DNA from: Collinsella tanakaei
GTDB taxonomy: Bacteria > Actinomycetota > Coriobacteriia > Coriobacteriales > Coriobacteriaceae
DNA length: 64,000 bases
NCBI RefSeq assembly: GCF_016900375.1
Contig: NZ_JACJKB010000012.1
Location: forward strand, 1-64,000
Reading direction: 5' to 3'
Each line of letters begins with the position of its first letter. Within the stretch, counting starts at the first letter, position 1. Below are positions 1 through 64,000 of this stretch, piece by piece. The notes under the pieces were generated by a model. It did no database searches. It was not told the origin of the DNA and was given only the letters and a program-made list of their open reading frames with translations. The position numbers and the translations under genes were made by a program.

Positions 1-54
1 TTGCGCGTTTGCTCAGCCTCGCGACCTCGCGGTTCGAGTCCCGGCAAGGCGCCC
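1..54 (+). tRNA. possible 3' end of a tRNA, cut by window edge
   Basis: A GGTTCGAGTCCC stretch resembles a T-loop and is followed at tRNA-like spacing by a 7-nt acceptor strand, a discriminator base and an encoded CCA at 52-54. Two of the five presumed T-stem pairs do not match, and the 5' half lies outside the window. It may be a real tRNA, a decayed one, or a chance match. Confidence 0.25.
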
Positions 55-93
55 AAAAACCGAAGGGCCCCGCAGCCGGGACCCGTCATAACC

Positions 94-178
94 TGGTAGG
101 GGCAGTGGGACTCGAACCCACAATCCTTGCGGCCGAAGATTTTAAGTCTTCTGCGTATGCCAATTCCGCCATGCCCCC
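94..178 (-). tRNA. tRNA-Leu (UAA)
   Basis: The reverse strand gives a type II tRNA with acceptor GGGGGCA pairing with TGCCCCT, the Leu-type D-arm GGCGGAATTGGC, anticodon loop CTTAAAA (anticodon UAA), a long variable arm, T-arm GTGGGTTCGAGTCCCAC and an encoded CCA at 94-96. The long variable arm and UAA anticodon fix the identity. It lies downstream of the ppx-like gene. Confidence 0.97.
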
Positions 179-194
179 GTGTGGGAGAAGTGTA

Positions 195-1160
195 TCACGA
201 GAGAACAGGTGTCCAACCGATAACGGGGTCCTGGCCGTCGAGCACCTCGCGCAGCGTTGCCGCCATGCCCACAAGCAGGCTGTTCTCGCTTACGATCAGC
301 GCGTTGTAACCCCCCGTGCGCAGAATCTCGCGGATGATGAGCGCGCCGCCAAGCATGACCGGAGCGCGCTTTGCCTGGATTCCGGGCAGCTGGGCGATCT
401 GATCCACCGTTCGCGGCGCCATGAGCGCGATGCACTTCTCGACGTCGGCGACCGTCAGTTCGTGCAGGTGCACGAACGCGGGGTCGTACGCCGCGAGCTC
501 GTTCGCCATGGCGACAAGCGTGGTCACCGTTCCGCCCACGGCAACAAGGCGGTCAGGGCACTGGCCGGCATCCTGCCAATACGACGACAGCAGGTCCGCC
601 GCCCATGCAGAAGCCTGTTCCATCTGGTCCGCCGCTGGCGGATTGTCCGCCAGGAATCGGTCGGTAATGCGTCGGCACCCGAGATTCAGCGATCGCAGGT
701 GCTCCAGGGAAAGCGGCTCGCCCGGCGAGTAGCGCCCCACCACGAGCTCCGTGGATCCGCCGCCGGAGTCGGCAACGGCGATGCGCTGGCCGGGAAAATC
801 GTGCGCGACACCATAGAACGTCAAGCGCGCCTCAACCTCGCCGGGGATGACCTGAGGACGCAGCCCCAGTTGCTCGAGCCCCTCGATGAGCGTCGCACCG
901 TTCTCCGCGTCGCGCGCAGCACTCGTCAACGTGGTGCACACGGCATCCGGAGCAAAGTCGTCAATGCGCCGGACGAATCCCGCGCAGGCCGCGAGCACGC
1001 GTCCGATCGCCGCCTCGCTCAGGCGGCCCGTCGCGTCGACGCCCTGCCCCAAGTCGGTGATCTCGGTCACCTTGCTCGATTGGACGATCGCCCCGCCCTC
1101 GACGCTTGCCAGCAGCAAACGCGACGAGACCGTACCCAAATCGATTGCCGCCACGCGCAT
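195..1160 (-). CDS. Ppx/GppA-family phosphatase
   Basis: The 321-aa protein belongs to the exopolyphosphatase / pppGpp phosphatase family of the ASKHA (actin-like ATPase) fold. Two phosphate-binding loops are visible: DLGTVSSRLL near residue 7, and DSGGGSTELV near 131. The length fits the short, two-domain family form, without the extra C-terminal domain of E. coli Ppx. The ATG at 1160 has GGAGGG just upstream and starts 9 bp after the ftsB-like stop, so the two genes are probably co-transcribed. It would hydrolyse polyphosphate or pppGpp; the sequence alone does not separate these roles. Confidence 0.9.
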   Translation of the reverse strand: MRVAAIDLGTVSSRLLLASVEGGAIVQSSKVTEITDLGQGVDATGRLSEAAIGRVLAACAGFVRRIDDFAPDAVCTTLTSAARDAENGATLIEGLEQLGLRPQVIPGEVEARLTFYGVAHDFPGQRIAVADSGGGSTELVVGRYSPGEPLSLEHLRSLNLGCRRITDRFLADNPPAADQMEQASAWAADLLSSYWQDAGQCPDRLVAVGGTVTTLVAMANELAAYDPAFVHLHELTVADVEKCIALMAPRTVDQIAQLPGIQAKRAPVMLGGALIIREILRTGGYNALIVSENSLLVGMAATLREVLDGQDPVIGWTPVLS

Positions 1161-1169
1161 TGCGCCCTC

Positions 1170-2108
1170 CTATTCAGTTGAGTCCGGAAGCTTCGGCTGC
1201 CCCTCGACGCCATCGAAGAAGAACAGCGAGTCGAGCATGTGGATGTACCACGGTGCCTCCTGCGCGGCGGCGAGCTCAGCCTGCTCGGCCTCGAGCGCCG
1301 TGGAGGGAACGTTGTCCTTGGACGCCGCAGCAGAATCGCCCTCTCCGACAGGGGTCTCCCCCTCCTTGCCTTCGGCGTCCGCGCCCTCGGAATCCTGTTT
1401 GTCTGCATCCTCGGAGCCGGCAGCGTCGACATCGTCCTGCCCGGTCACCTCGATGCGCGTCTCGCCCGGAAGCACCATATCGAGCTCAGAGCGAGCAGCC
1501 TCCTCGATGCCCTCCTGCGAAAGATAGCGATTGACATCCTCCTGCAGGCCTTCGTTATACGCCTCGCGCAGATCGACCTGACGGCTCAGGATATCCTGCG
1601 TGCGATACGCCACATAGAGGTTGCGGATGGGAAAGTACAGCCCGATGACAACCGCCAGCACGACCAGCGCGATGAAGAGCGGCTTGGTATTGCCTGTCAC
1701 GAATCCGTACACGGCCTGGACGACGCGGTTGTCCACCGCATACTTCATGAAGCTCGAGGAACGGCGCGGCGAGCGCGCGGCGGCGCGAGCGGCCTCACGC
1801 GTTGCCTGATTCCCCTTGGATCCGCCCGCGCGGTAGCGCGCGCCTCGCGTTGCGCCGGAACGCTCCGACGGCCGCGATCCGTCTCGACGGGATGAGGAGC
1901 GCGCATCCATGCGCCGACCTCCGCGATTGTGCACCTCGGAGACGCGTGCACCGGATGCCGAACGGTAGCCGGGACCACCCGACCCCGCGGACGATGTCGC
2001 GAGCGTCCCAGGTGCAGCCGTATAGCCCGGCGCCGACGAACGGCGGGACGAAGCGCGCCCGCGGTCGGCCGAGGCGAGAGGTATAGATCTGTTGCGGTAG
2101 TCGTTCAT
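1170..2108 (-). CDS. FtsB/DivIC-like septum formation initiator
   Basis: This 312-aa bitopic membrane protein has a long, Arg/Ser/Gly-rich cytoplasmic N-terminus (1-140), one membrane span (about 143-162) and a short extracytoplasmic coiled-coil region ending near 223 with the DivIC-type LSQEGIEEAARSELDMVLPGE stretch split around residues 196-216. An acidic, low-complexity tail follows. In this family the protein joins FtsL and FtsQ in the divisome. Placement between enolase and the Ppx/GppA gene is the usual actinobacterial order; the DUF501 gene often found there is absent. The long disordered N-terminus is unusual compared with about 100-aa FtsB of proteobacteria. Confidence 0.85.
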   Translation of the reverse strand: MNDYRNRSIPLASADRGRASSRRSSAPGYTAAPGTLATSSAGSGGPGYRSASGARVSEVHNRGGRRMDARSSSRRDGSRPSERSGATRGARYRAGGSKGNQATREAARAAARSPRRSSSFMKYAVDNRVVQAVYGFVTGNTKPLFIALVVLAVVIGLYFPIRNLYVAYRTQDILSRQVDLREAYNEGLQEDVNRYLSQEGIEEAARSELDMVLPGETRIEVTGQDDVDAAGSEDADKQDSEGADAEGKEGETPVGEGDSAAASKDNVPSTALEAEQAELAAAQEAPWYIHMLDSLFFFDGVEGQPKLPDSTE

Positions 2109-2210
2109 AGACGCCTTGTGTGATTAGAGTGCATGTGCGCTTGCCCATAAAGTTATACCACGCGCCCCGAGGTCAGTTGTGCAGGGTTTGCGCGAGGTCG
2201 GCATGCTCAA

Positions 2211-2270
2211 CCAAATGCGAGAGCGGGACCGTCGCCACCTGGGCGACGGTCCCGCTCGGCTCACATTTGG
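2211..2270 (-). terminator. strong hairpin after eno
   Basis: A 16-bp perfect stem (2221-2236 with 2242-2257) and an outer CCAAATG/CATTTGG arm form a nested hairpin 13 bp beyond the enolase stop codon. It probably ends or attenuates eno transcription ahead of the ftsB-like gene. Confidence 0.8.
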
Positions 2271-2282
2271 AGACGGCCCGCT

Positions 2283-3629
<1,347 letters not shown>

Positions 3630-3721
3630 CTAAGCAAACTTTAGCCATTATGCCCGATTTTCCCGAAATCACACCGCGATTGCAAAAAAGTTAGCTATCG
3701 CCAACCAAAAGAGCGCGGCTC

Positions 3722-4633
3722 CTAGGCGCGCACGGCGTCAGGGCTTGCCCCTTCATCGGCGGCGGAGCCCTCCTTCAGCTTGACGGCGTCCCACAGCTCG
3801 TTGAGCTCTCCGGTTGAGAGGCCCTCCAGGGCGACGCCGCGCTCGTAGGCCACGTCCTCCATGGCGCCCCAGCGGCTTCGGAACTTTGCCGTACTCGCGC
3901 GCAGAGCGCTCTCGGCATCAATACCCTCCTTGCGCGCCACGTTGACGAGCGCGAACAGGATGTCGCCGAACTCGGCCTCGCGCGCCGCGGACCCCACGGG
4001 CTCGGCATCGAACTCAGCGCGCTCCTCGGCGACCTTGTCCCACACGTCCTCGACGGTATCCCACTCGAAGCCCACGGCTGCCGCCTTGCGCGATACCTTC
4101 TGAGCCTGCATGAGCGCCGGGAGGGAGCGCGGTACACCGTCGAGCAGCCCGGCGGGCCGCTCGCTCGCGGCGGCGGCCTCGGCGTCGCGCGTCTCCTTTT
4201 CGGCAAGCTTCACCTGGTCCCAGATGTCGAGCACCTCATCGGCACTCGACGCCGACGCGTGCTCGCCGAACACATGGGGATGGCGGCGGATGAGCTTCTC
4301 GTCGATCTCGCGCGCCACATCGGCCAGCGTGAACTCGGCTGCATCGGCCGCGATCTGCGCATGCAGCACCACCTGCATCAGCACGTCGCCGAGCTCCTCG
4401 CGCAGGTGCGCCACGTCGTCATCTTCGATGCAATCGACGGCCTCGTAGGCCTCCTCGATCATGTTCTTGGCAATGCTCGCGTGTGTCTGCTTGCGATCCC
4501 ACGGGCAGCCATCGGGCTGGCGCAGGCGCCAGATGGTGTTCACGAGCGACTGCAGCTCCTCCCGCGCATCGCAGAGAGTCGACATATCGCGGCAGGATTC
4601 GTCCAGCTTGGCGGTTTTCTTTTGGTCGGCCAT
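3722..4633 (-). CDS. mazG: nucleoside triphosphate pyrophosphohydrolase MazG
   Basis: The 303-aa protein has two MazG folds. The first carries CPWDRKQTHASI, the metal-binding EEAYEA and EELGDVLMQVVLHA helices (about residues 44-95). The second, degenerate one lies around 185-265 (EERAEFDAE, EFGDILFALVNVAR). MazG hydrolyses NTPs to NMP and pyrophosphate and acts in nucleotide-pool cleaning and ppGpp control. The ATG at 4633 has GGAGGAG upstream, which overlaps the end of the yfcE-like gene; the two ORFs are 3 bp apart, so translation is probably coupled. Confidence 0.95.
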   Translation of the reverse strand: MADQKKTAKLDESCRDMSTLCDAREELQSLVNTIWRLRQPDGCPWDRKQTHASIAKNMIEEAYEAVDCIEDDDVAHLREELGDVLMQVVLHAQIAADAAEFTLADVAREIDEKLIRRHPHVFGEHASASSADEVLDIWDQVKLAEKETRDAEAAAASERPAGLLDGVPRSLPALMQAQKVSRKAAAVGFEWDTVEDVWDKVAEERAEFDAEPVGSAAREAEFGDILFALVNVARKEGIDAESALRASTAKFRSRWGAMEDVAYERGVALEGLSTGELNELWDAVKLKEGSAADEGASPDAVRA

Positions 4634-4636
4634 GCG

Positions 4637-5206
4637 CTACTCCTCCTCCATCACCACATGGCGAAACGCGTCCTCCATGGGCAGCGAACTGTCGTAGATG
4701 CCATAGCTGTGGCTGCCGTCCTTGGGGATGGACACGCTGCCGGGGTTGAACGCCCAGATGCCCGGATGGCCCGGCACCGCCTCGTTCACCTTCACGTGCG
4801 TGTGGCCGTACACGATGGCCGACCTCTCGGGCAGCGGCGGCAGGTTGTCGACGCTGTTGTGGAAACCCGCGCCGAACACGTGCCCGTGGGTGCAGAACAG
4901 CTGGCGGCCGCCCTCGTCGAGCACGACGGCGCTATCGGCCATGCAGGGGAACGTGAGGACCATCTGGTCGACCTCGGCCTCGCAGTTGCCGCGCACCGCC
5001 ACGACGCACCCACTGGCAGCAAGCTCGTTCAGCTGCGGGATGACGCGCTTGGGGGCGTAGTCGCGCGGCAGGTCGTTGCGCGGCCCGTGGTAGAGCAGGT
5101 CGCCCAGCAGCAGGACGCGGTCGGGCTGCTCGCGGTCGATGGCCTCGATAAGGCGCTCGGTCCAGTAGGCAGAACCGTGTATATCGGATGCGATGAGGAA
5201 CTTCAT
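4637..5206 (-). CDS. YfcE-type metallophosphodiesterase
   Basis: This 189-aa calcineurin-like phosphoesterase shows the five metal-site motifs in order: DIHGS (8-12), GDLLYHGPRN (about 35), GNCE, THGH and GHTH. It matches E. coli YfcE/Vps29-like phosphodiesterases in size and layout, which cleave model phosphodiesters with Mn; the natural substrate is unknown. The start has GAAAGGA upstream. It is the first gene of a probable two-gene unit with mazG. Confidence 0.93.
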   Translation of the reverse strand: MKFLIASDIHGSAYWTERLIEAIDREQPDRVLLLGDLLYHGPRNDLPRDYAPKRVIPQLNELAASGCVVAVRGNCEAEVDQMVLTFPCMADSAVVLDEGGRQLFCTHGHVFGAGFHNSVDNLPPLPERSAIVYGHTHVKVNEAVPGHPGIWAFNPGSVSIPKDGSHSYGIYDSSLPMEDAFRHVVMEEE

Positions 5207-5266
5207 GAGGAAATCCTTTCGTTATGGGGCCGCGGGATCGGATGGCGCTGTGGCTACGCCGAAAAA

Positions 5267-5635
5267 CTAAGCGATGGGGTCGTGGCTCACGCGATGCGCC
5301 ACATAGGCAAAAGCGGCGACGATGAGCGCGTTTACGATCACGGACACGATGACGTCGCCGGTGAGGATGAGCAGCAGCACGCTGCCGAGATTTGCCCATA
5401 CCGCGAGCACGATGATCAAGAAGAGCTTGGAAACCTTGAGCCGGTCTCCGCCCGTACGCAGGCCGAAGATGCCCAACAGCAGCGAGAAGATGACGGTGAG
5501 CGCAAGGCAGAGCAGCTGAAGCGGCTCGAACGGATGGCCCGAGGTGTAGAGCACGCGAGCGGTGATACTCAGGTCGACCGCGCCGACGATAGCGAGAAAG
5601 CTCAGAACCTTGAGCGCCCTTTGCATAACGGACAA
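5267..5635 (-). CDS. small multi-span membrane protein, unknown
   Basis: The 122-aa product is almost entirely hydrophobic, with about four membrane segments and short charged loops such as RTGGDRLKVSK. I chose the TTG at 5635 because AAAGGAAGG lies 8 nt upstream; an ATG at 5626 is too far from that site, and the longer in-frame ATG at 5695 would add an Arg-rich tail with no ribosome site. No enzyme motif is visible. The gene stands alone between yfcE and larC. Confidence 0.7.
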   Translation of the reverse strand: MSVMQRALKVLSFLAIVGAVDLSITARVLYTSGHPFEPLQLLCLALTVIFSLLLGIFGLRTGGDRLKVSKLFLIIVLAVWANLGSVLLLILTGDVIVSVIVNALIVAAFAYVAHRVSHDPIA

Positions 5636-5731
5636 CGTGACCGCCTTCCTTTCGGGACGCGCGACGGCGATGCGCGCAGTGTGCACGCCTTGCATTGTAC
5701 CCCGCGCCTCAACGGCCGGGCGGCAGCGCTG

Positions 5732-7162
<1,431 letters not shown>

Positions 7163-7166
7163 GGCC

Positions 7167-7931
7167 TTACGCCTCCTTGCCCGGAAGATGATTGATGAGA
7201 GACGCCTGGTAGGCAGCCCCGAATCCGTTGTCCACGTTCACCACAGATACTCCGCTCGCGCAGCTGTTGACCATGGCGAGCAGTGTGGCGAGACCTCCCA
7301 TGTTGGCCCCGTATCCCACGCTCGTGGGAACCGCGATCACCGGGCAAGCGGCAAGTCCGCCCACAACGCTCGCCAGCGCCCCCTCCATGCCCGCGATGGC
7401 GATGATCACCTGGGCGCGCGCGATCTGCTCGCCGTGACGCAGCAGCCGGTGGATGCCCGCGACGCCAGCATCGCTCACGCACTCGACGCGATTGCCCAGA
7501 AAGCGCGCCGTCAGTGCCGCCTCCTCGGCCACGGGCTGATCGGACGTCCCCGCCGTGATCACCAAGATCGTTCCGTTGCCATCGGGCTCGGGCAGCTCGC
7601 CCACCACGCCCGCTCGGGCATCGCCGTAGTAGGTAACATCGCATCCCAAGCGCTCGAGCTCATGCGCCTTATCGGCATCGAGCCTCGTGATGAGCACCCG
7701 CTGCTGGCCGGCATCGAGCATCGCGCGGACGATGCCCGCAATCTGGGATGCCGTCTTGCCCGCGCCGTAGATGACCTCGGACACGCCGGTTCGCATGCCG
7801 CGCCCCGTATCGACCTGGGCATAACCCAAGTCCGCCACAGATTCCAGGTGAACACGCTCGACCAGCTGCTCGGGCGTCATCGTGCCCATGGCAACGGCGC
7901 GTGCAAGCGCCTCAAGGTCTGATGCATCCAT
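7167..7931 (-). CDS. larB: LarB, pyridinium-3,5-biscarboxylate mononucleotide synthase
   Basis: LarB carboxylates and hydrolyses nicotinic acid adenine dinucleotide, the first step of nickel-pincer nucleotide synthesis. The 254-aa protein has the AIR-carboxylase-like C-terminal half: TAGTSDQPVAEEAALTARFL near 132, AGMEGALASVVGGL and VIAVPTSVGYGAN near 190-215. The N-terminal part has the DTGRGMRTGVSEVIYGAGKT motif of LarB. Its stop codon lies 4 bp from the larC start, so the two are one unit. The sulphur-transfer enzyme LarE and a LarA target are not in this window. Confidence 0.93.
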   Translation of the reverse strand: MDASDLEALARAVAMGTMTPEQLVERVHLESVADLGYAQVDTGRGMRTGVSEVIYGAGKTASQIAGIVRAMLDAGQQRVLITRLDADKAHELERLGCDVTYYGDARAGVVGELPEPDGNGTILVITAGTSDQPVAEEAALTARFLGNRVECVSDAGVAGIHRLLRHGEQIARAQVIIAIAGMEGALASVVGGLAACPVIAVPTSVGYGANMGGLATLLAMVNSCASGVSVVNVDNGFGAAYQASLINHLPGKEA

Positions 7932-8045
7932 GGTGTTCCTCCCTTTGACGCGGCGGTGATATTTCCAGCCGCTCTAGACGCTATCATATGAAACCAGTTT
8001 GAGGTCGTGGTTTCGCGTGTCAAACCGACAGGGGCCGCAGGTGGC

Positions 8046-8085
8046 TGCATGCAGGCACCGGCTCCGCTTAGGATAGCGGCATGCA
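8046..8085. other. nested hairpin between divergent larB and membrane gene
   Basis: TGCATGC (8046-8052) pairs with GCATGCA (8079-8085) and encloses CCGCT/AGCGG around TAGGAT. It lies in the 243-bp divergent gap. It could be a leader structure for either gene or a regulator site; no known riboswitch core was recognised. Confidence 0.35.
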
Positions 8086-8174
8086 AACCATACCTTAACC
8101 CAGCGATACCCGACCCGTCCGCCCCAAGAGGGGGCACGCCGCACGCGCCTCTTTGGCCCACAGGAGGATGACAT

Positions 8175-8603
8175 ATGTCCGATACCGATATCGTCACCGA
8201 GAACACGGACGATAGCATCGAGCCCTCCGCCGTCGCGGAGCCGGCGGTCACCGCCGAGGACAGCAACGCTGCCGCGTCGACGGAGCCCGAGGTCCCCTCC
8301 GAGCTCGGCAATGTCGACGCAGACCAGACCGTCAGCGCAAACGATTCCATCAGCTCCATGCTCTCCATCTGCTCGGCGGGAGTCGGCGTGATCGGCGTCA
8401 TCCTCGCCGTCTTCGTCAGCTGGATTCTGAGCGTTCTTGCGGGCATCATCGCGTTTGCGCTCGCACAGCTCGCAGCCAGCAAGCACGCGCCCTACCCTGC
8501 CGCCATCCGCGCAGGAAGGATCCTGGGCGTCCTGTGCATCGTCGCCAACATCGCGTTGGTGGCGATCTACATCTATCAGCTCATGAGCCTCGGGGTTTTG
8601 TAG
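8175..8603 (+). CDS. membrane protein with acidic N-terminus, unknown
   Basis: The 142-aa protein has a disordered Glu/Asp/Ala-rich first half (1-60) followed by two hydrophobic blocks, about 65-95 and 118-140, separated by a small loop with KHAPYPAAIRAGR. This layout resembles small DUF4190-like membrane proteins, but the match is only by general pattern. CAGGAGG lies 8 nt before the ATG. It is divergent from larB and is followed by the first copy of the 161-bp inverted-repeat element. Confidence 0.8.
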   Translation: MSDTDIVTENTDDSIEPSAVAEPAVTAEDSNAAASTEPEVPSELGNVDADQTVSANDSISSMLSICSAGVGVIGVILAVFVSWILSVLAGIIAFALAQLAASKHAPYPAAIRAGRILGVLCIVANIALVAIYIYQLMSLGVL

Positions 8604-8656
8604 CCATCGGCGCCGGGCCGTCCGTCTTTATGCAGCAAGACCGCGGCCTCTCGAGT

Positions 8657-8817
8657 TATGAACCCCGTTTTCAGCGAATCTATTCGAACCCAGCGAGCAT
8701 GCCCCTGTTTTGCGCGAATAGGTGTTAGCGTTTTCGCAGGTAAAAGTCTTGCCGGTTGAGAGCCGGGTCCTCGATACTCGGCCCGTCAGGAAAGATTCGC
8801 TGAAAACGGACTTCATA
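8657..8817. repeat. 161-bp element with 24-bp terminal inverted repeats, copy 1
   Basis: The ends read TATGAACCCCGTTTTCAGCG... and its inverse, ...GATTCGCTGAAAACGGACTTCATA. The core around 8724-8760 (TTCGCAGGTAAAAGTCTTGCC) is shared with the copy at 22145. It occupies most of the 304-bp convergent gap between the membrane gene and the Spx-like gene; nothing else is seen in that gap. Confidence 0.85.
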
Positions 8818-8907
8818 CCTTCGCTCTTCGACCGAACAGCACGATAAAAGGCGGAAAGCTGCCTCGTGCAGCCTCCCGCCTCGCAGGAAATCAGATGTTC
8901 GCGCGCC

Positions 8908-9267
8908 CTAAAGCAGCGCTTCCTCCCACGCAGCCTCCTTGAAACCCACGAGCACGCCGTCGTCGGCCACCACGATCGGACGCTTGACCAGCATGCCGTC
9001 GGTTGCCAGCAGAGCAAAAGCCTCCTCGTCGGACATTCCCGCGTCGAGCTTGGCTTTGACGCCCAGCTCGCGATATTTCATGCCGCTCGTGTTGAAGAAG
9101 CGGCGTACCGGCAGGCCGGATTTCTGCTGCCATGCGGAGAGCTCCTCCGCCGTGGGGTTATCCTCCACGATGTGGCGGTCATCGTATGCCACGCCGTGGT
9201 CGTCCAGCCACTTCTTGGCCTTCTTGCAGGTGCTGCACTTGGGATACTCGGCAAACAGGATAGACAT
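8908..9267 (-). CDS. Spx/ArsC-family thioredoxin-fold protein
   Basis: The 119-aa protein has the ArsC/Spx fold: a CSTC redox pair at residues 11-14, then KKAKKWLDDHG, the RRFFNTSGMKYRELG stretch, and the terminal KRPIVVADDGVLVGFKEAAWEE segment in which the Arg of RPIV is conserved. Family members are arsenate reductases or RNA-polymerase-binding stress regulators such as Spx; the CxxC fits either. The ATG at 9267 has AGGAGGAG upstream and fits family length, so the longer upstream reading frame is not used. Confidence 0.88.
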   Translation of the reverse strand: MSILFAEYPKCSTCKKAKKWLDDHGVAYDDRHIVEDNPTAEELSAWQQKSGLPVRRFFNTSGMKYRELGVKAKLDAGMSDEEAFALLATDGMLVKRPIVVADDGVLVGFKEAAWEEALL

Positions 9268-9319
9268 CGGCTCCTCCTCCGCATGCGGGCGTTGCTGACT
9301 CCATCCTACCCCGGCCGGC

Positions 9320-9958
9320 CTAGCGCGATACGCTCGCCTCGCGCAGGGCCGCAAGCTCGGAGCGCCCGTGGATGCCCAGTTTGCCGTAGATCTGCTGCAG
9401 GCGGCTGTTCACGGCGGCTTCGCTCAGCACGAGCCGCTGCGCGATATCGGAGGTCGTTGCGCCATCGGCCGCCAGCAGGGCCGTCTCGACCTCGGCTTCG
9501 GTCAGCCCACGATCCGCCAGCCCGTGCGCAAAGGAGCGGCTGTGCAGCCACGCCTGCGCCTCCTCGCGCGTGGACACGCCGAGCTTCTCGTAGGCGCGCG
9601 TGCTGTAGGTGCCCACCGTGGAGCGCGAGACTCCCAGGTCGTCCGCCAGCGCAGCGAGCGTCATGCCTTCGCAGGTGGCCAGCAGCACGGTGCGCTCGCG
9701 GCGCGTGAGACCGGCGTCGGCGAGGTCGACTTCCAGGCGCGCGCGTTCCAAATCGCGCGTCAGCTTCTCGCGGTTGGCATCGGCCTCGACTGAGGAGGCG
9801 AGGGTGGGTGCCGGCTGCGGCGCAGGCGGCTGGTTCTTCCCGCTGCGCAGATACTTAACGGCAACGAGCACAGCAAGCACGAACAAAACGATCGGTGCGA
9901 TCACGCTCGTTCCGTAATACCAAGCGACGATGAACCATTCAAATCCCTGCGGCATCAT
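9320..9958 (-). CDS. membrane-anchored protein with two LuxR-type HTH domains
   Basis: The 212-aa product begins with one strong membrane span (about 9-37), then a Pro/Ala linker and a short coiled helix. Two separate LuxR/GerE-like helix-turn-helix units follow: about 83-130 (LTRRERTVLLATCEGMTLAALADD..., SRSTVGTYSTRAYEKLGV) and about 150-205 (LTEAEVETALLAADGATTSDIA..., AAVNSRLQQIYGKLGI). The ATG at 9958 has GGAGG 8 nt upstream. A tandem pair of HTHs on one membrane-tethered chain is uncommon. It lies just upstream of the Spx-like gene on the same strand and could regulate it; that is inference. Confidence 0.75.
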   Translation of the reverse strand: MMPQGFEWFIVAWYYGTSVIAPIVLFVLAVLVAVKYLRSGKNQPPAPQPAPTLASSVEADANREKLTRDLERARLEVDLADAGLTRRERTVLLATCEGMTLAALADDLGVSRSTVGTYSTRAYEKLGVSTREEAQAWLHSRSFAHGLADRGLTEAEVETALLAADGATTSDIAQRLVLSEAAVNSRLQQIYGKLGIHGRSELAALREASVSR

Positions 9959-10101
9959 GGCGAACACCTCCGTCAGATCGGCGATTTCCTAGTTGGAGTA
10001 TGCCCAAAACGCAGCGCTCGGTCTGTCGTGCAAGCTGATGATTATCGACGCGTTTGCGCAGGTCGCACCCGTCGTGCAACGCAAATCTCGCAAGCTCTTC
10101 C

Positions 10102-10419
10102 CTACCGATGGCGTGCATCGAGCTCGCCGGCGAGCTCTTCGAGCGTGATGCCATAGCGCTCGAGCGTGACCATCAGGTGGTACACAAGGTCGGCAGCCTC
10201 ATAGCGGATGTGGTCGTGATCGTCGTCCTTGCAGGCCATGATGACCTCGCTCGCCTCCTCGGCGAGCTTCTTGAGCAGGCTGTCCGCCTCGCCCTGCAGA
10301 AGCTTGGCGGTATAGGACACCTCCGGCGACGCGTCAGCGCGGCCGTGGATCACCTCCGCAAGCCCGGTCAGCGTCTCGCCGATGTTGCCATCCTGAACGT
10401 TAGCGGTGCGAACACCCAT
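10102..10419 (-). CDS. hisE: phosphoribosyl-ATP pyrophosphatase HisE
   Basis: HisE converts PR-ATP to PR-AMP, step 2 of histidine synthesis. The 105-aa protein is the all-alpha MazG-like fold with SYTAKLLQGEADSLLKKLAEE, EVIMACKDDD and RYEAADLVYHLMVTL, including the acidic metal-binding residues. It is the last gene of the his operon; hisI ends 39 bp upstream. In some bacteria HisE is fused to HisI, but here the two are separate. Confidence 0.95.
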   Translation of the reverse strand: MGVRTANVQDGNIGETLTGLAEVIHGRADASPEVSYTAKLLQGEADSLLKKLAEEASEVIMACKDDDHDHIRYEAADLVYHLMVTLERYGITLEELAGELDARHR

Positions 10420-10458
10420 GAGCGGTTCCTTTCTTTCGAAGCCGTCAGCGAGCGGGGT

Positions 10459-10779
10459 CTAGGCGCTCAAGCTGCGGAAAAAGCAGGTTCGGTTGCCGGT
10501 ATGGCAGGCGGGGCCGGGCGAATCGACCAGCGCGAGCAGCGTATCGGCATCGCAGTCGACGCGCAGCTCGCGAAGCTGTTGCATGTTGCCGCTCGTCGCC
10601 CCCTTGTTCCACAGCTCCTGCCGGCTGCGGCTCCAAAACCAGGTGGTGCCGGTCTCGAGCGTGAGACGCACCGACTCGGCGTTCATCCACGCGACCATCA
10701 GAACCTCGCCGGTATCGTATTGCTGCACGACGCACGGGATAAGCCCCTGCGCGTCGAACTTGAGCTCGCTGATATCCAT
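10459..10779 (-). CDS. hisI: phosphoribosyl-AMP cyclohydrolase HisI
   Basis: HisI opens the purine ring of PR-AMP, step 3 of the pathway. The 106-aa protein has the [14 protein letters not shown] and [20 protein letters not shown] segments and the zinc/magnesium site in [28 protein letters not shown] precedes the ATG. An 88-bp perfect inverted repeat separates it from hisF upstream. Confidence 0.96.
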
Positions 10780-10802
10780 ATCCGATCCTTTCGAAGCGTA
10801 CC

Positions 10803-11008
10803 GTGTCCACTTTCAGGACGGAGATGTTTTCGGACACCGGGCGCCGCGGGCTGGCCTCTGTGGGGACGTAGCCGGGAGGCGCCACGCCGGCCACCACGGC
10901 GAGGACGCCGTCCGGGGTCCCCGGCGTGGCGCCTCCCGGCTACGTCCCCACAGAGGCCAGCCCGCGGCGCCCGGTGTCCGAAAACATCTCCGTCCTGAAA
11001 GTGGACAC
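10803..11008. repeat. 88-bp perfect inverted repeat inside the his operon
   Basis: Arms 10803-10890 and 10921-11008 are identical over 88/88 bases with a 30-nt loop that itself contains ACGGCG/CGCCGT. The outer 33 bp match a dispersed unit also found at 41639. It fills the hisF-hisI gap and would fold into a very long hairpin in the his mRNA. Confidence 0.97.
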
Positions 11009-11015
11009 AGCGAGA

Positions 11016-11798
11016 CTAGAAGTCGAGGCGCATGGGGATGCCCTGCGCGGCCATGTATTCCTTCACCTGGCGGATGCTGTAGGTGCCGAAATGGAACACG
11101 CTGGCAGCCAAGACGGCGTCGGCCTCGCCCTCGATGATGCCCTCAGCAAAGTGCTCGAGCGTACCCACGCCACCGCTAGCGATAACCGGAATCGGCACGG
11201 CGCGCGCCACCGCACGGGTGAGCGCCAGGTCGAAGCCCTCCTTGGTGCCATCGCGATCCATGCTCGTGAGCAAGATCTCGCCGGCGCCGCGGCGCGCGGC
11301 CTCCTCGGCCCACGCGACGGCGTCGATGCCGGTCGGCGTGCGACCGCCCGCCAGGTAGACTTCCCATTTATCGGCCCCCGGCGCGCCGAGCTCGCCCACG
11401 CGCTTGGCATCGATGGCCACGACCACAGCCTGGCTGCCAAAGGCAGCGGCGGCAGTCGATATGAGCGACGGATCGCGCACGGCGGCGGAATTGATGGACA
11501 CCTTGTCCGCTCCCGCGGCGACCATGGTCCTCATGCCCGCGAGGTCGCGGAACCCGCCGCCCACCGTATAGGGAATGGAAAGCTCCTCGGCGGCACGCGA
11601 GGCCATGTCGATAGTCGTGGCGCGGTTGTCGCTCGTGGCGGTGATGTCCAGAAACACCACCTCGTCGGCGCCCTCGCGGTCGTAGGCCGCCGCGAGCTCG
11701 ATGGGGTCGCCAGCGTCGCGCAGCTGCACGAAGTTGACGCCCTTCACCACACGGCCGTCCTTAACGTCCAGACAGGGAATCACGCGCTTGGTCAGCAT
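11016..11798 (-). CDS. hisF: imidazole glycerol phosphate synthase cyclase subunit HisF
   Basis: HisF is the (beta-alpha)8 barrel that joins ammonia from HisH to PRFAR, giving IGP and AICAR. The 260-aa chain shows the catalytic aspartates in [16 protein letters not shown] (near residue 11) and VVAIDAKR (near 130), plus the phosphate loops [10 protein letters not shown] and [13 protein letters not shown]. The start overlaps the hisA stop by 7 bp, so translation is coupled. The stop lies 8 bp from the 88-bp inverted repeat. Confidence 0.97.
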
Positions 11799-12538
11799 GA
11801 TGCCTCCTTTGCGGCGGCGAGCGCCTCGGCCAGGGTGAAGTTGCCCTCGTACAGGGCGCGACCGATGATGCAGCCCTCAATCACGGTGTCGCCCGCGGCG
11901 GCGAGCGCGCGGATGTCGTCGAGCGTCGACACGCCGCCCGAAGCCACCACGGGAAAGCCCGCGCACGCCGCGACGTGACGGTACGCGTCGACGTCGATGC
12001 CGGTCTGCATGCCGTCGCGCGCGATGTCCGTAAACACCAGATGCTTGAAGCCGAGCTCGGTGAGCTGGCCCACGACATCCTCCACGCCGCGGGCGATGCC
12101 GTCGCGCCAGCCGTTGATCTTCACCTGGCCGTCGCGCGCGGCGACATCGGCCACGAGCAGGTTGCCGAAGGCGCGGGCCGCCACCTCGGCGAAGCCCGGC
12201 TCGGTCACAAGCACGGTGCCGAGCGCGATCCGCTTGGCGCCGAAGCCCGCGAGCTCATCGATGCGCGCGAGCGAGCGCACGCCGCCGCCGACATCGATGG
12301 AGAGCCCCTCGACCTGGCAGATATCGCGGATGGCGGCCGTGTTGGCGGCGCGCGCCTCGTCATCCTCCTCCAGAGCGGCGGAGAGGTCGACCACGTGCAG
12401 CCAGGTGGCACCCTGCTCGACAAACGAGCGGGCGACCGCCACGGGATCGTCCGAATACACCTTGCAGCGCGAGCGCTCGCCGCGCTCGAGGCGCACGACC
12501 TTGCCGCCGATCAGGTCGATTGCGGGAAAAACGATCAT
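11792..12538 (-). CDS. hisA: ProFAR isomerase HisA
   Basis: HisA converts ProFAR to PRFAR, step 4. The 248-aa barrel has [17 protein letters not shown] (catalytic Asp near residue 8), [12 protein letters not shown], the second Asp in [15 protein letters not shown], and [13 protein letters not shown]. It overlaps hisH by 4 bp upstream and hisF by 7 bp downstream. Some actinobacteria use one PriA enzyme for both HisA and TrpF reactions; sequence reading alone does not settle whether this copy is bifunctional. Confidence 0.95.
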
Positions 12539-13278
12539 GCGGACACCTCCTTAGCATGCGCGTCCACGATGCGCACGAAGTTCTCGAGAATCTGATGGCC
12601 GTGGGCCGAGGACTTCTCGGGATGGAACTGGCAGCCGTAGATGTTGCCGTGCCACACTATCGACCCGAAGCTGCGGGCGTAGAACGTGCGCGCGGCGATG
12701 TCGTCGGCATCCACGTCCTCATCGAGTGCGTACGAATGGGTGAAATAGAGGTTCGCCCCCTCGTCGAACCCGTCGAGCAGCGGGCATGCAGCACCCTCGG
12801 GCGTGAGATGCACCTGGTCCCATCCCACGTGCGGGATCTTCAGCCGTCGCGAAGGAAGCACGGTGCACGAACCGGGAAGCAACCCCAGGCCGCGCACCCA
12901 ACGCCCGTCCGCGGTGGCGAACACCGAGCCGGGCGCCAGGTTCGAGCCGGCGTCATCGCACGCGGGCAGCGTGGGCGCATCCGTCGGCACGCCCTCGTCG
13001 CCGCGCTCGAACAGCAGCTGCAGGCCCAGGCAGATACCCAAAAACGGAACGCCTTCCCCGCCTGCGAGCGCCTCGATTACAGCGGCATCCTGCCCCCTCT
13101 CATGCATGAAGGTGATGGCGTCGTAGTAGGAACCCACGCCGGGCAGCACGATTCCGTCGGCCGTGCGGATGGCGTCCGGGTCATCGGTCACCAGGGCCTC
13201 GGCGCCCGCACGGGCCAGACCGCGCGCAACGCTGGACAGGTTGCCCTTGTGGTAGTCGATAACGGCGATTGTCGACAT
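12535..13278 (-). CDS. hisH: imidazole glycerol phosphate synthase glutaminase subunit HisH
   Basis: HisH is the class I glutamine amidotransferase partner of HisF. The 247-aa protein has the glycine-rich oxyanion region VLPGVGSYYDAI, the nucleophile Cys in FLGICLGLQLLFERG, and the His-Glu pair in GCQFHPEKSS. At 247 aa it is somewhat longer than the usual about 200 aa, owing to a loop after residue 100. It overlaps hisA by 4 bp. Confidence 0.96.
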   Translation of the reverse strand: MSTIAVIDYHKGNLSSVARGLARAGAEALVTDDPDAIRTADGIVLPGVGSYYDAITFMHERGQDAAVIEALAGGEGVPFLGICLGLQLLFERGDEGVPTDAPTLPACDDAGSNLAPGSVFATADGRWVRGLGLLPGSCTVLPSRRLKIPHVGWDQVHLTPEGAACPLLDGFDEGANLYFTHSYALDEDVDADDIAARTFYARSFGSIVWHGNIYGCQFHPEKSSAHGHQILENFVRIVDAHAKEVSA

Positions 13279-13361
13279 GTACCCTCCTGTCAGACCATCA
13301 GAACAGGCCCTGCCACCGCAGGGCGATGCCCATCCCGACCGGGACGGGGAATTACGGAAAA

Positions 13362-13392
13362 CATGACAGTGGGAACCGTCCTAACTGTCATG
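13362..13392. repeat. 31-bp palindrome directly abutting the hisB stop
   Basis: CATGACAGT at 13362-13370 pairs with ACTGTCATG at 13384-13392; the hisB stop codon begins at 13393. It has the same 31-bp length and stop-abutting position as the CGACAAG and TGAAAG palindromes elsewhere in the window, but a different sequence. It may act as a 3'-end or processing hairpin. Confidence 0.8.
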
Positions 13393-13980
13393 CTAGAGGC
13401 TGCCCTTGGTGGACGGGATGCCCTGCACGCGCGGGTCGAGCTCGCAGGCGTAGCGCATGCAGCGGCCGACCGCTTTGAACGCCGCCTCGATGATGTGGTG
13501 GCTGTTGCCGCCCACGATCTCGCGCACATGCAGCGAACAGCGCGCGTCTCGCGCGAAGGCGTAGAAGAACTCCACCGCGAGCTCGGTGTCGAACGTGCCG
13601 ACCCGCTGGGTGGGCACGGGCAGCTCGCAGTACGCCTGGCCGCGGCCCGAGATGTCCACCGCTGCCATGACGAGCGTCTCGTCCATGGGCACGGCGACGT
13701 CGGAGAAGCGCCTGATGCCGGCCTTGTCGCCCAGCGCTTGGGCGAACGCCTGGCCGAGCACGATGCCCGTGTCCTCCACGGTGTGATGGTCGTCGACCTC
13801 GGTATCGCCCGTGGCGCGCACCGTCAGATCGAACAGACCGTGGCGTCCGAACGCATTGAGCATGTGGTCGAAGAACGGCACACCCGTTTCGATATTGCAG
13901 TCGCCCGTTCCGTCCAGATCGAGCCGTACGGTGATGTCGGTCTCACCCGTCTTGCGGGTGACTTCAGCGGTACGCGCCAT
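13393..13980 (-). CDS. hisB: imidazoleglycerol-phosphate dehydratase HisB
   Basis: HisB removes water from IGP to give imidazole acetol phosphate, step 6. The 195-aa single-domain protein has the duplicated Mn-binding motifs: FFDHMLNAFGRHG, DDHHTVEDTGI, YAFARDARCSLHV and GGNSHHIIEAAFKAVGR. It lacks the N-terminal HAD histidinol-phosphatase domain of enteric HisB. hisC ends 16 bp upstream; a 31-bp palindrome touches its stop codon. Confidence 0.97.
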   Translation of the reverse strand: MARTAEVTRKTGETDITVRLDLDGTGDCNIETGVPFFDHMLNAFGRHGLFDLTVRATGDTEVDDHHTVEDTGIVLGQAFAQALGDKAGIRRFSDVAVPMDETLVMAAVDISGRGQAYCELPVPTQRVGTFDTELAVEFFYAFARDARCSLHVREIVGGNSHHIIEAAFKAVGRCMRYACELDPRVQGIPSTKGSL

Positions 13981-13996
13981 GATGCCTCCTTTGGGT

Positions 13997-15088
13997 CTAG
14001 GCGTCGTCGTCGAGCAGCTCGGCCAGCGCCTCGAGCAGCGCGTCGTTCTCCTCCGGCGTGCCGATGGTGATGCGCAGGCAGTCGTTGAGACCGGGAGCTG
14101 CGGAGAAATCCCTTACCAGAATAGAGTAATCGTCGCGCAGCTGCTCGCGGATCGAGCTCGCCTCGCGCACGTGCATGAGCAGGAAGTTGCCCTGGCTGGG
14201 CCACACATCGACCCAGTCGTATGCCTCGAGCGCCATGGCCACGCGCTCGCGCTCGCTGCGAATCCGCTCCACCACGGGCGCAAAGGCGTCGCGCACGCGA
14301 ACCGCGGCGAGCGCTGCAGCCTGGGTGAGCACGTTGACGGAGTAAATCTGGCGCACGGCGCCGAAAACGTCGATGATGTCGGGCGCCGCGATCACGTACC
14401 CGCAGCGGATTCCGGCCTCGCCGAACGCCTTGGACAGCGTGTGCAGGATGACCAGATTCGGGCATGCTGCGAGCAGGTTCTGCACCGAGGTGCCGGCGTC
14501 GGCGAACTCGATGTAAGCCTCGTCGACCATCACGAGGCCCGGGCAGACGCGGCACAGCTGGGCGATGAATCCGGGCTGCGCGACGTCGCCGGTGGGATTG
14601 TTCGGCGATGTGACGATGACCACATCGGCGTCGCGCGCGGCATCGAGCATGCGCTTCTCGTCGATGGCGAACGTCTTGCGGTCGCGCCAGACGTTGCGCA
14701 CGCCCGTCTTGGTCAGCGAGGCGAAAAACTCGTACTCGGAGAAGCACGGCGGGCAGTTGAGCAGCGTGCGGCCCTCGCCGCCAAAGGCAAGCAGGAAGTT
14801 GAACAGAAGCTCATCGCCGCCGTTGCCCACGCAGATGCAGGCCGGGTCGACGCCGTGGCGCGCCGCGAGCTCCGCACGCAGCTCGTTCGACATCGGATCG
14901 GGATAGCGGTTGAGCGGCGTTTCCGCGAGCGCAGCGTCGATCGCCTCGCGCACGCCCTCGGGCAGCGGGTAGGTATTCTCGTTGGCCGAGAGGTTGATGC
15001 GCGTGGGCGTGAAGTTCGGGTCGTACGGCTCGATGCCGGCCAGATGCGGCTGGACGAGGGCGCGCATGCGCTCGGAAAGCTCTGCCAT
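13997..15088 (-). CDS. hisC: histidinol-phosphate aminotransferase HisC
   Basis: HisC is a class I/II PLP enzyme that transaminates imidazole acetol phosphate. The 363-aa protein shows INLSANENTYPLPEGV, the glycine-rich VGNGGDELLFNFLLAF, TSPNNPTGDVAQ, VDEAYIEF and the PLP-lysine motif ILHTLSKAFGEAGIRCGY. GGAGGAACATAC lies before the ATG. It follows hisD by 88 bp. Confidence 0.95.
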   Translation of the reverse strand: MAELSERMRALVQPHLAGIEPYDPNFTPTRINLSANENTYPLPEGVREAIDAALAETPLNRYPDPMSNELRAELAARHGVDPACICVGNGGDELLFNFLLAFGGEGRTLLNCPPCFSEYEFFASLTKTGVRNVWRDRKTFAIDEKRMLDAARDADVVIVTSPNNPTGDVAQPGFIAQLCRVCPGLVMVDEAYIEFADAGTSVQNLLAACPNLVILHTLSKAFGEAGIRCGYVIAAPDIIDVFGAVRQIYSVNVLTQAAALAAVRVRDAFAPVVERIRSERERVAMALEAYDWVDVWPSQGNFLLMHVREASSIREQLRDDYSILVRDFSAAPGLNDCLRITIGTPEENDALLEALAELLDDDA

Positions 15089-15176
15089 GTATGTTCCTCC
15101 TTGGTGATTGCGCTCGGCGACGTTGGGCGGGTGCCCGACTCCATTGTGGTCTCGCGTGCCTGCGCCCCGGGGTTCT

Positions 15177-16589
15177 TTAGCTGTCCTGCTTTGCGCCCCG
15201 CACCACGGTCTGCGCGTCGTCCTCGGGCCAGGCGACTGCCGTCAGGTCGGCCTCGCGCAGGGCGGCGATGTCCACCGACGCATCGCCGAGCTCCAGCGCG
15301 CGGCGGCGCAGGCCGGCCGACAGGGCATGCGCCCACAGGCCCTCCGCCTGCGCCAGGCGCTGCGTGGCGGGCGCATCGGCCAAAAGCCCCTCGGGCGTGT
15401 AGCAGATCACCGAGGACTTCTTGACGAAGTCGTCGACCGACAGCGGGTTGGAGAACGCCGCGGTGCCGCCGGTGGGCAGCGTGTGGTTGGGGCCCGCTAC
15501 GTAATCGCCCAGCGGCTCGGAGCTCCAAGCGCCCACGAAGATGGCGCCGGCATTGCGGATGGAACCGAGCAGGCCGAGCGCGTTGTCGCAGTGCAGCTCG
15601 AGGTGCTCGGGCGCGATGGTGTTGACCGCCGCCACCGCGGTCGGCATATCGGGGGCGATCACGACGGTGCCCTGGTCGTCGAGCGAGGTGCGCGTGATGT
15701 CCTCGCGCGGGCTTGCCGGCAGCAGCTCGCCGAGCGCGCGCTCGACCTCGGCGGCAAAGGCCGCATCGCAGGTCACGAGATAGCAGGCGGCCAGCGGATC
15801 GTGCTCCGCCTGCGCCATGAGGTCGGCCGCGACCACAGCGGGCTTTGCCGTGGCATCCGCGAGCACGCAGACCTCGGAGGGGCCGGCGACCATATCGATG
15901 CCGACATCGCCCGAAACCAGGCGCTTTGCCGCGGCGACGTACGCGTTGCCGGGGCCGGTGATCTTCTCGACCCGCGGGATGGACGCCGTGCCGTACGCGA
16001 GCGCGGCCACCGCCTGCGCGCCACCGATGGTGTAGATCTCGTCGACGCCACCGACCTTGGCCGCAGCGAGCGTGTAGGGCGAGATGGGGCACGCGCCGGG
16101 CTCGGCGGTGCGCTGCGGAGGCGTGACCATGACCACGCGCTCGACGCCCGCCACCTTGGCGGGAACGGCGTTCATGAGGACGGTCGAGGGGTACTGTGCG
16201 CGGCCGCCGGGCACGTAGATGCCCGCTGCGGCGACCGGCGTCACCTTGACGCCGAGCATGGTGCCGTCTGCGCGCGTCGTGAACCACGACTGCTGGACCT
16301 CACGCTCGTGGAAGTCGCGAATCTGGGCGGCAGCCTTCTCGAGCGACGCCAGAAACGCGGGGTCGAGCCCCTCGAGCGCGGCGTCGATCTGCTCCTGCGG
16401 CAGACGGAAGCTCTCGAGTTCAACACCGTCGAACTCGCGGCTGTAGCGGCGCAGGGCCTCGTCGCCCTCGGCACGCACCGTGTCGATAATCTGCTGCGCC
16501 GCCGCCGTGATATCCGCCGGCAGCACGCCCTCGCGCGTGAGCATGGAGGCACTCAGCTGCTCACCGGGTGCAAGCTCGATGGTCCTCAT
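15177..16589 (-). CDS. hisD: histidinol dehydrogenase HisD
   Basis: HisD oxidises histidinol to histidine in two NAD-linked steps. From the ATG at 16589 (AAGGAG 9 nt upstream) the protein is 470 aa, longer than the typical about 430. Visible family blocks are PVAAAGIYVPGGRAQYPSTV, GVDEIYTIGGAQAVAALAYG, KITGPGNAYVAAAKR, DMVAGPSEVCVLAD, the zinc/catalytic region AQAEHDP, and NTIAPEHLELH. The upstream 34 in-frame codons have no ribosome site and are excluded. Confidence 0.95.
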   Translation of the reverse strand: MRTIELAPGEQLSASMLTREGVLPADITAAAQQIIDTVRAEGDEALRRYSREFDGVELESFRLPQEQIDAALEGLDPAFLASLEKAAAQIRDFHEREVQQSWFTTRADGTMLGVKVTPVAAAGIYVPGGRAQYPSTVLMNAVPAKVAGVERVVMVTPPQRTAEPGACPISPYTLAAAKVGGVDEIYTIGGAQAVAALAYGTASIPRVEKITGPGNAYVAAAKRLVSGDVGIDMVAGPSEVCVLADATAKPAVVAADLMAQAEHDPLAACYLVTCDAAFAAEVERALGELLPASPREDITRTSLDDQGTVVIAPDMPTAVAAVNTIAPEHLELHCDNALGLLGSIRNAGAIFVGAWSSEPLGDYVAGPNHTLPTGGTAAFSNPLSVDDFVKKSSVICYTPEGLLADAPATQRLAQAEGLWAHALSAGLRRRALELGDASVDIAALREADLTAVAWPEDDAQTVVRGAKQDS

Positions 16590-16755
16590 GTCGTTCGTCT
16601 CCTTTACCTGATATGCGCCGTATCGAGCGCGAAAGGGCGCACAGCACAACGCCGCGCGCCCGAACTTGTCCGCTTGGGATAACTTTAGCATGATAAAGTT
16701 TGCGCCTCAACGCGTTACCTTGCGGCAACAATCGAGGCGCCTGTGCCTGATGACC

Positions 16756-18468
16756 CTATGCGCCAGCCACCACCGCCGCCAGCCGCTCGGCGAGCGAACG
16801 CACGCGGGCATCCAGGCGAGCGCGCCCCGGATTCACGAAGAAGCGCGCCGTGCACTCCATGACCTCGCCGGTGATGACCAGGTCGTTTTCGCGCAAGGTC
16901 GTGCCCGTTGCCGTGATGTCCACGATGCGGTCGGTCATGCCCACGATGGGGCCGAGCTCGATGTTGCCGTGCAGCGACACGATATCCGCGTTGACGCCGC
17001 GGCTCTCGTACCAGGCGCTTGCGATGCGCGGGTACTTGGTGGCCACGCGCAGGCTGCCGCGGCGGGCATAGGCGGCCTCCGCCTCGCCTGCCCGCCAGGC
17101 AGGCTCAGCCTCGATAAAGCGGCAGGCGCCGAACTTCAGGTCGACAAGCTGCAGCAGGTTGAGATCGGCCTCGATGAGCGAATCGCGTCCGCAGATACCG
17201 CAGTCGGCACCGCCGCAAGCCACGAACGCCGGGGCGTCGGTGGGGCGGACGATGATGTACTCGACCGCGCCGATCGAGCCCGCACCCTCAAGCGTGTCGT
17301 TCGCCCGGAAGATCAGGTGCCTGCCCGGGTCGCGTAGGGCGGAAACATCGAGTCCCGCGGCTTCGAGCACACGCAGGGTGTCTTTGTTGAGAGAACCCTT
17401 GGGCACGGCAATGCGCAGGGGCGCCGTGGCATCGCGAGCCACGGCGCAGTCGCCGGCCGCCATGTGCGCAGGACTCTTGACCGCCTGCGATGCATCGGAA
17501 CGCGCCGCCTCCAGGCGCTCAAGCGAGAACGCGAAGCCCGCCGCCGGCACGCGGGGCGCGCCCGCGAGCGCATCATCGAGCACCGAGTCGTAGCGGCCGC
17601 CCGAGCCTACCGAATCGGGCATCCCGGCTGCGTACACCTTGAATACGAGGCCCGTGTAGTAATCGAAGGAATTCATGATGGAGAAATCGAAGGAGAGGCG
17701 CTCCGCCGCCTGCGGCGCCTCGCGTGCAAGCGCATCGTACAGGGCGCGCAGCTCGTCCGTCGCTTGACCGTCCACGCCCGCTGCCGTCAGAAGCTCGTCC
17801 ACGCGGTCGAGCACCTCCGCGCCGCCGCAGAGACGCGGCAGCTCGCACAGGGCGCGGCGCACCGCCGGGGCCTCCGCGCTTTCGGCGACGAGGTCGTCAA
17901 GGTCGACGAAATCGTTCGCGTGCACGAGCGCAACGACCTCGTGCGCAAGCGCAGGGTCGGATACGCACGCGAGCACGTCCTTGAAGGGACGGACGCTGCC
18001 GCACACCACGCGCCATGCGGGCAGTTCGAGCGCGCACGCAGCCTCGGCGGCAAGCGAGACGATCTCGGCATCGCCCGCCGCGCCGCCCTCGCCGATCAGC
18101 TCGTAGCCGAGCTGGGTGAACTGCCGCGACGCGCCCGTGTTGCGCGAGGCGGCACGGACCACCGGCGCCTCGTAGCGAAGGCGCAGCGGCAGGTCGTCCG
18201 CGCTCATGCGCGTGGATACGAGACGGACGATGGGCAGGGTGTTGTCAGGGCGGACCACCAGGAACCGGCCATCGTCATCGAACAGCTTGAAGGGGGTATC
18301 GGCCAGCCTGCCGCCCTGCTCGAGCGCAGCTTTGTCCTCGAGCAGCGGCGTCTCGACCGGCAGGTACCCATGGACCTTGAGACAGCCCTTCACCGCGAGC
18401 GCGATATCCTCGCGCGCCTGCGCCTCTTCCGGAAGAATATCCCTGAAACCCCACGGCGTTGCCGTCAT
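16756..18468 (-). CDS. hisZ/hisG: HisZ-HisG fusion, ATP phosphoribosyltransferase
   Basis: One 570-aa chain holds both parts of the short-form ATP-PRT, the first committed and feedback-controlled step of histidine synthesis. Residues 1 to about 330 are a class II aaRS-like HisZ domain (MTATPWGFRDILPEEA start, VVRPDNTLPIVRLVSTR, FTQLGYELIGE, FDFSIMNSFDYYTGLVFKVY, GSGGRYDSVL). From about 358 comes short-form HisG: RIAVPKGSLNKDTLRVLEAAG, VEYIIVRPTDAPAFV, ADCGICGRDSLIE, RVATKYPRIAS, and the PRPP loop MTDRIVDITATGTTLRENDL. HisZ and HisG(S) are normally two proteins in a hetero-octamer. The ATG at 18468 has GAGGGA upstream; hisD follows after 166 bp. Confidence 0.93.
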   Translation of the reverse strand: MTATPWGFRDILPEEAQAREDIALAVKGCLKVHGYLPVETPLLEDKAALEQGGRLADTPFKLFDDDGRFLVVRPDNTLPIVRLVSTRMSADDLPLRLRYEAPVVRAASRNTGASRQFTQLGYELIGEGGAAGDAEIVSLAAEAACALELPAWRVVCGSVRPFKDVLACVSDPALAHEVVALVHANDFVDLDDLVAESAEAPAVRRALCELPRLCGGAEVLDRVDELLTAAGVDGQATDELRALYDALAREAPQAAERLSFDFSIMNSFDYYTGLVFKVYAAGMPDSVGSGGRYDSVLDDALAGAPRVPAAGFAFSLERLEAARSDASQAVKSPAHMAAGDCAVARDATAPLRIAVPKGSLNKDTLRVLEAAGLDVSALRDPGRHLIFRANDTLEGAGSIGAVEYIIVRPTDAPAFVACGGADCGICGRDSLIEADLNLLQLVDLKFGACRFIEAEPAWRAGEAEAAYARRGSLRVATKYPRIASAWYESRGVNADIVSLHGNIELGPIVGMTDRIVDITATGTTLRENDLVITGEVMECTARFFVNPGRARLDARVRSLAERLAAVVAGA

Positions 18469-18500
18469 CGCGTGCACCGTCCCTCGACTGCAGCCTATAC

Positions 18501-18524
18501 AAAACCGCCGGCATCCCGCCGGCG
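18501..18524 (-). promoter_or_regulatory. possible attenuator hairpin ahead of the his operon
   Basis: CGCCGGC (18506-18512) pairs with GCCGGCG (18518-18524) and is followed on the transcribed strand by GTTTTG, about 30 bp before the hisZ-hisG start. It has terminator form. No run of His codons or T-box core is visible upstream, so its mode of control, if any, is unclear. Confidence 0.4.
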
Positions 18525-18664
18525 TAGCTACTTTAGCATACAAAAGTGCGCGCAGGCCCTTGAGGCCGATGCGTTACCGAATCATGACAGGGGCTGGTAG
18601 CGCGATCGACCCGAGCTGAGGTGCTGAAAGCGGATGCACAGGTGCAGAGGGGGTTCTTTTGTTC

Positions 18665-18862
18665 AAGTTAGTTCAGATATGCGTTACCTATCCGCCAGGT
18701 ATGTTGCTAGAAGCGCGCCGTTCTACGTGCAAACGGGCTCATTGTGCATCGAAATCGCTGCGAGAGGCCCTCACAGGCGGTTTTAAGACAGCCATAACGC
18801 GCAAAACAGCCAAAACGATAATCCTACTAGTCTGCTGCGCTTACGCATATCTGAACTAACTT
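18665..18862. repeat. 198-bp element with 20-bp perfect terminal inverted repeats
   Basis: AAGTTAGTTCAGATATGCGT at 18665-18684 is exactly inverted at 18843-18862. No protein is convincingly encoded between. It fills most of the 563-bp gap between the his promoter and the phosphoketolase terminator and looks like a MITE or a structured RNA. Confidence 0.85.
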
Positions 18863-18945
18863 TGCACGAGAAGCCGATTCCAGCCATATTGGGGCAATCT
18901 CGGCGGTGCGCACCAAGCAGCTCGACCTCAATTCGGATAAACACA

Positions 18946-18983
18946 GCGGCGCCGCCGGGGGCTTTCGCCCTCGGCGGCGCCGC
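18946..18983 (-). terminator. hairpin after phosphoketolase
   Basis: A 17-bp nearly perfect GC-rich stem (18946-18962 with 18967-18983) with a TTTC loop lies 49 bp past the phosphoketolase stop. The T-run after it is weak (TGTGTTTA). Confidence 0.7.
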
Positions 18984-19031
18984 GTTAGCCTCTCAGCTAC
19001 GTCCCCAAAGGAGACATGCAATCAGCGTTCG

Positions 19032-21539
19032 TTACTCGTTGTCGCCAGCGGTCATCTGGGTCGCGGAGAGCTCACCCTCGGTCGCGGCGGCAGCATCGGG
19101 CCACACCCAGTTGGTGAAGTCGGGGTGATCGAAGCCCTCGTCCACGGCAAAGTGGAACGCCTCGATGCGGAAGTCCTCCCACTTCTGGATCTGGTCGGCG
19201 AACTTGTCGGCGTCGACCAGACGCAGGGCGTCGGCGCCCAGGGCCCAACGGTCCATGTTGTTGAGGCGCAGCATGTCGAACGGGGTGGTCGTGGAGCCCT
19301 TCTCCTCGTAGCCATGCACGCGGAAGGACTTGACACCCGGGCGATCCCACAGGATGCGGTGGATGGTGCCCTCGTAAGCGTGGAAGCAGAAGAGGACCGG
19401 CTTGTCGCCATCGCCGAAGAACTCGACGAAGCGCTCGTCGGAGATAGCCTGGTCGTTGTCGGCGAGGCTCTGGATCTTCAGCAGGTCGACGACGTTCACG
19501 AACCAGACCTTGATGCCGAGCTGCTTGAGCAGATCGGTCGCGGCCAGGGCCTCCATAGTCGGCACGTCGCCGCAGGTGGCGATCACGAGGTCGGCGTCCT
19601 CGAGGCTGTCAGCGGTGCAGGCCCAATCCCACACGGCCAGGCCCTCCTCGAGCTCAGCCTTGGCGTCGTCGACGGTGATGAAGGTCGGCGCGGGCTGCTT
19701 GCCGCAGAAGATGGCGTTCACGCAGTTGGTGGACTGGTACACGCGCTCGGCCACGGCGAGGGCCATGTTGGCGTCGCACGGATAGTAGGCGTTCACGACG
19801 TGGGTGTCGTTGGCCTTGTTGAGCAGCAGGTCGATGAAGCCGGGGTCCTGGTGAGAGAAGCCGTTGTGGTCCTGACGCCACACGTGGCTCGTCAGCAGGA
19901 TGTTCAGGCCGGCGATGGGCTCGCGCCACGGAATCTCGCGAACGGTCGCCTCGAGCCACTTGCAGTGCTGGTTGACCATGGAGTCGACCACGTGCACGAA
20001 GGACTCGTAGGTGCTCCACACGCCGTGACGGCCGGTGAGCAGGTAGGCCTCGAGGAAGCCCTCGCACTGGTGCTCGGAGAGCTGCTCGATAACCTTACCG
20101 GAGGTGGACAGCAGCTCGTCGTTGTCGGCGTCGGCGTGGTAACCGGCCTCCCACTGCTTCTTGGTCACCTTGTAGGCATCCTGCAGGCGGTTGGAAGCGG
20201 TCTCGTCGGGGCCGAAGATGCGGAAGTCGTCGTTGGCAGCCAGGACGTCGGCGGTGTAGGCGCCGAAGACGCGCGCGGCCTCGGTGGAGCCCCAGCCGTG
20301 GCCCTTCTCGGCAACCGGCACCTCATGGGCGTGGATGTCGGGAAGCACGAGGTCCTCGCGGATCTTGCCGCCGTTGGCGTTGGGGTTGGCGCCGATGCGC
20401 AGGTCGCCCTTGGGCATGAAGGCGGTCACCTCGGGACGGATCTGCCCCTCCGGGGTGAAGAGCTCCTCGGGCATGTAGGAGCGCAGCCAGGCGCGCAGCA
20501 CGCGGAAGTGCTCGTGGGTGTCGTTGGCGCTCGCCAGCGGCACCTGGTGGGCACGCCAGGAGTCCTCGGTCTTCTTGCCGTCGATGTGCTTGGGGCACGT
20601 CCAGCCCTTGGGGGTGCGGAAGATGATCATCGGGTAGACCGGACGGGTCTCGACGCCGGTTTCGGCGCGGGTCTTGATGTCGCAGATCTCGTTGAAGACA
20701 TCCTCGAGCAGGTTGGCGAAGCGCGCGTGGATGGACATGTGCGGCTCGTTGTCGAAGCCGGCCATGAAGAAGTGCGGCTTGTAGCCCATGCCCTCGAAGA
20801 ACTTGGTGAGCTCCTCATCGGAGATGCGGGCGAGGATGGTCGGGTTGGCGATCTTGTAGCCGTTGAGGTGCAGGATCGGCAGCACGATACCGTCGGTCTT
20901 GGGGTTCACGAGCTTGTTGGACTGCCAAGAGGTGGCCAGAGCGGCCGTCTCGGCCTCGCCGTCGCCCACCACGGCGACCGCGAGCAGGCTCGGGTTGTCC
21001 ATGACGGCGCCGAAGGCGTGGGACAGGGTGTAGCCCAGCTCGCCGCCCTCGTGGATGGAGCCGGGGGTCTCGGGAGCGAAGTGGCTCGGGATGCCGCCGG
21101 GGTAGGAGAACTGGCGGAAGAACTTCTGCAGACCGGCCTCGTCATCGGTGATGTCGGGACGGATCTCGCGGTAGGTGCCGTCGAGCAGGGACTGCGCGGT
21201 GCCGGCAGGGCCACCGTGACCAGGGCCCATGAGGAACACGGCGTTCTGCTGGTGATCGGCGATGAGGCGGTTCACGTGGCCGAACAGGAAGTTGATGCCC
21301 GGCGTGGTGCCCCAGTGGCCAACGAGACGGTGCTTGACGTCCTTGCGGCCGAAGTCGCGGGTCTCGCCGGTCTTCTCGTCAACCCAGTCCTTCTTCATGA
21401 GGGGGTTGGAACGCAGGTAGATCTGACCGACGGAGAGGTAGTTGGCGCAGCGCCAGTACTTCTCTACACCGGAAAGGGCGTCAGTGCTCACCGGAGCGTT
21501 GAGCTTCTTCCACGGAGTTCCGATCACGGGGTTGGACAT
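19032..21539 (-). CDS. xfp: phosphoketolase
   Basis: Phosphoketolase is a thiamine-diphosphate enzyme that splits xylulose-5-P (and often fructose-6-P) with phosphate into acetyl-P and glyceraldehyde-3-P or erythrose-4-P. The 835-aa protein shows [48 protein letters not shown], the TPP motif [30 protein letters not shown] and the C-terminal [19 protein letters not shown] block. Length fits the family. GGAGGAG lies before the ATG. The gene is monocistronic; a LacI-type operator candidate overlaps its promoter and a LacI regulator gene lies 825 bp upstream. It gives a route to acetate and ATP in a fermenter. Confidence 0.96.
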
Positions 21540-21741
21540 GTGCTCCTCCTTTTTCCATCACGCCGAGCGGTATGCCCGACGGTTACGGTACGCAACCTTG
21601 TTGATGAGGACGTGCGGTGTGGACGGGCGGAACCGGCCGGCGCGCGAACGCAGGCAGGGGTTCCGCATCCGCGCGCGCGGCTCGCGGGGTTTACCACCCG
21701 CGGACCCGGCCAGATTCCGCCTGTCCAGCACATCCAAGGAC

Positions 21742-21767
21742 AGTATAAGTGGTAAAACGTTTTATCG
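21742..21767 (-). promoter_or_regulatory. phosphoketolase promoter with palindromic operator
   Basis: On the transcribed strand a -10 TATACT (21742-21747) is preceded by the perfect palindrome TAAAACGTTTTA (21753-21764), which fills the -35/-10 spacer. The A/T-flanked central CG fits LacI-family operators. The neighbouring LacI-type protein is the obvious candidate repressor. Confidence 0.55.
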
Positions 21768-21769
21768 TT

Positions 21770-22144
21770 TCGAAGTTTTTCCGCCTTGTTTCGTAAAGGT
21801 TCCATCAAGAGCGCCGGCGTCTTCCGTGGCAGAGCAGCGAAAACGGTCCGTTTTGGCCCCTCTGTTCGGGCGTAGTCGCACCGTCTCGAAAAACGCCCCT
21901 GTTTATCAGGTGTTTTGCGAAGGGGAAGCCCAGTCTCGAAGCCGCCTGATTATTCAAAGAATCCGAGGTAGAAGATGGGTTTTTGCCAATTGAGCCGAAT
22001 CTTGCCGTGCTGTCAGAATGCGCCGTCGCAATTCCTCCATATTGCCAACCGTTTATCTCTTGTTTACTACCGTTCACCTCGAAGAAGCCAAAGCGGACAG
22101 ACAGCTCCGCGCGCAAGGCGCCCTGAAGTCGATAAGCCGAACAG
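21770..22144. other. lower-GC intergenic stretch, no clear gene
   Basis: This segment lies between the phosphoketolase promoter and the second 163-bp element. A minus-strand open frame runs from 22305 down to 21805, but its start is inside the element's terminal repeat, it has no ribosome site, and no family is recognised. It is AT-richer than neighbours and may be a leader, ncRNA or old insertion. Confidence 0.35.
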
Positions 22145-22307
22145 GTATGAAGCCCGTTTTCAGCGAATCCCATCCCGCTTGGCAGGCAGGGCCTCGAAAT
22201 GCGCGGAACGGCAATCTGGTTTCCGCAGGTAGAAACGTTGCCGATTACGCACCGAAGGCAGACTACTCCCCCATCCGCGAAAGATTCGCTGAAAACGGGG
22301 TTCATAC
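22145..22307. repeat. 163-bp element with 24-bp terminal inverted repeats, copy 2
   Basis: The ends GTATGAAGCCCGTTTTCAGC... and ...GCTGAAAACGGGGTTCATAC are inverted. The core TTTCCGCAGGTAGAAACGTTGCC aligns with copy 1 at 8657. It lies downstream of the LacI gene. Confidence 0.85.
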
Positions 22308-22364
22308 GTCGACCTTCTTGCTAATTTCGGGAGTTCTGACGCGAGAGGCCCTTTAAATCCCGCC

Positions 22365-23381
22365 CTATCGCAGCGGCGCCACGCTCTCTTTAATAACAAG
22401 ATGGGGCTTGAGCACCCGCTCGATCGGATCGGACGACGGGTTATCCAAGCGTCGCGTCATGAGACCCACGGCGTGGTGCGAAAGCTCGCCGACATTCTGC
22501 TCGATGGAGGTGAGCGTGGGCTCGAACAGCGCATCGGCCGCGCTGTTGTCGTAGCTCACAAGCGAGTAGTCGCGCGGCACGCGGCGCCCGCTCTCGTGCA
22601 CGCGCTTGAGCAGGCCGAGCGCGATGTTGTCGGAACTGGCGAACACCGCCGTCGCGTCGCTTTGCAGCACGCCCGCAGCCGCCTCGTATGCGCTCGAGAT
22701 GTAGTACTCGGTCTCGAAGACGAGCGACATATCGGGTTCGAAGCCCGACTCGCGCAGGGCGCGCAGATAGCCGCTCAGGCGCTTGCGGCCCGTGATGGTC
22801 TTGGCGGCGTTGACCATGCAGGCGATGCGCCGATGGCCCATCTGCAGCAGGTAGCGCGTCGCCATGTAGCCGCCGAGTTCGTGATCGAACAGCACCTTGT
22901 CGCATGACAGCTCGTCGACCACGCGGTCGACCATCACGTAGGGCACGGGCAGGTTCACAAGCTCATCGTAGAGGGCCTGGTTGTCGGGCACCTCGTCGCC
23001 CACGACCAGGAACATGCCGTCGACGCCGCGGGTGACCAGCAGATTCAACAGGTCGATATCGTTTTCGGGCAAGCCGTCCGAGTTGGTGATGAACAGGGCG
23101 TAGCCCGCCGCGCGGCACCGTTGCTCGAGATTCTTGGCGAGCGACGAGAAGAAGCGGCTCTCGATGTTGGGCACGATAAGGCCGAGCGTCTTGGACTGCT
23201 GCGTCACCAGACTGCGCGCGATCTGGTTGGGAATATAGTGCTCGCGCGCCGCGACCTCCTTGATGCGGCGGCGATTCTCCTCGGAGATGCGGCAGGGTCG
23301 GTTGTTGAGCACCAGCGACACCGAGGCGGGGGAAAGACCCACCTCGCGCGCGATCTGCTTGAGTGTCACCTTGTTGGCCAC
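22365..23381 (-). CDS. LacI-family transcriptional regulator
   Basis: The 338-aa protein has an N-terminal LacI helix-turn-helix (VTLKQIAREVGLSPASVSLVLNN, residues 4-26), the hinge region, and a periplasmic-binding-protein-like effector domain with TLGLIVPNIESRFFSSLAKNLE, GVDGMFLVVG, RRIACMVNAAKTITGRKRL and the AVFASSDNIALGLL segment. The GTG start at 23381 has GGAG about 10 nt upstream. It is divergent from the Gx-transporter gene and upstream of phosphoketolase on the same strand, so either is a plausible target. The effector is unknown. Confidence 0.92.
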   Translation of the reverse strand: MANKVTLKQIAREVGLSPASVSLVLNNRPCRISEENRRRIKEVAAREHYIPNQIARSLVTQQSKTLGLIVPNIESRFFSSLAKNLEQRCRAAGYALFITNSDGLPENDIDLLNLLVTRGVDGMFLVVGDEVPDNQALYDELVNLPVPYVMVDRVVDELSCDKVLFDHELGGYMATRYLLQMGHRRIACMVNAAKTITGRKRLSGYLRALRESGFEPDMSLVFETEYYISSAYEAAAGVLQSDATAVFASSDNIALGLLKRVHESGRRVPRDYSLVSYDNSAADALFEPTLTSIEQNVGELSHHAVGLMTRRLDNPSSDPIERVLKPHLVIKESVAPLR

Positions 23382-23459
23382 GGCAGCTGCGCTCCTTCAG
23401 ATCGTACAGGTTGTAACCCGGGCAATCGTGCATTGGTTCTTATACCACCGAGTGTTCTC

Positions 23460-23465
23460 TATAAT
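23460..23465 (+). promoter_or_regulatory. TATAAT -10 box giving a probable leaderless mRNA
   Basis: A consensus TATAAT ends 7 nt before the ATG at 23473, with no ribosome site between. Transcription would start at or next to the start codon. No good -35 is visible. Confidence 0.6.
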
Positions 23466-23472
23466 AACCAGC

Positions 23473-24012
23473 ATGATGGAACGAAACGATGGAAAACTAC
23501 AACCCCCGATGACGCCGGGCCAGCGAGCGGCATGTTATGGGCTGCTGACTGCCCTGGCGCTTTGCGCCGGCTACCTCGAGATGCTCGTGCCGCTGCCGGT
23601 GGGTATACCGGGCGTCAAGCTGGGCCTTGGCAACGCCGTGGTGCTGTTCGCCCTCGAGCGCATGGGCGCACGCCCGGCGTTCTACCTCATGCTCGCCAAG
23701 ATCCTGTGCTCGGCGCTTCTGTTCTCCAATCCCCAGGTGCTCATGTTCAGCCTTGCCGGAGGCGTCGTGTCGTGGGCGATCATGACCGCCGCCGTCCGCT
23801 GGACCCCGCTTTCGGTGGTCGGCGTATCGGTGCTGGGAGGCGTGGCGCACAATGCCGGCCAGCTCCTGGTCGTGGCACTTGTGCTCTCGACGCGAACCGC
23901 CCTCGCCGTGGCGCCGGTCCTGGGCATCTCGGGCGTGATCTGCGGAGCCATCATCGGTTTGATCTTGCGCGGCGTGTTGGCGGCGATTCCCGAAGGAGCA
24001 TCCCGTGGCTAA
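23473..24012 (+). CDS. Gx-transporter family membrane protein (EetB-like)
   Basis: The 179-aa protein is highly hydrophobic, with five to six membrane spans, and shows the family pattern IPGVKLGLGNAVVLFAL, MFSLAGGVVSWAIM, VSVLGGVAHNAGQLLVVAL and GISGVICGAIIGLIL. The Pfam family is named for heptaprenyl diphosphate synthase component I, but members behave as integral membrane proteins and include EetB of the Listeria flavin-based extracellular electron transfer locus. The ATG follows a -10 box directly, suggesting leaderless translation. It overlaps the apbE start by 8 bp, so the two act together. Confidence 0.85.
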   Translation: MMERNDGKLQPPMTPGQRAACYGLLTALALCAGYLEMLVPLPVGIPGVKLGLGNAVVLFALERMGARPAFYLMLAKILCSALLFSNPQVLMFSLAGGVVSWAIMTAAVRWTPLSVVGVSVLGGVAHNAGQLLVVALVLSTRTALAVAPVLGISGVICGAIIGLILRGVLAAIPEGASRG

Positions 24013-25075
24013 GAGCATCGGCATGAAACCGACGTTGAGCAGGCGACAGGCACTCGGATGCTGCCTCTCGCTCGCCGTGGGATGCGCGGCCGCCCTTGCG
24101 GGCTGCACGGCGGGCACGGGCAGCAGCGCAGGCGGCGCGCGCAGCGACATCGACCCTGTCAACGGATCGACCTTCGCCTTCGACACCTATTGCAGCTTTA
24201 CCGTCTACGGCGACCCAAATGCACTCGCCCTTCTGAGCGAGGAGTGCGCGCGCTACGACGCCCTGCTCAACGCATACGACGAGGCGAGCGACATCGCGCG
24301 CATCAATGCGGCGGCAGGCGCGCCGGTGGAGGTCGACCCCGACACCGCCGATGTCATCGCGCAGGCGCTCGCCTACTGCGAGCAGGCAGACGGCCTGTTC
24401 GATATCAGCATCGGTGCCGTATCGTACCTGTGGGATTTCGACGAGGGCATCCGACCCTCAGATGACGAGATCGCCGCCGCCCTGCCGCACGTGAACTGGC
24501 GCGGCGTGCACGTGGACACCGAGCGCGCGACCGTGCAGCTGGATGACCCCGAAGCGAAGCTCGACTTGGGCGGCATCGCCAAGGGCTACGTCGCCGACCG
24601 CCTAGTCGAGCTGCTGCGCACGCAGACAGACGCCACCGCGGCCATGATCTCCCTCGGTGGCAACATCGCCCTGTTCGGCACGAAGCCCGACGGCAGCCCC
24701 TGGGCTATCGGCGTGCGCGACCCCAACGACCCGGGCGGGAACACCATCGTGGGCACGGCGCGCCTTGACGGCGAGGGGTCCGTGGTGACAAGCGGCCTAT
24801 ACGAGCGCACCTTCGAGCTGGACGGCGTGACCTATTGGCACATCCTGGACCCGCGCACCGGCATGCCCGTGGCAACCGACACGGTGAGCGATACGGTCGT
24901 TTGCCCCTCTTCGACCACGGCCGACGCCCTCTCCACCACGCTGTTCGTGGCGGGCAGCGCGCGCGGGCGCGAGATCGCCGACGCGCACGACGACACGGCG
25001 GCGTACTTTTTGCTGCAAGATGGCGGCACTGCGGAAAGCTCCCGCTGGCAGGAACTCACGGACTTCGAAGCGTAG
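24005..25075 (+). CDS. apbE: FAD:protein FMN transferase ApbE, lipoprotein
   Basis: ApbE covalently attaches FMN to Thr/Ser of extracytoplasmic redox proteins. The 356-aa protein has a signal peptide with twin-Arg-like SRRQAL and lipobox LAGC, so it is membrane-anchored outside. Family blocks are FDTYCSFTVYG, YDALLNAYDEASDIARIN, FDISIGAVSYLWDF, LDLGGIAKGYVADRLVE, ISLGGNIALFG, the TSGLYER segment, HILDPRTGMPV and SSTTADALSTTLFV. Start is GTG at 24005, preceded by GAAGGAGCATCCC inside the upstream gene. No FMN-acceptor protein is adjacent. Confidence 0.95.
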   Translation: MAKSIGMKPTLSRRQALGCCLSLAVGCAAALAGCTAGTGSSAGGARSDIDPVNGSTFAFDTYCSFTVYGDPNALALLSEECARYDALLNAYDEASDIARINAAAGAPVEVDPDTADVIAQALAYCEQADGLFDISIGAVSYLWDFDEGIRPSDDEIAAALPHVNWRGVHVDTERATVQLDDPEAKLDLGGIAKGYVADRLVELLRTQTDATAAMISLGGNIALFGTKPDGSPWAIGVRDPNDPGGNTIVGTARLDGEGSVVTSGLYERTFELDGVTYWHILDPRTGMPVATDTVSDTVVCPSSTTADALSTTLFVAGSARGREIADAHDDTAAYFLLQDGGTAESSRWQELTDFEA

Positions 25076-25187
25076 GCGCTTGGTGGCAAGCTGACCGCCC
25101 AAACCAAGGGGTGCGGTCGAAGATATGTCCACGCGGCGCCCTACGATGCCCTCAGTACGAACATATGATCGATACGAGGAGGACATC

Positions 25188-25511
25188 GTGACCGGGTATC
25201 CAAGACGTGCATCGTTGGCGGGACGCTGCGGCATCCCTTCCGAAAACGACCGCATCTACGTCCGCGTCGACATGGCAACGGAGTCGCTCTCCCCAACCGA
25301 CCGGGGCAAGCACCCGGTGCGCATCTGGTGGCCCGACGGCAGGTCCTGGAATATCGAGAGCGTCTACAGCGTGCGCAGTTTTGGGCGGGAGGTCTTCGGC
25401 AACCTCTGCCTGAAGTGGACCGTCTGCATCTGCCGCGCACCCAAGGTGATCTGGTGGGAAGGCGGGCGCTGGTTCGTGGCGAAGCGCAGCGGCGTGGCGG
25501 CGAGGCCGTGA
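25188..25511 (+). CDS. hypothetical protein, 107 aa
   Basis: The GTG at 25188 has AGGAGG 5 nt upstream, which decides the start over the in-frame ATG at 25125. The product is basic and tryptophan-rich, with segments ENDRIYVRVDMATES, KHPVRIWWPDGRSWNIE and RAPKVIWWEGGRWFVAKR, and no membrane span or signal. I recognise no family. The compact beta-rich look could be a small nucleic-acid or protein-binding module. It is followed by a possible structured RNA. Confidence 0.7.
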   Translation: MTGYPRRASLAGRCGIPSENDRIYVRVDMATESLSPTDRGKHPVRIWWPDGRSWNIESVYSVRSFGREVFGNLCLKWTVCICRAPKVIWWEGGRWFVAKRSGVAARP

Positions 25512-25679
25512 CGCGCGCCCGGCAGGAGTCCGTCCGACCGGAACGCCCGTAGTATCCGCTCGCGGTGGGATTCGAACCGCCCGAGAAGTCATTCGCGCGG
25601 CGGAGGCGAGCATTCGCGCCGCACCCGTTGAGCCGCGGCGGGCGCTTTACTACGGTACATGCAAGACGACTTCCCGCCG

Positions 25680-25805
25680 TTTAATCATGAACGCTGTGCG
25701 CGAGGACGTCCTCGAGCTGAGGTAGCAGAGCCAGCCTGCATCCGACGGGATGCCGAAGACGCGAGACCGGGCCCGGGCGAGGGAGATCCCCCGCCCGGGC
25801 CTTTC
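25680..25805 (+). ncRNA. candidate structured small RNA ending in a terminator
   Basis: The stretch holds the palindrome GAGGACGTCCTC, a tetraloop hairpin GCATCC-GACG-GGATGC (about 25738-25754) and a very strong terminator stem GGCCCGGGCG/CGCCCGGGCC (25770-25779 with 25792-25801) followed by TTT. No gene needs this terminator closer than 250 bp upstream. It could be an sRNA, a leader, or an extended terminator. The rest of the 388-bp gap before tRNA-Arg holds only a tRNA-like relic described under rejected items. Confidence 0.4.
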
Positions 25806-25899
25806 GCGTTCGACGCGGCGGCTCATCAACACGATTCTTTTCTGCAATCGCACGTCCGCGAGCGCTGGCTCTCCCGTTCTGCTAGAATGCTCGTTACTT

Positions 25900-25975
25900 G
25901 CCTCCGTAGCTCAGGGGATAGAGCACCGCTCTCCTAAAGCGGGTGTCGACGGTTCGAATCCGCCCGGGGGCACCA
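25900..25975 (+). tRNA. tRNA-Arg (CCU)
   Basis: A complete cloverleaf is visible: acceptor GCCTCCG with CGGGGGC, D-arm TAGCTCAGGGGATAGAGCA, anticodon loop CTCCTAA (CCU), T-arm GGTTCGAATCC, discriminator A and encoded CCA at 25973-25975. A possible -10 TAGAAT lies at 25883-25888. Confidence 0.97.
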
Positions 25976-25984
25976 GTGAGCATG

Positions 25985-26008
25985 ACGGCGTCGCACAAGC
26001 GGCGCCGT
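25985..26008 (+). terminator. terminator after tRNA-Arg
   Basis: A 10-bp stem ACGGCGTCGC/GCGGCGCCGT with an ACAA loop is followed by TT, 9 bp past the tRNA. Confidence 0.7.
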
Positions 26009-26030
26009 TTCTGGTTTGTGAGTCCAATCG

Positions 26031-26055
26031 GCGGATTCGGGCCGTCGACACCCGC
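26031..26055 (-). repeat. inverted partial copy of tRNA-Arg
   Basis: These 25 bases are the reverse complement of tRNA-Arg positions 25939-25963 (anticodon stem through T-arm) with two mismatches in the T-loop. The 320-bp gap from tRNA to the SLH gene otherwise holds only the tRNA terminator and a second GCGGGTGTCG motif near 26076. Confidence 0.8.
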
Positions 26056-26296
26056 GCCACCATTTTCCCGCGGGTGTCGTTTTCGACTTCAGCGTAGCGG
26101 GTTTATTCTTCGGCCATTGCCCCATGGATTGCAAGCAGTCTAGAACGCCTGCCGACTCATGCCATGTTGCGCAACTTCCCTTCTCGTCCCACCTGCAGAA
26201 TGAGAACAACGAGGGAGATGCAGCCCCTCCGTATCTCCCGAACCGCCTTGAACGTAGAGGCAGAATCGAGCGGGAAGCGAGAGGAAGGAAGATGCC

Positions 26297-28177
26297 ATGC
26301 AGCTACGATTGAACAGTCTCGCGCCGCGAAGTCGAGCCATCACACTTATTGCGTCCGCACTGCTCGCCATTCCCGCTCTACCAGCGATCGCATTGGCCAC
26401 CCCAATCGTCAATGAGGGCAGCCTCGAGCCCGCAGCACCGACTGCAGTGGGCACACCTACCAAATTGGCAGCAGATGGAATCGGCCTTACGGCCTCTGAG
26501 CCCCAATATGACTATCAGGTGTACTACCTCGACGGCTTTGGAAACACCTGGTACAACAACGGAGAAGTTGCGAGATATATGTATGTCCGCACGAATAATC
26601 CGAGCGCGGACTTCGACATTTCGTTTTCCCAAAGCAAGATGGAGTATTCGTACGCCTTGCAGCCCGGATCGTTCGATGACGTGGAAGATCAAGGGCAGTC
26701 ATACAATTGCCTACGCGTCCCCGGAGGTTATGTCGTCGGCTGCTCAATTGAAACGGATGCGACAGGCCCTCAAACGCTCGAACTTTATGAACTCACCAGG
26801 ACCGACTCAGGCCATGTAACCAATAGGACGCTTGCGGCGACGTTCACGGTAAACTTTGTCGACTATAACCAAGTGCTCGATAAATGGATTGACGACACCA
26901 TTGATAGGTACACCAATCCAGGCATGAATCCCCTCGATCAAATGCAGAGCATCTCCGACGGCCTGCGGGAAGAGTTTGACTACCTACTGAACGACGACCG
27001 GCACCTCCTAAACCTAGTAACCCAGCAACCAGTCCCATTCTTCGAGTCGATGCACTGGCAATCCATGACCTCTCCCGCGGTGCTGTGTCTCATTGCCGAG
27101 CGCATCGGCGGATTTAGCGATGTTCACAATTGCTATTACGACACCGAAAACTGGGACAACATGCACTTTTGGTGCAGGGTGACCTATGAGGGCGAGCAGC
27201 ATTACTACATGGCTTGCCCGGACGTAGAAACCGGCCAGCTCGACAGGGAGTCGATCGAGACAGTTGATTTCAGCAACACGAGCTCTCCCGTATTCGCCGC
27301 TGTTCTCGACTACAAAGAAGTGGGGTCGCGAGACGACCAAACGGCCGAGCATGCAATCTCGACGGTATCCCCTAACGGCTCGGTGTACGTCGCAGGCGGA
27401 AATACCGCTGCAGCAGGCGAAACGGTCGCGGTCACGCTGACGCCCGGCGAGGACCAATCGATAGCATGGCTAATTATCAAACTGCCGGATGGAAGCGAAG
27501 TCTCTCCTACATCCGACGGCGCTAACCGCTGGACGTTCGTGATGCCCGAGAGCGATGTTACGGTGTTCGCTAAGTTCACGAATGCCGATAGCTCCTGCGA
27601 TTGCGATGGCGGCTCGAGCTGCCCGACACACAGCTTTATCGACGTGGACGCCGGGGCATGGTATCACGAGGCAGTGGATTGGGCAGTCGAAGGTGGCACC
27701 ATGAAAGGCTACTCTGGCGCACCGGTGCCGACCTTCGGACCAGAAGACACGCTGAACCGTGCGCAAGTGGCGACCATCCTCTACAACTTGGCAGGCAACC
27801 CCGATGTCGATTCGTCGCTCGTAGCGCAATTCTCTGACTGCTCGGCAGGAGAATGGTATGCAGAAGCTGTCGCTTGGAGTGTTTTCACGGGCGCTTTCTC
27901 GGGATATGAGGGAACCGATAAGTTCGGCCCAACCGACAGCATTTCTCGCGAACAGATGGCGGTCGTTCTGTGGCGTCGCGCCGGCGAGCCCATGGGCACG
28001 GGAAAGCTCGCGGACTTCCCTGACGGAAGCTCCGTCTCACCTTGGGCACGCGAAGCCATGAAGTGGGCCGTTGGCGAGGGCCTCATCACCGGCTACAGCG
28101 ACACAGGCATGCTCGCTCCCGGATCAGACCTGACGCGTGCGCAAGCAGCGGCAATCGTCATGCGCTGGACGAAGTAG
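26297..28177 (+). CDS. secreted SLH-domain protein with possible transglutaminase-like core
   Basis: The 626-aa protein starts with a signal peptide (hydrophobic ITLIASALLAIPALPAIALA near 15-34). A central domain has SPAVLCLIAERIGGFSDVHN, then MHFWCRVTYEGEQHYY and ACPD; Cys264, His290 and Asp309 would suit a transglutaminase-like triad, which is inference from pattern. A short beta domain ending in TVFAKFTN (InlB-repeat-like) follows, then three SLH repeats from about 449 to the end (FIDVDAGAWYHEAVDWAVEGG, FSDCSAGEWYAEAVAWSV, FPDGSSVSPWAREAMKWAV), which bind cell-wall polymers. Lower GC than neighbours suggests transfer. GAGGAAGGAAG precedes the ATG. Confidence 0.85.
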   Translation: MQLRLNSLAPRSRAITLIASALLAIPALPAIALATPIVNEGSLEPAAPTAVGTPTKLAADGIGLTASEPQYDYQVYYLDGFGNTWYNNGEVARYMYVRTNNPSADFDISFSQSKMEYSYALQPGSFDDVEDQGQSYNCLRVPGGYVVGCSIETDATGPQTLELYELTRTDSGHVTNRTLAATFTVNFVDYNQVLDKWIDDTIDRYTNPGMNPLDQMQSISDGLREEFDYLLNDDRHLLNLVTQQPVPFFESMHWQSMTSPAVLCLIAERIGGFSDVHNCYYDTENWDNMHFWCRVTYEGEQHYYMACPDVETGQLDRESIETVDFSNTSSPVFAAVLDYKEVGSRDDQTAEHAISTVSPNGSVYVAGGNTAAAGETVAVTLTPGEDQSIAWLIIKLPDGSEVSPTSDGANRWTFVMPESDVTVFAKFTNADSSCDCDGGSSCPTHSFIDVDAGAWYHEAVDWAVEGGTMKGYSGAPVPTFGPEDTLNRAQVATILYNLAGNPDVDSSLVAQFSDCSAGEWYAEAVAWSVFTGAFSGYEGTDKFGPTDSISREQMAVVLWRRAGEPMGTGKLADFPDGSSVSPWAREAMKWAVGEGLITGYSDTGMLAPGSDLTRAQAAAIVMRWTK

Positions 28178-28240
28178 GCATACCTTATAAAAACGCTCCG
28201 GGCACCCAAAGGGGACACCCGGCGTGTTCACGTCCGCTGG

Positions 28241-28271
28241 TGAAAGTTTGGGACCTGTCCCCAAACTTGCA
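28241..28271. repeat. 31-bp TGAAAG-family palindrome (B1)
   Basis: TGAAAGTTTGGGACC... pairs with ...TCCCCAAACTTGCA. It sits next to a terminator in the convergent gap. Same family as 44570, 44656 and 53249. Confidence 0.85.
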
Positions 28272-28305
28272 AAAAGCCGGGGCAGCGCGCTTGCGTTGCC
28301 CCGGC
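28270..28305 (-). terminator. terminator of the 28331 membrane gene
   Basis: The stem GCCGGGGCAGCGC/GCGTTGCCCCGGC (28276-28288 with 28293-28305) is followed on the transcribed strand by TTTTT, 25 bp past the stop codon. Confidence 0.85.
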
Positions 28306-28330
28306 CTTGCGTTGGCTCTGTTATGTGGAA

Positions 28331-28747
28331 CTACAGCAGTCGGTTCTTCGCGTCCTGCTTGGCGCGGATACCGCAGATGGCACCGGCCAGAGCGACGACA
28401 ACGTAAACAGCGTTGTACACCAGCGTGCTGCGATCGCCGCCCTGCATGCCCAGAGCGATCTCCGCGATGTTCAGCAGCGCGATGATGAGGCAGATCACGA
28501 TGAACGGCGTGAGCTTCGCGGGATTATTGGCACCGCGGGCACCGATAAAGCCACTCACCAGGTAGAACAGGCCGAAGACGACCATGATGACACCGCCGGC
28601 ATGAGCGGCGGCCTCGCCCGTCGCCACGCCGTCGACCTCGACGCTCGCACCCGCCACGAACATGTAAATGCCCATGCCGATGGCCAGAAGGCCGAGAAGC
28701 ATCATCAAGATAGCAACGATCTTTACGATCTTAGCCAGAGAAGACAT
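28331..28747 (-). CDS. four-span small membrane protein, unknown
   Basis: The 138-aa protein has four membrane segments, at about 5-30, 45-65, 75-95 and 106-125, and a short basic end AKQDAKNRLL. The ATG at 28747 has GAGGGGGAT 6 nt upstream; the ATG six codons earlier lies before this site. No enzymatic motif is visible. It resembles small DUF308-like or stress-membrane proteins only in topology. Confidence 0.8.
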   Translation of the reverse strand: MSSLAKIVKIVAILMMLLGLLAIGMGIYMFVAGASVEVDGVATGEAAAHAGGVIMVVFGLFYLVSGFIGARGANNPAKLTPFIVICLIIALLNIAEIALGMQGGDRSTLVYNAVYVVVALAGAICGIRAKQDAKNRLL

Positions 28748-28842
28748 GAATATCCCCCTCTTCATTCAAACTTGCCGGGCGCCGGTTTGTCCGATGCTCC
28801 CACGTCAACATATCCGAACTATTGTACCAGCGTGTGCGCAGG

Positions 28843-29013
28843 TCAGCCCCACGGATCACGCTCAAAAAGCGGCTCGGGCTCAGGGCGTCGGTCGGAATAG
28901 GGGTCGTAGCCGTCATCGTCCTCGTTCTCCGCGCGAATAAACGGGTCGCACGAGGTGTTCGCCACCTTTCGCGTGCGCTCATCCTGCTGGACGCGCTTGG
29001 TCTCCTCAGCCAT
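28843..29013 (-). CDS. small acidic protein, 56 aa
   Basis: The reading MAEETKRVQQDERTRKV... ends in FERDPWG. GGAGG lies 8 nt before the ATG, which strongly supports translation. The product is charged and disordered-looking, with a DDDGYDPYSDRRPEPEP centre and one Cys; no family is recognised. Its upstream region (29016-29067) is repeated at 30490-30539. It ends 96 bp before the four-span membrane gene on the same strand. Confidence 0.75.
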   Translation of the reverse strand: MAEETKRVQQDERTRKVANTSCDPFIRAENEDDDGYDPYSDRRPEPEPLFERDPWG

Positions 29014-29015
29014 AC

Positions 29016-29067
29016 GTTAAGCCTCCTGTCGAATACCCTCGCTTCCCCGCCCACTCTACCACGTAGG
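29016..29067. repeat. about 50-bp direct repeat, copy 1
   Basis: GTTAAGCCTCCTGTCGA...GCCCACTCTACCA matches 30490-30539 at roughly 85 percent by eye. It carries the ribosome site of the 56-aa gene. The two copies flank the AAA ATPase gene. Confidence 0.85.
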
Positions 29068-29130
29068 CATCAGGGAGTGCCTGCCCCATGCTCCCGCCAT
29101 CGTGCTCGGCAGATATCGACTCGGCGCGTG

Positions 29131-29187
29131 CTCACCTTGTTAGAATTTGCTCACTTTGTTAGAATTTGCTCAACTTGTTAGAATTCG
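29131..29187 (+). promoter_or_regulatory. three 19-bp iterated repeats forming overlapping promoters
   Basis: CTCACCTTGTTAGAATTTG, CTCACTTTGTTAGAATTTG and CTCAACTTGTTAGAATTCG lie head to tail. TTGTTA of one unit and TAGAAT of the next are 17 bp apart, the ideal -35/-10 spacing, so the array makes two overlapping promoters for the ATPase gene. Confidence 0.8.
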
Positions 29188-29207
29188 CATTCAAGATTGG
29201 CAGCACC

Positions 29208-30302
29208 GTGGCACCCAAACGCAAAAACCCTTTCAAGCCAACTGCCGGCATGAATCCTCCCGAGCTTATCGGGCGTGATTCGATTCTCGACGACTTCAGC
29301 GATGCGCTCGAAAACGGGCCCGGGTCTCCCGACCGGCTTGCGCGCATTTCTGGAATGCGCGGCGTCGGGAAGACCGTTCTGCTCAATGCGATGGGGGACA
29401 TTGCCCGTGAGCATGGCTTCCATGTTGTCGACGTTGCCTCCAACCCTGGCTTTTGCAAACGCATCCATGCGGCCCTCACTCGCACCGAACTGGCATCGCT
29501 CTCAATAACGCCAACGATCCTTGGCGTCAGCATCGGCTCAGCAGAACTCTCTAGATCGCCGACCCAGCTCGGAGAAGCCATGTTCAACGCCTCGAAACAT
29601 GGCGGCCTGCTCGTCACGCTTGACGAAATACAGGATGCCCCCCTCGACGAGCTACGGGAGCTTGGCAACGAGATACAGCTGCTCATTCGCCAGGGAGCCA
29701 ACGTCGCTTTCGCATTCGCAGGTCTGCCAACGTCCGTTGACGAGGCGGTTGGCGCCGACACGCTCACGTTCCTGCAGCGTGCAAAGCACATCGAACTCGC
29801 CAAGCTCTCCGATTATGAGGTCGGAGCATCCCTAGAGGACACCGTGCGACGAGCCGGCAAGGAGCTCGTGCACGAAGCGACGCCCCTGCTCACCAAGGCT
29901 GCTGCAGGCTATCCGTTTATGATTCAACTGGTCGGCTACTACACGTGGCAGGCATCGGAACGCCGCGGCTCAGACACCATTGACGCACAAGATGCGCGCC
30001 GCGGCGCGGAGATCGCGCGTGCCAATTTCGACACCATGGTCATCGAGCCCGCGCTCCGCCGGCTACCGCAGAAGCAAATCGAATACCTCGTCGCCATGGC
30101 GCGTTGCCCCGAACAGCCCGCGCAGACGGGCGAGGTCTCCCGCCTTATGGGGCTTTCCACCAAAGACACGAGCTCGTATCGCAAGCGCCTCATCGACGCC
30201 GCCGTCATCGAGAAAGCCGGCTACGGCAGGGTCGCCTTCGCCATCCCCTACATGCGTGAATACCTAGTCGAACACACAGACGAGCTCATCGGCGAGGCAT
30301 AG
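29208..30302 (+). CDS. AAA/ORC-like ATPase with C-terminal winged helix
   Basis: The 364-aa protein opens with a short basic segment then LIGRDSILDDFSDALENG. Walker A is GMRGVGKT (49-56) and Walker B LLVTLDEIQDA (near 138). The C-terminal 80 residues (QKQIEYLVAMARCP..., TGEVSRLMGLSTKDTSSYRKRLIDAAVIEK..., RVAFAIPYMREYL) look like a winged helix. This is the lone archaeal-ATPase/AAA_16-type family common in actinobacteria, function unknown. The GTG at 29208 lies just past the iterated promoters; an upstream TTG frame would translate the repeats. It lies between about 50-bp direct repeats next to a copied clpB tail. Confidence 0.85.
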   Translation: MAPKRKNPFKPTAGMNPPELIGRDSILDDFSDALENGPGSPDRLARISGMRGVGKTVLLNAMGDIAREHGFHVVDVASNPGFCKRIHAALTRTELASLSITPTILGVSIGSAELSRSPTQLGEAMFNASKHGGLLVTLDEIQDAPLDELRELGNEIQLLIRQGANVAFAFAGLPTSVDEAVGADTLTFLQRAKHIELAKLSDYEVGASLEDTVRRAGKELVHEATPLLTKAAAGYPFMIQLVGYYTWQASERRGSDTIDAQDARRGAEIARANFDTMVIEPALRRLPQKQIEYLVAMARCPEQPAQTGEVSRLMGLSTKDTSSYRKRLIDAAVIEKAGYGRVAFAIPYMREYLVEHTDELIGEA

Positions 30303-30371
30303 CAGAGTGCGGTGACCCCGGATCGCTCCGGAGCCGCCGCCCTTGGGAAAATAGTGCCTGCCCCTTTCCCG

Positions 30372-30488
30372 CTATTCGGGAATCTCGTAGGTCGGGACAG
30401 GCCCCGTGGCGTCGGACGCCACGTAGAACGTGCCGTCGGCGTCCACATCGACCGTGATCTGGTCGCCCCCGAGCACGCAGCCGTCGAT
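30372..30488 (-). pseudogene. copied C-terminal tail of clpB
   Basis: Reading IDGCVLGGDQITVDVD... to ...PTYEIPE and stop, this 38-codon piece matches the last residues of ClpB (IDGRVREGDQITVDVD... PTYEVPDGE, encoded near 34955-35080). Its left edge joins directly to the second about 50-bp repeat, which supplies GGAGG 7 nt before an ATC codon. It is probably a relic; translation from ATC cannot be excluded. Confidence 0.8.
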
Positions 30489-30489
30489 G

Positions 30490-30539
30490 GTTAAGCCTCC
30501 TGTCGAGCATCCTCACTTCCCGCCCACTCTACCATGTGG
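30490..30539. repeat. about 50-bp direct repeat, copy 2
   Basis: This copy of the region upstream of the 56-aa gene (29016-29067) is fused to the clpB tail fragment instead of that gene. Confidence 0.85.
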
Positions 30540-30556
30540 AAGCCAAAGAGCTCCTG

Positions 30557-30634
30557 CGTGTCGGATTGTGTCCGTGGGTTTGGTCCGCTTAGACGCCGGC
30601 AATTGGACCAAACCCACGGACACAATCCGACACG
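30557..30634. repeat. 30-bp perfect inverted repeat
   Basis: Arms 30557-30586 and 30605-30634 are perfectly complementary (CGTGTCGGATTGTGTCCGTG...) with an 18-nt loop. It follows the PTS-operon terminator. A related GGGTTTGGAC palindrome lies at 34790. Confidence 0.95.
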
Positions 30635-30637
30635 AAA

Positions 30638-30671
30638 AACGGCGGCGCGCCCCCTGCTGCGCACCGCCGTT
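30638..30671 (-). terminator. terminator of the PTS gene
   Basis: AACGGCGG...CCGCCGTT with further internal pairing is followed by TTTTT on the transcribed strand, 68 bp past the PTS stop. Confidence 0.8.
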
Positions 30672-30738
30672 ATCCATAAGGCTCGGGAGCTGTCTTCCCT
30701 TTGCCGTATCGGCTATCTGGCTATCTGGCCATCTCGCC

Positions 30739-32304
30739 CTACTCCATACCGAGCGTTTCTCGCATCTGTGTGGCGTAGTTCGAAGCCATCTGACCGTACA
30801 CGATCTGCACGCCTCCGGCCACATGCACGATGCCGCGCGCCTCGAGCTCATCGGTAAAGACCTTGTCGTCGGCAACCTTGCTGCAATCGTTCAGCTGCAG
30901 GCGCAGACGGGTGAAGCATGCCTCGGCGCTCTTGATGTTGTCGGCACCACCCACGGCCTCGATGATCAGCGGGATCAGGTTGCTCACGGGAGCCTTCTTG
31001 GCGGCCTCGCCCTCGGCGCCGGCCTCGGGAAGCTCGCGACCGGGGGTCTTCAGGTCCATCTTCTTGATGAGCACGCTGAAGACGCCGAAGTAGGTGATGA
31101 ACCAAATCGGGCCAAGAAGCAGGATCCACTGCCAACCGGAACCCTTATCAGCGCCCAGGATGCCGTTGAAGATCAGCGACAGCAGCGGTCCGCCGAACGT
31201 CGCGGAGCCAGCAACGTTGAAGTCCAGAAGGAACGTGAAGGCATACGCCAGGCCGGCCATGATCGCATGCACGAGGTAGAGCACCGGCGCGATGAACAGG
31301 AACGAGTACTCGAGCGGCTCGGTGATACCGGAGAGCACACACGGGATGACGAGCGCAATCATCAGCGCGAAGGTCTTCTTCTTGTTCTCGGGCAGCGCGG
31401 TGCGGTAGAACGCGAGCGCGGCGCCGGGCAGGCCGAACATCGCGAAGATGACCTTGCCGTTCATGACGAAGCGGCTCACGTTGATGTCAAAGGGCGTCGC
31501 CGCCGAGCCCAGGATGGCGCTGTAGATGTTGACGGCACCGGAGACGGTCTCGCCATCGATAACCTGCGTGCCGCCGAGCGACGTGAAGAAGAACGGCAGG
31601 TACACGAAGTGATGCAGGCCGAAGGGCAGCAGCAAGCGCTCGCCGGCGCCGTATACGAACGAGCCGAACACGCCGGTGGCGCGGATGAAGTCGGACAGCG
31701 CACCCAGGCCGGTCTGGATAACCGGGAACACAAGCGCCAGCACGATGGCGAGAACGCTGCAGCCCACGAGCGTCACCGCGGGAATGAAGCGCACACCGTT
31801 GAAGATGGACAGCGCCGCCGGGAGCTCGATCTTGTAGAAGCGATTATGCAGGTACGCCACGAGCGCGCCCACGACCAGGCCGCCGATAACGCCGGTGTCG
31901 AGCGTAACCGTACCCAAGATGGTGCTCTGGCCGGTAGCCAGGTTCTCGAGATCGATCGTGCCGATGGCCGTCAGGAACGTGCCCATCACGGCGTTGAGCG
32001 TCATGTAGCCGATCAGACCGCAGAGTGCCGCCGTCGCCTTCTCGCCCTTGGCAAAGCCATACGCCAGGCACACGGCAAAGATCAGCGGAATGTTGCTCAT
32101 CACCACGCCCGCGGCGGCCTTGAGAATGGCGAAGAAGATGGCGAGCACGGGAGTCCCCAGCCACGGCGCGTACTCAAGCAGCATCGGGCTCGTGAACGCA
32201 TTGCCGAATCCCTGGAGGATGCCCGCGATGGGAAGGATGAGCACGGGCGTCATCAGGACTTTGCCCAAGCGCTGGAACTTAGCCAGCAGTTCGTCTTTTG
32301 TCAT
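30739..32304 (-). CDS. PTS EIICB, alpha-glucoside or maltose type
   Basis: The 521-aa protein is a Glc-superfamily sugar permease. The EIIC part (1 to about 430) has MTPVLILPIAGILQGFG, the LPFGLHHFVYLPFFFTSLGG segment and the GITEPLEYSFLFIAPVLY signature near 320. After a Glu/Ala linker comes EIIB, with the phospho-cysteine in KSAEACFTRLRLQL. No EIIA domain is attached, so a general EIIA must serve it. The ATG at 32304 has GAGGGG upstream. It follows the GH4 gene by 62 bp, which suggests uptake of an alpha-glucoside as its 6-phosphate. Confidence 0.93.
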   Translation of the reverse strand: MTKDELLAKFQRLGKVLMTPVLILPIAGILQGFGNAFTSPMLLEYAPWLGTPVLAIFFAILKAAAGVVMSNIPLIFAVCLAYGFAKGEKATAALCGLIGYMTLNAVMGTFLTAIGTIDLENLATGQSTILGTVTLDTGVIGGLVVGALVAYLHNRFYKIELPAALSIFNGVRFIPAVTLVGCSVLAIVLALVFPVIQTGLGALSDFIRATGVFGSFVYGAGERLLLPFGLHHFVYLPFFFTSLGGTQVIDGETVSGAVNIYSAILGSAATPFDINVSRFVMNGKVIFAMFGLPGAALAFYRTALPENKKKTFALMIALVIPCVLSGITEPLEYSFLFIAPVLYLVHAIMAGLAYAFTFLLDFNVAGSATFGGPLLSLIFNGILGADKGSGWQWILLLGPIWFITYFGVFSVLIKKMDLKTPGRELPEAGAEGEAAKKAPVSNLIPLIIEAVGGADNIKSAEACFTRLRLQLNDCSKVADDKVFTDELEARGIVHVAGGVQIVYGQMASNYATQMRETLGME

Positions 32305-32366
32305 GGTCAAATCCCCTCTATCCGGAGGTGCGGCGTAACGTGCCGCACCTCCGTCGTCGGCATCGT

Positions 32367-33692
32367 CTAGTGCAGCTCGGGCCAGTAGTCCTTGTTGGCC
32401 TCGATGAGCGCGTCGAGAATCTTGCGGGCCTTCTTGGCATCGCCCACCAGACGATTGAGGGTCAGTGCCTGCAGGGCCTTCTCGTAGGAGCCCTCCATCC
32501 ACGCCTCAACGGTCAGGCGCTCATAAGCGTACTGGTTCTCCATGAGGCCGCGATAGAAGGTACCGATCTTGCCCACGGCATACGGGTCGGGACCGTTCTT
32601 GCCAACGCTCGCAGCGACCTCGACCATGGCATCGTCGGGCATGCCCTCGATGATGCCGTCGTTGCGGACCATCACGATGAACGTCTTGCGGGTGTTGCGG
32701 TAGATAGCGGAGGACACCTCGACGATCATGTCGCCATGCGCGTCGTTCTGCACGACCGAGGAACCCTTGGCGGTTCCGGCCTCGGCAACACGGCGGCACT
32801 CGGTGAACACGCGCTTCTCGCGGCCGTTCATGACCTCGTCGGAGCGGGTGTAGTTGGGATCGAGGTGCGCCAGCTTGTACTCCGGATACAGGTAGTACTG
32901 CAGATAGGTGTTGGGCAGGTACTCGGGGAAGTCCTCGAGCATGTCCTTGACCATGGCGTAGGTGTCGAGCCACGACTGGTCGCGCTGCTCGGCGTCGACG
33001 GGAAGGAAGCCGTTCTTCTCGGTGTACTCCTTGACGAGCGGCACGAGGTCGTTGCCCTCCTCGTCGTAAAGGTGCGTAAACCAGCCGAAGTGGTTGAGGC
33101 CGAAGTACACGGGCTCGACGTTGGTCATGTCGCGATCAAGCAGGCGGCCGTAGGAGCGCAGCAGGTTGACCGGCTGATCGCAGATGTTGAGGACACGCTT
33201 CTCGTCGGGGAAGATACGATCGAGGCCATAGGCCACGATAGCGGCCGGGTTGGTGTAGTTGATGATCCACGCCTCCGGGCTGCGCTCGCGAACATCGTTC
33301 ACGATCTCGACCATGTCGCGCATGGAGCGCATGCCGTAGGCCATGCCGCCGGGGCCGACCGTCTCCTGGCCGATGATGCCCATGGACAGCGGGATCTTCT
33401 CGTCCTTGCTACGCATCTCGTAGCCGCCGGTGCGAATCTGGCACAGGGCGAAGTCGATGTCGGTGTAGGCGACGTCCTTGTCGGTGGTGTAGATGAACTC
33501 GACCTCGGGCGCCTCCTCGGCAAACAGGATCTTGCCGAACTCGCCGATGGGCTCCTGGCGCTCCGCGTCGATGTCGTAGAGGCACACGCGATTCAGCGGG
33601 AAGATATCGAGATGCTTGGTGAGGGCCTTGAGGATGCCGGGGCACCACGTCGAGCCGCCGCCGATGAGAACGATATTGAGCTTGTCTTTCAT
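32367..33692 (-). CDS. GH4 6-phospho-alpha-glucosidase
   Basis: The 441-aa protein is a family 4 glycosidase that uses NAD and Mn in a redox-elimination mechanism to cleave phosphorylated alpha-glucosides such as maltose-6'-P. The N-terminal nucleotide loop is IVLIGGGSTWCPGILKAL; the metal ligands are the Cys in LNICDQPVNLL and the His in YFGLNHFGWF. INYTNPAAIVAYG and LPNTYLQYYLYPEY are typical of the GlvA/MalH branch. The ATG at 33692 has GAGGGGAG upstream. It is first in the operon with the PTS and divergent from an RpiR regulator. Confidence 0.94.
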   Translation of the reverse strand: MKDKLNIVLIGGGSTWCPGILKALTKHLDIFPLNRVCLYDIDAERQEPIGEFGKILFAEEAPEVEFIYTTDKDVAYTDIDFALCQIRTGGYEMRSKDEKIPLSMGIIGQETVGPGGMAYGMRSMRDMVEIVNDVRERSPEAWIINYTNPAAIVAYGLDRIFPDEKRVLNICDQPVNLLRSYGRLLDRDMTNVEPVYFGLNHFGWFTHLYDEEGNDLVPLVKEYTEKNGFLPVDAEQRDQSWLDTYAMVKDMLEDFPEYLPNTYLQYYLYPEYKLAHLDPNYTRSDEVMNGREKRVFTECRRVAEAGTAKGSSVVQNDAHGDMIVEVSSAIYRNTRKTFIVMVRNDGIIEGMPDDAMVEVAASVGKNGPDPYAVGKIGTFYRGLMENQYAYERLTVEAWMEGSYEKALQALTLNRLVGDAKKARKILDALIEANKDYWPELH

Positions 33693-33849
33693 GAGAACTT
33701 CTCCCCTCACAAGGGTTGCAGTGCGTCCCAAGCGGGAACGGTGCGACTCCGCGGCTGCCGTTCTTCGTCCCCCTTCGGTGTCTCCATTGTGCATGCACGG
33801 ATGTCGGCATGAGCGTCTGAGCTGCGCAAACGGGCGTGCGACACGCGTT

Positions 33850-33899
33850 TTGCGCCGCAACACACATCTGTGTCGCGCAACACATGGGGTATTGCGCCG
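33850..33899. promoter_or_regulatory. repeat cluster in the divergent GH4/rpiR control region
   Basis: TTGCGCCG occurs at 33850 and 33892, with GCGCAACACAT and an ACACA/TGTGT inverted pair between. This is a likely regulator-binding site for the RpiR protein. The remaining 310-bp gap shows no gene. Confidence 0.5.
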
Positions 33900-34002
33900 T
33901 TAACGAACAAGATATGACCGCTTACGGACACCCTGCTGCGGCCCCATGCGGAATCATGGGATATTTGCTTGTTCGTGTAGCAAGTAGAAAGGTGTCGCGA
34001 CC

Positions 34003-34761
34003 GTGCAGGACTCGTTCTACAACCACGTTAAGTCGGGAGAGAAGAACCTCAACGATCTCGAGGGCAAGATCTTGCGCTACATCGTCTCGCTGCGCGGCGA
34101 CATCGAGCAGGCGACCTCGAAGGGCATCGCGGCGCATTTCTACGTTGCGCCCAACACCATCGTGCGCCTGGCGCATAAACTCGGGTTTACAGGCTTCACC
34201 GAGCTCAAGCATTCGTACCTGCTCTCGCTCGAACGCAACCGCTACACCATCGAGACCATCCCGCTCGACCTGCAGATCATCCAGACCAAGGACCTCGTGC
34301 ACGACATCACGATCAACAAGGTCGTCGACGCCATCGAGCACGCAGGGCACATCGTGTTCTTCTGCTCAGGGTTTTCGAAATACCCCTGCCTCGAGATGGC
34401 TGAGAAGCTCAAGATCATGGGCAAAAACACCGATACGCTCAGCGAGCGCCATGTCATGCGCCACTACGCGGAGCTGCTCGGCCCCGACGACCTCGTGTTC
34501 AGCGTGTCGATCAGCGGCGAGACCGAGGTGTCGATCGACGCGACCTCCATCGCCAAGAGCCGTGGCAGCAAGATCGTCACCATGACGGGTATCTCTAAGA
34601 ACTCGCTGTCCAAGCTCGCCGATATCCCGCTGTTTACCGTCGAGAAGCAGGTCCGTTTCGGCAACATGGACCTCGACAGCCGCCTGATGTTCCACTACGT
34701 GTTCGAGATGATCTTCGAGCGCTTCTTCGAACGCACGCAGCAGGCGGAGATGGAGTCCTGA
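34003..34761 (+). CDS. RpiR-family sugar-phosphate regulator
   Basis: The 252-aa protein has an N-terminal HTH_6 domain (GIAAHFYVAPNTIVRLAHKLGFTGFTELK, about 46-74) and a C-terminal SIS domain for sugar-phosphate sensing (HIVFFCSGFSKYPCLEMAEKL, DLVFSVSISGETEVSIDA, KIVTMTGISKNSLSKLADI). Start is GTG at 34003 with AAAGGTG upstream. Divergent placement from the GH4-PTS operon makes it the probable controller, sensing the phosphorylated disaccharide or its product. Confidence 0.92.
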   Translation: MQDSFYNHVKSGEKNLNDLEGKILRYIVSLRGDIEQATSKGIAAHFYVAPNTIVRLAHKLGFTGFTELKHSYLLSLERNRYTIETIPLDLQIIQTKDLVHDITINKVVDAIEHAGHIVFFCSGFSKYPCLEMAEKLKIMGKNTDTLSERHVMRHYAELLGPDDLVFSVSISGETEVSIDATSIAKSRGSKIVTMTGISKNSLSKLADIPLFTVEKQVRFGNMDLDSRLMFHYVFEMIFERFFERTQQAEMES

Positions 34762-34789
34762 GACAGGCAGCGTGGTTACCCGCCACGTC

Positions 34790-34845
34790 GAACCTATGGG
34801 TTTGGACTGTATGCGCCCCGCCAAACGGTCCAAACCCGTAGGTTC
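34790..34845. repeat. 18-bp inverted repeat after rpiR
   Basis: GAACCTATGGGTTTGGAC pairs with GTCCAAACCCGTAGGTTC with one G-T pair. It resembles the GGGTTTGG core of the repeat at 30557. Confidence 0.85.
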
Positions 34846-34882
34846 GTCCGCCATGTTGCCGTCATCGTCTCTTCGGCAGCGC

Positions 34883-34922
34883 AAAAGGCCGGCGGCCCCG
34901 GATTGTTCCAGGGCCGCCGGCC
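34883..34922 (-). terminator. clpB terminator
   Basis: GGCCGGCGGCCC/GGGCCGCCGGCC (34887-34898 with 34911-34922) is followed by TTTT on the transcribed strand, 32 bp past the clpB stop. Confidence 0.9.
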
Positions 34923-34954
34923 TATCGTGTTAGGCAAGCTGTCTGCCTGCGACG

Positions 34955-37579
<2,625 letters not shown>

Positions 37580-37705
37580 ATACCTCACCTCTCCTGGGGT
37601 GCTGCCGCCCTACGGGGCGGCATTCGTCTGTTCGAGAGGTATTGTTACCGATTTTTGCTGCAGCTATACCGAAATCTAAGTCTCCATATATAAGATTTTC
37701 TAAGC

Positions 37706-37770
37706 GCGACAAGATGGGGCCAGGTACAAACTTGTCGGCGACAAGTTTGAACCCGGCCCCATCTTGTCGC
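37706..37770. repeat. two head-to-head 31-bp CGACAAG palindromes (A1, A2)
   Basis: Two family-A units face each other across a single G, making a 65-bp inverted repeat with two mismatches. The pair lies 10 bp beyond the cyclophilin-like lipoprotein stop codon. Confidence 0.95.
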
Positions 37771-37779
37771 TTTTGGTTG

Positions 37780-38325
37780 CTATGGGAGCGCAAGCGTGAG
37801 TTCCACAGCGCCCGGCCCGAGAGCCTCCTCCCAACCCGCGAGGTCATCCACCCGGGCCAAGCGCGTGTAGCTCCACGCGTTCTCACCATAGAAGCACACG
37901 ATCTGGTCGCCCTGGTACAGAACGATATCGCCGGGAGCAGTCGTGATGCGCTCGTTCTCCGCAGGAAGCGTGAACCCCAAGTCGCCAACTTTCTCGAACC
38001 CTGCGTAATCGTCCAAGCCGACCGTCAGCGGCCCGTCTGCGAGCATCTCGGCGAGCCTCGACGACGCCGCGCTGTCTGCGAGCGTCGCCGCGAATGGCGC
38101 GCCGTTGACCGTCTCCGTAATCTGCACGGCTTCTCCTTTCGTACCGGCGTTCACCCCAACGTCCACCATGCTCCCGCATGCAACGGCACCCACCGCATCC
38201 GGCGGGCCTTCCATCAACGGCGCCCCCGAATCGCGGCATCCGACCAGACCGGATACAACGAGAGCGAGCATCACGGCGAGAGTCCCGCGGACGAGCGCCG
38301 ACGAGACGGCCCGATGGCGTCTCAT
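37780..38325 (-). CDS. lipoprotein with cyclophilin-like domain
   Basis: The 181-aa product has a signal peptide and lipobox VGC (about residue 30). Residues about 68-180 form a cyclophilin-like domain of the Cyclophil_like2 type: VQITETVNGAPFAATLADSAAS, a LTVGLDDYAGFEKVGDLGF segment, GDIVLYQGDQIVCFYG, YTRLARVDD and ELTLALP. These small beta-barrels lack isomerase residues and have no settled role. It starts 4 bp after the upstream hydrolase gene ends, so the two are one operon. Two more such domains occur at 54375 and 58049. Confidence 0.8.
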   Translation of the reverse strand: MRRHRAVSSALVRGTLAVMLALVVSGLVGCRDSGAPLMEGPPDAVGAVACGSMVDVGVNAGTKGEAVQITETVNGAPFAATLADSAASSRLAEMLADGPLTVGLDDYAGFEKVGDLGFTLPAENERITTAPGDIVLYQGDQIVCFYGENAWSYTRLARVDDLAGWEEALGPGAVELTLALP

Positions 38326-38328
38326 CGC

Positions 38329-39318
38329 CTAGACCAGGTGCTTCGCAAAGAACGCCTGGAGCTTGTCCCACGGGATGGCGTTCTTGCTGCCGCCGTCGTA
38401 GAGGTCGGTGTGCACGGCGCCCGGCACGAGCACGAGCTCCTTGTTATCGCCCTTGAGCTGAGCGAACGCATCCTTGCCCATGTAGCAGGAGTGCGCGGCG
38501 TCGCCATGGAGCACCATGACGGCGGTCTCGATCTCGTCCGCGTAGGCGAGGATCGGCTGGTTCAGGAAGCTTTGCGTGCCGATGACGTTCCAGCCCTCGT
38601 TGGAGTTGAGCGAGCGAGGATGGTAGCCGCGCGGCGTCTTGTAGTAGTCGTGGTAATCGCGGACGTACCATGGCGCGTCCTCGGGCAGCGGGTCGACGAC
38701 GCCGCCGGCGCGATCATAGATGCCCGCCGCGTAATCGTGCGTCCGCTGATCGGCGAGAGCGCGGCGCTGGGCCTGGCGGGCCTCCGCGCTATCGGCCTCG
38801 TCGAAATAGCCCTTCGCGCTGATGCGCGCCATGTCGTACATCGTGACCGCGGCCGTCGCCTTGATGCGCGGATCGAGCGCCGCGGCATTGATCGACAGGC
38901 CGCCCCAGCCGCAGATGCCGATGATGCCCACGCGCTCGGGGTCGACATCGTCGCGGCAGGAGAGGTAGTCCACGGCTGCAAGGAAATCCTCGGTGTTGAT
39001 GTCGGGCGACGCCATGTAGCGCGGCTCCCCGCCCGACTCGCCGGTGAACGACGGGTCGAAGGCGATGGCGAGGAAACCTCGCTCGGCCATGGTCTGGGCG
39101 TATAGGCCGGCGCACTGCTCCTTCACGGCGCCGAAGGGCCCGCACACAGCGATAGCGGCGAGCTTCGCGTCTGCCGGCGCGTCCTTCGGCTTGTAGAGAT
39201 CTGCCGCCAGCGTGATGCCGTAGCGGTTATGGAACGTCACCTTGTTGTGTTCAACGAGCTCCGACTTCGGAAATGTCTTGTCCCATTCCTGCGTAAACGT
39301 GAGTTCTACGTTGTGCAT
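38329..39318 (-). CDS. alpha/beta hydrolase, dienelactone-hydrolase-like
   Basis: The 329-aa protein has the alpha/beta-hydrolase fold. The nucleophile elbow is GIIGICGWGGLS, with Cys in place of Ser as in dienelactone hydrolases. The likely acid and histidine lie in TAVMVLHGDAAHSCY and VPGAVHTDLYDGG. Related proteins include E. coli YcjY. The ATG at 39318 has AAAGGGG 5 nt upstream. Partnering with a cyclophilin-like lipoprotein is typical of accessory redox/hydrolase clusters; the substrate is unknown. Confidence 0.85.
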   Translation of the reverse strand: MHNVELTFTQEWDKTFPKSELVEHNKVTFHNRYGITLAADLYKPKDAPADAKLAAIAVCGPFGAVKEQCAGLYAQTMAERGFLAIAFDPSFTGESGGEPRYMASPDINTEDFLAAVDYLSCRDDVDPERVGIIGICGWGGLSINAAALDPRIKATAAVTMYDMARISAKGYFDEADSAEARQAQRRALADQRTHDYAAGIYDRAGGVVDPLPEDAPWYVRDYHDYYKTPRGYHPRSLNSNEGWNVIGTQSFLNQPILAYADEIETAVMVLHGDAAHSCYMGKDAFAQLKGDNKELVLVPGAVHTDLYDGGSKNAIPWDKLQAFFAKHLV

Positions 39319-39445
39319 ATGCGCCCCTTTCTGACGGCCATATTTCCCACCTCTATTGTCAGAGCGCATCAATGCCATTTCAAATACCTATGTTTAATGC
39401 CTTTTCATGCAAATATCGTATAGATACTGCCCAGGAAACATAAAC

Positions 39446-39476
39446 CGACAAGTTTGTACCTGGCCCCAACTTGTCG
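39446..39476. repeat. 31-bp CGACAAG palindrome (A3)
   Basis: CGACAAGTTTGTACC... pairs at its ends with ...CCAACTTGTCG. It lies in the divergent gap between the hydrolase and the Ca-loop protein. Confidence 0.9.
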
Positions 39477-39575
39477 CAAGGATATGCCCCTCCCGTTCGT
39501 GTTTATGGTGAAGGGCAGCCGGCAGCTCGAGCACAGAACAACGGCGCACGCATCGATCGGAAAGGACGGCAGAAC

Positions 39576-40004
39576 ATGCAGAAGCATACGAAACTCACCG
39601 TTTTGGCAACATTGGGAGCCGTGGCGCTGGGAGCGACGCTCATCGGAGCCGTTCCCGCATTGGCCGCAGGCAATGGCAACGGTTATGGGCGCGAGAGCCT
39701 ACAGGCGGAGCTCAGCCAGACGACCGACATCGGGTCGCGCGGCTGTGCGAGCTTCGTTGACGTGAACGGCGACGGCATCTGCGACAACTACGAATCCGGC
39801 GCAGGCAATGGCGCGGGGTACATCGATGCCGACGGCGACGGCATTTGCGACAACTACGGAACCGGCGCAGGGCGCGGCAACGGAGACGGATACGTCGACG
39901 CCGACGGCGACGGGGTCTGCGACAACTACGGAACCGGTGCAGGCGGCGGGCATCACGGTCGCCACGGCGGCCGCCATCACGGTGGCGGGCGCGGTCACTG
40001 CTAG
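39576..40004 (+). CDS. secreted protein with three EF-hand-like loops and His tail
   Basis: The 142-aa protein has a signal peptide (about 1-31, ending VPALAAG). Three near-identical repeats DVNGDGICDNY, DADGDGICDNY and DADGDGVCDNY follow, each resembling a calcium-binding EF-hand/dockerin loop with one Cys, separated by Gly/Asn-rich spacers. The C-terminus is a Gly-His-Arg tail ending in Cys. The ATG at 39576 has AAAGGA 9 nt upstream. It precedes an ECF sigma / RsgI-like pair that may control it. Calcium or other metal binding outside the cell is inferred. Confidence 0.8.
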   Translation: MQKHTKLTVLATLGAVALGATLIGAVPALAAGNGNGYGRESLQAELSQTTDIGSRGCASFVDVNGDGICDNYESGAGNGAGYIDADGDGICDNYGTGAGRGNGDGYVDADGDGVCDNYGTGAGGGHHGRHGGRHHGGGRGHC

Positions 40005-40216
40005 ATCGCACGCGTCCCATACTGCGGCAGGCGCCGCCAAGCGGGTGGAGTGATCGCCTCCGGGACGCGCAACGCGGTCACATAGTACTATCAGGACAGT
40101 TTTGCCTTCTGCGGAAGCCTCAATCCGGTCGAATAGTACCGAATGCCCGGCCTGCGCAGCCCAAAGCTGCAGCCAGAAAGACGCATCCTGCGAGCGCAAC
40201 AGGAAAGGAGCGGCAC

Positions 40217-40705
40217 ATGCGCCCAGCCAGCGACATCGAGCAGGCAATCAGCGCATACGGCGACGCCGTCTGGCGCGCATGCCTGCTCTACCTCGCGGAA
40301 GCAGATGCAGAAGATGTCTTCCAGGACGTCTTTCTCAAATATGCCCTGCACGACGCTCCGTTCAATAGTTATGCGCACAAAAAGGCATGGCTGCTGCGCG
40401 TCGCCATCAACGCCTGCAAGGATGTTCTCAAAAGCGCGCGCAGGCGAAACGAATCGGTCGAGGAACTCGCCGATGCGGGGCGCGAGGGAGAGCTCGGCGC
40501 CGGGAGCGACCAGGCGACACTCGGTCTGCACGCGATTCTCGACGCCATGGATGCATTGGGCGACCCGCCGAAAACGCAACTGTACCTGGCTCTTTACGAG
40601 GGCTACACCGCACGTGAAATCTCTCAGATGACCGGCATGCCGGAGGGCACCGTGTACTCGTGGATCTCGCGCGGCAAGAAGCAGCTGAGGGAGGCCCTGC
40701 AATGA
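40217..40705 (+). CDS. ECF-type RNA polymerase sigma factor
   Basis: The 162-aa protein has sigma region 2 (AYGDAVWRACLLYLAEADAEDVFQDVFLKYA, AWLLRVAINACKDVLKS) and region 4 (LGDPPKTQLYLALYEGYTAREISQMTGMPEGTVYSWISRGKKQLREAL). The start has AAAGGAG 7 nt upstream. Its stop codon overlaps the anti-sigma start as ATGA, so the two are co-translated. The adjacent RsgI-like protein would hold it inactive at the membrane until a cell-surface signal. Confidence 0.93.
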   Translation: MRPASDIEQAISAYGDAVWRACLLYLAEADAEDVFQDVFLKYALHDAPFNSYAHKKAWLLRVAINACKDVLKSARRRNESVEELADAGREGELGAGSDQATLGLHAILDAMDALGDPPKTQLYLALYEGYTAREISQMTGMPEGTVYSWISRGKKQLREALQ

Positions 40706-41610
40706 CCGACAAGCTTGAGCAGCGGATGCATGAGGCCTTCGACCAGGAGCATATGCCCGCCGGCCTCGCCGAGCGCACGCTCGCGCGGATTGAGGAGGAG
40801 CGGCAGGCGGGGGCAGCGAATGGACCGGCGGACAGCCTCCCCCACGCCGAGGAGCCATCGCTTTCCGTCGTCGACGGCAAGACCTCTCGCCGCACCGCGC
40901 GCAGGCATCGCCGCACGCCGCTCGTCGCAGCCCTTGCCGCCTGCCTCGTTCTTGTGGCGCTCGGCGTCGGCGGCGTTGCGTGGGCATGGCAGCCCTACGC
41001 CTACGTGGCCATCGACGTGAACCCCTCCATAGAGCTGGGCATCAACCGCTTCGACCGCGTGGCGAGCACGCGTTCCTACAACGACGACGGCGCCGAGCTG
41101 CTCGAGAAGGCGGACGTCGACGGCATGGTCTACGAGGATGCCATGGACGCGCTGGAGGAGCATCTGCAGGACTATCTCGCCACGGGCGCCGTCGTGCAGA
41201 TGACCGTGATCTGCGACGACGAGGCGGAAGCAGCGACGCTGGAGACCGTGGGCACGCGCTGCCTCGACGCCTCGGGAGCCGGCCAGGTGCACTGCTCGCA
41301 TGCAAGCGAGGAGGAGCATCACGCGGCCTCGAGCGCCGGCGTCGGCATCGGCAAGTACCGCGTGTGGCAGCAACTCGCCGACGCGGGCGTCGACATCACG
41401 GTGGATGAAGCGGCAAACATGACCATGCGCGAGCTACTCGATATGGCGGGCGAAAATGACGTCAGCGTCTCTGGCCACGAGCAACGTGAGGCCGGGCATC
41501 ACGGAGAGGGTGCGGTATCGACAAGCAGCGGCACCGCGACGCAGGAAGGCGCGGAGTCAGGTCACCGCCGCGCCCAGAACGGACAGCACGGCGGCCGCCA
41601 CCACGAGTAG
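40702..41610 (+). CDS. RsgI-like membrane anti-sigma factor
   Basis: The 302-aa protein has a cytoplasmic N-terminus of about 80 residues, one membrane span (about 72-93) and an outside RsgI-type domain that begins AYVAIDVNPSIELGINRFDRV. Its C-terminal 80 residues are His/Glu/Gln-rich and disordered (HEQREAGHHGEG... ending HGGRHHE), a possible metal-binding tail. In clostridial RsgI/SigI systems the outer region senses polysaccharide; here no carbohydrate module is visible. It overlaps the sigma gene by 4 bp. Confidence 0.85.
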   Translation: MTDKLEQRMHEAFDQEHMPAGLAERTLARIEEERQAGAANGPADSLPHAEEPSLSVVDGKTSRRTARRHRRTPLVAALAACLVLVALGVGGVAWAWQPYAYVAIDVNPSIELGINRFDRVASTRSYNDDGAELLEKADVDGMVYEDAMDALEEHLQDYLATGAVVQMTVICDDEAEAATLETVGTRCLDASGAGQVHCSHASEEEHHAASSAGVGIGKYRVWQQLADAGVDITVDEAANMTMRELLDMAGENDVSVSGHEQREAGHHGEGAVSTSSGTATQEGAESGHRRAQNGQHGGRHHE

Positions 41611-41638
41611 CAGTCGCCGCGCCGCCTGCGCCCGCGTC

Positions 41639-41671
41639 TGTCCTTTTTCAGGACGGAGATGTTTTGGGACA
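41639..41671. repeat. 33-bp TGTCC...GGACA unit (C family)
   Basis: The unit TGTCCTTTTTCAGGACGGAG... matches the outer 33 bp of both arms of the 10803-11008 palindrome with about three differences. It lies between the convergent anti-sigma and ABC-transporter genes. Confidence 0.85.
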
Positions 41672-41696
41672 TTAAGCGGGAGCCGAGTCCGCACAC

Positions 41697-42530
41697 TTAC
41701 GCCTCGGTGATGTCGATGCCGAAGAACTCGTTCGAGAGCTCGGGAAGCGTGCCGTTCTCGCGCAGGGTGACGATGGCGTCGTTCATGGCCGTGAGCAGGC
41801 TCGCCGTAGCGGCCTCTTTGCGCAGCGGGAAAGCGACGTGCGTGGGCTCGTCGTTCTCGGCCGCAATCTTGAGATTCGCCTCTGGATGTTGGTTCATGTA
41901 GTCGTAGAACACGACCTCGTCGTTGAGCGTCGCGTCGATACGACCGCTCTCGAGCAACTGGATGGTCTGGTTAAAATCGTCCACGCCCGTGTTTGTGGCG
42001 CCATGGCTTTCAGCCAAGATGGCATAGCTGGAGCCCAGCGTGTTCGCCGTGGTCTTGCCCGCAAGGTCGTCCATTCTGGCAATGTCGGAATCGGCGGTTG
42101 TGATCACCACGATACGGTTGTACGCATACGGCTCGGTGAAGTCGTACTTCTCCTCGCGCTCCTCAGTGACCGACACGCCGTTGGCCATGGTGTCGTAGCG
42201 GCCCGAGTCGATGCCCGCGAGCAGGCCGTCCCACTCGCCCTCAGCGAACTCCGCCTCGACGCCGAGCTCTGCCGCGATGGCGCGGGCGACCTCGATGTCG
42301 TAGCCGGTGAGGTCGCCGGCCTCGTTATGGAAGGTCCACGGGCTCCACGTGCCCTCGGTGGCGAACACCATGCTGCCGCGGTCCTGGATCTGGGCGAGCA
42401 GGTCATCGCCCGCTTCCGACGCACTGCCCGCCGTCGCGTCGCCTGCGCCGCCGCAGCCCGTCAGCCCCAGCGCGGCCGCACCCGCAACCGCCGTCAGGAA
42501 TCCGCGACGGGAAATCTGCTTGTTCATCAT
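41697..42530 (-). CDS. ABC transporter amino-acid-binding lipoprotein
   Basis: The 277-aa protein has a twin-Arg-like signal with lipobox (SRRGFLTAVAGAAALGLTGC). The binding domain is SBP_bac_3: GSMVFATEGTWSPWTFHNEAGDLTGYDIEVARAIA, WDGLLAGIDSGRYDTMANGVSVTEEREEKYDFTEPYAY and LLESGRIDATLNDEVV, the pattern of polar amino acid and cystine receptors (FliY/TcyA type). The ATG at 42530 has AAAGGA upstream. It is last in the operon, separated from the ATPase gene by a 139-bp palindrome that may set different expression levels. Confidence 0.92.
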   Translation of the reverse strand: MMNKQISRRGFLTAVAGAAALGLTGCGGAGDATAGSASEAGDDLLAQIQDRGSMVFATEGTWSPWTFHNEAGDLTGYDIEVARAIAAELGVEAEFAEGEWDGLLAGIDSGRYDTMANGVSVTEEREEKYDFTEPYAYNRIVVITTADSDIARMDDLAGKTTANTLGSSYAILAESHGATNTGVDDFNQTIQLLESGRIDATLNDEVVFYDYMNQHPEANLKIAAENDEPTHVAFPLRKEAATASLLTAMNDAIVTLRENGTLPELSNEFFGIDITEA

Positions 42531-42600
42531 AGTTTCAGTCCTTTCTGGAATGGTTGTCCCTGTGCTGGAGGTCACCGTGCGCGCCAAGCCCGGCGGATCT

Positions 42601-42739
42601 GCAAAAAGTCGGGGCTTTGGACGGTTTTTTGCGCCCTGGGCGACATTCACGCCTTTTCTACCTGCATGTTTACCAAGGTAGAACGCCTGCTTGTCTGGAC
42701 CCGGCGCTAAAAACCCGTCCAAAGCCCCGACTTTTTGGC
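42601..42739. repeat. 139-bp palindrome inside the ABC operon
   Basis: Outer arms 42601-42635 and 42703-42739 (AAAAAGTCGGGGCTTTGGAC and inverse) pair almost perfectly, and the interior continues as a looser palindrome down to CTACCT/AGGTAG. It fills the gap between the ATPase and binding-protein genes. Confidence 0.9.
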
Positions 42740-42792
42740 AAGCGGCGGGCGCAGCCGCCCGTACTCGGCCCGTTGCGCCCGCGGGCTCGCCC

Positions 42793-43542
42793 TCACCGAT
42801 CGGCGATGGTGTTCAGGAAGGTGCGAACGCGATCGTTAGCGGGATGGTCGAAGAACTCGTGTGCCGGAGCCGAAGCCACCACGGCGCCGTCTTCCATAAA
42901 GACCACGCGATCGGCGACGTTTTTCGCGAAAGACATCTCGTGCGTGACCACGAGCATGGTCATGCCGTCTTCTGCCAGCTGGCGCATGGAACCCAGCACC
43001 TCGACGGTCAGCTCGGGATCGAGTGCGCTTGTGGGCTCGTCGAAGTAGATGATCTCCGGATCGGTCGCCATAGCGCGGGCGATCGCCACGCGCTGCTGCT
43101 GACCACCGGAAAGCTGCGCCGGGTAAGCGTCGGCGCGATCCGCCATGCCGACGCGCGCCAGGCAGCGGCGGGCGATATCCTCAGCCTGCGCTTTCGGCAT
43201 CTTGCGCGCCACGACCAACCCTTCCGTCACATTGCCCAGCACCGTCCGGTTGCGAAACAGGTTGTAGTTCTGGAACACGAAAGCGGTCCTGCGACGAACC
43301 GCCGCCATCTCGCGCTTGGTCGCCCGTGCAAGGTCGTAGCGCTCGCCGCCAAGCTCAAGCACGCCCGCATCCGCGCGCTCAAGGAAGTTCGCGCAGCGCA
43401 GCAGCGTCGTCTTGCCGGAGCCCGACGGGCCCAAAATGGCCACGACCTCGCCGCGGCGCACGGTCAGGTCGATGCCGTGCAGCACCTCGGCGCCGCCGAA
43501 CGTCTTGCGCACGCCCTCAAGGCGCAGCATCTCATCTGCCAT
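42793..43542 (-). CDS. ABC transporter ATP-binding protein, polar amino acid type
   Basis: The 249-aa ATPase has Walker A GPSGSGKTTLL (near 36), Q-loop VFQNYNLFRNRTVLGNV, the signature LSGGQQQRVAIARAMA, Walker B IIYFDEPTSALD and the switch His in VVTHEM. It is of the GlnQ/TcyC class. It begins 4 bp after the permease gene ends. Confidence 0.95.
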   Translation of the reverse strand: MADEMLRLEGVRKTFGGAEVLHGIDLTVRRGEVVAILGPSGSGKTTLLRCANFLERADAGVLELGGERYDLARATKREMAAVRRRTAFVFQNYNLFRNRTVLGNVTEGLVVARKMPKAQAEDIARRCLARVGMADRADAYPAQLSGGQQQRVAIARAMATDPEIIYFDEPTSALDPELTVEVLGSMRQLAEDGMTMLVVTHEMSFAKNVADRVVFMEDGAVVASAPAHEFFDHPANDRVRTFLNTIADR

Positions 43543-43545
43543 CGG

Positions 43546-44220
43546 CTATCCCCTCTCCATGCCAAACGACGCGAGCCGCTTCTCGCCGATACCCTGCAGC
43601 CAGGTGAGTACCGTGGAAAACAGCAGATAGATAGCTGCAACCTCCAGGTACAGCGGCAGCGCCTCGTACGTGCGCGACACGATCTGCTGCGTTGCCATGA
43701 GCATCTCGAGCACGGTGATGTTCGCGGCGAGCGAGGTGTCCTTCACGAGCGCGATGAGCTCGTTGGAAAGCGGCGGGAAGGCGGCACGCAACGCCTGCGG
43801 CAGCAAAATGCGGCGCATGATCTGCATGTAGCTCATACCCACGCAATAGCCCGCCTCGAGCTGTCCCGCCGGTACCGACTCGAGCGCACCGCGGATGGTC
43901 TCGGCCGAATAGGCGCCCGTGTTGATGGAGAACACGATGATGGCGGTCGGGAACGGGTCGAGCACGATGCCGAAATCGGGCAGACCATAGAACACCACGT
44001 AGAGCTGGACCAGCAGCGGCGTACCGCGGACGATCCAGATGTAGAAGCGCGCAATCTGCGTGAGCACGGGAACCTTCGCGTACTGAACGAGCGCCACCGC
44101 GATAGCGATCACGAGCGCGATGGCGAACGAGATGAGCGCCAGCGGTATCGTTGCGGTCAGACCCGGAATCAGGATCTTCGAAAACGAGTCGAGCAGAATC
44201 TCCGCGACGCGGTCACTCAT
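43546..44220 (-). CDS. ABC transporter permease, polar amino acid type
   Basis: The 224-aa permease has about five spans and the HisMQ-type signature with EAA loop around AEAGYCVGMSYMQIMRRILLPQALRAAFPPL, plus FYIWIVRGTPLLVQLYVVFYGLP. The ATG at 44220 has AGGGGG 6 nt upstream and overlaps the stop of the Cys-rich small gene by 8 bp, so it is probably translated by coupling to that gene. Confidence 0.93.
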   Translation of the reverse strand: MSDRVAEILLDSFSKILIPGLTATIPLALISFAIALVIAIAVALVQYAKVPVLTQIARFYIWIVRGTPLLVQLYVVFYGLPDFGIVLDPFPTAIIVFSINTGAYSAETIRGALESVPAGQLEAGYCVGMSYMQIMRRILLPQALRAAFPPLSNELIALVKDTSLAANITVLEMLMATQQIVSRTYEALPLYLEVAAIYLLFSTVLTWLQGIGEKRLASFGMERG

Positions 44221-44482
44221 GGGCATCCCCCTTCCCATCGCAGGCGGATGCCTCGCGCGAAACGCATTCGCAGCTCACGCGATGGAGCATGTGGTCGATG
44301 GCGTCGATGCCGCGCTGGCTGGCATGCATCTCGTCAAGCAGGCGCTGGCGCTCGCCGAGCAGCACGCGCTTGGTCTCGCGAACGCGGCCCTCCTCGCACG
44401 AGCAGCGCGCCTTCGCGGCACGCGCCTCGTCACAGGCGCAATCGCAAAGACAGCGTTCGAGGTCTTCGCTCAAATCACCCAT
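44213..44482 (-). CDS. small cysteine-rich protein leading the ABC operon
   Basis: The 89-aa product has nine Cys (residues 11, 13, 15, 17, 27, 29, 71, 73, 81), mostly in CxC pairs at the two ends, around a helical Arg/Glu-rich centre. AAAGGAG lies 6 nt before the ATG. It overlaps the permease start by 8 bp. It may bind metal, or act as a cysteine-supply sensor through its Cys codons for the downstream transporter; both are inference. No family is recognised. Confidence 0.75.
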   Translation of the reverse strand: MGDLSEDLERCLCDCACDEARAAKARCSCEEGRVRETKRVLLGERQRLLDEMHASQRGIDAIDHMLHRVSCECVSREASACDGKGDAHE

Positions 44483-44569
44483 AGCAATCTCCTTTCGAAG
44501 CCTATGGTAGATCGTCGCGATACCCATGTAAAAGACCTATATCCTATAGCTAGATATACCTTGCAAGCA

Positions 44570-44600
44570 TGAAAGAAAGGGGACAGGCCCCAAACTTTCA
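44570..44600. repeat. 31-bp TGAAAG-family palindrome (B2)
   Basis: TGAAAGAAAGGGGACAGGCC... pairs with ...CCAAACTTTCA. With B3 (44656) it forms a 36-bp imperfect inverted repeat around a terminator hairpin. Confidence 0.9.
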
Positions 44601-44608
44601 TGCAGAAA

Positions 44609-44642
44609 GAGCCCCTCCAGTCTTTCGCGATCGGAGGGGCTC
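44609..44642 (-). terminator. hairpin downstream of the LPXTG gene
   Basis: GAGCCCCTCC (44609-44618) pairs with GGAGGGGCTC (44633-44642), and on the transcribed strand is followed by TTTCTGC. It is enclosed by the B2 and B3 palindromes. Confidence 0.65.
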
Positions 44643-44655
44643 CCGGCATGTGGCG

Positions 44656-44686
44656 TGAAAGCTTGGGACCTGTCCCCTAACTTTCA
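44656..44686. repeat. 31-bp TGAAAG-family palindrome overlapping a stop codon (B3)
   Basis: TGAAAGCTTGGGACC... to ...CCTAACTTTCA ends exactly with the complement of the LPXTG gene's TGA stop (44684-44686). Confidence 0.9.
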
Positions 44687-47092
44687 TGAGCGGCGCTTCT
44701 TGAGGGCAAGCACCACGCCGGCGATAACCGCGATGACCCCGGCTCCTCCCACTGCGGCGATTACGATCAGCGAGCTATCGCCCGTTTGGGGAAGCTGCTC
44801 GTGCGCGGGCATGCCATCGGCGCTGACAATGGGGGCGATGACCTCGAAGTATCCTCCGGTGGGAATCGTCAGGTATACCTCGCCGCCGCCAGCGACGGTC
44901 TCGTACGTGTAGGTGCGACCATCGTCACCGTACAGGACGACCTCGACCGTCTGGCCATCATAGTCGTGCGTGCGGATGCCGATGCGCGCGCGCATGCCGT
45001 CGAAGGTCATGCCCATGACCGTGTCGTCAAGCGGCGTCACGAGCGCGATGGCGACACCGAGGACCGCGCGGTCGCCTTTGCCCAGGCTCGTAACGGGATT
45101 CTCGCGTGCGCCGGTAAGCACCAGGCATTCCACGGTAACGCCCGAGGGGACGCCCTCCACCGTGACGCCGGCGCTCGTGTTCTGGTAATCCCAGGCCGCT
45201 CCGGTACCGAACACCGCGATGCGACGCGTTGCGGTCACGCTTTCCGCCACGCCCGGGAACGCGCGCGTGGTGGCCGTGATGGTCACGACGCCGTCGGAAA
45301 CTGCGGTCACCGTGCCATTAGCGTCGACGCGTGCGACCTTGGAATTCGACGAGCTCCACGTCACCGCAACTGCGGAGGCGGCAGGATCGAACACGGGCTT
45401 TAGATTCAGCGGGTTGCCCGGAGACGCGTAGGCAACGTCATCGCCAAAGGGATCATCGGGAAGCGCGATCGTGAAATGCTCGATCTTGGGCTTGGTAGCG
45501 ATGGCCTGGGAGAACGTCTCTGTCGCCTTGGCGAGGGAGTCCGTCGCGGCATCGACGTCGTTTTGCGTGAGCGATGTCAGCTCTGCGGTTGCGACGGTTT
45601 TGGCCGCAGCGCGCGCGGCGTTGAACGCGTCGCCCTGTTCCGTTGTTGCCCACCGGGCGCCGGGAGCGACGTCGAAGATGTCCTCGGCGATGGTCACGCC
45701 GTTGTCCGCATCAGCAGCTGCGGCGCGTGCTTTCTCAAGGTCAGCGCGGGAAACCTGGGCGACTTTCACGGTGTCCTCGAACGCAGTGCGGGCTATGGCA
45801 AGCGCATCCGCCGTGGTGTCGACGGCGTTCTGGCTGGCATCCTTTGCGTCGAGCATTGTCTTCGCCTCGGCGAGGGCTGCCTTGAGCGCATCGTGATGTT
45901 CGGGGGCTGTCCAGGCGGAGCCGTGCTTTACATCACGGCCGTCCTTCGAGGCGGCGGTTTCTGCGAGGGCCTTGTCCGCCGCCGCAGCGTCACTCAGGGC
46001 CGTGCGGTCGACATGCACCATCTTGATGGCAGCGGCGAGCTTCTCATGCAGGTCTTTGACCTCGCTGCGTGCGGCAGAAATGCCGTCGAGCGTGAGGTCT
46101 TCGGCCTCGAGCCTTGCCGCGAGCGCATCCAGCTCGGACGCGAGCGTCGCAGCGTCGTCCGCCGGTAGATAGACCGTCGCATCAGGCGCGTCTGCCAGCT
46201 CATCCTCGTCGAGAACGATCGTCTCGTCCAGTTGCGCGCGCAGCTCTTCCAGCTCAGCCATTGCCGCGGCGAGCTCCTCCTCGAGCTTGGCGTCGAGATC
46301 CGCACCGGGCTCCTCTTCAGGCTGCTCCTCTTCGAACTGCTCCTCGGGATTCTCTTCGGGGGTCTTCCCCGGCTCGGCTTCGTCACCCTCGCGGGGCTCC
46401 GGACCAGGCTCTTCCTCAAGCTCCTGTTCCGCCGGCTCCGCGGGTTCGGAGGCAACCGCACCGATGACCTCGTAGCGCCCGTTAGCCGTTCCCGTCGGCA
46501 CGCCGCTCAGCGTGAGGCGCGCGCCGTCCCAGCGCACTTCCACCAGAGCACCCGCCGGGGATCCGTCCGCGCCGGCGACTACGGTGGCGCTCAGCGTCAC
46601 CGGCTCATCGCCTTCCGCATAGAACACGATGGCCACGGTGTCGCCAACGGCGGCATCGCCCGCGGGGAACAACAGGTTGGCACTGACGGGATCGGTCGAA
46701 TCGTCGCCTTCCGCAGCCGGATAGGCGAGCTGGCCCACAAAAGTCACGGCCTGGCCTTCCACGAGCTCCGTCGTCCGGGCCTCCTCAACCGGCAGCACAC
46801 TTGCCTGGGGTACGAGGTCGCCCAACGGCCCGACGATCCAACCGGACCCGTCGACATCCACAGCGCTCACGGCATCGGTCGTATCGTCGGCGGGCGCGGC
46901 CTCATCTTCCGCATCCGGCGGCAGGGTTTCTTCGGTAGCAGCCGCCTCCTCATCCGCCGCAGCGGACTCAAGCTCGACGACCGCCGCTTCGGGCGCGTCG
47001 TCGGCATATGCAAGGGAGGGAATCGGACTCACCGCAATCAGCGCAATAGTCAGCAGCATGGCGGGGAAGTTCGCAACGGGCATCCTCTTCAT
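44684..47092 (-). CDS. LPXTG cell-wall-anchored surface protein
   Basis: The 802-aa protein has a signal peptide (1 to about 29), an acidic Pro/Glu-rich stretch (about 220-275), three helical FIVAR-like repeats (about 335-550) with the recurring W-ptp.. motif HGSAWTAPEHHDALKAAL / GARWATTEQGDAFNAA, and a BIG2-like Ig domain (VTWSSSNSKVARVDANGTVTAVSDGVVTITA). It ends with LPQTG at 767, a membrane span and KKRRS, the sortase sorting signal. The role is probably adhesion or cell-surface binding. GGAGGAGGG precedes the ATG. Confidence 0.9.
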   Translation of the reverse strand: MKRMPVANFPAMLLTIALIAVSPIPSLAYADDAPEAAVVELESAAADEEAAATEETLPPDAEDEAAPADDTTDAVSAVDVDGSGWIVGPLGDLVPQASVLPVEEARTTELVEGQAVTFVGQLAYPAAEGDDSTDPVSANLLFPAGDAAVGDTVAIVFYAEGDEPVTLSATVVAGADGSPAGALVEVRWDGARLTLSGVPTGTANGRYEVIGAVASEPAEPAEQELEEEPGPEPREGDEAEPGKTPEENPEEQFEEEQPEEEPGADLDAKLEEELAAAMAELEELRAQLDETIVLDEDELADAPDATVYLPADDAATLASELDALAARLEAEDLTLDGISAARSEVKDLHEKLAAAIKMVHVDRTALSDAAAADKALAETAASKDGRDVKHGSAWTAPEHHDALKAALAEAKTMLDAKDASQNAVDTTADALAIARTAFEDTVKVAQVSRADLEKARAAAADADNGVTIAEDIFDVAPGARWATTEQGDAFNAARAAAKTVATAELTSLTQNDVDAATDSLAKATETFSQAIATKPKIEHFTIALPDDPFGDDVAYASPGNPLNLKPVFDPAASAVAVTWSSSNSKVARVDANGTVTAVSDGVVTITATTRAFPGVAESVTATRRIAVFGTGAAWDYQNTSAGVTVEGVPSGVTVECLVLTGARENPVTSLGKGDRAVLGVAIALVTPLDDTVMGMTFDGMRARIGIRTHDYDGQTVEVVLYGDDGRTYTYETVAGGGEVYLTIPTGGYFEVIAPIVSADGMPAHEQLPQTGDSSLIVIAAVGGAGVIAVIAGVVLALKKRRS

Positions 47093-47172
47093 GGCTCAAC
47101 CCTCCTCCCGTGCGTTTGTGGCGTCGATTCATCGGTCGGCAGGCTATTGCTCTTATTGCCGCGCCGTTGCGC

Positions 47173-47215
47173 AAAAAAGCCCTGCGTCCAGCACGATTCG
47201 CTGAACGCAGGGCTT
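47173..47215 (-). terminator. terminator of the MFS gene
   Basis: AAGCCCTGCGT (47177-47187) pairs with ACGCAGGGCTT (47205-47215) and is followed by TTTTTT on the transcribed strand. The loop contains TTCAGCGAATC, a motif also found in the terminal repeats of the 161/163-bp element. Confidence 0.9.
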
Positions 47216-47272
47216 CCGTCGGCAGCCGGCATGCCAATCGCTGTATTTGATGGCAGCGCGCCCCAAACCACG

Positions 47273-47305
47273 CGTCGGGAACGCAGCGGCGCCGCGTTCC
47301 CGACG
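47273..47305. other. perfect 12-bp stem just after the MFS stop
   Basis: CGTCGGGAACGC pairs exactly with GCGTTCCCGACG around a 9-nt loop, 2 bp from the MFS stop. It precedes the true terminator and may protect or process the mRNA end. Confidence 0.75.
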
Positions 47306-47307
47306 AG

Positions 47308-48714
47308 CTATACCGCCCGTTTGCGATTTTTGAACACGCCGAAGATGATGGCCGTGCACACGGCCTCGGCTGCCGCAAAGGCAACGACCAGCAGAAACGC
47401 TTGCTGGGTTCCCGTCGCCGTGGCTGCCGCCATGTGCGAGGGGTCGGCAGCCTGGGCGCTCGCCACGACAGTCGACACGAACACCGTGCCGATTGCGCCC
47501 GCCAGCTGCTGCATCGTGTTGATGATGGCGTTGCCGTCGGCGTTTTGGCCGGAAGCCAGATGCGCGAGACCGTTCGTCATGTTGCTGGGCAAATTTGCGC
47601 CTTTGCCCAGCGAGTACAGCACGAAGAGGCAGATGATGAGCGGCTCGGTGAGCGTTGGCGCAAGCCAGAAAAACAGCAACGTAGATGCGAGCGTGACCAC
47701 GCAGCCCGTGATGATCGAGACCCCTGCGCCGAGCCGATCGTAGATGATGCCCGACAGCGGCGCCTGCACGGCACCCGCGAGCGCCCCCGGCACAAGCAGG
47801 CACCCCGCGGTAAACGCACCGATTCCAAGCGAGAGCTGGGCGAAGTTGGGAATGAGAAACGCCAGTCCGAGCGTGCAGAACTGCGCGAGCAGAATCCCGA
47901 GCGCCGAGAGGGCGAACACCGGGTCGCGCAGCACGCGCACGTTCAACAGGGCATCGGGCTGGGAAAGCGACCGTTTGCAGAACAGCGCGATCGCAACGGC
48001 GGCCACGGCGAACAGCCCGAGCACGAGAGGACTCGTCCATCCGGCCGAGGAAGCGCTATTGGCCGCGAAGATAAAGCAGGCAAAGCCGATGGCAAGCACG
48101 ATAAGGCCGCAGATGTCGAGCGACGAGGGCTCGGGCCTCGCCTCCTGCCGAATGCACGCGGCCCCCATAACGAACGACACGAGAACGAGCGGCACGAGCG
48201 CCCAGAACACCGCGCGCCATCCCGCCGCACCCACGAGGAAACCGCCGAGCGACGGCCCGATGGCAGGCGCCGTCGAGGTGATGAAGTTGGCGATGCCGAT
48301 CATGAGGCCCATGCTTTTGCGGGGCACCTGCTCCAAAATGATATTGAACATGAGGGGCAGCGCCACGCCCGTGCCCACGCCCTGCACCAGGCGACCGGCA
48401 AGAAGCACCGGGAAGGCCGGGGCGAGCGCCGCCGCCAGCGTGCCTGCCAAGAAGCACGAGGCGCCCACGATGAACAGCGTGCGCATGGTGAAACGGCGCC
48501 GCAGGTACGATGACGTCGGGATGATGATGGACAGCACGAGCAGGTAGCCCGTGGTGATCCACTGCACCACCGCCGTGCTGATGCCGAACTCGCCCATGAG
48601 CGTGGGGAACGTCACGTTCATGGAGCTTTCCACCACCACGCCGGAAAATGACATGATGCCCGCCGCAATCACCGATGCAACGACGCGCGGCGTTAGCTTT
48701 TGTTTGCTCTCCAC
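47308..48714 (-). CDS. MFS multidrug transporter, DHA2 family
   Basis: The 468-aa protein has about 14 membrane spans. It shows the EmrB/QacA-type motifs VVQWITTGYLLVLSIIIPTSSYLRRRFTMRTLFIVGASCFLAGTLAAALAP and GRLVQGVGTGVALPLMFNIILEQVP with motif C-like IGPSLGGFLVGAAGWRAVF. DHA2 members export drugs or biocides with protons. It follows the MarR gene by 3 bp, and is therefore probably induced when MarR binds its ligand. Confidence 0.93.
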   Translation of the reverse strand: MESKQKLTPRVVASVIAAGIMSFSGVVVESSMNVTFPTLMGEFGISTAVVQWITTGYLLVLSIIIPTSSYLRRRFTMRTLFIVGASCFLAGTLAAALAPAFPVLLAGRLVQGVGTGVALPLMFNIILEQVPRKSMGLMIGIANFITSTAPAIGPSLGGFLVGAAGWRAVFWALVPLVLVSFVMGAACIRQEARPEPSSLDICGLIVLAIGFACFIFAANSASSAGWTSPLVLGLFAVAAVAIALFCKRSLSQPDALLNVRVLRDPVFALSALGILLAQFCTLGLAFLIPNFAQLSLGIGAFTAGCLLVPGALAGAVQAPLSGIIYDRLGAGVSIITGCVVTLASTLLFFWLAPTLTEPLIICLFVLYSLGKGANLPSNMTNGLAHLASGQNADGNAIINTMQQLAGAIGTVFVSTVVASAQAADPSHMAAATATGTQQAFLLVVAFAAAEAVCTAIIFGVFKNRKRAV

Positions 48715-48717
48715 GCT

Positions 48718-49245
48718 CTACTCACCCGCGATTCCGGCTTCCGCCGCGCGCCGGGCGAGGCGTTCGTTCTGCCAGTTCGTAAGGTCCGCCGCCGCCGTCA
48801 CCTCGAGCAAGCGCATGACCGTGCGCACCGTCACCTCGATATCGCCTTCCGTCACGCCCGCGTCGCCCAGCAGCTGCGCGGTGTGCTCGTAGACCTCTTC
48901 GTACCAGATGCGGTGCGTGGCAAGACCGTGCTCGGTGAGCTCGACCAGCACCTCGCGTCCGTCCGTAGGGCTGGGAATTTTGCGCAGATACCCGTTTCGC
49001 TCAAGGTCGCACACCGCGCGCGTGATGCTCGGACGCGTGGTGCCCATGTCCTCGGCGATGTCGCTCACGCGGACCGCACGGCGGCAGGCGGGGTCTTCCT
49101 CGGCGCATCCTCCCAGCTCATAAAGGGTGTCGAGCACGCGGGTCCTGCCGTTGGTGAGATCGGGCGGCAAGTCTGGCATCAAGCCGTCGATGCGGCGCGC
49201 GCGGCGCAGCGTATCCATAAGGACCTTGAATGAACGCTCTTTCAT
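48718..49245 (-). CDS. MarR-family regulator
   Basis: The 175-aa protein has a winged-helix core: RVSDIAEDMGTTRPSITRAVCDLERNGYLRKIPSPTDGREVLVELTEHG (about 66-114), and long dimer helices at both ends. The start ATG at 49245 has AGGGGG 7 nt upstream. It is the first gene of a two-gene operon with a DHA2 efflux pump, and a perfect palindrome in its promoter is a likely operator, the classic autoregulated MarR arrangement. Confidence 0.92.
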   Translation of the reverse strand: MKERSFKVLMDTLRRARRIDGLMPDLPPDLTNGRTRVLDTLYELGGCAEEDPACRRAVRVSDIAEDMGTTRPSITRAVCDLERNGYLRKIPSPTDGREVLVELTEHGLATHRIWYEEVYEHTAQLLGDAGVTEGDIEVTVRTVMRLLEVTAAADLTNWQNERLARRAAEAGIAGE

Positions 49246-49293
49246 GGCGATGCCCCCTGCGATCTGCTCTGTGCTCGATTTTAGTTGCCATTG

Positions 49294-49314
49294 ATAATTA
49301 CCTTGAGTAATTAT
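49294..49314. promoter_or_regulatory. probable MarR operator
   Basis: ATAATTAC-CTTGA-GTAATTAT is a perfect 8-bp-arm palindrome with a 5-bp spacer, 49 bp upstream of the marR-like start. Its size and AT-rich arms fit MarR-family sites. Confidence 0.75.
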
Positions 49315-49363
49315 AGGCACGTGCTTTCGTATTTCAAGGGACATCTTGAGGATATGAGGCGGG

Positions 49364-49648
49364 TCAATCGCCTGTGCTACGGGCGGCGATATCCTTCACG
49401 CGCTCGAACTGGCGCATGATGTAATCGTAGTTCTCCCGGCGATGCGGCACGGTGCAGGCGGAGCAATCCTTGATGTCGCCCGCCTCGCCCACGTAGCGGA
49501 AGTTGCCGCCGCAATCGGGGCCCAGGCAGTACAGCGGGCAATAGCAGAACAGGCAGTTGAGGTCTTCTGCCGGCATATCGTGGCAGGGGTAGAACTCGCA
49601 TGCCGTGTGGTTGAAGAACTTGTAGTGCTCGCCGCCCTGACGCCCCAT
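49364..49648 (-). CDS. cysteine-rich small-domain protein
   Basis: The 94-aa protein has the conserved Cys pattern HTACEFYPCHD, LNCLFCYCPLYCLGPDCGG and IKDCSACTVPHRRENYDYI, matching the cysteine-rich small domain family (Pfam CRSD) found alone or fused to cobamide-related proteins in anaerobes. It probably binds metal or an iron-sulphur cluster; the function is unknown. The ATG at 49648 has GAGGTA upstream. It stands alone. Confidence 0.88.
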   Translation of the reverse strand: MGRQGGEHYKFFNHTACEFYPCHDMPAEDLNCLFCYCPLYCLGPDCGGNFRYVGEAGDIKDCSACTVPHRRENYDYIMRQFERVKDIAARSTGD

Positions 49649-49807
49649 ACGTACCTCGCAGGTTCGAATGATCCACCATTGCCGACATCGTACCAAAGCA
49701 GATAGCCCGGCAAGATGCGATGTGAGCACTCAAACGTTTTTGTCCACGCGCGATGATAGGCTTCTATTCAACGGAAGACCTGCAGGCAACAGCGGTAGGA
49801 GGCTGCA

Positions 49808-50941
49808 ATGGTACGTGACGGTATGAACTATCGAGAAGCAGTCGAGGCCATCAAGGGCGCAATTCTCCAAGCGCAATATGCTGCAGCCAAGAGCGTCAAT
49901 GCTCAGCAGCTACAGCTCTACTTTGCCGTCGGGGGCTACCTGTCTCATCAAAGCGAAATACAAGCGTGGGGCAGTGGTGCCATTGACACCATCAGCGAAA
50001 TGCTCCAGAAAGATCTACCCGGTCTCCGCGGTTTTTCTGGAAGAAATCTAAGGCTTATGCGAACCTTCTACCGAGAATGGAGCCCCTACCTCATCCCCAC
50101 TCCCAATTTGGAACTTGCGAATTCCGAATTACCAAACGAGCGGACTCCCATAATCTGGAATTTGCAACTTCCGAATTCAAGCGGATGCTCTTTCGATGAC
50201 TTCTTTTCAATCGGGTTTACCCACCACCGTTGGATCATCACGCACGCAAAGACCCTTGAAGAGCGCTTGTTTTACGTTCACAAATGCGCTGCCGAACACC
50301 TGAGCGTGACCGCCCTCAAGCGCTCTATCAGAGCGGATGATTTCCACCGCCAAGGCGCGGCGCCCAACAACTTTCTTTCAGCCCTGTCCAAAAGCCAACA
50401 GGCGCTCCGCGCCATCGCCACCTTCAAAGACGAATATCTGCTTGACTTCATCAACGTTGAGGAACTGGGCGTACGCGACACCGAGGATGTCGACGAGCGC
50501 GTATTGGAGCAGGGCATCGTTCAAAACATCAAGCAATTCATCATGACGTTCGGCAAGGGCTTCTCGTTCGTGGGCAACCAATTCCACCTCGACGCGTTTG
50601 GCGTTGGCCAATACGTCGACTTGCTGTTTTTCAATCGCGACCTCAATTGTCTCGTAGCGGTCGAGCTCAAAAACGGCCCGTTTAAAACAGCCTACCTCGG
50701 GCAACTTTCCGGATACCTGAGGGTACTTGACGACTTTGAACGTCGCGAGCACGAAAACCCTTCAATCGGCCTCGTGCTCTGCAAAGATATGAATACTGCG
50801 TTCGTCGACTATATGATCCGGGACTACACCATGCCGATGGGCGTCGCCACATACAAAACCTCCAAGGACATGTCGCACGAGCTTCTGGATGCCCTGCCCC
50901 CAATCGATGCCCTCAAAGCGTTGCTGGAAGGAGACACCTAA
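49808..50941 (+). CDS. DUF1016 PD-(D/E)XK nuclease-fold protein
   Basis: The 377-aa protein has the DUF1016 N-terminal part (YREAVEAIKGAILQAQYAAAKSVN..., AIDTISEMLQKDLPGLRGFSGRNLRLMRTFYREW) and a C-terminal PD-(D/E)XK core with QYVDLLFFNRDLNCLVAVELKNG (catalytic D and ExK). In between, around residues 100-130, is a degenerate duplicated NLELANSELPN/WNLQLPNS linker. Such proteins (YhcG type) are often tied to restriction-modification or mobile DNA; here no methylase is adjacent. Lower GC and AT-rich codons suggest recent transfer. AGGAGG precedes the ATG. Confidence 0.9.
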   Translation: MVRDGMNYREAVEAIKGAILQAQYAAAKSVNAQQLQLYFAVGGYLSHQSEIQAWGSGAIDTISEMLQKDLPGLRGFSGRNLRLMRTFYREWSPYLIPTPNLELANSELPNERTPIIWNLQLPNSSGCSFDDFFSIGFTHHRWIITHAKTLEERLFYVHKCAAEHLSVTALKRSIRADDFHRQGAAPNNFLSALSKSQQALRAIATFKDEYLLDFINVEELGVRDTEDVDERVLEQGIVQNIKQFIMTFGKGFSFVGNQFHLDAFGVGQYVDLLFFNRDLNCLVAVELKNGPFKTAYLGQLSGYLRVLDDFERREHENPSIGLVLCKDMNTAFVDYMIRDYTMPMGVATYKTSKDMSHELLDALPPIDALKALLEGDT

Positions 50942-51044
50942 GCAAGGCGCAAAAGCCGCCGAGCCTCAGCCTCTGCGAGAAGAAGCTCGGCGCCCCAACA
51001 GCACGTTGGCGAAAACCCAGTTCGGGCTCAAGCGCGCCGCGCCG

Positions 51045-51464
51045 CTACGCTTGCGGGTACTGACTGTCGTCGACCGGCTCGAGCCACTCGTTGGAGGTGT
51101 CCTCGCCGGGCGCCTCAAAGGCGATGTGGCTGAACCACGAGTCGCACGCGGCGCCATGCCAGTGCTTGACGCCGGCGGGAATCACCACGACAGTGCCGGG
51201 CGTAAGCTCCTGCGGGTCCTTTCCCCACTCCTGGTACCAGCCGCGACCGTCGGTGCAGACGAGGATCTGGCCGCCGCCCTTGCTGGCGTGGTGGATGTGC
51301 CAGTTGTTGCGGCAGCCGGGCTCGAAGGTGACGTTGGACATGCCGATGCCGGCCTCCGCCGGATTGGTCAGCGGGTTGAGATACGAGTTGCCGATGAAGT
51401 ACTGCGCATAGGCGTCGTTGGGGTTGCCCATGCCGAACATGGGGGTGAAGTCGTTGGTTGCCAT
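51045..51464 (-). CDS. cupin-domain protein
   Basis: The 139-aa single-domain cupin shows metal-binding motif 1 (NWHIHHASKGGGQILVCTDGRG) and motif 2 (PGTVVVIPAGVKHWHGA). Such cupins are often paired with carboxymuconolactone-decarboxylase-like proteins, one of which lies about 1 kb upstream in the same direction. The substrate is unknown. GGAGGAAACC precedes the ATG. Confidence 0.92.
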   Translation of the reverse strand: MATNDFTPMFGMGNPNDAYAQYFIGNSYLNPLTNPAEAGIGMSNVTFEPGCRNNWHIHHASKGGGQILVCTDGRGWYQEWGKDPQELTPGTVVVIPAGVKHWHGAACDSWFSHIAFEAPGEDTSNEWLEPVDDSQYPQA

Positions 51465-51536
51465 GGTTTCCTCCTTTGGCTTGGCGAGCCGGCGGCACTG
51501 GAGTCCCAGCTCGCATGGTTTATTAGCTGATTCGTG

Positions 51537-52502
51537 CTATGCCATCGTCATGACCAGCATGAGGATGGGCACGATGGCAAACGACGCGAGCGTCGACACG
51601 ATGGTCCCGCGCGCCGGGATATCGCCGTTCTGTCCGTAGGTCGCCGCGATAGGACCGGCCATCGAGCCGGTCGGCATGGCGAGCAGCACGATGAAGACGC
51701 CGAGGGCGAGGTCGCTCGGCACGATAGGCGCGAGCACGAGATAGGCGATGAGCGGCGCAATGAGGAAGCGAATGAGCGTGAAACCCCACAGGCGCCCCTC
51801 GGTAAGCACGCTTCTCAGGTCGGCATCGGCGATGGAGAGACCCACGAGCATCATCGCGAGCGGCGCGGTGATGCCGCCGGTCATATTCGCCGCCTGCATG
51901 ATGGGCATCGGAACGGGGATGTTCGCGAAGAACACGACCATCGCGATGAGACTCACGACGAGCGGCACGTTGAGCATGTTCTTGAGAACGGTGCGCGCGG
52001 TTTCTGCCAACGGGGTGCGGCGCGCCGCGGCATCGCCCGTAGCGCCGCTCGTCAACGCGGCGATGCCGAGGCTGTACAGAAACACGTTCGAGATCGCGAT
52101 GAAGATCGACCCCAGGAACACCGACGCACCGCCGAAAACGGAATCGAGCACCGCGAAGCCGATGAAGCCCGTGTTGGTGAGCACGCCTTGGAACAGGTAG
52201 AGGCCGCGATGCTCCGCCGGCACGCGCAGCACCGCCACGGCGACGGCCGCGGCAACGAGCATCACGAAGAATATCGCCACGCCGAGGATGATCGACCAGG
52301 TGATGGCGTCGCCGCCCGTTGACGGGTCGACCTCCCCCACCGAGGCCAACACGGTGCACGGCAGGGTGATGTTGAAGATGAGATTCGAGATCTTGGGGCG
52401 GATGTCGGCGGTAAGGTAGCCCGCCTGCGCGGCGATGTAGCCCAAGATCGTGACGATGATAAGCGAGAACATGCTGCCCAGCACGCTTGCGATATCGACC
52501 AC
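51537..52502 (-). CDS. AEC-family transporter
   Basis: The 321-aa protein has about ten membrane spans in the auxin-efflux-carrier pattern: KISNLIFNITLPCTVLASV, GVLTNTGFIGFAVLDSVFG, a PLAMMLVGLSIADADLR core and MPTGSMAGPIAATYG. AEC proteins move organic acids (malonate, malate) or efflux substrates. Start is GTG at 52502 with AAGGGA upstream. It lies between the CMD and cupin genes on the same strand, with 20 bp to the CMD stop, suggesting one transcript. Confidence 0.9.
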   Translation of the reverse strand: MVDIASVLGSMFSLIIVTILGYIAAQAGYLTADIRPKISNLIFNITLPCTVLASVGEVDPSTGGDAITWSIILGVAIFFVMLVAAAVAVAVLRVPAEHRGLYLFQGVLTNTGFIGFAVLDSVFGGASVFLGSIFIAISNVFLYSLGIAALTSGATGDAAARRTPLAETARTVLKNMLNVPLVVSLIAMVVFFANIPVPMPIMQAANMTGGITAPLAMMLVGLSIADADLRSVLTEGRLWGFTLIRFLIAPLIAYLVLAPIVPSDLALGVFIVLLAMPTGSMAGPIAATYGQNGDIPARGTIVSTLASFAIVPILMLVMTMA

Positions 52503-52521
52503 GGCGACCGTCCCTTCCTGC

Positions 52522-53232
52522 CTACGCGCGCGCCGCCGCGGCGTTATCGATGCAGGTCAGGGCGTTCAGACTGCGCGGGTAGCCGATGTAGGGCAGCATC
52601 TGCGAGACCACGCGGTACAGGAAATCGCGGTCGCGACCCAAGTTGAGGTTCGCGCCGGCATGCGCCGTGGCTTGCGGCTCGCAGCCGCCCTGGGCCGCGA
52701 TGTAGCAGAAGGTGATCATCTCGCGATCGAGGTCAGAAAGGCCGCTGCGGGTGTAGTAGTCACCGAAGCAGTTGGCAGCGAGCCAGCGGTTGATGTGCTC
52801 GCGCTCCGCCGGGCCGTTCGCCCAGCTCTCGCGCATGCCCTCGCCGAAGTACTCGATCTGCTTCCGATTACCCGCCGCTTGGCGCGTCTCGAGCGTAGTC
52901 GTCTGCTGCCCGGGCAGGGGCAGCTCGACGCCGCGGGAGGTCAGGACCTCGTTTGCCGCAGCGATAAACGGGCGCACGCGACCGATGCCCAGGTACGCGG
53001 TCGCTTGATAGACGACCTCCTTAAGCTCGACGGGCGTCACGCCGGCGTCGAGCGCCTCGGACGCCATCACGCGGAACTCGTCGACGCCTTGGCAGCCCAG
53101 CAAGGCGGCGAGGATCGCCAGGTAGCGCTCGCGCATCGGAAGCTCAGCCGCGGGGTCGGTCGGCACCTGCTCGCCCGCGAAGTACGCAAAGCGCTCAGCG
53201 AACTCCGGATCGGTCTTCTCAAACTCTTTCAT
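52522..53232 (-). CDS. carboxymuconolactone-decarboxylase-family protein, two domains
   Basis: The 236-aa protein has two AhpD-like alpha-helical domains: FRVMASEALDAGVTPVELKEVVYQATAYLGIGRV (about 60-100) and LSDLDREMITFCYIAAQGGCEPQATAHAGANLNLG (about 170-205). The CxxC peroxidase pair of AhpD is not visible, so a decarboxylase or unknown role is more likely. The ATG at 53232 has GGAAGGAG upstream. It heads the CMD - AEC transporter - cupin run. Confidence 0.88.
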   Translation of the reverse strand: MKEFEKTDPEFAERFAYFAGEQVPTDPAAELPMRERYLAILAALLGCQGVDEFRVMASEALDAGVTPVELKEVVYQATAYLGIGRVRPFIAAANEVLTSRGVELPLPGQQTTTLETRQAAGNRKQIEYFGEGMRESWANGPAEREHINRWLAANCFGDYYTRSGLSDLDREMITFCYIAAQGGCEPQATAHAGANLNLGRDRDFLYRVVSQMLPYIGYPRSLNALTCIDNAAAARA

Positions 53233-53248
53233 CTTCAAACTCCTTCCG

Positions 53249-53279
53249 TGAAAGTTTGGGGCCTGTCCCCAAACTTGCA
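53249..53279. repeat. 31-bp TGAAAG-family palindrome (B4)
   Basis: TGAAAGTTTGGGGCC... pairs with ...CCCCAAACTTGCA. It lies 19 bp from A4 in the gap between aldo/keto reductase and CMD genes. Confidence 0.9.
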
Positions 53280-53297
53280 AATCTTGTCAGCCAGAAG

Positions 53298-53328
53298 CGA
53301 CAAGTTTGTACCTGGCACCATCTTGTCG
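53298..53328. repeat. 31-bp CGACAAG palindrome abutting a stop codon (A4)
   Basis: CGACAAG...CTTGTCG ends at 53328; the aldo/keto reductase stop begins at 53329. Confidence 0.92.
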
Positions 53329-54345
53329 CTACTTCACGTTGGGATCGGTCGTGCCGGCGAGGGCCTTCTCGCCCGGGCGGGCAAGGGGTCCTACGAGCTC
53401 GTGGGCGACGTAGGGCTCCTCCAAGTAGGCGACCTCGTCGGCCGCCAGCTCCACGTCGAGCGCCGCCACGGCATCGTCCACGCGCTCGAGGCGCGAGCAG
53501 CCCACGATGGGCGACTCCACACCGCGGGCCCAGTGCCAGGCAAGCGCGATCTGCGCCATCGGCACGCCGTGGCGCTCGGCGACCTCGGCCACGCGGCCCA
53601 CAATCCGCATGTCGTTGTCGCGCGCCGCATCGTACTTGTTGCGCATCGTGGCGTCGGTCGTAGAGCGGCAGGACTCGGAATCCCAAGTGGGCCGGCACAG
53701 GTGGCCGGACGCCATCGGCGAATACGGCGTGAGCGCCATATCGAACTGGCGACACACGGGAATCATCTCGCGCTCATCCTCGCGGTAGAGCAGGTTGTAG
53801 TGGCACTGCATGCTCGTGAACGGCGTCCAGCCGTTCTGCTGCGCCACGACCTGCATGTTGTGCAGCTGGTAGGCGTACATTTCGCTCGCGCCGAGGGCAC
53901 GGACCTTGCCAGTGCGCACAAGGCCATCGAGGGCCTCCATGGTCTCCTCGATCGGCGTGCCATAATCGAAGCGATGGATGATGTAGAGGTCGAGGTAGTC
54001 GGTCCCCAGGCGCTTGAGTGTGCCGTCAATCTCGCGGTTGATGGCCTCGCGCGAGAGCTTGCCCTCGTTGAAGTACACCTTGCTGGCGAGCACCACCTGA
54101 TCGCGAGCGACACCCAGGTCGCGCAGGGCGGCACCGATGTACTCCTCGCTCGTACCGAACGCATAGCAATTCGCCGTGTCGATGAAGTTGATGCCCAAGT
54201 CGAGCGCGCGTTTGATGACCGCGCGCGTGTCGTCGGGCCCGATGGTCCACTGGTGGAAGTCGGGCGACGGCCTGCCGAAGCTCATACCGCCCAAACAGAG
54301 CTTCGAGATCTTGATGCCGGAATGGCCAAGCGTCGTGTACTGCAT
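53329..54345 (-). CDS. aldo/keto reductase
   Basis: The 338-aa barrel protein has the NADPH-dependent AKR pattern: LGHSGIKISKLCLGGMSFG, LDLGINFIDTANCYAFGTSEEYIGAAL (catalytic Asp and Tyr), VVLASKVYF (Lys), DYLDLYIIHRFDYGTPIEETMEALDGLVRTGKVRALGAS (His), and the C-terminal SPIVGCSRLERVDDAVAAL cofactor loop. It is of the YajO/IolS-like branch acting on aldehydes. It follows a cyclophilin-like gene by 29 bp and is divergent from a LysR regulator. Confidence 0.95.
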   Translation of the reverse strand: MQYTTLGHSGIKISKLCLGGMSFGRPSPDFHQWTIGPDDTRAVIKRALDLGINFIDTANCYAFGTSEEYIGAALRDLGVARDQVVLASKVYFNEGKLSREAINREIDGTLKRLGTDYLDLYIIHRFDYGTPIEETMEALDGLVRTGKVRALGASEMYAYQLHNMQVVAQQNGWTPFTSMQCHYNLLYREDEREMIPVCRQFDMALTPYSPMASGHLCRPTWDSESCRSTTDATMRNKYDAARDNDMRIVGRVAEVAERHGVPMAQIALAWHWARGVESPIVGCSRLERVDDAVAALDVELAADEVAYLEEPYVAHELVGPLARPGEKALAGTTDPNVK

Positions 54346-54374
54346 GGCGTTTCCTCCTTTGCGCGAGCTCGTCT

Positions 54375-54737
54375 CTACCGCCCCGCCTCTATGACAACGT
54401 CGTAACTGCCGGCAAGCGCGCGAAGCTGGGTAAGCGAGCTCTCGATATGCCCGATGGTGAACTGATCGCCGTAGCGCTGTGAGTTCTCCTCGTCGTCGAA
54501 AAACACTGCGAGCCAGCCACTGGCGGGGTTGTAGTTGACGTCGCCGTTTGTCCAGCCACGATGAATGCGGGCGAAATCGACAGGCAGCTCGAGCGGAGCG
54601 GCCCCGCAGATGCCAACAGACGAGGCGCTCATGGGGATGACCATAGGCAGCCGCGTGAAGAGCGCATGGGCAGCCGCGCTATCGTTGAGCTGGGCGGAAA
54701 TCGCCACATCGCCAAAATGCATCACGATGGGCCGCAT
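54375..54737 (-). CDS. stand-alone cyclophilin-like domain protein
   Basis: The 120-aa protein is a single cyclophilin-like (Cyclophil_like2-type) domain: IVMHFGDVAISAQLNDSAAAHALFTRLPMVIPM, a central LELPVDF segment, NYNPASGWLAVFFDDEEN and QFTIGHIESSLTQLRALAGSYDVVIEAG. It is the first gene of a unit with the aldo/keto reductase. Domains of this type also occur in the lipoprotein at 37780 and fused to DUF362 at 58049. No catalytic residues are evident. Confidence 0.8.
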   Translation of the reverse strand: MRPIVMHFGDVAISAQLNDSAAAHALFTRLPMVIPMSASSVGICGAAPLELPVDFARIHRGWTNGDVNYNPASGWLAVFFDDEENSQRYGDQFTIGHIESSLTQLRALAGSYDVVIEAGR

Positions 54738-54804
54738 GCGCCGTTCCTCCTCCCCCGTAATTGCCTAGCTTTAGTTTCTGCCCGCGAGAAGAGGAATACA
54801 ATTA

Positions 54805-54829
54805 CTTATACTGTATATCGTGATATAAG
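54805..54829. promoter_or_regulatory. palindromic LysR-type site in divergent promoter
   Basis: CTTATACTGTATATCGTGATATAAG has 6-bp complementary ends around an AT-rich centre, 26 bp before the LysR start and upstream of the divergent cyclophilin-like gene. It fits a LysR operator overlapping both promoters. Confidence 0.55.
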
Positions 54830-54854
54830 GTTTTATAATGCTTTGGAGGAGGCT

Positions 54855-55736
54855 GTGGAGCTTCGCGCCTTACGCTACTACCTCGCCGTTTGCGAATACG
54901 GAACCATGTCGCGCGCCGCCGAAGCGCTGCACGTGACCCAACCCGCTTTGTCGCGGCAGATCGCCCAGCTTGAGCGCGAGCTGGGCTGCGAGCTGTTCGA
55001 GCGCCATAGCCGCAGCGTCACTCCCACCGAACAGGGGCTTTATCTGCGGCGGCGCGCCCAGGAGATCGTTGGGCTCGCCGACCAGACCGCTGCCGACTTC
55101 TCGCACGACGAAGGCATCGTTGCGGGCGATATACACATCGGCGCCGGCGAGAGCGTTGCCATGCGGCAAATCGCCCGACAGGTCGCCCGGTTTCGCGGGC
55201 GCCATCCCCACGTGCGCTTCCATCTGCACAGCGCCATCGCGACCGATCTGGTCGAGCGGCTCGAACACGGGCTCGACGACCTTGTGGTCCTCATGTCGCA
55301 TCCCGACAACGACCGGTACGAACACCTGCGCCTGCAGCCCACCGATGCCTGGGGCGTCATCATGAGGGAGAACGACCCGCTGGCGGCACAGGAGCTCATC
55401 GGTCCCGCCGACCTCGCCGACGCCCCGCTCATCATGCCCGAGCGCTCGTGGAGCGATGAGGGGCCGATCGGCCCCCTAGGCATGTGGTTCGGCGAGCACG
55501 GAGGCGAACTTGACGTCATCGCGACATATAACCTCTCCTTCAACGCAGCGATGCTCGTGCAGGAGGGCGCCGGCAGGATGATCTCGCTCGAAGGCCTTAC
55601 CGCAACAGGAGGCAACACGGGCTTGGAGTTCCGCCTGCTCTATCCGCCCGCGGTCTCGATCATCGACGTCGTCTGGAAACGCAACGCCCCGCGCTCGCGC
55701 GCCGTCCAGCTCTTCCTGGAACAGCTCCAAGCCTAA
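54855..55736 (+). CDS. LysR-family regulator
   Basis: The 293-aa protein has the LysR winged HTH (LRYYLAVCEYGTMSRAAEALHVTQPALSRQIAQLERELGCELFER, 5-50) and a substrate-binding effector domain (GDIHIGAGESVAMRQIARQVARF...). The GTG at 54855 is chosen because GGAGGAGG lies 3-8 nt upstream and it matches family length. Divergent from the cyclophilin-like/aldo-keto-reductase unit, it is the probable controller of that unit, like YqhC-type aldehyde regulators; the inducer is unknown. Confidence 0.93.
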   Translation: MELRALRYYLAVCEYGTMSRAAEALHVTQPALSRQIAQLERELGCELFERHSRSVTPTEQGLYLRRRAQEIVGLADQTAADFSHDEGIVAGDIHIGAGESVAMRQIARQVARFRGRHPHVRFHLHSAIATDLVERLEHGLDDLVVLMSHPDNDRYEHLRLQPTDAWGVIMRENDPLAAQELIGPADLADAPLIMPERSWSDEGPIGPLGMWFGEHGGELDVIATYNLSFNAAMLVQEGAGRMISLEGLTATGGNTGLEFRLLYPPAVSIIDVVWKRNAPRSRAVQLFLEQLQA

Positions 55737-55742
55737 CTGAGC

Positions 55743-55773
55743 CGGCAAGATTGAACCCGGCCCCAACTTGTCG
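55743..55773. repeat. 31-bp CGACAAG-family palindrome (A5)
   Basis: CGGCAAGATTGAACC... to ...CCAACTTGTCG lies 6 bp after the LysR stop. One arm base is changed (G for A). Confidence 0.88.
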
Positions 55774-55844
55774 CATCAGAGCTCTGTAAGCCTTTCCGCG
55801 CATCGAAGGCTGCCCCGGTACACTAAGCGCAGGAAAGGAGACCC

Positions 55845-56396
55845 ATGAGTGCTGTCGTCGTCTTTCGCTCACAGACCGGTTCGGCCAGAATGTATGCGCA
55901 ATGGCTGGCCGAATCACTCACGTGCGCGATCGCTCCGGTGGAAAACATCGACGAGGCCGCCCACGAGGCCGATCTCGTCATCCTCAGCGGCTGGTTCCAC
56001 GCCGCCTCCCTCAAGGGCTCCAAGGAGTTCAAGGCGTACATGGCGAAACACCCCGAAAAGCACTATGCGGTCATAGCCGTCGGTGCAACGCCCATGCCTA
56101 GCAAGGACTGGCCCGCAGCCGAGCACGAAGAGGCGTTTCGCCGCTCGTTTCCCGCAGAGCAATACCCCGATCTTCCATGGTGCTATTGCCGTGGCAGGTT
56201 CTTCTTCGACCAGCTGAATGCACTCGACAAGATTGCCATGCGCGTGTACTTCCGCATGCTCGAAAGCGCTGCTCGCAAGGGCTCGAAGCGCGATTCCGCG
56301 GCACTTGAAGGAATGCGGCGCGGCTTCGACGCCTGCGACCGCAGCTACCTGGAGCCGCTACTTGACGAACTGCGCGCACGCAGATGGATCGACTAG
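55845..56396 (+). CDS. flavodoxin-like protein (HemG-type)
   Basis: The 183-aa protein has a short-chain flavodoxin domain: FMN-phosphate loop VVFRSQTGSARMYAQWLAES, VILSGWFHAASLKGSKEFKAYM and FDQLNALDKIAMRVYFRML, resembling menaquinone-dependent protoporphyrinogen oxidase (HemG) family members. AAAGGAGACCC precedes the ATG. It faces the FMN reductase gene across a family-A palindrome. It is one of four flavodoxin-fold proteins in this region. Confidence 0.88.
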   Translation: MSAVVVFRSQTGSARMYAQWLAESLTCAIAPVENIDEAAHEADLVILSGWFHAASLKGSKEFKAYMAKHPEKHYAVIAVGATPMPSKDWPAAEHEEAFRRSFPAEQYPDLPWCYCRGRFFFDQLNALDKIAMRVYFRMLESAARKGSKRDSAALEGMRRGFDACDRSYLEPLLDELRARRWID

Positions 56397-56419
56397 GGCG
56401 GACTGCCTTAACGTCGAAA

Positions 56420-56450
56420 CGACAAGATTGAACCCGGCCCCAACTTGTCG
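56420..56450. repeat. 31-bp CGACAAG palindrome (A6)
   Basis: CGACAAGATTGAACC... to ...CCAACTTGTCG lies between convergent genes, 7 bp from the FMN-reductase stop. Confidence 0.92.
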
Positions 56451-56457
56451 CTCCCTG

Positions 56458-56994
56458 CTACAGCGATGCGCCGAGCTCGTACGCCGCACGCGGATACTTC
56501 GACGCCCGCGTCATGCCCGGCGTGCCGCAGCCGTAGCCGAGAACCATGCCGCAATCGGTCATATCCAGGTAGCGGGCGATGGTCCTGTAGTGAGCGACGA
56601 GCGCCTCGAAGGTCCAGTCGTCGGCATTCCAGGCAGCCGTGAGCAGCGCCGCCTTGAGATGCCGCCCCGTAATGGCGGAGTTCTCCGAGCAGAAGCGATC
56701 GATGACCGCCTTGAGCTGCGCCGTCATGCCGTAATAGTACAAAGGCGTCGCAAACACGACCATATCGGCGGCAAGGACCTTGTCCAGAATCGCCCCCATG
56801 CCGTCATGCTGCACGCACGGACGCGCTCCATAACCGCAGGCCTCGCAGCCTGCGCATGGACGCACGCCCTCATGGGCCACATCGATGCGCTCCACGGCGT
56901 GCCCCACCGCCCGCGCGCCACGCGCGAACTCCTCAACCAAGATCGCCGTCGACCCGCTCTCGTTCGGACTTCCCTGCAGCACGATGATGTTCAT
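56458..56994 (-). CDS. NADPH-dependent FMN reductase / flavodoxin-fold oxidoreductase
   Basis: The 178-aa protein has the phosphate loop LQGSPNESGSTAILVEEFARG, a Cys cluster PCAGCEACGYGARPCVQHDGM, and FATPLYYYGMTAQLKAVIDRF, typical of the iron-sulphur-flavoprotein/NQO-like FMN reductases. The four Cys could hold an Fe-S cluster. GGAGAAGGATATGA lies around the start. It probably reduces flavin or quinone-type substrates. Confidence 0.92.
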   Translation of the reverse strand: MNIIVLQGSPNESGSTAILVEEFARGARAVGHAVERIDVAHEGVRPCAGCEACGYGARPCVQHDGMGAILDKVLAADMVVFATPLYYYGMTAQLKAVIDRFCSENSAITGRHLKAALLTAAWNADDWTFEALVAHYRTIARYLDMTDCGMVLGYGCGTPGMTRASKYPRAAYELGASL

Positions 56995-57046
56995 ATCCTT
57001 CTCCCCCTCGACGAATTACGGAGCTGCCCGATGCCCTGCAATGACT

Positions 57047-57208
57047 TCAGGCCGATCCCACACAGCAGCGCATGCAGGGGCGACGCACAGGCACTCGCGT
57101 AAGAGCCAGCATCGCGACCAACGGCGCGAACAGCACGACGGCGATCACGGCCAGCACGACGGCAAGCGCCCAATGCCAGCCGCGTCCGTTCATCTTGAAG
57201 ATATCCAT
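57047..57208 (-). CDS. small single-span membrane protein, 53 aa
   Basis: From the ATG at 57208 (AAGGAGG 5 nt upstream) the product is MDIFKMNGRGWHWALAVVLA... with one membrane span (about 11-35) and a basic Cys-containing end RRPCMRCCVGSA. The strong ribosome site supports translation. No family is recognised. It sits between the Tat flavodoxin and FMN reductase genes on the same strand. Confidence 0.65.
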   Translation of the reverse strand: MDIFKMNGRGWHWALAVVLAVIAVVLFAPLVAMLALTRVPVRRPCMRCCVGSA

Positions 57209-57265
57209 CGGTGCCTCCTTTTCCTGCTTCGTCCTATCGCTCGCGAGATCCCCCTGGACCAAAAG

Positions 57266-57997
57266 CTACGAGAGCCCGAGGCCATCCACCCAGGCCGTCG
57301 CATCGGCCGCTGGCGCGCCGCCAGAGAAGCGGGCGCCCTCCACCCATTCGCCCGTGCCGGCAAGCTCGGCCAATAGCTCGCCGGAGCGGCCGAAGCCCGA
57401 CGAGGCGGAGGTGCAGAACGGCACGACGGTCTTGCCGGAGAAGTCATTGTTTGCCACAAAGGTGCGCAGCGGCCACGCCGCCTCTCCCCACCAGATGGGG
57501 TAGCCCAGACACACCGTGTCGTACGTTTCGAACGCGTCGGGCGTGACTCGCGCGAGCTCGGGCTGCGTGCCTTCAGCGCGTTCGACGCTCGTGCGGCTTG
57601 CATCGTCGCTGTAGTTCAGATCGGCATCCGTGTAGGCCTGCGCGGGCGTGATGGCGAACACATCGGCACCGGTGTGCTCGGCAATTGCCGTGGCGATGCC
57701 CTCCGTATTGCCCGTGGCCGAGAAATACGCCACGAGCGTGGAGCCGGTGCCGGTCGCCGGCGCATCGGCGGAAGCCGAACCGGCAGCCGGGCCCTCGGAG
57801 GCACCCTGGGCAGAACCTGCGGTGGTGGACCCATCGTCCTGTGCGACACCCTCCGTGCTCTCCGGTCCGCACGCCGTGAGCCCCATGCTCAAGGGGGCAA
57901 GCAGCGCCACCGCACCGAGCCCGCTCACGAATCCACGCCGCGAAATCGCCGCCTCCACACCGGCCGCCCCGATATGCTTATTCTGGCTGATCTTCAT
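57266..57997 (-). CDS. exported flavodoxin lipoprotein (Tat signal)
   Basis: The 243-aa protein has a twin-Arg motif (ISRRGFVSG), a hydrophobic stretch and lipobox LTAC, so it is exported, probably already folded with FMN, and lipid-anchored. After an Ala/Gly/Ser linker comes a flavodoxin_4-type domain: LVAYFSATGNTEGIATAIAEHTGADVFAITPAQAY..., VCLGYPIWWGEAAWPLRTFV and GKTVVPFCTSASSGFG. The ATG at 57997 has AAAGGA upstream. It lies 52 bp after the DUF362 gene. Extracytoplasmic flavodoxins are uncommon. Confidence 0.9.
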   Translation of the reverse strand: MKISQNKHIGAAGVEAAISRRGFVSGLGAVALLAPLSMGLTACGPESTEGVAQDDGSTTAGSAQGASEGPAAGSASADAPATGTGSTLVAYFSATGNTEGIATAIAEHTGADVFAITPAQAYTDADLNYSDDASRTSVERAEGTQPELARVTPDAFETYDTVCLGYPIWWGEAAWPLRTFVANNDFSGKTVVPFCTSASSGFGRSGELLAELAGTGEWVEGARFSGGAPAADATAWVDGLGLS

Positions 57998-58048
57998 GGT
58001 CAATCCTTTCGTAATCCGCAACAACCTGCATGCTCAAGGCGAGCGTCG

Positions 58049-59440
58049 CTACTCCGCGCGTGTGACCCGCACGGTGCCCGACATGCCGGCGATGGCATCG
58101 GCCCCAGATATCGCATGACCTAGCTCATAGAGGCTGTCGTTGCCGTTGAAGCCTGCGTAGAACATCACCACATCACCCCACGGTCGGTAGTACGCCAGCA
58201 CCCCGGCACCGCCTTGCGCCAAAGGCGCGTCAGAGCAATCGAGCTGCGACGGCGGATAGAACGTCTGCTCGTTATCGCTGAACGGCTCCACCTCGAGCGT
58301 CAGAGGCAGCTGGCCGTACAGGTCGCGCGCCGCCCGGCTGTCGTTCAGCTCGTAGGTAACAACCGCGTCTCCGCAGGTCACCGTTATAGCCATGCTCTTC
58401 TCCCGCCCCTCATCCAGCTCGATCAACTCATATGCCTGGCTACCCAGCCCGATCGCCTCGGCATGCTCCAGGGTATGGGCACCGTTGCGGCTCTCGATGC
58501 GCTCGACGAGCGCCGCGCCGTCTTCGGCCGCGTAAACGAGGTCGACGCAGGCACGATCGAGCGCGACGGGGTCGAACGACGCCAAGATGCCGATATCGGC
58601 CATCTCGGGCTCGGCCGGATGCGAATCGCAGTCGCAGTCGACCGACAGGCGGTTCATGACGTTGATGTAGCAGATGCTTCCGTCCACGCCGCCAAGGTGG
58701 TCCGACACGGCCTTCGCCGCCTCGGCCATCGATTCAAGGAAGTCGTCCTGCGCAGGATTTCCCCAGCTCGTCGTTGACGTTCCGGCACTATGGATCAGCA
58801 TCTTGCCCTCGCGCGAGGCGATGCCGATGGAGCAGTTCTTGATGGCCCCGCCGAAGCCGCCCATCGCGTGGCCCTTGAAATGGGCAAGCGACACGACGTA
58901 GTCGTAGTTTGCGAGATGCGACCCGACGAGGTCCTCGGTAAGATGCCTGCCGCCCTCCACGGGCAGCGACATCGAGCCGTCCGCATCCATGATGTCGACG
59001 TCGGCGATCGCGGTGAACCCGTGGTCAGCCGCTGCCTGCAGATGGCTTTCCGTCGTCGCGCGCTGGCCGCCATAGGCGGTGTTGCACTCGACGATCGTCG
59101 CTCCTAGACCGCGCACGAAATCCCCGATGAGTTCAGGCTGCAGGAAGTTGTGTCCACCCGGCTCGCCCGTAGACAGCTTTACCGCGATATTTCCTGCGGG
59201 CTGCGCGCCCAACGCCTCCCATACGCGAGACAAACCCGCAGGGGAGATCTCGCGTGTGAAGTAGACAGCTGGAGCGGAAATCCCGCTTTCCTCAGGGGCA
59301 GCGCTCGAGCCGCCCGCATCAGCCGGCAGAGAGCCGACAGGCGATGACCCCGCCTCGCGACCATCACCAGCGCAGCCCGTCATGGCTCCTGCCGCGCCGA
59401 TGGCAATCGCCCCCTGCAGAAACGCTCTCCTTGAAATCAC
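58049..59440 (-). CDS. Tat-exported DUF362 protein fused to a cyclophilin-like domain
   Basis: The 463-aa protein starts ISRRAFLQGAIAIGAAGAMTGC, a Tat signal with lipobox. Residues about 55-345 are DUF362 (IAVKLSTGEPGGHNFLQPELI, TAYGGQRATTESHLQAAADHGF, VVSLAHFKGHAMGGFGGAIKNCSIGIASREGK, DIGILASFDPVALDRACVDLV). A cyclophilin-like domain (about 350-463: ITVTCGDAVVTYELNDSRAARDLYGQLPLTLEVEPF..., GDVVMFYAGFN) is fused at the end. DUF362 proteins are poorly characterised and often redox-linked. The fusion ties the cyclophilin-like family to this redox cluster. Confidence 0.9.
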   Translation of the reverse strand: MISRRAFLQGAIAIGAAGAMTGCAGDGREAGSSPVGSLPADAGGSSAAPEESGISAPAVYFTREISPAGLSRVWEALGAQPAGNIAVKLSTGEPGGHNFLQPELIGDFVRGLGATIVECNTAYGGQRATTESHLQAAADHGFTAIADVDIMDADGSMSLPVEGGRHLTEDLVGSHLANYDYVVSLAHFKGHAMGGFGGAIKNCSIGIASREGKMLIHSAGTSTTSWGNPAQDDFLESMAEAAKAVSDHLGGVDGSICYINVMNRLSVDCDCDSHPAEPEMADIGILASFDPVALDRACVDLVYAAEDGAALVERIESRNGAHTLEHAEAIGLGSQAYELIELDEGREKSMAITVTCGDAVVTYELNDSRAARDLYGQLPLTLEVEPFSDNEQTFYPPSQLDCSDAPLAQGGAGVLAYYRPWGDVVMFYAGFNGNDSLYELGHAISGADAIAGMSGTVRVTRAE

Positions 59441-59473
59441 GCCTGTCGCCTCCCTACCGGCTGCTCATGGGTC

Positions 59474-59504
59474 CAACAAGATCGGACCTGGCCTCAACTT
59501 GTCG
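59474..59504. repeat. 31-bp CGACAAG-family palindrome abutting a stop codon (A7)
   Basis: The unit ends CAACTTGTCG at 59504; the flavodoxin stop begins at 59505. The left arm is decayed (CAACAAG). Confidence 0.88.
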
Positions 59505-59969
59505 CTATAGCTGGCTTTTCGCCCAAGCTGCAGCATCGCAGCCGTTGAGCAGCTTGCCCTGCTTCCAGATGGCGTCGGGGCGCAGGCCGCGCATGCGCCC
59601 CTCTGCGCCGGCGATGCCCGACCCGCCCGACGTGGCGAACGGAATGACCGTTTTACCGGCCAGATCGGCCCTCTCGATGAACGTATCGATGATGCGCGGC
59701 TCCACGTACCACCAAACCGGAAAGCCAACGAATACCGTGCCGTAGGCGGCCGTATCGGGCAGCGGACGCGCGAGCTCCGGACGCATTCCCTCGTCAAGCC
59801 GCTCGAGTGACGTGCGGCTCGAGCTGTCGTTCCAGTTGAGATCGGCTGCGGAATACGTCGACCGCGGCACAATCTCGTACAGATCGGCACCCGTCGCCTG
59901 GGCGATCTCGCGCGCCGGGCGCGCCGTCGTCCCGCTGGCCGAGAAATATGCAACCAATGCCTTGCTCAT
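59505..59969 (-). CDS. flavodoxin
   Basis: The 154-aa cytoplasmic flavodoxin_4-type protein shows LVAYFSASGTTARPAREIAQATGADLYEIVPRSTYSAADLNW, VFVGFPVWWYVEPRIIDTFIE and GKTVIPFATSGGSGIAG. It is closely similar to the exported copy at 57266, apart from lacking the signal. The ATG at 59969 has AAAGGA upstream. It probably carries electrons for nearby reductases. Confidence 0.94.
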   Translation of the reverse strand: MSKALVAYFSASGTTARPAREIAQATGADLYEIVPRSTYSAADLNWNDSSSRTSLERLDEGMRPELARPLPDTAAYGTVFVGFPVWWYVEPRIIDTFIERADLAGKTVIPFATSGGSGIAGAEGRMRGLRPDAIWKQGKLLNGCDAAAWAKSQL

Positions 59970-59988
59970 AGCATTCCTTTTCACAAAG

Positions 59989-60019
59989 CGACAAGATTGA
60001 ACCTGGCACCAACTTGTCG
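59989..60019. repeat. 31-bp CGACAAG palindrome abutting a stop codon (A8)
   Basis: The unit ends at 60019; the Fe-ADH stop begins at 60020. Confidence 0.93.
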
Positions 60020-61195
60020 CTACAGGCTCGCGCGGAAGATCTGGATGACCTCGTCGCGCGTGAGCACGTGATAGCCGCCCTGCATGATGAGTGTGCTATC
60101 AGCCAGCGATTCGAGCATCGACTCGTCGGCCCCCAGCTCGGAAATGCTCATCACGCAGCCGATCTCGCGCGTCCATGCCTCCATGGCGTCCAGGCCGGCA
60201 GCCGCAAGCTCCTCAGCGGAGCGGCCCTCGGGAGCGATACCCCACACATTGGTGGCGAAGCGCGCGAACTTCTCGACGCCGTACGGCATGATCAGGCGAT
60301 AGTACGGAAGCGCCACGGCGGCGAGCGTCATGCCGTGAGTCGCATCGGTATGCGCGCCGACCGCCTGACCGAGCATATGGACCTCCCAGTCGGTGCTCTT
60401 GCCGCAGGCCACAAGGGTGTTCAACGCCCACGTCGCGCACCACATGATGTTGGAGCGAGCCTCGTAATCCTCGGGGTTTTTCACCGCGATGCGGCTCGCA
60501 TGGACCAGGCTGCGCATAAGCCCCTCGGACAGGTAGTCGCTCGTGTTGTCATCCTCGCCCGAGAAGTATTGCTCGGTGATATGGTTCATGATGTCGAAGA
60601 TGCCGGCGACCATCTGGTGCTTCGGCAGCGTGAAGGTGAACTCGGGATTCAGCACCGCGAACTTGGGAAACACGTCGGGATTCGAGAAGACGTGGCCGAT
60701 CTTCATCTTGGTCTCGTGGTTGGTGATGACCGAGCCGCAATTCATCTCCGAGCCGGTGCCGGCCATGGTGAGCACCGCACCCACGGGCACGACCTCGCAG
60801 GTCGGCTCGTCGAAATCGACCCAGTACTTCTGCCAGGGGTCGATATCTTGAGGCAGGTTGACCGACACGGCGACGCCCTTGGCGTAGTCGATGCACGAAC
60901 CTCCGCCGACCGCGAGGATGAAATCGACGTGATTGTCGCGCGCGATCTTGATGCCCTCGTTTAGCTTCTCGACCGTGGGGTTGGGCATGACGCCAGCATC
61001 CTCCACGACGGTCTTGCCCGCAGCCTCGAGAGCCGCGACGACCTGGTCGTAAATACCGTTCTTCTTGATGGAACCGCCGCCGTACACCACCTGGACAGTC
61101 TGACCGTAGCCGGTGAGCTCGTCGGCAAGCGCCTGCATGGCGTTCTTGCCGAAGATGAGCTTCGTGGGGTTATGGAACGTGAAGTCTCCGATCAT
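60020..61195 (-). CDS. iron-containing alcohol dehydrogenase (YqhD/BdhA type)
   Basis: The 391-aa protein reduces aldehydes or oxidises alcohols with NAD(P)H. It has the nucleotide loop ILAVGGGSCIDYAKGVAV, AGTGSEMNCGSVITN, and the metal-site residues in VAGIFDIMNHITEQYF and HMLGQAVGAHTDATHGMTLA. The N-terminus FTFHNPTKLIFGKNAM matches the YqhD/butanol dehydrogenase branch. The ATG at 61195 has AAAGG upstream. It is divergent from TetR1, which may control it. Confidence 0.96.
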   Translation of the reverse strand: MIGDFTFHNPTKLIFGKNAMQALADELTGYGQTVQVVYGGGSIKKNGIYDQVVAALEAAGKTVVEDAGVMPNPTVEKLNEGIKIARDNHVDFILAVGGGSCIDYAKGVAVSVNLPQDIDPWQKYWVDFDEPTCEVVPVGAVLTMAGTGSEMNCGSVITNHETKMKIGHVFSNPDVFPKFAVLNPEFTFTLPKHQMVAGIFDIMNHITEQYFSGEDDNTSDYLSEGLMRSLVHASRIAVKNPEDYEARSNIMWCATWALNTLVACGKSTDWEVHMLGQAVGAHTDATHGMTLAAVALPYYRLIMPYGVEKFARFATNVWGIAPEGRSAEELAAAGLDAMEAWTREIGCVMSISELGADESMLESLADSTLIMQGGYHVLTRDEVIQIFRASL

Positions 61196-61251
61196 GGCGA
61201 ACCTTTCCCTTCCCGACGCGTTTAGCATCTTTAGTAACGCCGTGTTGTTTA

Positions 61252-61364
61252 CAAGCTGAACTATAACGAACGTTCTGTTTCTTATTTTGGTGATTCTAAT
61301 TCGTCACGTTCTCTCCATAGATATCAGTAATCATCTTGTTACGTATGCTATAGTTCTTGTTGAC
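61252..61364. promoter_or_regulatory. divergent Fe-ADH/tetR control region with shared TetR motifs
   Basis: ACAAGCTGAAC (61252-61262) and GCTATAGTTCTTGTTGAC (61347-61364) both recur, in the same order reversed, before TetR2 at 63173-63199. Left ACAAG..GAACTATA and right TATAGTTCTTGT are also inverted to each other. GAACGTTC lies near 61270. These look like operator half-sites. Confidence 0.6.
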
Positions 61365-61385
61365 AGGACGTATGGAAAGGCAGCT

Positions 61386-62021
61386 ATGGAATCATTCATG
61401 AGGGCACGGAGCGACGAGCAGAAAGCGCTCCGCTTTGCCGAGGTCAAGGCTGCGGCGAAAAAGCAGTTCGCCGAGCGCCCCTATCACGAGATCACGCTGA
61501 CCACGATCGCCGAGGAGCTCGACTGGTCACGCGCAAACCTCTATAAGTACGTGAGCACCAAAGAGGAGATCTTCCTCGCGCTCGACGCTGACGAATGCCA
61601 TGCGTATTTCGAGGCGCTGCTCACCGCACTGCCCGAGGGGTGCGGATTTTCCGCCGACATCGTCGCGGAGGTATGGGCGGGCATCGCCAACGCGCATCAG
61701 GACTATTTCCGGTTGGGTGAGATTCTTTCGGGCATCATCGAGGCTAATGTGGGAATCGATCGGCTCGTCGCCTTCAAGCGCGCCTACTACGAGGACATGC
61801 GTGCGCTGTCCGACCGCCTCGTTTCAATTCTCGGCCTTGATCCCGGACGCATGGAGGACCTCATCACCACCGTCTACTTCCACGGCGTCGGATACGTCAG
61901 CGTCTGCTTCCGCAGCCCCCTGATCGCCTCCGCTCTGGCCGAACTTGGCATCAAGAATCACCAGGTCGACTTCCGCCAGACCATGCGCGATTTCATCGCC
62001 ATGTGCCTCACGTCGATGTAA
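61386..62021 (+). CDS. TetR-family regulator (TetR1)
   Basis: The 211-aa protein has the TetR HTH (YHEITLTTIAEELDWSRANLYKYVSTKEEIFLALDADE, about 32-70) and a C-terminal dimer/effector region ending FRQTMRDFIAMCL. GGAAAGG precedes the ATG at 61386. It is a close paralogue of TetR2 at 63217 (shared MRARSDEQK/IRARSDEQK start and FR..MRDFI.MCL end). Divergent from Fe-ADH, it probably represses it. Confidence 0.94.
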   Translation: MESFMRARSDEQKALRFAEVKAAAKKQFAERPYHEITLTTIAEELDWSRANLYKYVSTKEEIFLALDADECHAYFEALLTALPEGCGFSADIVAEVWAGIANAHQDYFRLGEILSGIIEANVGIDRLVAFKRAYYEDMRALSDRLVSILGLDPGRMEDLITTVYFHGVGYVSVCFRSPLIASALAELGIKNHQVDFRQTMRDFIAMCLTSM

Positions 62022-62023
62022 GC

Positions 62024-62066
62024 CGACAAGTTGGGGCCAGGTCCGACCTTGTCGGAACCTGGCCCC
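62024..62066 (+). terminator. family-A palindrome extended into a terminator (A9)
   Basis: A 31-bp family-A unit starts 2 bp after the TetR1 stop (62024-62054), and GGGGCCAGGT-CCGAC pairs with GTCGG-A-ACCTGGCCCC followed by CTTT. Here the palindrome has become, or was built into, an intrinsic terminator between convergent genes. Confidence 0.85.
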
Positions 62067-62071
62067 CTTTG

Positions 62072-62404
62072 CTACTGGCGGATGAAGGCCCGATCGTGCT
62101 CGGGCAGGCCAGCTTCGTCGGTGATGTAGCGCTCTGCCTTCATGTGCAGGTCGTACTTATCGCGCAGTTCGGCGATCTTCGCCATCATGGGCGAAGCATG
62201 GTGCGCATCGAGTGCCTCCTGGTCGCGCCACGCATCGATGAGCAGGACGGTCTCCGGATCGTCGAGCGGCTGGAAGTAGCGGTAGCGGACGTTGCCCTCC
62301 TCCACGCGTATGGCGTCTGCCGTGCCGGACGCCTCCATTTCCTCGGCGAACTTGCGCGCCGCGCCGTTCGTTCCCGTATAGTACAGATTCACCGTAATCG
62401 CCAT
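62072..62404 (-). CDS. antibiotic-biosynthesis-monooxygenase-like (ABM) protein
   Basis: The 110-aa protein has the ferredoxin-like ABM fold with the VNLYYTGTNGAARKFAEEMEAS opening and NVRYRYFQPLDDPETVLLIDAWRDQEALDAHHASPMMAKIAELRDKY block seen in YgiN-like quinol monooxygenases. It would oxidise quinols or similar small molecules, or act as a detox dimer. It follows the acetyltransferase gene by 24 bp. Confidence 0.87.
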   Translation of the reverse strand: MAITVNLYYTGTNGAARKFAEEMEASGTADAIRVEEGNVRYRYFQPLDDPETVLLIDAWRDQEALDAHHASPMMAKIAELRDKYDLHMKAERYITDEAGLPEHDRAFIRQ

Positions 62405-62428
62405 GATTGCCCCTTTCCAACAACAGCC

Positions 62429-63067
62429 TTACCGCTCTCGGCACCCTGAGCGAACGTCGGAGATTGCCGGAAGCTCCCGTATGACGCGCGCGGGAACGCC
62501 CGCGGCGATGCAGTTGTCCGGCACGTCGTGGGTAACCACGGCGCCCGCACCTACCACGACGTTGCTGCCGATCGTAACCCCGGGCAGCACCGTAACGCCT
62601 CCGCCGATCCACACGTCGCTGCCGATGGAGATAGGACGCGTGGTGGTCACGAGCTTCAGCGCACCGTTCGCGTCGCGCTTCCAGCGCTGGGTCGCATCGA
62701 CCGCGTGCTCCCCGCAGTACAACTTGACGTCGGGGGCGATCACCACACGGTCGCCGATGGTGATGCGCGCACTGTCCTGCAGGGTGCACCCGCCGTTGAT
62801 GAACACGTCGCTGCCGACACTCGTGTGCTTGCCGTACAGGATGCTCAGCGGCTGCTGCACCGTCACGTTCGCGCCGCAGGAATTCAGCATCTCGCGCAGC
62901 AGCTCGGCGCGCTTCACCGGGCTGCCCTCGGTGTTAAACGCTTGGCGCAGTTCCCGCGCGCTGCGGAGCATATCCTGGATCTCGGGGTCGGTGTAGTCGT
63001 ATTCCATACCCGCCAGCAGCTTCTCATGTTCGGTCACGAGCTTTACACCCCCGTTTGCGAGCCGCAT
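62429..63067 (-). CDS. sugar O-acetyltransferase (Maa/LacA-like)
   Basis: The 212-aa left-handed beta-helix protein has the N-terminal MEYDYTDPEIQDMLRSARELRQAFN region of maltose/galactoside acetyltransferases, hexapeptide repeats, the active-site His in LYCGEHAVDA, and SIGSDVWIGGGVTVLPGVTIGSNVVVGAGAVVTHDVPDNCIAAGVPARVIREL. It uses acetyl-CoA to acetylate sugars. An internal GTG at 63037 with GGGGGTG upstream is an alternative start, giving 202 aa. Confidence 0.92.
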   Translation of the reverse strand: MRLANGGVKLVTEHEKLLAGMEYDYTDPEIQDMLRSARELRQAFNTEGSPVKRAELLREMLNSCGANVTVQQPLSILYGKHTSVGSDVFINGGCTLQDSARITIGDRVVIAPDVKLYCGEHAVDATQRWKRDANGALKLVTTTRPISIGSDVWIGGGVTVLPGVTIGSNVVVGAGAVVTHDVPDNCIAAGVPARVIRELPAISDVRSGCRER

Positions 63068-63172
63068 GGAACGGCTCAGGAAGAAATTCTATCCCCAATT
63101 TACGCTACGCTTTGTTACTTGTAAATAAGTTTGTTAAACCTGATTTTTCTATTTGCGAATTATGGGAATCCT

Positions 63173-63199
63173 GCTAGAGTTCTTGAAAACAAGCTGAAC
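63173..63199 (+). promoter_or_regulatory. TetR2 promoter motif shared with TetR1
   Basis: GCTAGAGTTCTTGAAAAC overlaps ACAAGCTGAAC; both match the Fe-ADH/tetR1 region. GTTCTTG and CAAGCTGAAC face each other as an imperfect palindrome. Confidence 0.6.
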
Positions 63200-63216
63200 G
63201 GAAACGGCAGGTTTGT

Positions 63217-63858
63217 ATGGCGGACTTCATCAGGGCGCGCAGCGACGAGCAGAAGGAACAGCGGATGACCCAGATCAAACGGGTCGCCGAAGAGCTGTTC
63301 GCATGCAGCTCCTATCACGAGATCACACTTGCGGCCATCGCCGAGCGCCTTGGCTGGTCACGGGCGGCCCTGTACAAGTACGTGACCACGAAAGAAGACA
63401 TCTTCCTGGAGATCTGTTCCGATAAGCAGGACGAGTACTACGACGCGCTACTGACCGCCTATCCGGAGGGCAGCGCGTACTCCCCTGCCGTGCTCACCGA
63501 GGTGTGGACCGAGCAGCTCGCGAGCCACCGCGACTATCTGAGCTATTGCGACCTGTTGTTCACCATCATCGAAACCAACTCCTCTATCGAGCGCCTCGCT
63601 GCGTTCAAGAAGCATTACTACGAGGGCCAAGACCAGCTGATCGCGCGCTTTGCGGGAAACCTCGGCTGCGACCCCGCACGTGCGTCGCAGCTCCTCAACG
63701 CGGTCTACTACCACGCCGTGGGCATCAACGGCTGGTGCCAGGAGAATCCCCTTGTCGACAAGGCGGTCAAGCTTGCGGGCATCACGCGGCGCACCGTCGA
63801 CTTCCGTGAGGAGATGCGAGACTTCATCGGCATGTGCCTGGCGCATTACGCAAGCTAG
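63217..63858 (+). CDS. TetR-family regulator (TetR2)
   Basis: The 213-aa protein has the TetR HTH (YHEITLAAIAERLGWSRAALYKYVTTKEDIFLEICSDK) and a helical effector region ending FREEMRDFIGMCLAHY. It is paralogous to TetR1 over its whole length and shares two upstream DNA motifs with it, so cross-regulation is likely. It is divergent from the acetyltransferase gene. AACGGCAGGTTTGT precedes the start, a weak ribosome site. Confidence 0.94.
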   Translation: MADFIRARSDEQKEQRMTQIKRVAEELFACSSYHEITLAAIAERLGWSRAALYKYVTTKEDIFLEICSDKQDEYYDALLTAYPEGSAYSPAVLTEVWTEQLASHRDYLSYCDLLFTIIETNSSIERLAAFKKHYYEGQDQLIARFAGNLGCDPARASQLLNAVYYHAVGINGWCQENPLVDKAVKLAGITRRTVDFREEMRDFIGMCLAHYAS

Positions 63859-63961
63859 ACGCCGCCGACGATGCGATAAGACAGATTCGCCCTGCCTGCA
63901 GGCAAGCGGCGGATGGACCCATACAACCGACCACGACCGCCCCTACAGGAGGCGAGGGGTC

Positions 63962-64000
63962 ATGCTGTCAAAAAACGGGCGATCCGCGCCCGCTAACGCT
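63962..64000 (+). CDS. start of a gene cut by the window edge
   Basis: AGGAGG lies 9 nt before an ATG reading MLSKNGRSAPANA. The strong ribosome site supports a real start, but only 13 codons are visible and no family can be named. Confidence 0.45.
   Translation, partial: MLSKNGRSAPANA

Follow-up and report, generated by a model that had tools for sequence, protein, structure and literature searches.

What does a small cysteine-rich protein do when its gene stands directly ahead of an amino acid importer, with its stop codon running into the permease start? The question is raised by a locus of Collinsella tanakaei (contig NZ_JACJKB010000012.1), which we analyzed within a window of 64,000 nucleotides, that is, the whole stretch of DNA under study. 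A preliminary description of this DNA had proposed that ribosomes stall at the Cys codons of the small gene when cysteine is short and that translational coupling hands the effect on to the permease. Much of the anatomy behind that proposal is borne out, since the nine-cysteine frame, for which no strand had been given, exists on the minus strand, is conserved and constrained, and is preceded by the strong ribosome site that had been claimed, 6 nt 5′ of its ATG (Table 1). The frame comprises 89 codons and a stop, with Cys at positions 11, 13, 15, 17, 27, 29, 71, 73, and 81, and its stop shares ATGAGTGA with the permease start, confirming the reported overlap at a length of 8 nt. Some 200 nt separate the small gene from the next gene upstream on the same strand, which ends at position 44684, and this gap contains a conserved promoter-like element, so that the small gene is, as had been suggested, likely the first of its operon.

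Table 1. Features of the small-gene locus (window coordinates)
Feature	Positions	Strand	Remarks
Small gene, Cys-rich 89-aa protein (9 Cys)	44213..44482	-	predicted stand-alone MerR (NmlR/AdhR-like) alpha3-to-dimer-helix module
Shine-Dalgarno (SD) sequence AAAGGAG of small gene	44489..44495	-	
-10-like TACCAT	44504..44509	-	17 nt after TTTACA; by eye
Conserved element TATAGGTCTTTTACATG	44525..44541	-	T-N11-A, LysR-box-like; overlaps -35-like TTTACA (44532-44527)
Amino acid ABC permease	43546..44220	-	best NCBIfam match cystine permease; start overlaps small gene by 8 nt
ABC ATPase	42793..43542	-	best NCBIfam match L-cystine TcyN
Solute-binding protein (SBP)	41697..42530	-	best NCBIfam match cystine SBP; best PDB match 2yln
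Diverged copy of promoter element	39376..39391	-	upstream of hydrolase; 2 mismatches to 16-mer
Alpha/beta hydrolase	38329..39318	-	84% identical to the hydrolase that follows the small gene in 11/33 loci; start by homology

The upstream neighbor encodes an 802-aa surface protein (44684-47092, minus strand) that ends in LPQTG and a membrane anchor, and a surface protein also directly precedes the small gene in two related loci (L010 and L011). Between the surface-protein gene and the small-gene promoter, at 44560-44690, an inverted repeat (GGGGCCTGTCCCC / GGGACCTGTCCCC, plus CTTTCATG) looks terminator-like by eye. With the longer 104-aa start chosen by the gene caller, the small gene ranks second in Cys content among the called genes of the window; the one that ranks first (49364-49729, minus strand) has 11 Cys in 121 aa, and proteins resembling its product are encoded near small-gene relatives in L014, L015, L020, and L021.

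Downstream of the small gene follow permease, ATPase, and SBP (41697-44220). A cystine family is the best NCBIfam match of each, in agreement with the cystine-like transporter of the preliminary description, even though the three subunits, at 209.3, 312.2, and 172 bits, stay below the curated equivalog cut-offs of 300, 406, and 312 bits; the importer is thus cystine-like by best family match, and its substrate assignment is a prediction. The families concerned are those of the TcyJLN and FliY-YecSC cystine ABC transporters, from which the window importer differs in these sub-cut-off scores and in the small gene at its head. The E. coli cystine ABC system is not known to have such a small gene at its head. 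The best PDB match of the SBP, 2yln, is described in passages of PMC7170509 as the L-cystine SBP of Neisseria gonorrhoeae. The 8-nt overlap is kept in all 17 relatives that are linked to the transporter, while the length of the small protein varies among them from 89 to 115 aa, and translational coupling, as earlier claimed, is thus well supported as an architecture predicted from the sequence. In addition, the permease start is preceded in the 17 linked loci by purine runs that resemble an SD of its own. On the other strand (39471-41610), we noticed by eye a protein with repeated calcium-loop-like D-x-D-G-D-G units, followed by a sigma factor and an anti-sigma-like protein; in several relatives, the importer is followed by the anti-sigma-like gene.

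Relatives of the small gene were found on 30 genome contigs of Collinsella, Enorma, Olsenella, Thermophilibacter, and other Coriobacteriia, with matches outside its own genome down to 4.8e-47. We compared 33 loci, consisting of the window copy, 30 loci of named genomes, L007, and L086. Over these loci, 24 residues of a 73-residue core are invariant, of which 21 are not Cys and three are (C11, C17, and C29); C15 is kept in 32 of the 33. Core dN/dS against the window copy was 0.02-0.26 in the 14 of 15 attempted pairs that were computable (one was saturated), values that are rough since dS exceeds 1 in some of them. No Pfam or NCBIfam model, including those of metal-binding families, matched the window protein above cut-off, and eight distant members gave weak matches to unrelated families, all below the cut-offs. 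An AlphaFold2 model of the window protein (pLDDT 87) predicts three helices, the last of which is long (residues 34-82). Judged by title or opening of the abstract, none of the papers listed on MerR/NmlR/AdhR, LysR, cystine uptake, and Coriobacteria describes this family. It is virtually certain that the small gene encodes a real, conserved protein, which we take to be functional and not a leader peptide.

The surroundings of the relatives extend well beyond cystine import. Genes for this comparison were called by codon usage, the simple list of open reading frames being full of antisense frames in these G+C-rich genomes. The next gene is the permease in 17 of the 33 loci, an alpha/beta hydrolase in 11 and a DUF3737 gene in 5 (the last two family names were assigned on L031; a literature search for DUF3737 returned no paper), and in 9 of the 11 hydrolase loci the small gene overlaps the hydrolase start by 4 nt. 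A divergent LysR gene lies within 250 nt of the small gene in 13 of the 33 loci. One locus, L086, combines both settings in the order LysR, small gene, permease, ATPase, and SBP, and in L039 and L021 the hydrolase is found within or right behind the importer operon. The window has its own hydrolase of this family, 4.9 kb further on from the small gene, and the closest LysR of the genome, which matches the Olsenella-type LysR of L031 at 69%, is encoded on the same contig 26 kb from it. The window also holds a redox/carbonyl gene island near the operon (51045-63858), with genes identified by eye for a cupin, a transporter, a carboxymuconolactone decarboxylase, an aldo/keto reductase, flavodoxins, an FMN reductase, an iron alcohol dehydrogenase, and TetR proteins, together with a second LysR paralogue that matches the LysR of L031 at 46%.

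Among 395 genomes of the order, 55 match the small protein at E ≤ 0.001. Matches are strong (E ≤ 1e-28) in 38 genomes, and 18 weaker places were found besides, of which we examined 10 in addition to the one in genome G212 (L086). In 9 of these 10 further distant loci, LysR is immediately beside the small gene, with the reservation that four of them (L078-L081) are near-identical and hence not independent; in L088, LysR is 1.1 kb away with a hydrolase between. The next genes of the distant loci are again hydrolase or DUF3737, and L083 has genes for an aldo/keto reductase and an iron alcohol dehydrogenase (named by eye). Within the genus, 43 genomes were searched for the permease, which reached E ≤ 1e-60 in 7; among the matches listed, these 7 are also the only members of the genus with the small gene. 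Over the order, the permease is matched at E ≤ 1e-45 in 24 of 395 genomes. The small gene adjoins it in 18, all from the window's own family and with at least 73% permease identity over nearly the full length, and is missing among the matches listed in the other 6, namely G316 (81%), G394 (66%), G087 (58%), G377 and G378 (43-45%), and G214 (truncated locus). The G214 locus (L120) has a truncated permease, an SBP match, and no ATPase match, and may represent an operon copy that is either in decay or misassembled. Conversely, no permease match was obtained in 20 of the 38 genomes where the small gene matches strongly. A search of 296 sampled genomes of the phylum returned small-gene matches in 8, all of them Coriobacteriales and none outside this order, and a search of plasmids with the L083 protein returned none at E ≤ 0.01. 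Similar short proteins may also occur in Firmicutes.

The promoter region suggests how the gene is controlled. In 31 loci, either TATAGGTCTTTTACATG or TATAGGAATTATACATG stands at a distance of 56-67 nt 5′ of the start, deviating from their joint pattern by one mismatch at most, while the element of L021 lies 120 nt 5′ of the start with two mismatches and that of L023 is recognizable only with five. Allowing two mismatches, the element is found in 32 of 33 loci and in none of 1,720 background windows taken from the loci themselves, a comparison that describes conservation and is no independent test, since the pattern was drawn from these loci. A second ribosome-site-like stretch separates element and start in L021 (5001-5273), possibly a duplicated leader. 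In the genome of the window, the perfect 16-mer occurs once, at the small-gene promoter. Matches with two mismatches number 4, not above chance when compared with 5 for the reversed pattern, so that only the perfect match and the position of the diverged copy ahead of the hydrolase carry weight. The promoter region of the window hydrolase resembles that of the L023 hydrolase, which suggests a shared promoter; the hydrolases of L021 and L039, which sit behind or inside the operon, lack a separate element of this kind. T-N11-A is the form of LysR sites, and the conserved element taken together with the divergent LysR genes points to a LysR-type regulon. Thus, the small-gene operon is probably LysR controlled. 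This pairing of divergent LysR gene and element holds for the family, with the LysR relative of the window genome lying 26 kb away rather than adjacent, and promoter conservation alone could account for the element because it overlaps the -35 sequence.

To place the protein itself, we compared profiles of the family with MerR regulators. The 12-row alignment A2 holds eight distant members (L086 included, and only L079 of the near-identical four) and four close ones, and A1 holds close members. The comparator comprised 30 NmlR-like proteins from the family of genome G285, chosen for their resemblance by eye to the small protein; a first set, gathered through PF13411 and by eye largely HspR-like, was discarded beforehand, so that the comparison covered NmlR-like proteins. 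In hhalign, A2 aligned to the MerR set with probability 90, an E value of 1.7e-6 (for one comparison), and a score of 39.5, residues 9-71 being placed on MerR positions 44-108. In the controls, shuffling the columns 200 times gave a best score of 19.8, and 200 shuffles that kept the heptad phase gave 17.8; the reversed alignment scored 9.6, and comparison with ten other families yielded at most 14.9. A1 on its own reached a probability of only 9.4, and single sequences matched MerR weakly (best E 0.019; window protein 2.0; Z = 1000), so the homology claim rests on the distant members. An AlphaFold2 model of the L083 protein (pLDDT 94.7) also has three helices, and its best VIA-align row is HiNmlR (5d90_B; Z 6.9, rmsd 4.3 over 75 residues, chain positions 43-119), followed by MerR 3gp4_B (Z 5.6, rmsd 3.5), which ties with a ribosomal protein row at the same Z. 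With the model of the window protein, MerR 3gp4_A ranks fifth (Z 5.4, 86 residues), under unrelated rows, and all these Z values, 6.9 and less, are under the level that the tool itself trusts for long helices. Foldseek gave no match at E ≤ 0.001, and a PDB sequence search with A1 or A2 yielded only weak coiled-coil or unrelated matches. On the strength of the profile comparison, and more weakly of structure, the small protein is very probably homologous to a module of MerR proteins.

That module consists of alpha3, alpha4, and the long dimerization helix, on which the hhalign result with its controls and the top VIA-align row, at a moderate Z, agree. It is matched in the same register by the NmlR/AdhR clade (HiNmlR 5d90, 5e01, and 5d8c, Listeria 3gp4, and Bacillus subtilis AdhR). 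The winged-helix DNA-binding domain is absent from the small protein, which has 89 aa, no Pfam match, and a homology that begins at MerR position 44. In the hhalign register, the C11 column falls on the Cys of 'VISCMKKAG', which is Cys in 13 of the 19 inspected among the 30 MerR proteins and in HiNmlR, but not in the clade member 3gp4; that residue 54 of 5d90 is the one opposite C11 was interpolated from the range ends only. Passages of PMC4776306 describe this residue (Cys54 of HiNmlR, Cys52 of AdhR) as one that the NmlR clade conserves without exception and that the formaldehyde response requires. C11 occupies the corresponding position in all 33 loci, yet it is present in only 3 of the 8 distant members of A2, whereas the sole invariant Cys of the 12 rows, C17, corresponds to a hydrophobic residue in the inspected MerR proteins. 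A MerR fragment comprising residues 80-128 is reported in PMC5027573 to form a stable dimer, which implies that a module without the DNA-binding head can dimerize.

Thus, our preferred reading, to which we give a probability of about 50%, is that the small protein is a stand-alone MerR sensor and dimerization module in a thiol/carbonyl-stress regulon run by LysR, to which a cystine importer was recruited in Coriobacteriaceae. For the stress role taken separately, we judge the chances for and against to be balanced. Like the NmlR/AdhR proteins, the small protein has a Cys at the Cys54/Cys52 position and carbonyl-type neighbor genes; it differs from them in lacking the winged helix, in its extra Cys, and in standing beside a LysR gene rather than being the regulator itself. 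The AdhR regulon, as described in PMC4776306, includes the alcohol dehydrogenase gene adhA and a carboxymuconolactone decarboxylase gene, and genes resembling these kinds by eye are present in the window at 60020-61228 and 52522-53280. Stress that depletes thiols, whether by carbonyls, electrophiles, or disulfides, would lead the LysR protein to activate the promoter, upon which small protein and importer would be made together. The small protein, a putative helical dimer with reactive cysteines, would sense or buffer the stress and might feed back on the LysR protein, while coupling would set the dose of the importer, and the imported cystine would replenish cysteine and restore thiols. Direct feedback on LysR is doubtful at present. 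Equally tentative is the broader proposal that sensing and DNA binding are split between two unrelated regulator families, so that a headless NmlR-type sensor would talk to LysR and, wired by coupling to the importer in Coriobacteriaceae, would let thiol stress directly raise the cysteine supply. Such a split switch would be a bacterial analogue of the logic by which NRF2 controls a cystine antiporter.

With the preferred reading, a testable regulon takes the place of a guess about stalling at codons. If it is true, the sensing portion of a MerR switch can persist as an independent protein alongside a regulator of another class, and a family of small proteins in gut Coriobacteria for which no model exists would receive its first function. 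It would also place DUF3737 in a stress regulon and hint at how gut anaerobes tie carbonyl/thiol stress to cystine uptake.

The conserved cysteines could instead hold a metal. Here, C11, C15, C17, and C29 would bind Zn, Cu(I), or an Fe-S center for metal binding or sensing, the MerR-derived helices forming the site across the dimer, and the near-complete conservation of these four over the 33 loci fits such a role, as does Hg(II)-bound MerR, whose metal lies beside the dimerization helix in the sections of PMC5027573 on this structure. However, C17 alone is invariant in A2, the neighbors are of carbonyl/redox type with no metal exporter noticed by eye, and the window protein matched no metal-binding family, and we regard this explanation as unlikely. 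A single metal site built from all four of these cysteines can be rejected, given that L086 lacks C15 and that C17 is the only invariant Cys of A2.

A different use of the cysteines would be to trap reactive compounds without any signaling. The precedent is TipAS, the short isoform of TipAL, which according to the pertinent passages of PMC7762955 is the sensor part of a MerR-type protein without its DNA-binding part and sequesters compounds that its Cys captures covalently. The variable extra Cys of the family would suit a scavenger of electrophiles. TipAS, though, arises from an internal start and is an effector domain that binds drugs, whereas the small protein has a gene of its own and extends only from helix 3 to the dimer helix; with just three helices predicted, it has no ligand domain, and the conserved charged and hydrophobic residues of its long helix suggest an interaction surface. 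We therefore consider a pure scavenger to be quite improbable.

The cysteine-responsive attenuator of the preliminary description, in which stalled ribosomes at scarce cysteine would act on the permease through coupling, can draw on the nine Cys codons, the exact overlap in every linked locus, and the cystine-type transporter. Its best remaining evidence is a contrast close to the gene junction, where 16 of the 17 linked copies have a Cys at positions 71 and 73, against 1 and 2 of the 16 unlinked ones; core Cys also average 7.5 in linked and 5.9 in unlinked copies. Linkage is, however, confounded with relatedness, and the unlinked copies closest to that of the window are L016 (83% identity, 8 core Cys) and L023 (79% identity, 7 core Cys). 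A leader of this kind would be constrained in little more than its Cys codons and would precede cysteine or sulfur genes throughout. Neither is seen: the non-Cys residues are strongly constrained, only 3 of the 24 invariant residues are Cys, just 17 of the 33 loci precede an importer of this type, and the other 16, ahead of hydrolase or DUF3737 genes, still have 5-8 core Cys. Conversely, L086 is linked to the transporter with only four core Cys. The permease has, moreover, its own SD-like sequences, and stalling passed on by coupling would lower rather than raise importer output when cysteine is scarce. Polycysteine leaderless short ORFs of mycobacteria, reportedly described by Canestrari in 2020, offer a parallel in that a Cys-rich short ORF lies ahead of an operon; as far as that account goes, the present gene differs in encoding a constrained protein of 73-115 aa, in having its own SD and 5′ leader, and in also preceding unrelated genes. 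Gene context, constraint, and the conserved non-Cys residues thus lead us to reject Cys attenuation as the main function, and the mechanism as a whole seems very unlikely to us.

Last, the protein could form mixed dimers with a full-length NmlR-like MerR protein and block it, a dominant-negative role for which its MerR homology and the full-length MerR of NmlR type (by eye) that accompanies the small gene in the L088 cluster can be cited, but which is highly improbable because the genome of the window encodes four MerR_1 proteins, none of which looks NmlR-like by eye, and no candidate partner is evident among them. Elsewhere, two short ORFs match only the part of MerR that follows the DNA-binding domain: one in G267 (contig C20, 11365-11634; frame of 95 aa, query positions 51-140) and one in G287 (contig C7, 97319-97582; 134 aa, query positions 48-135). 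These may be further headless MerR genes or gene remains.
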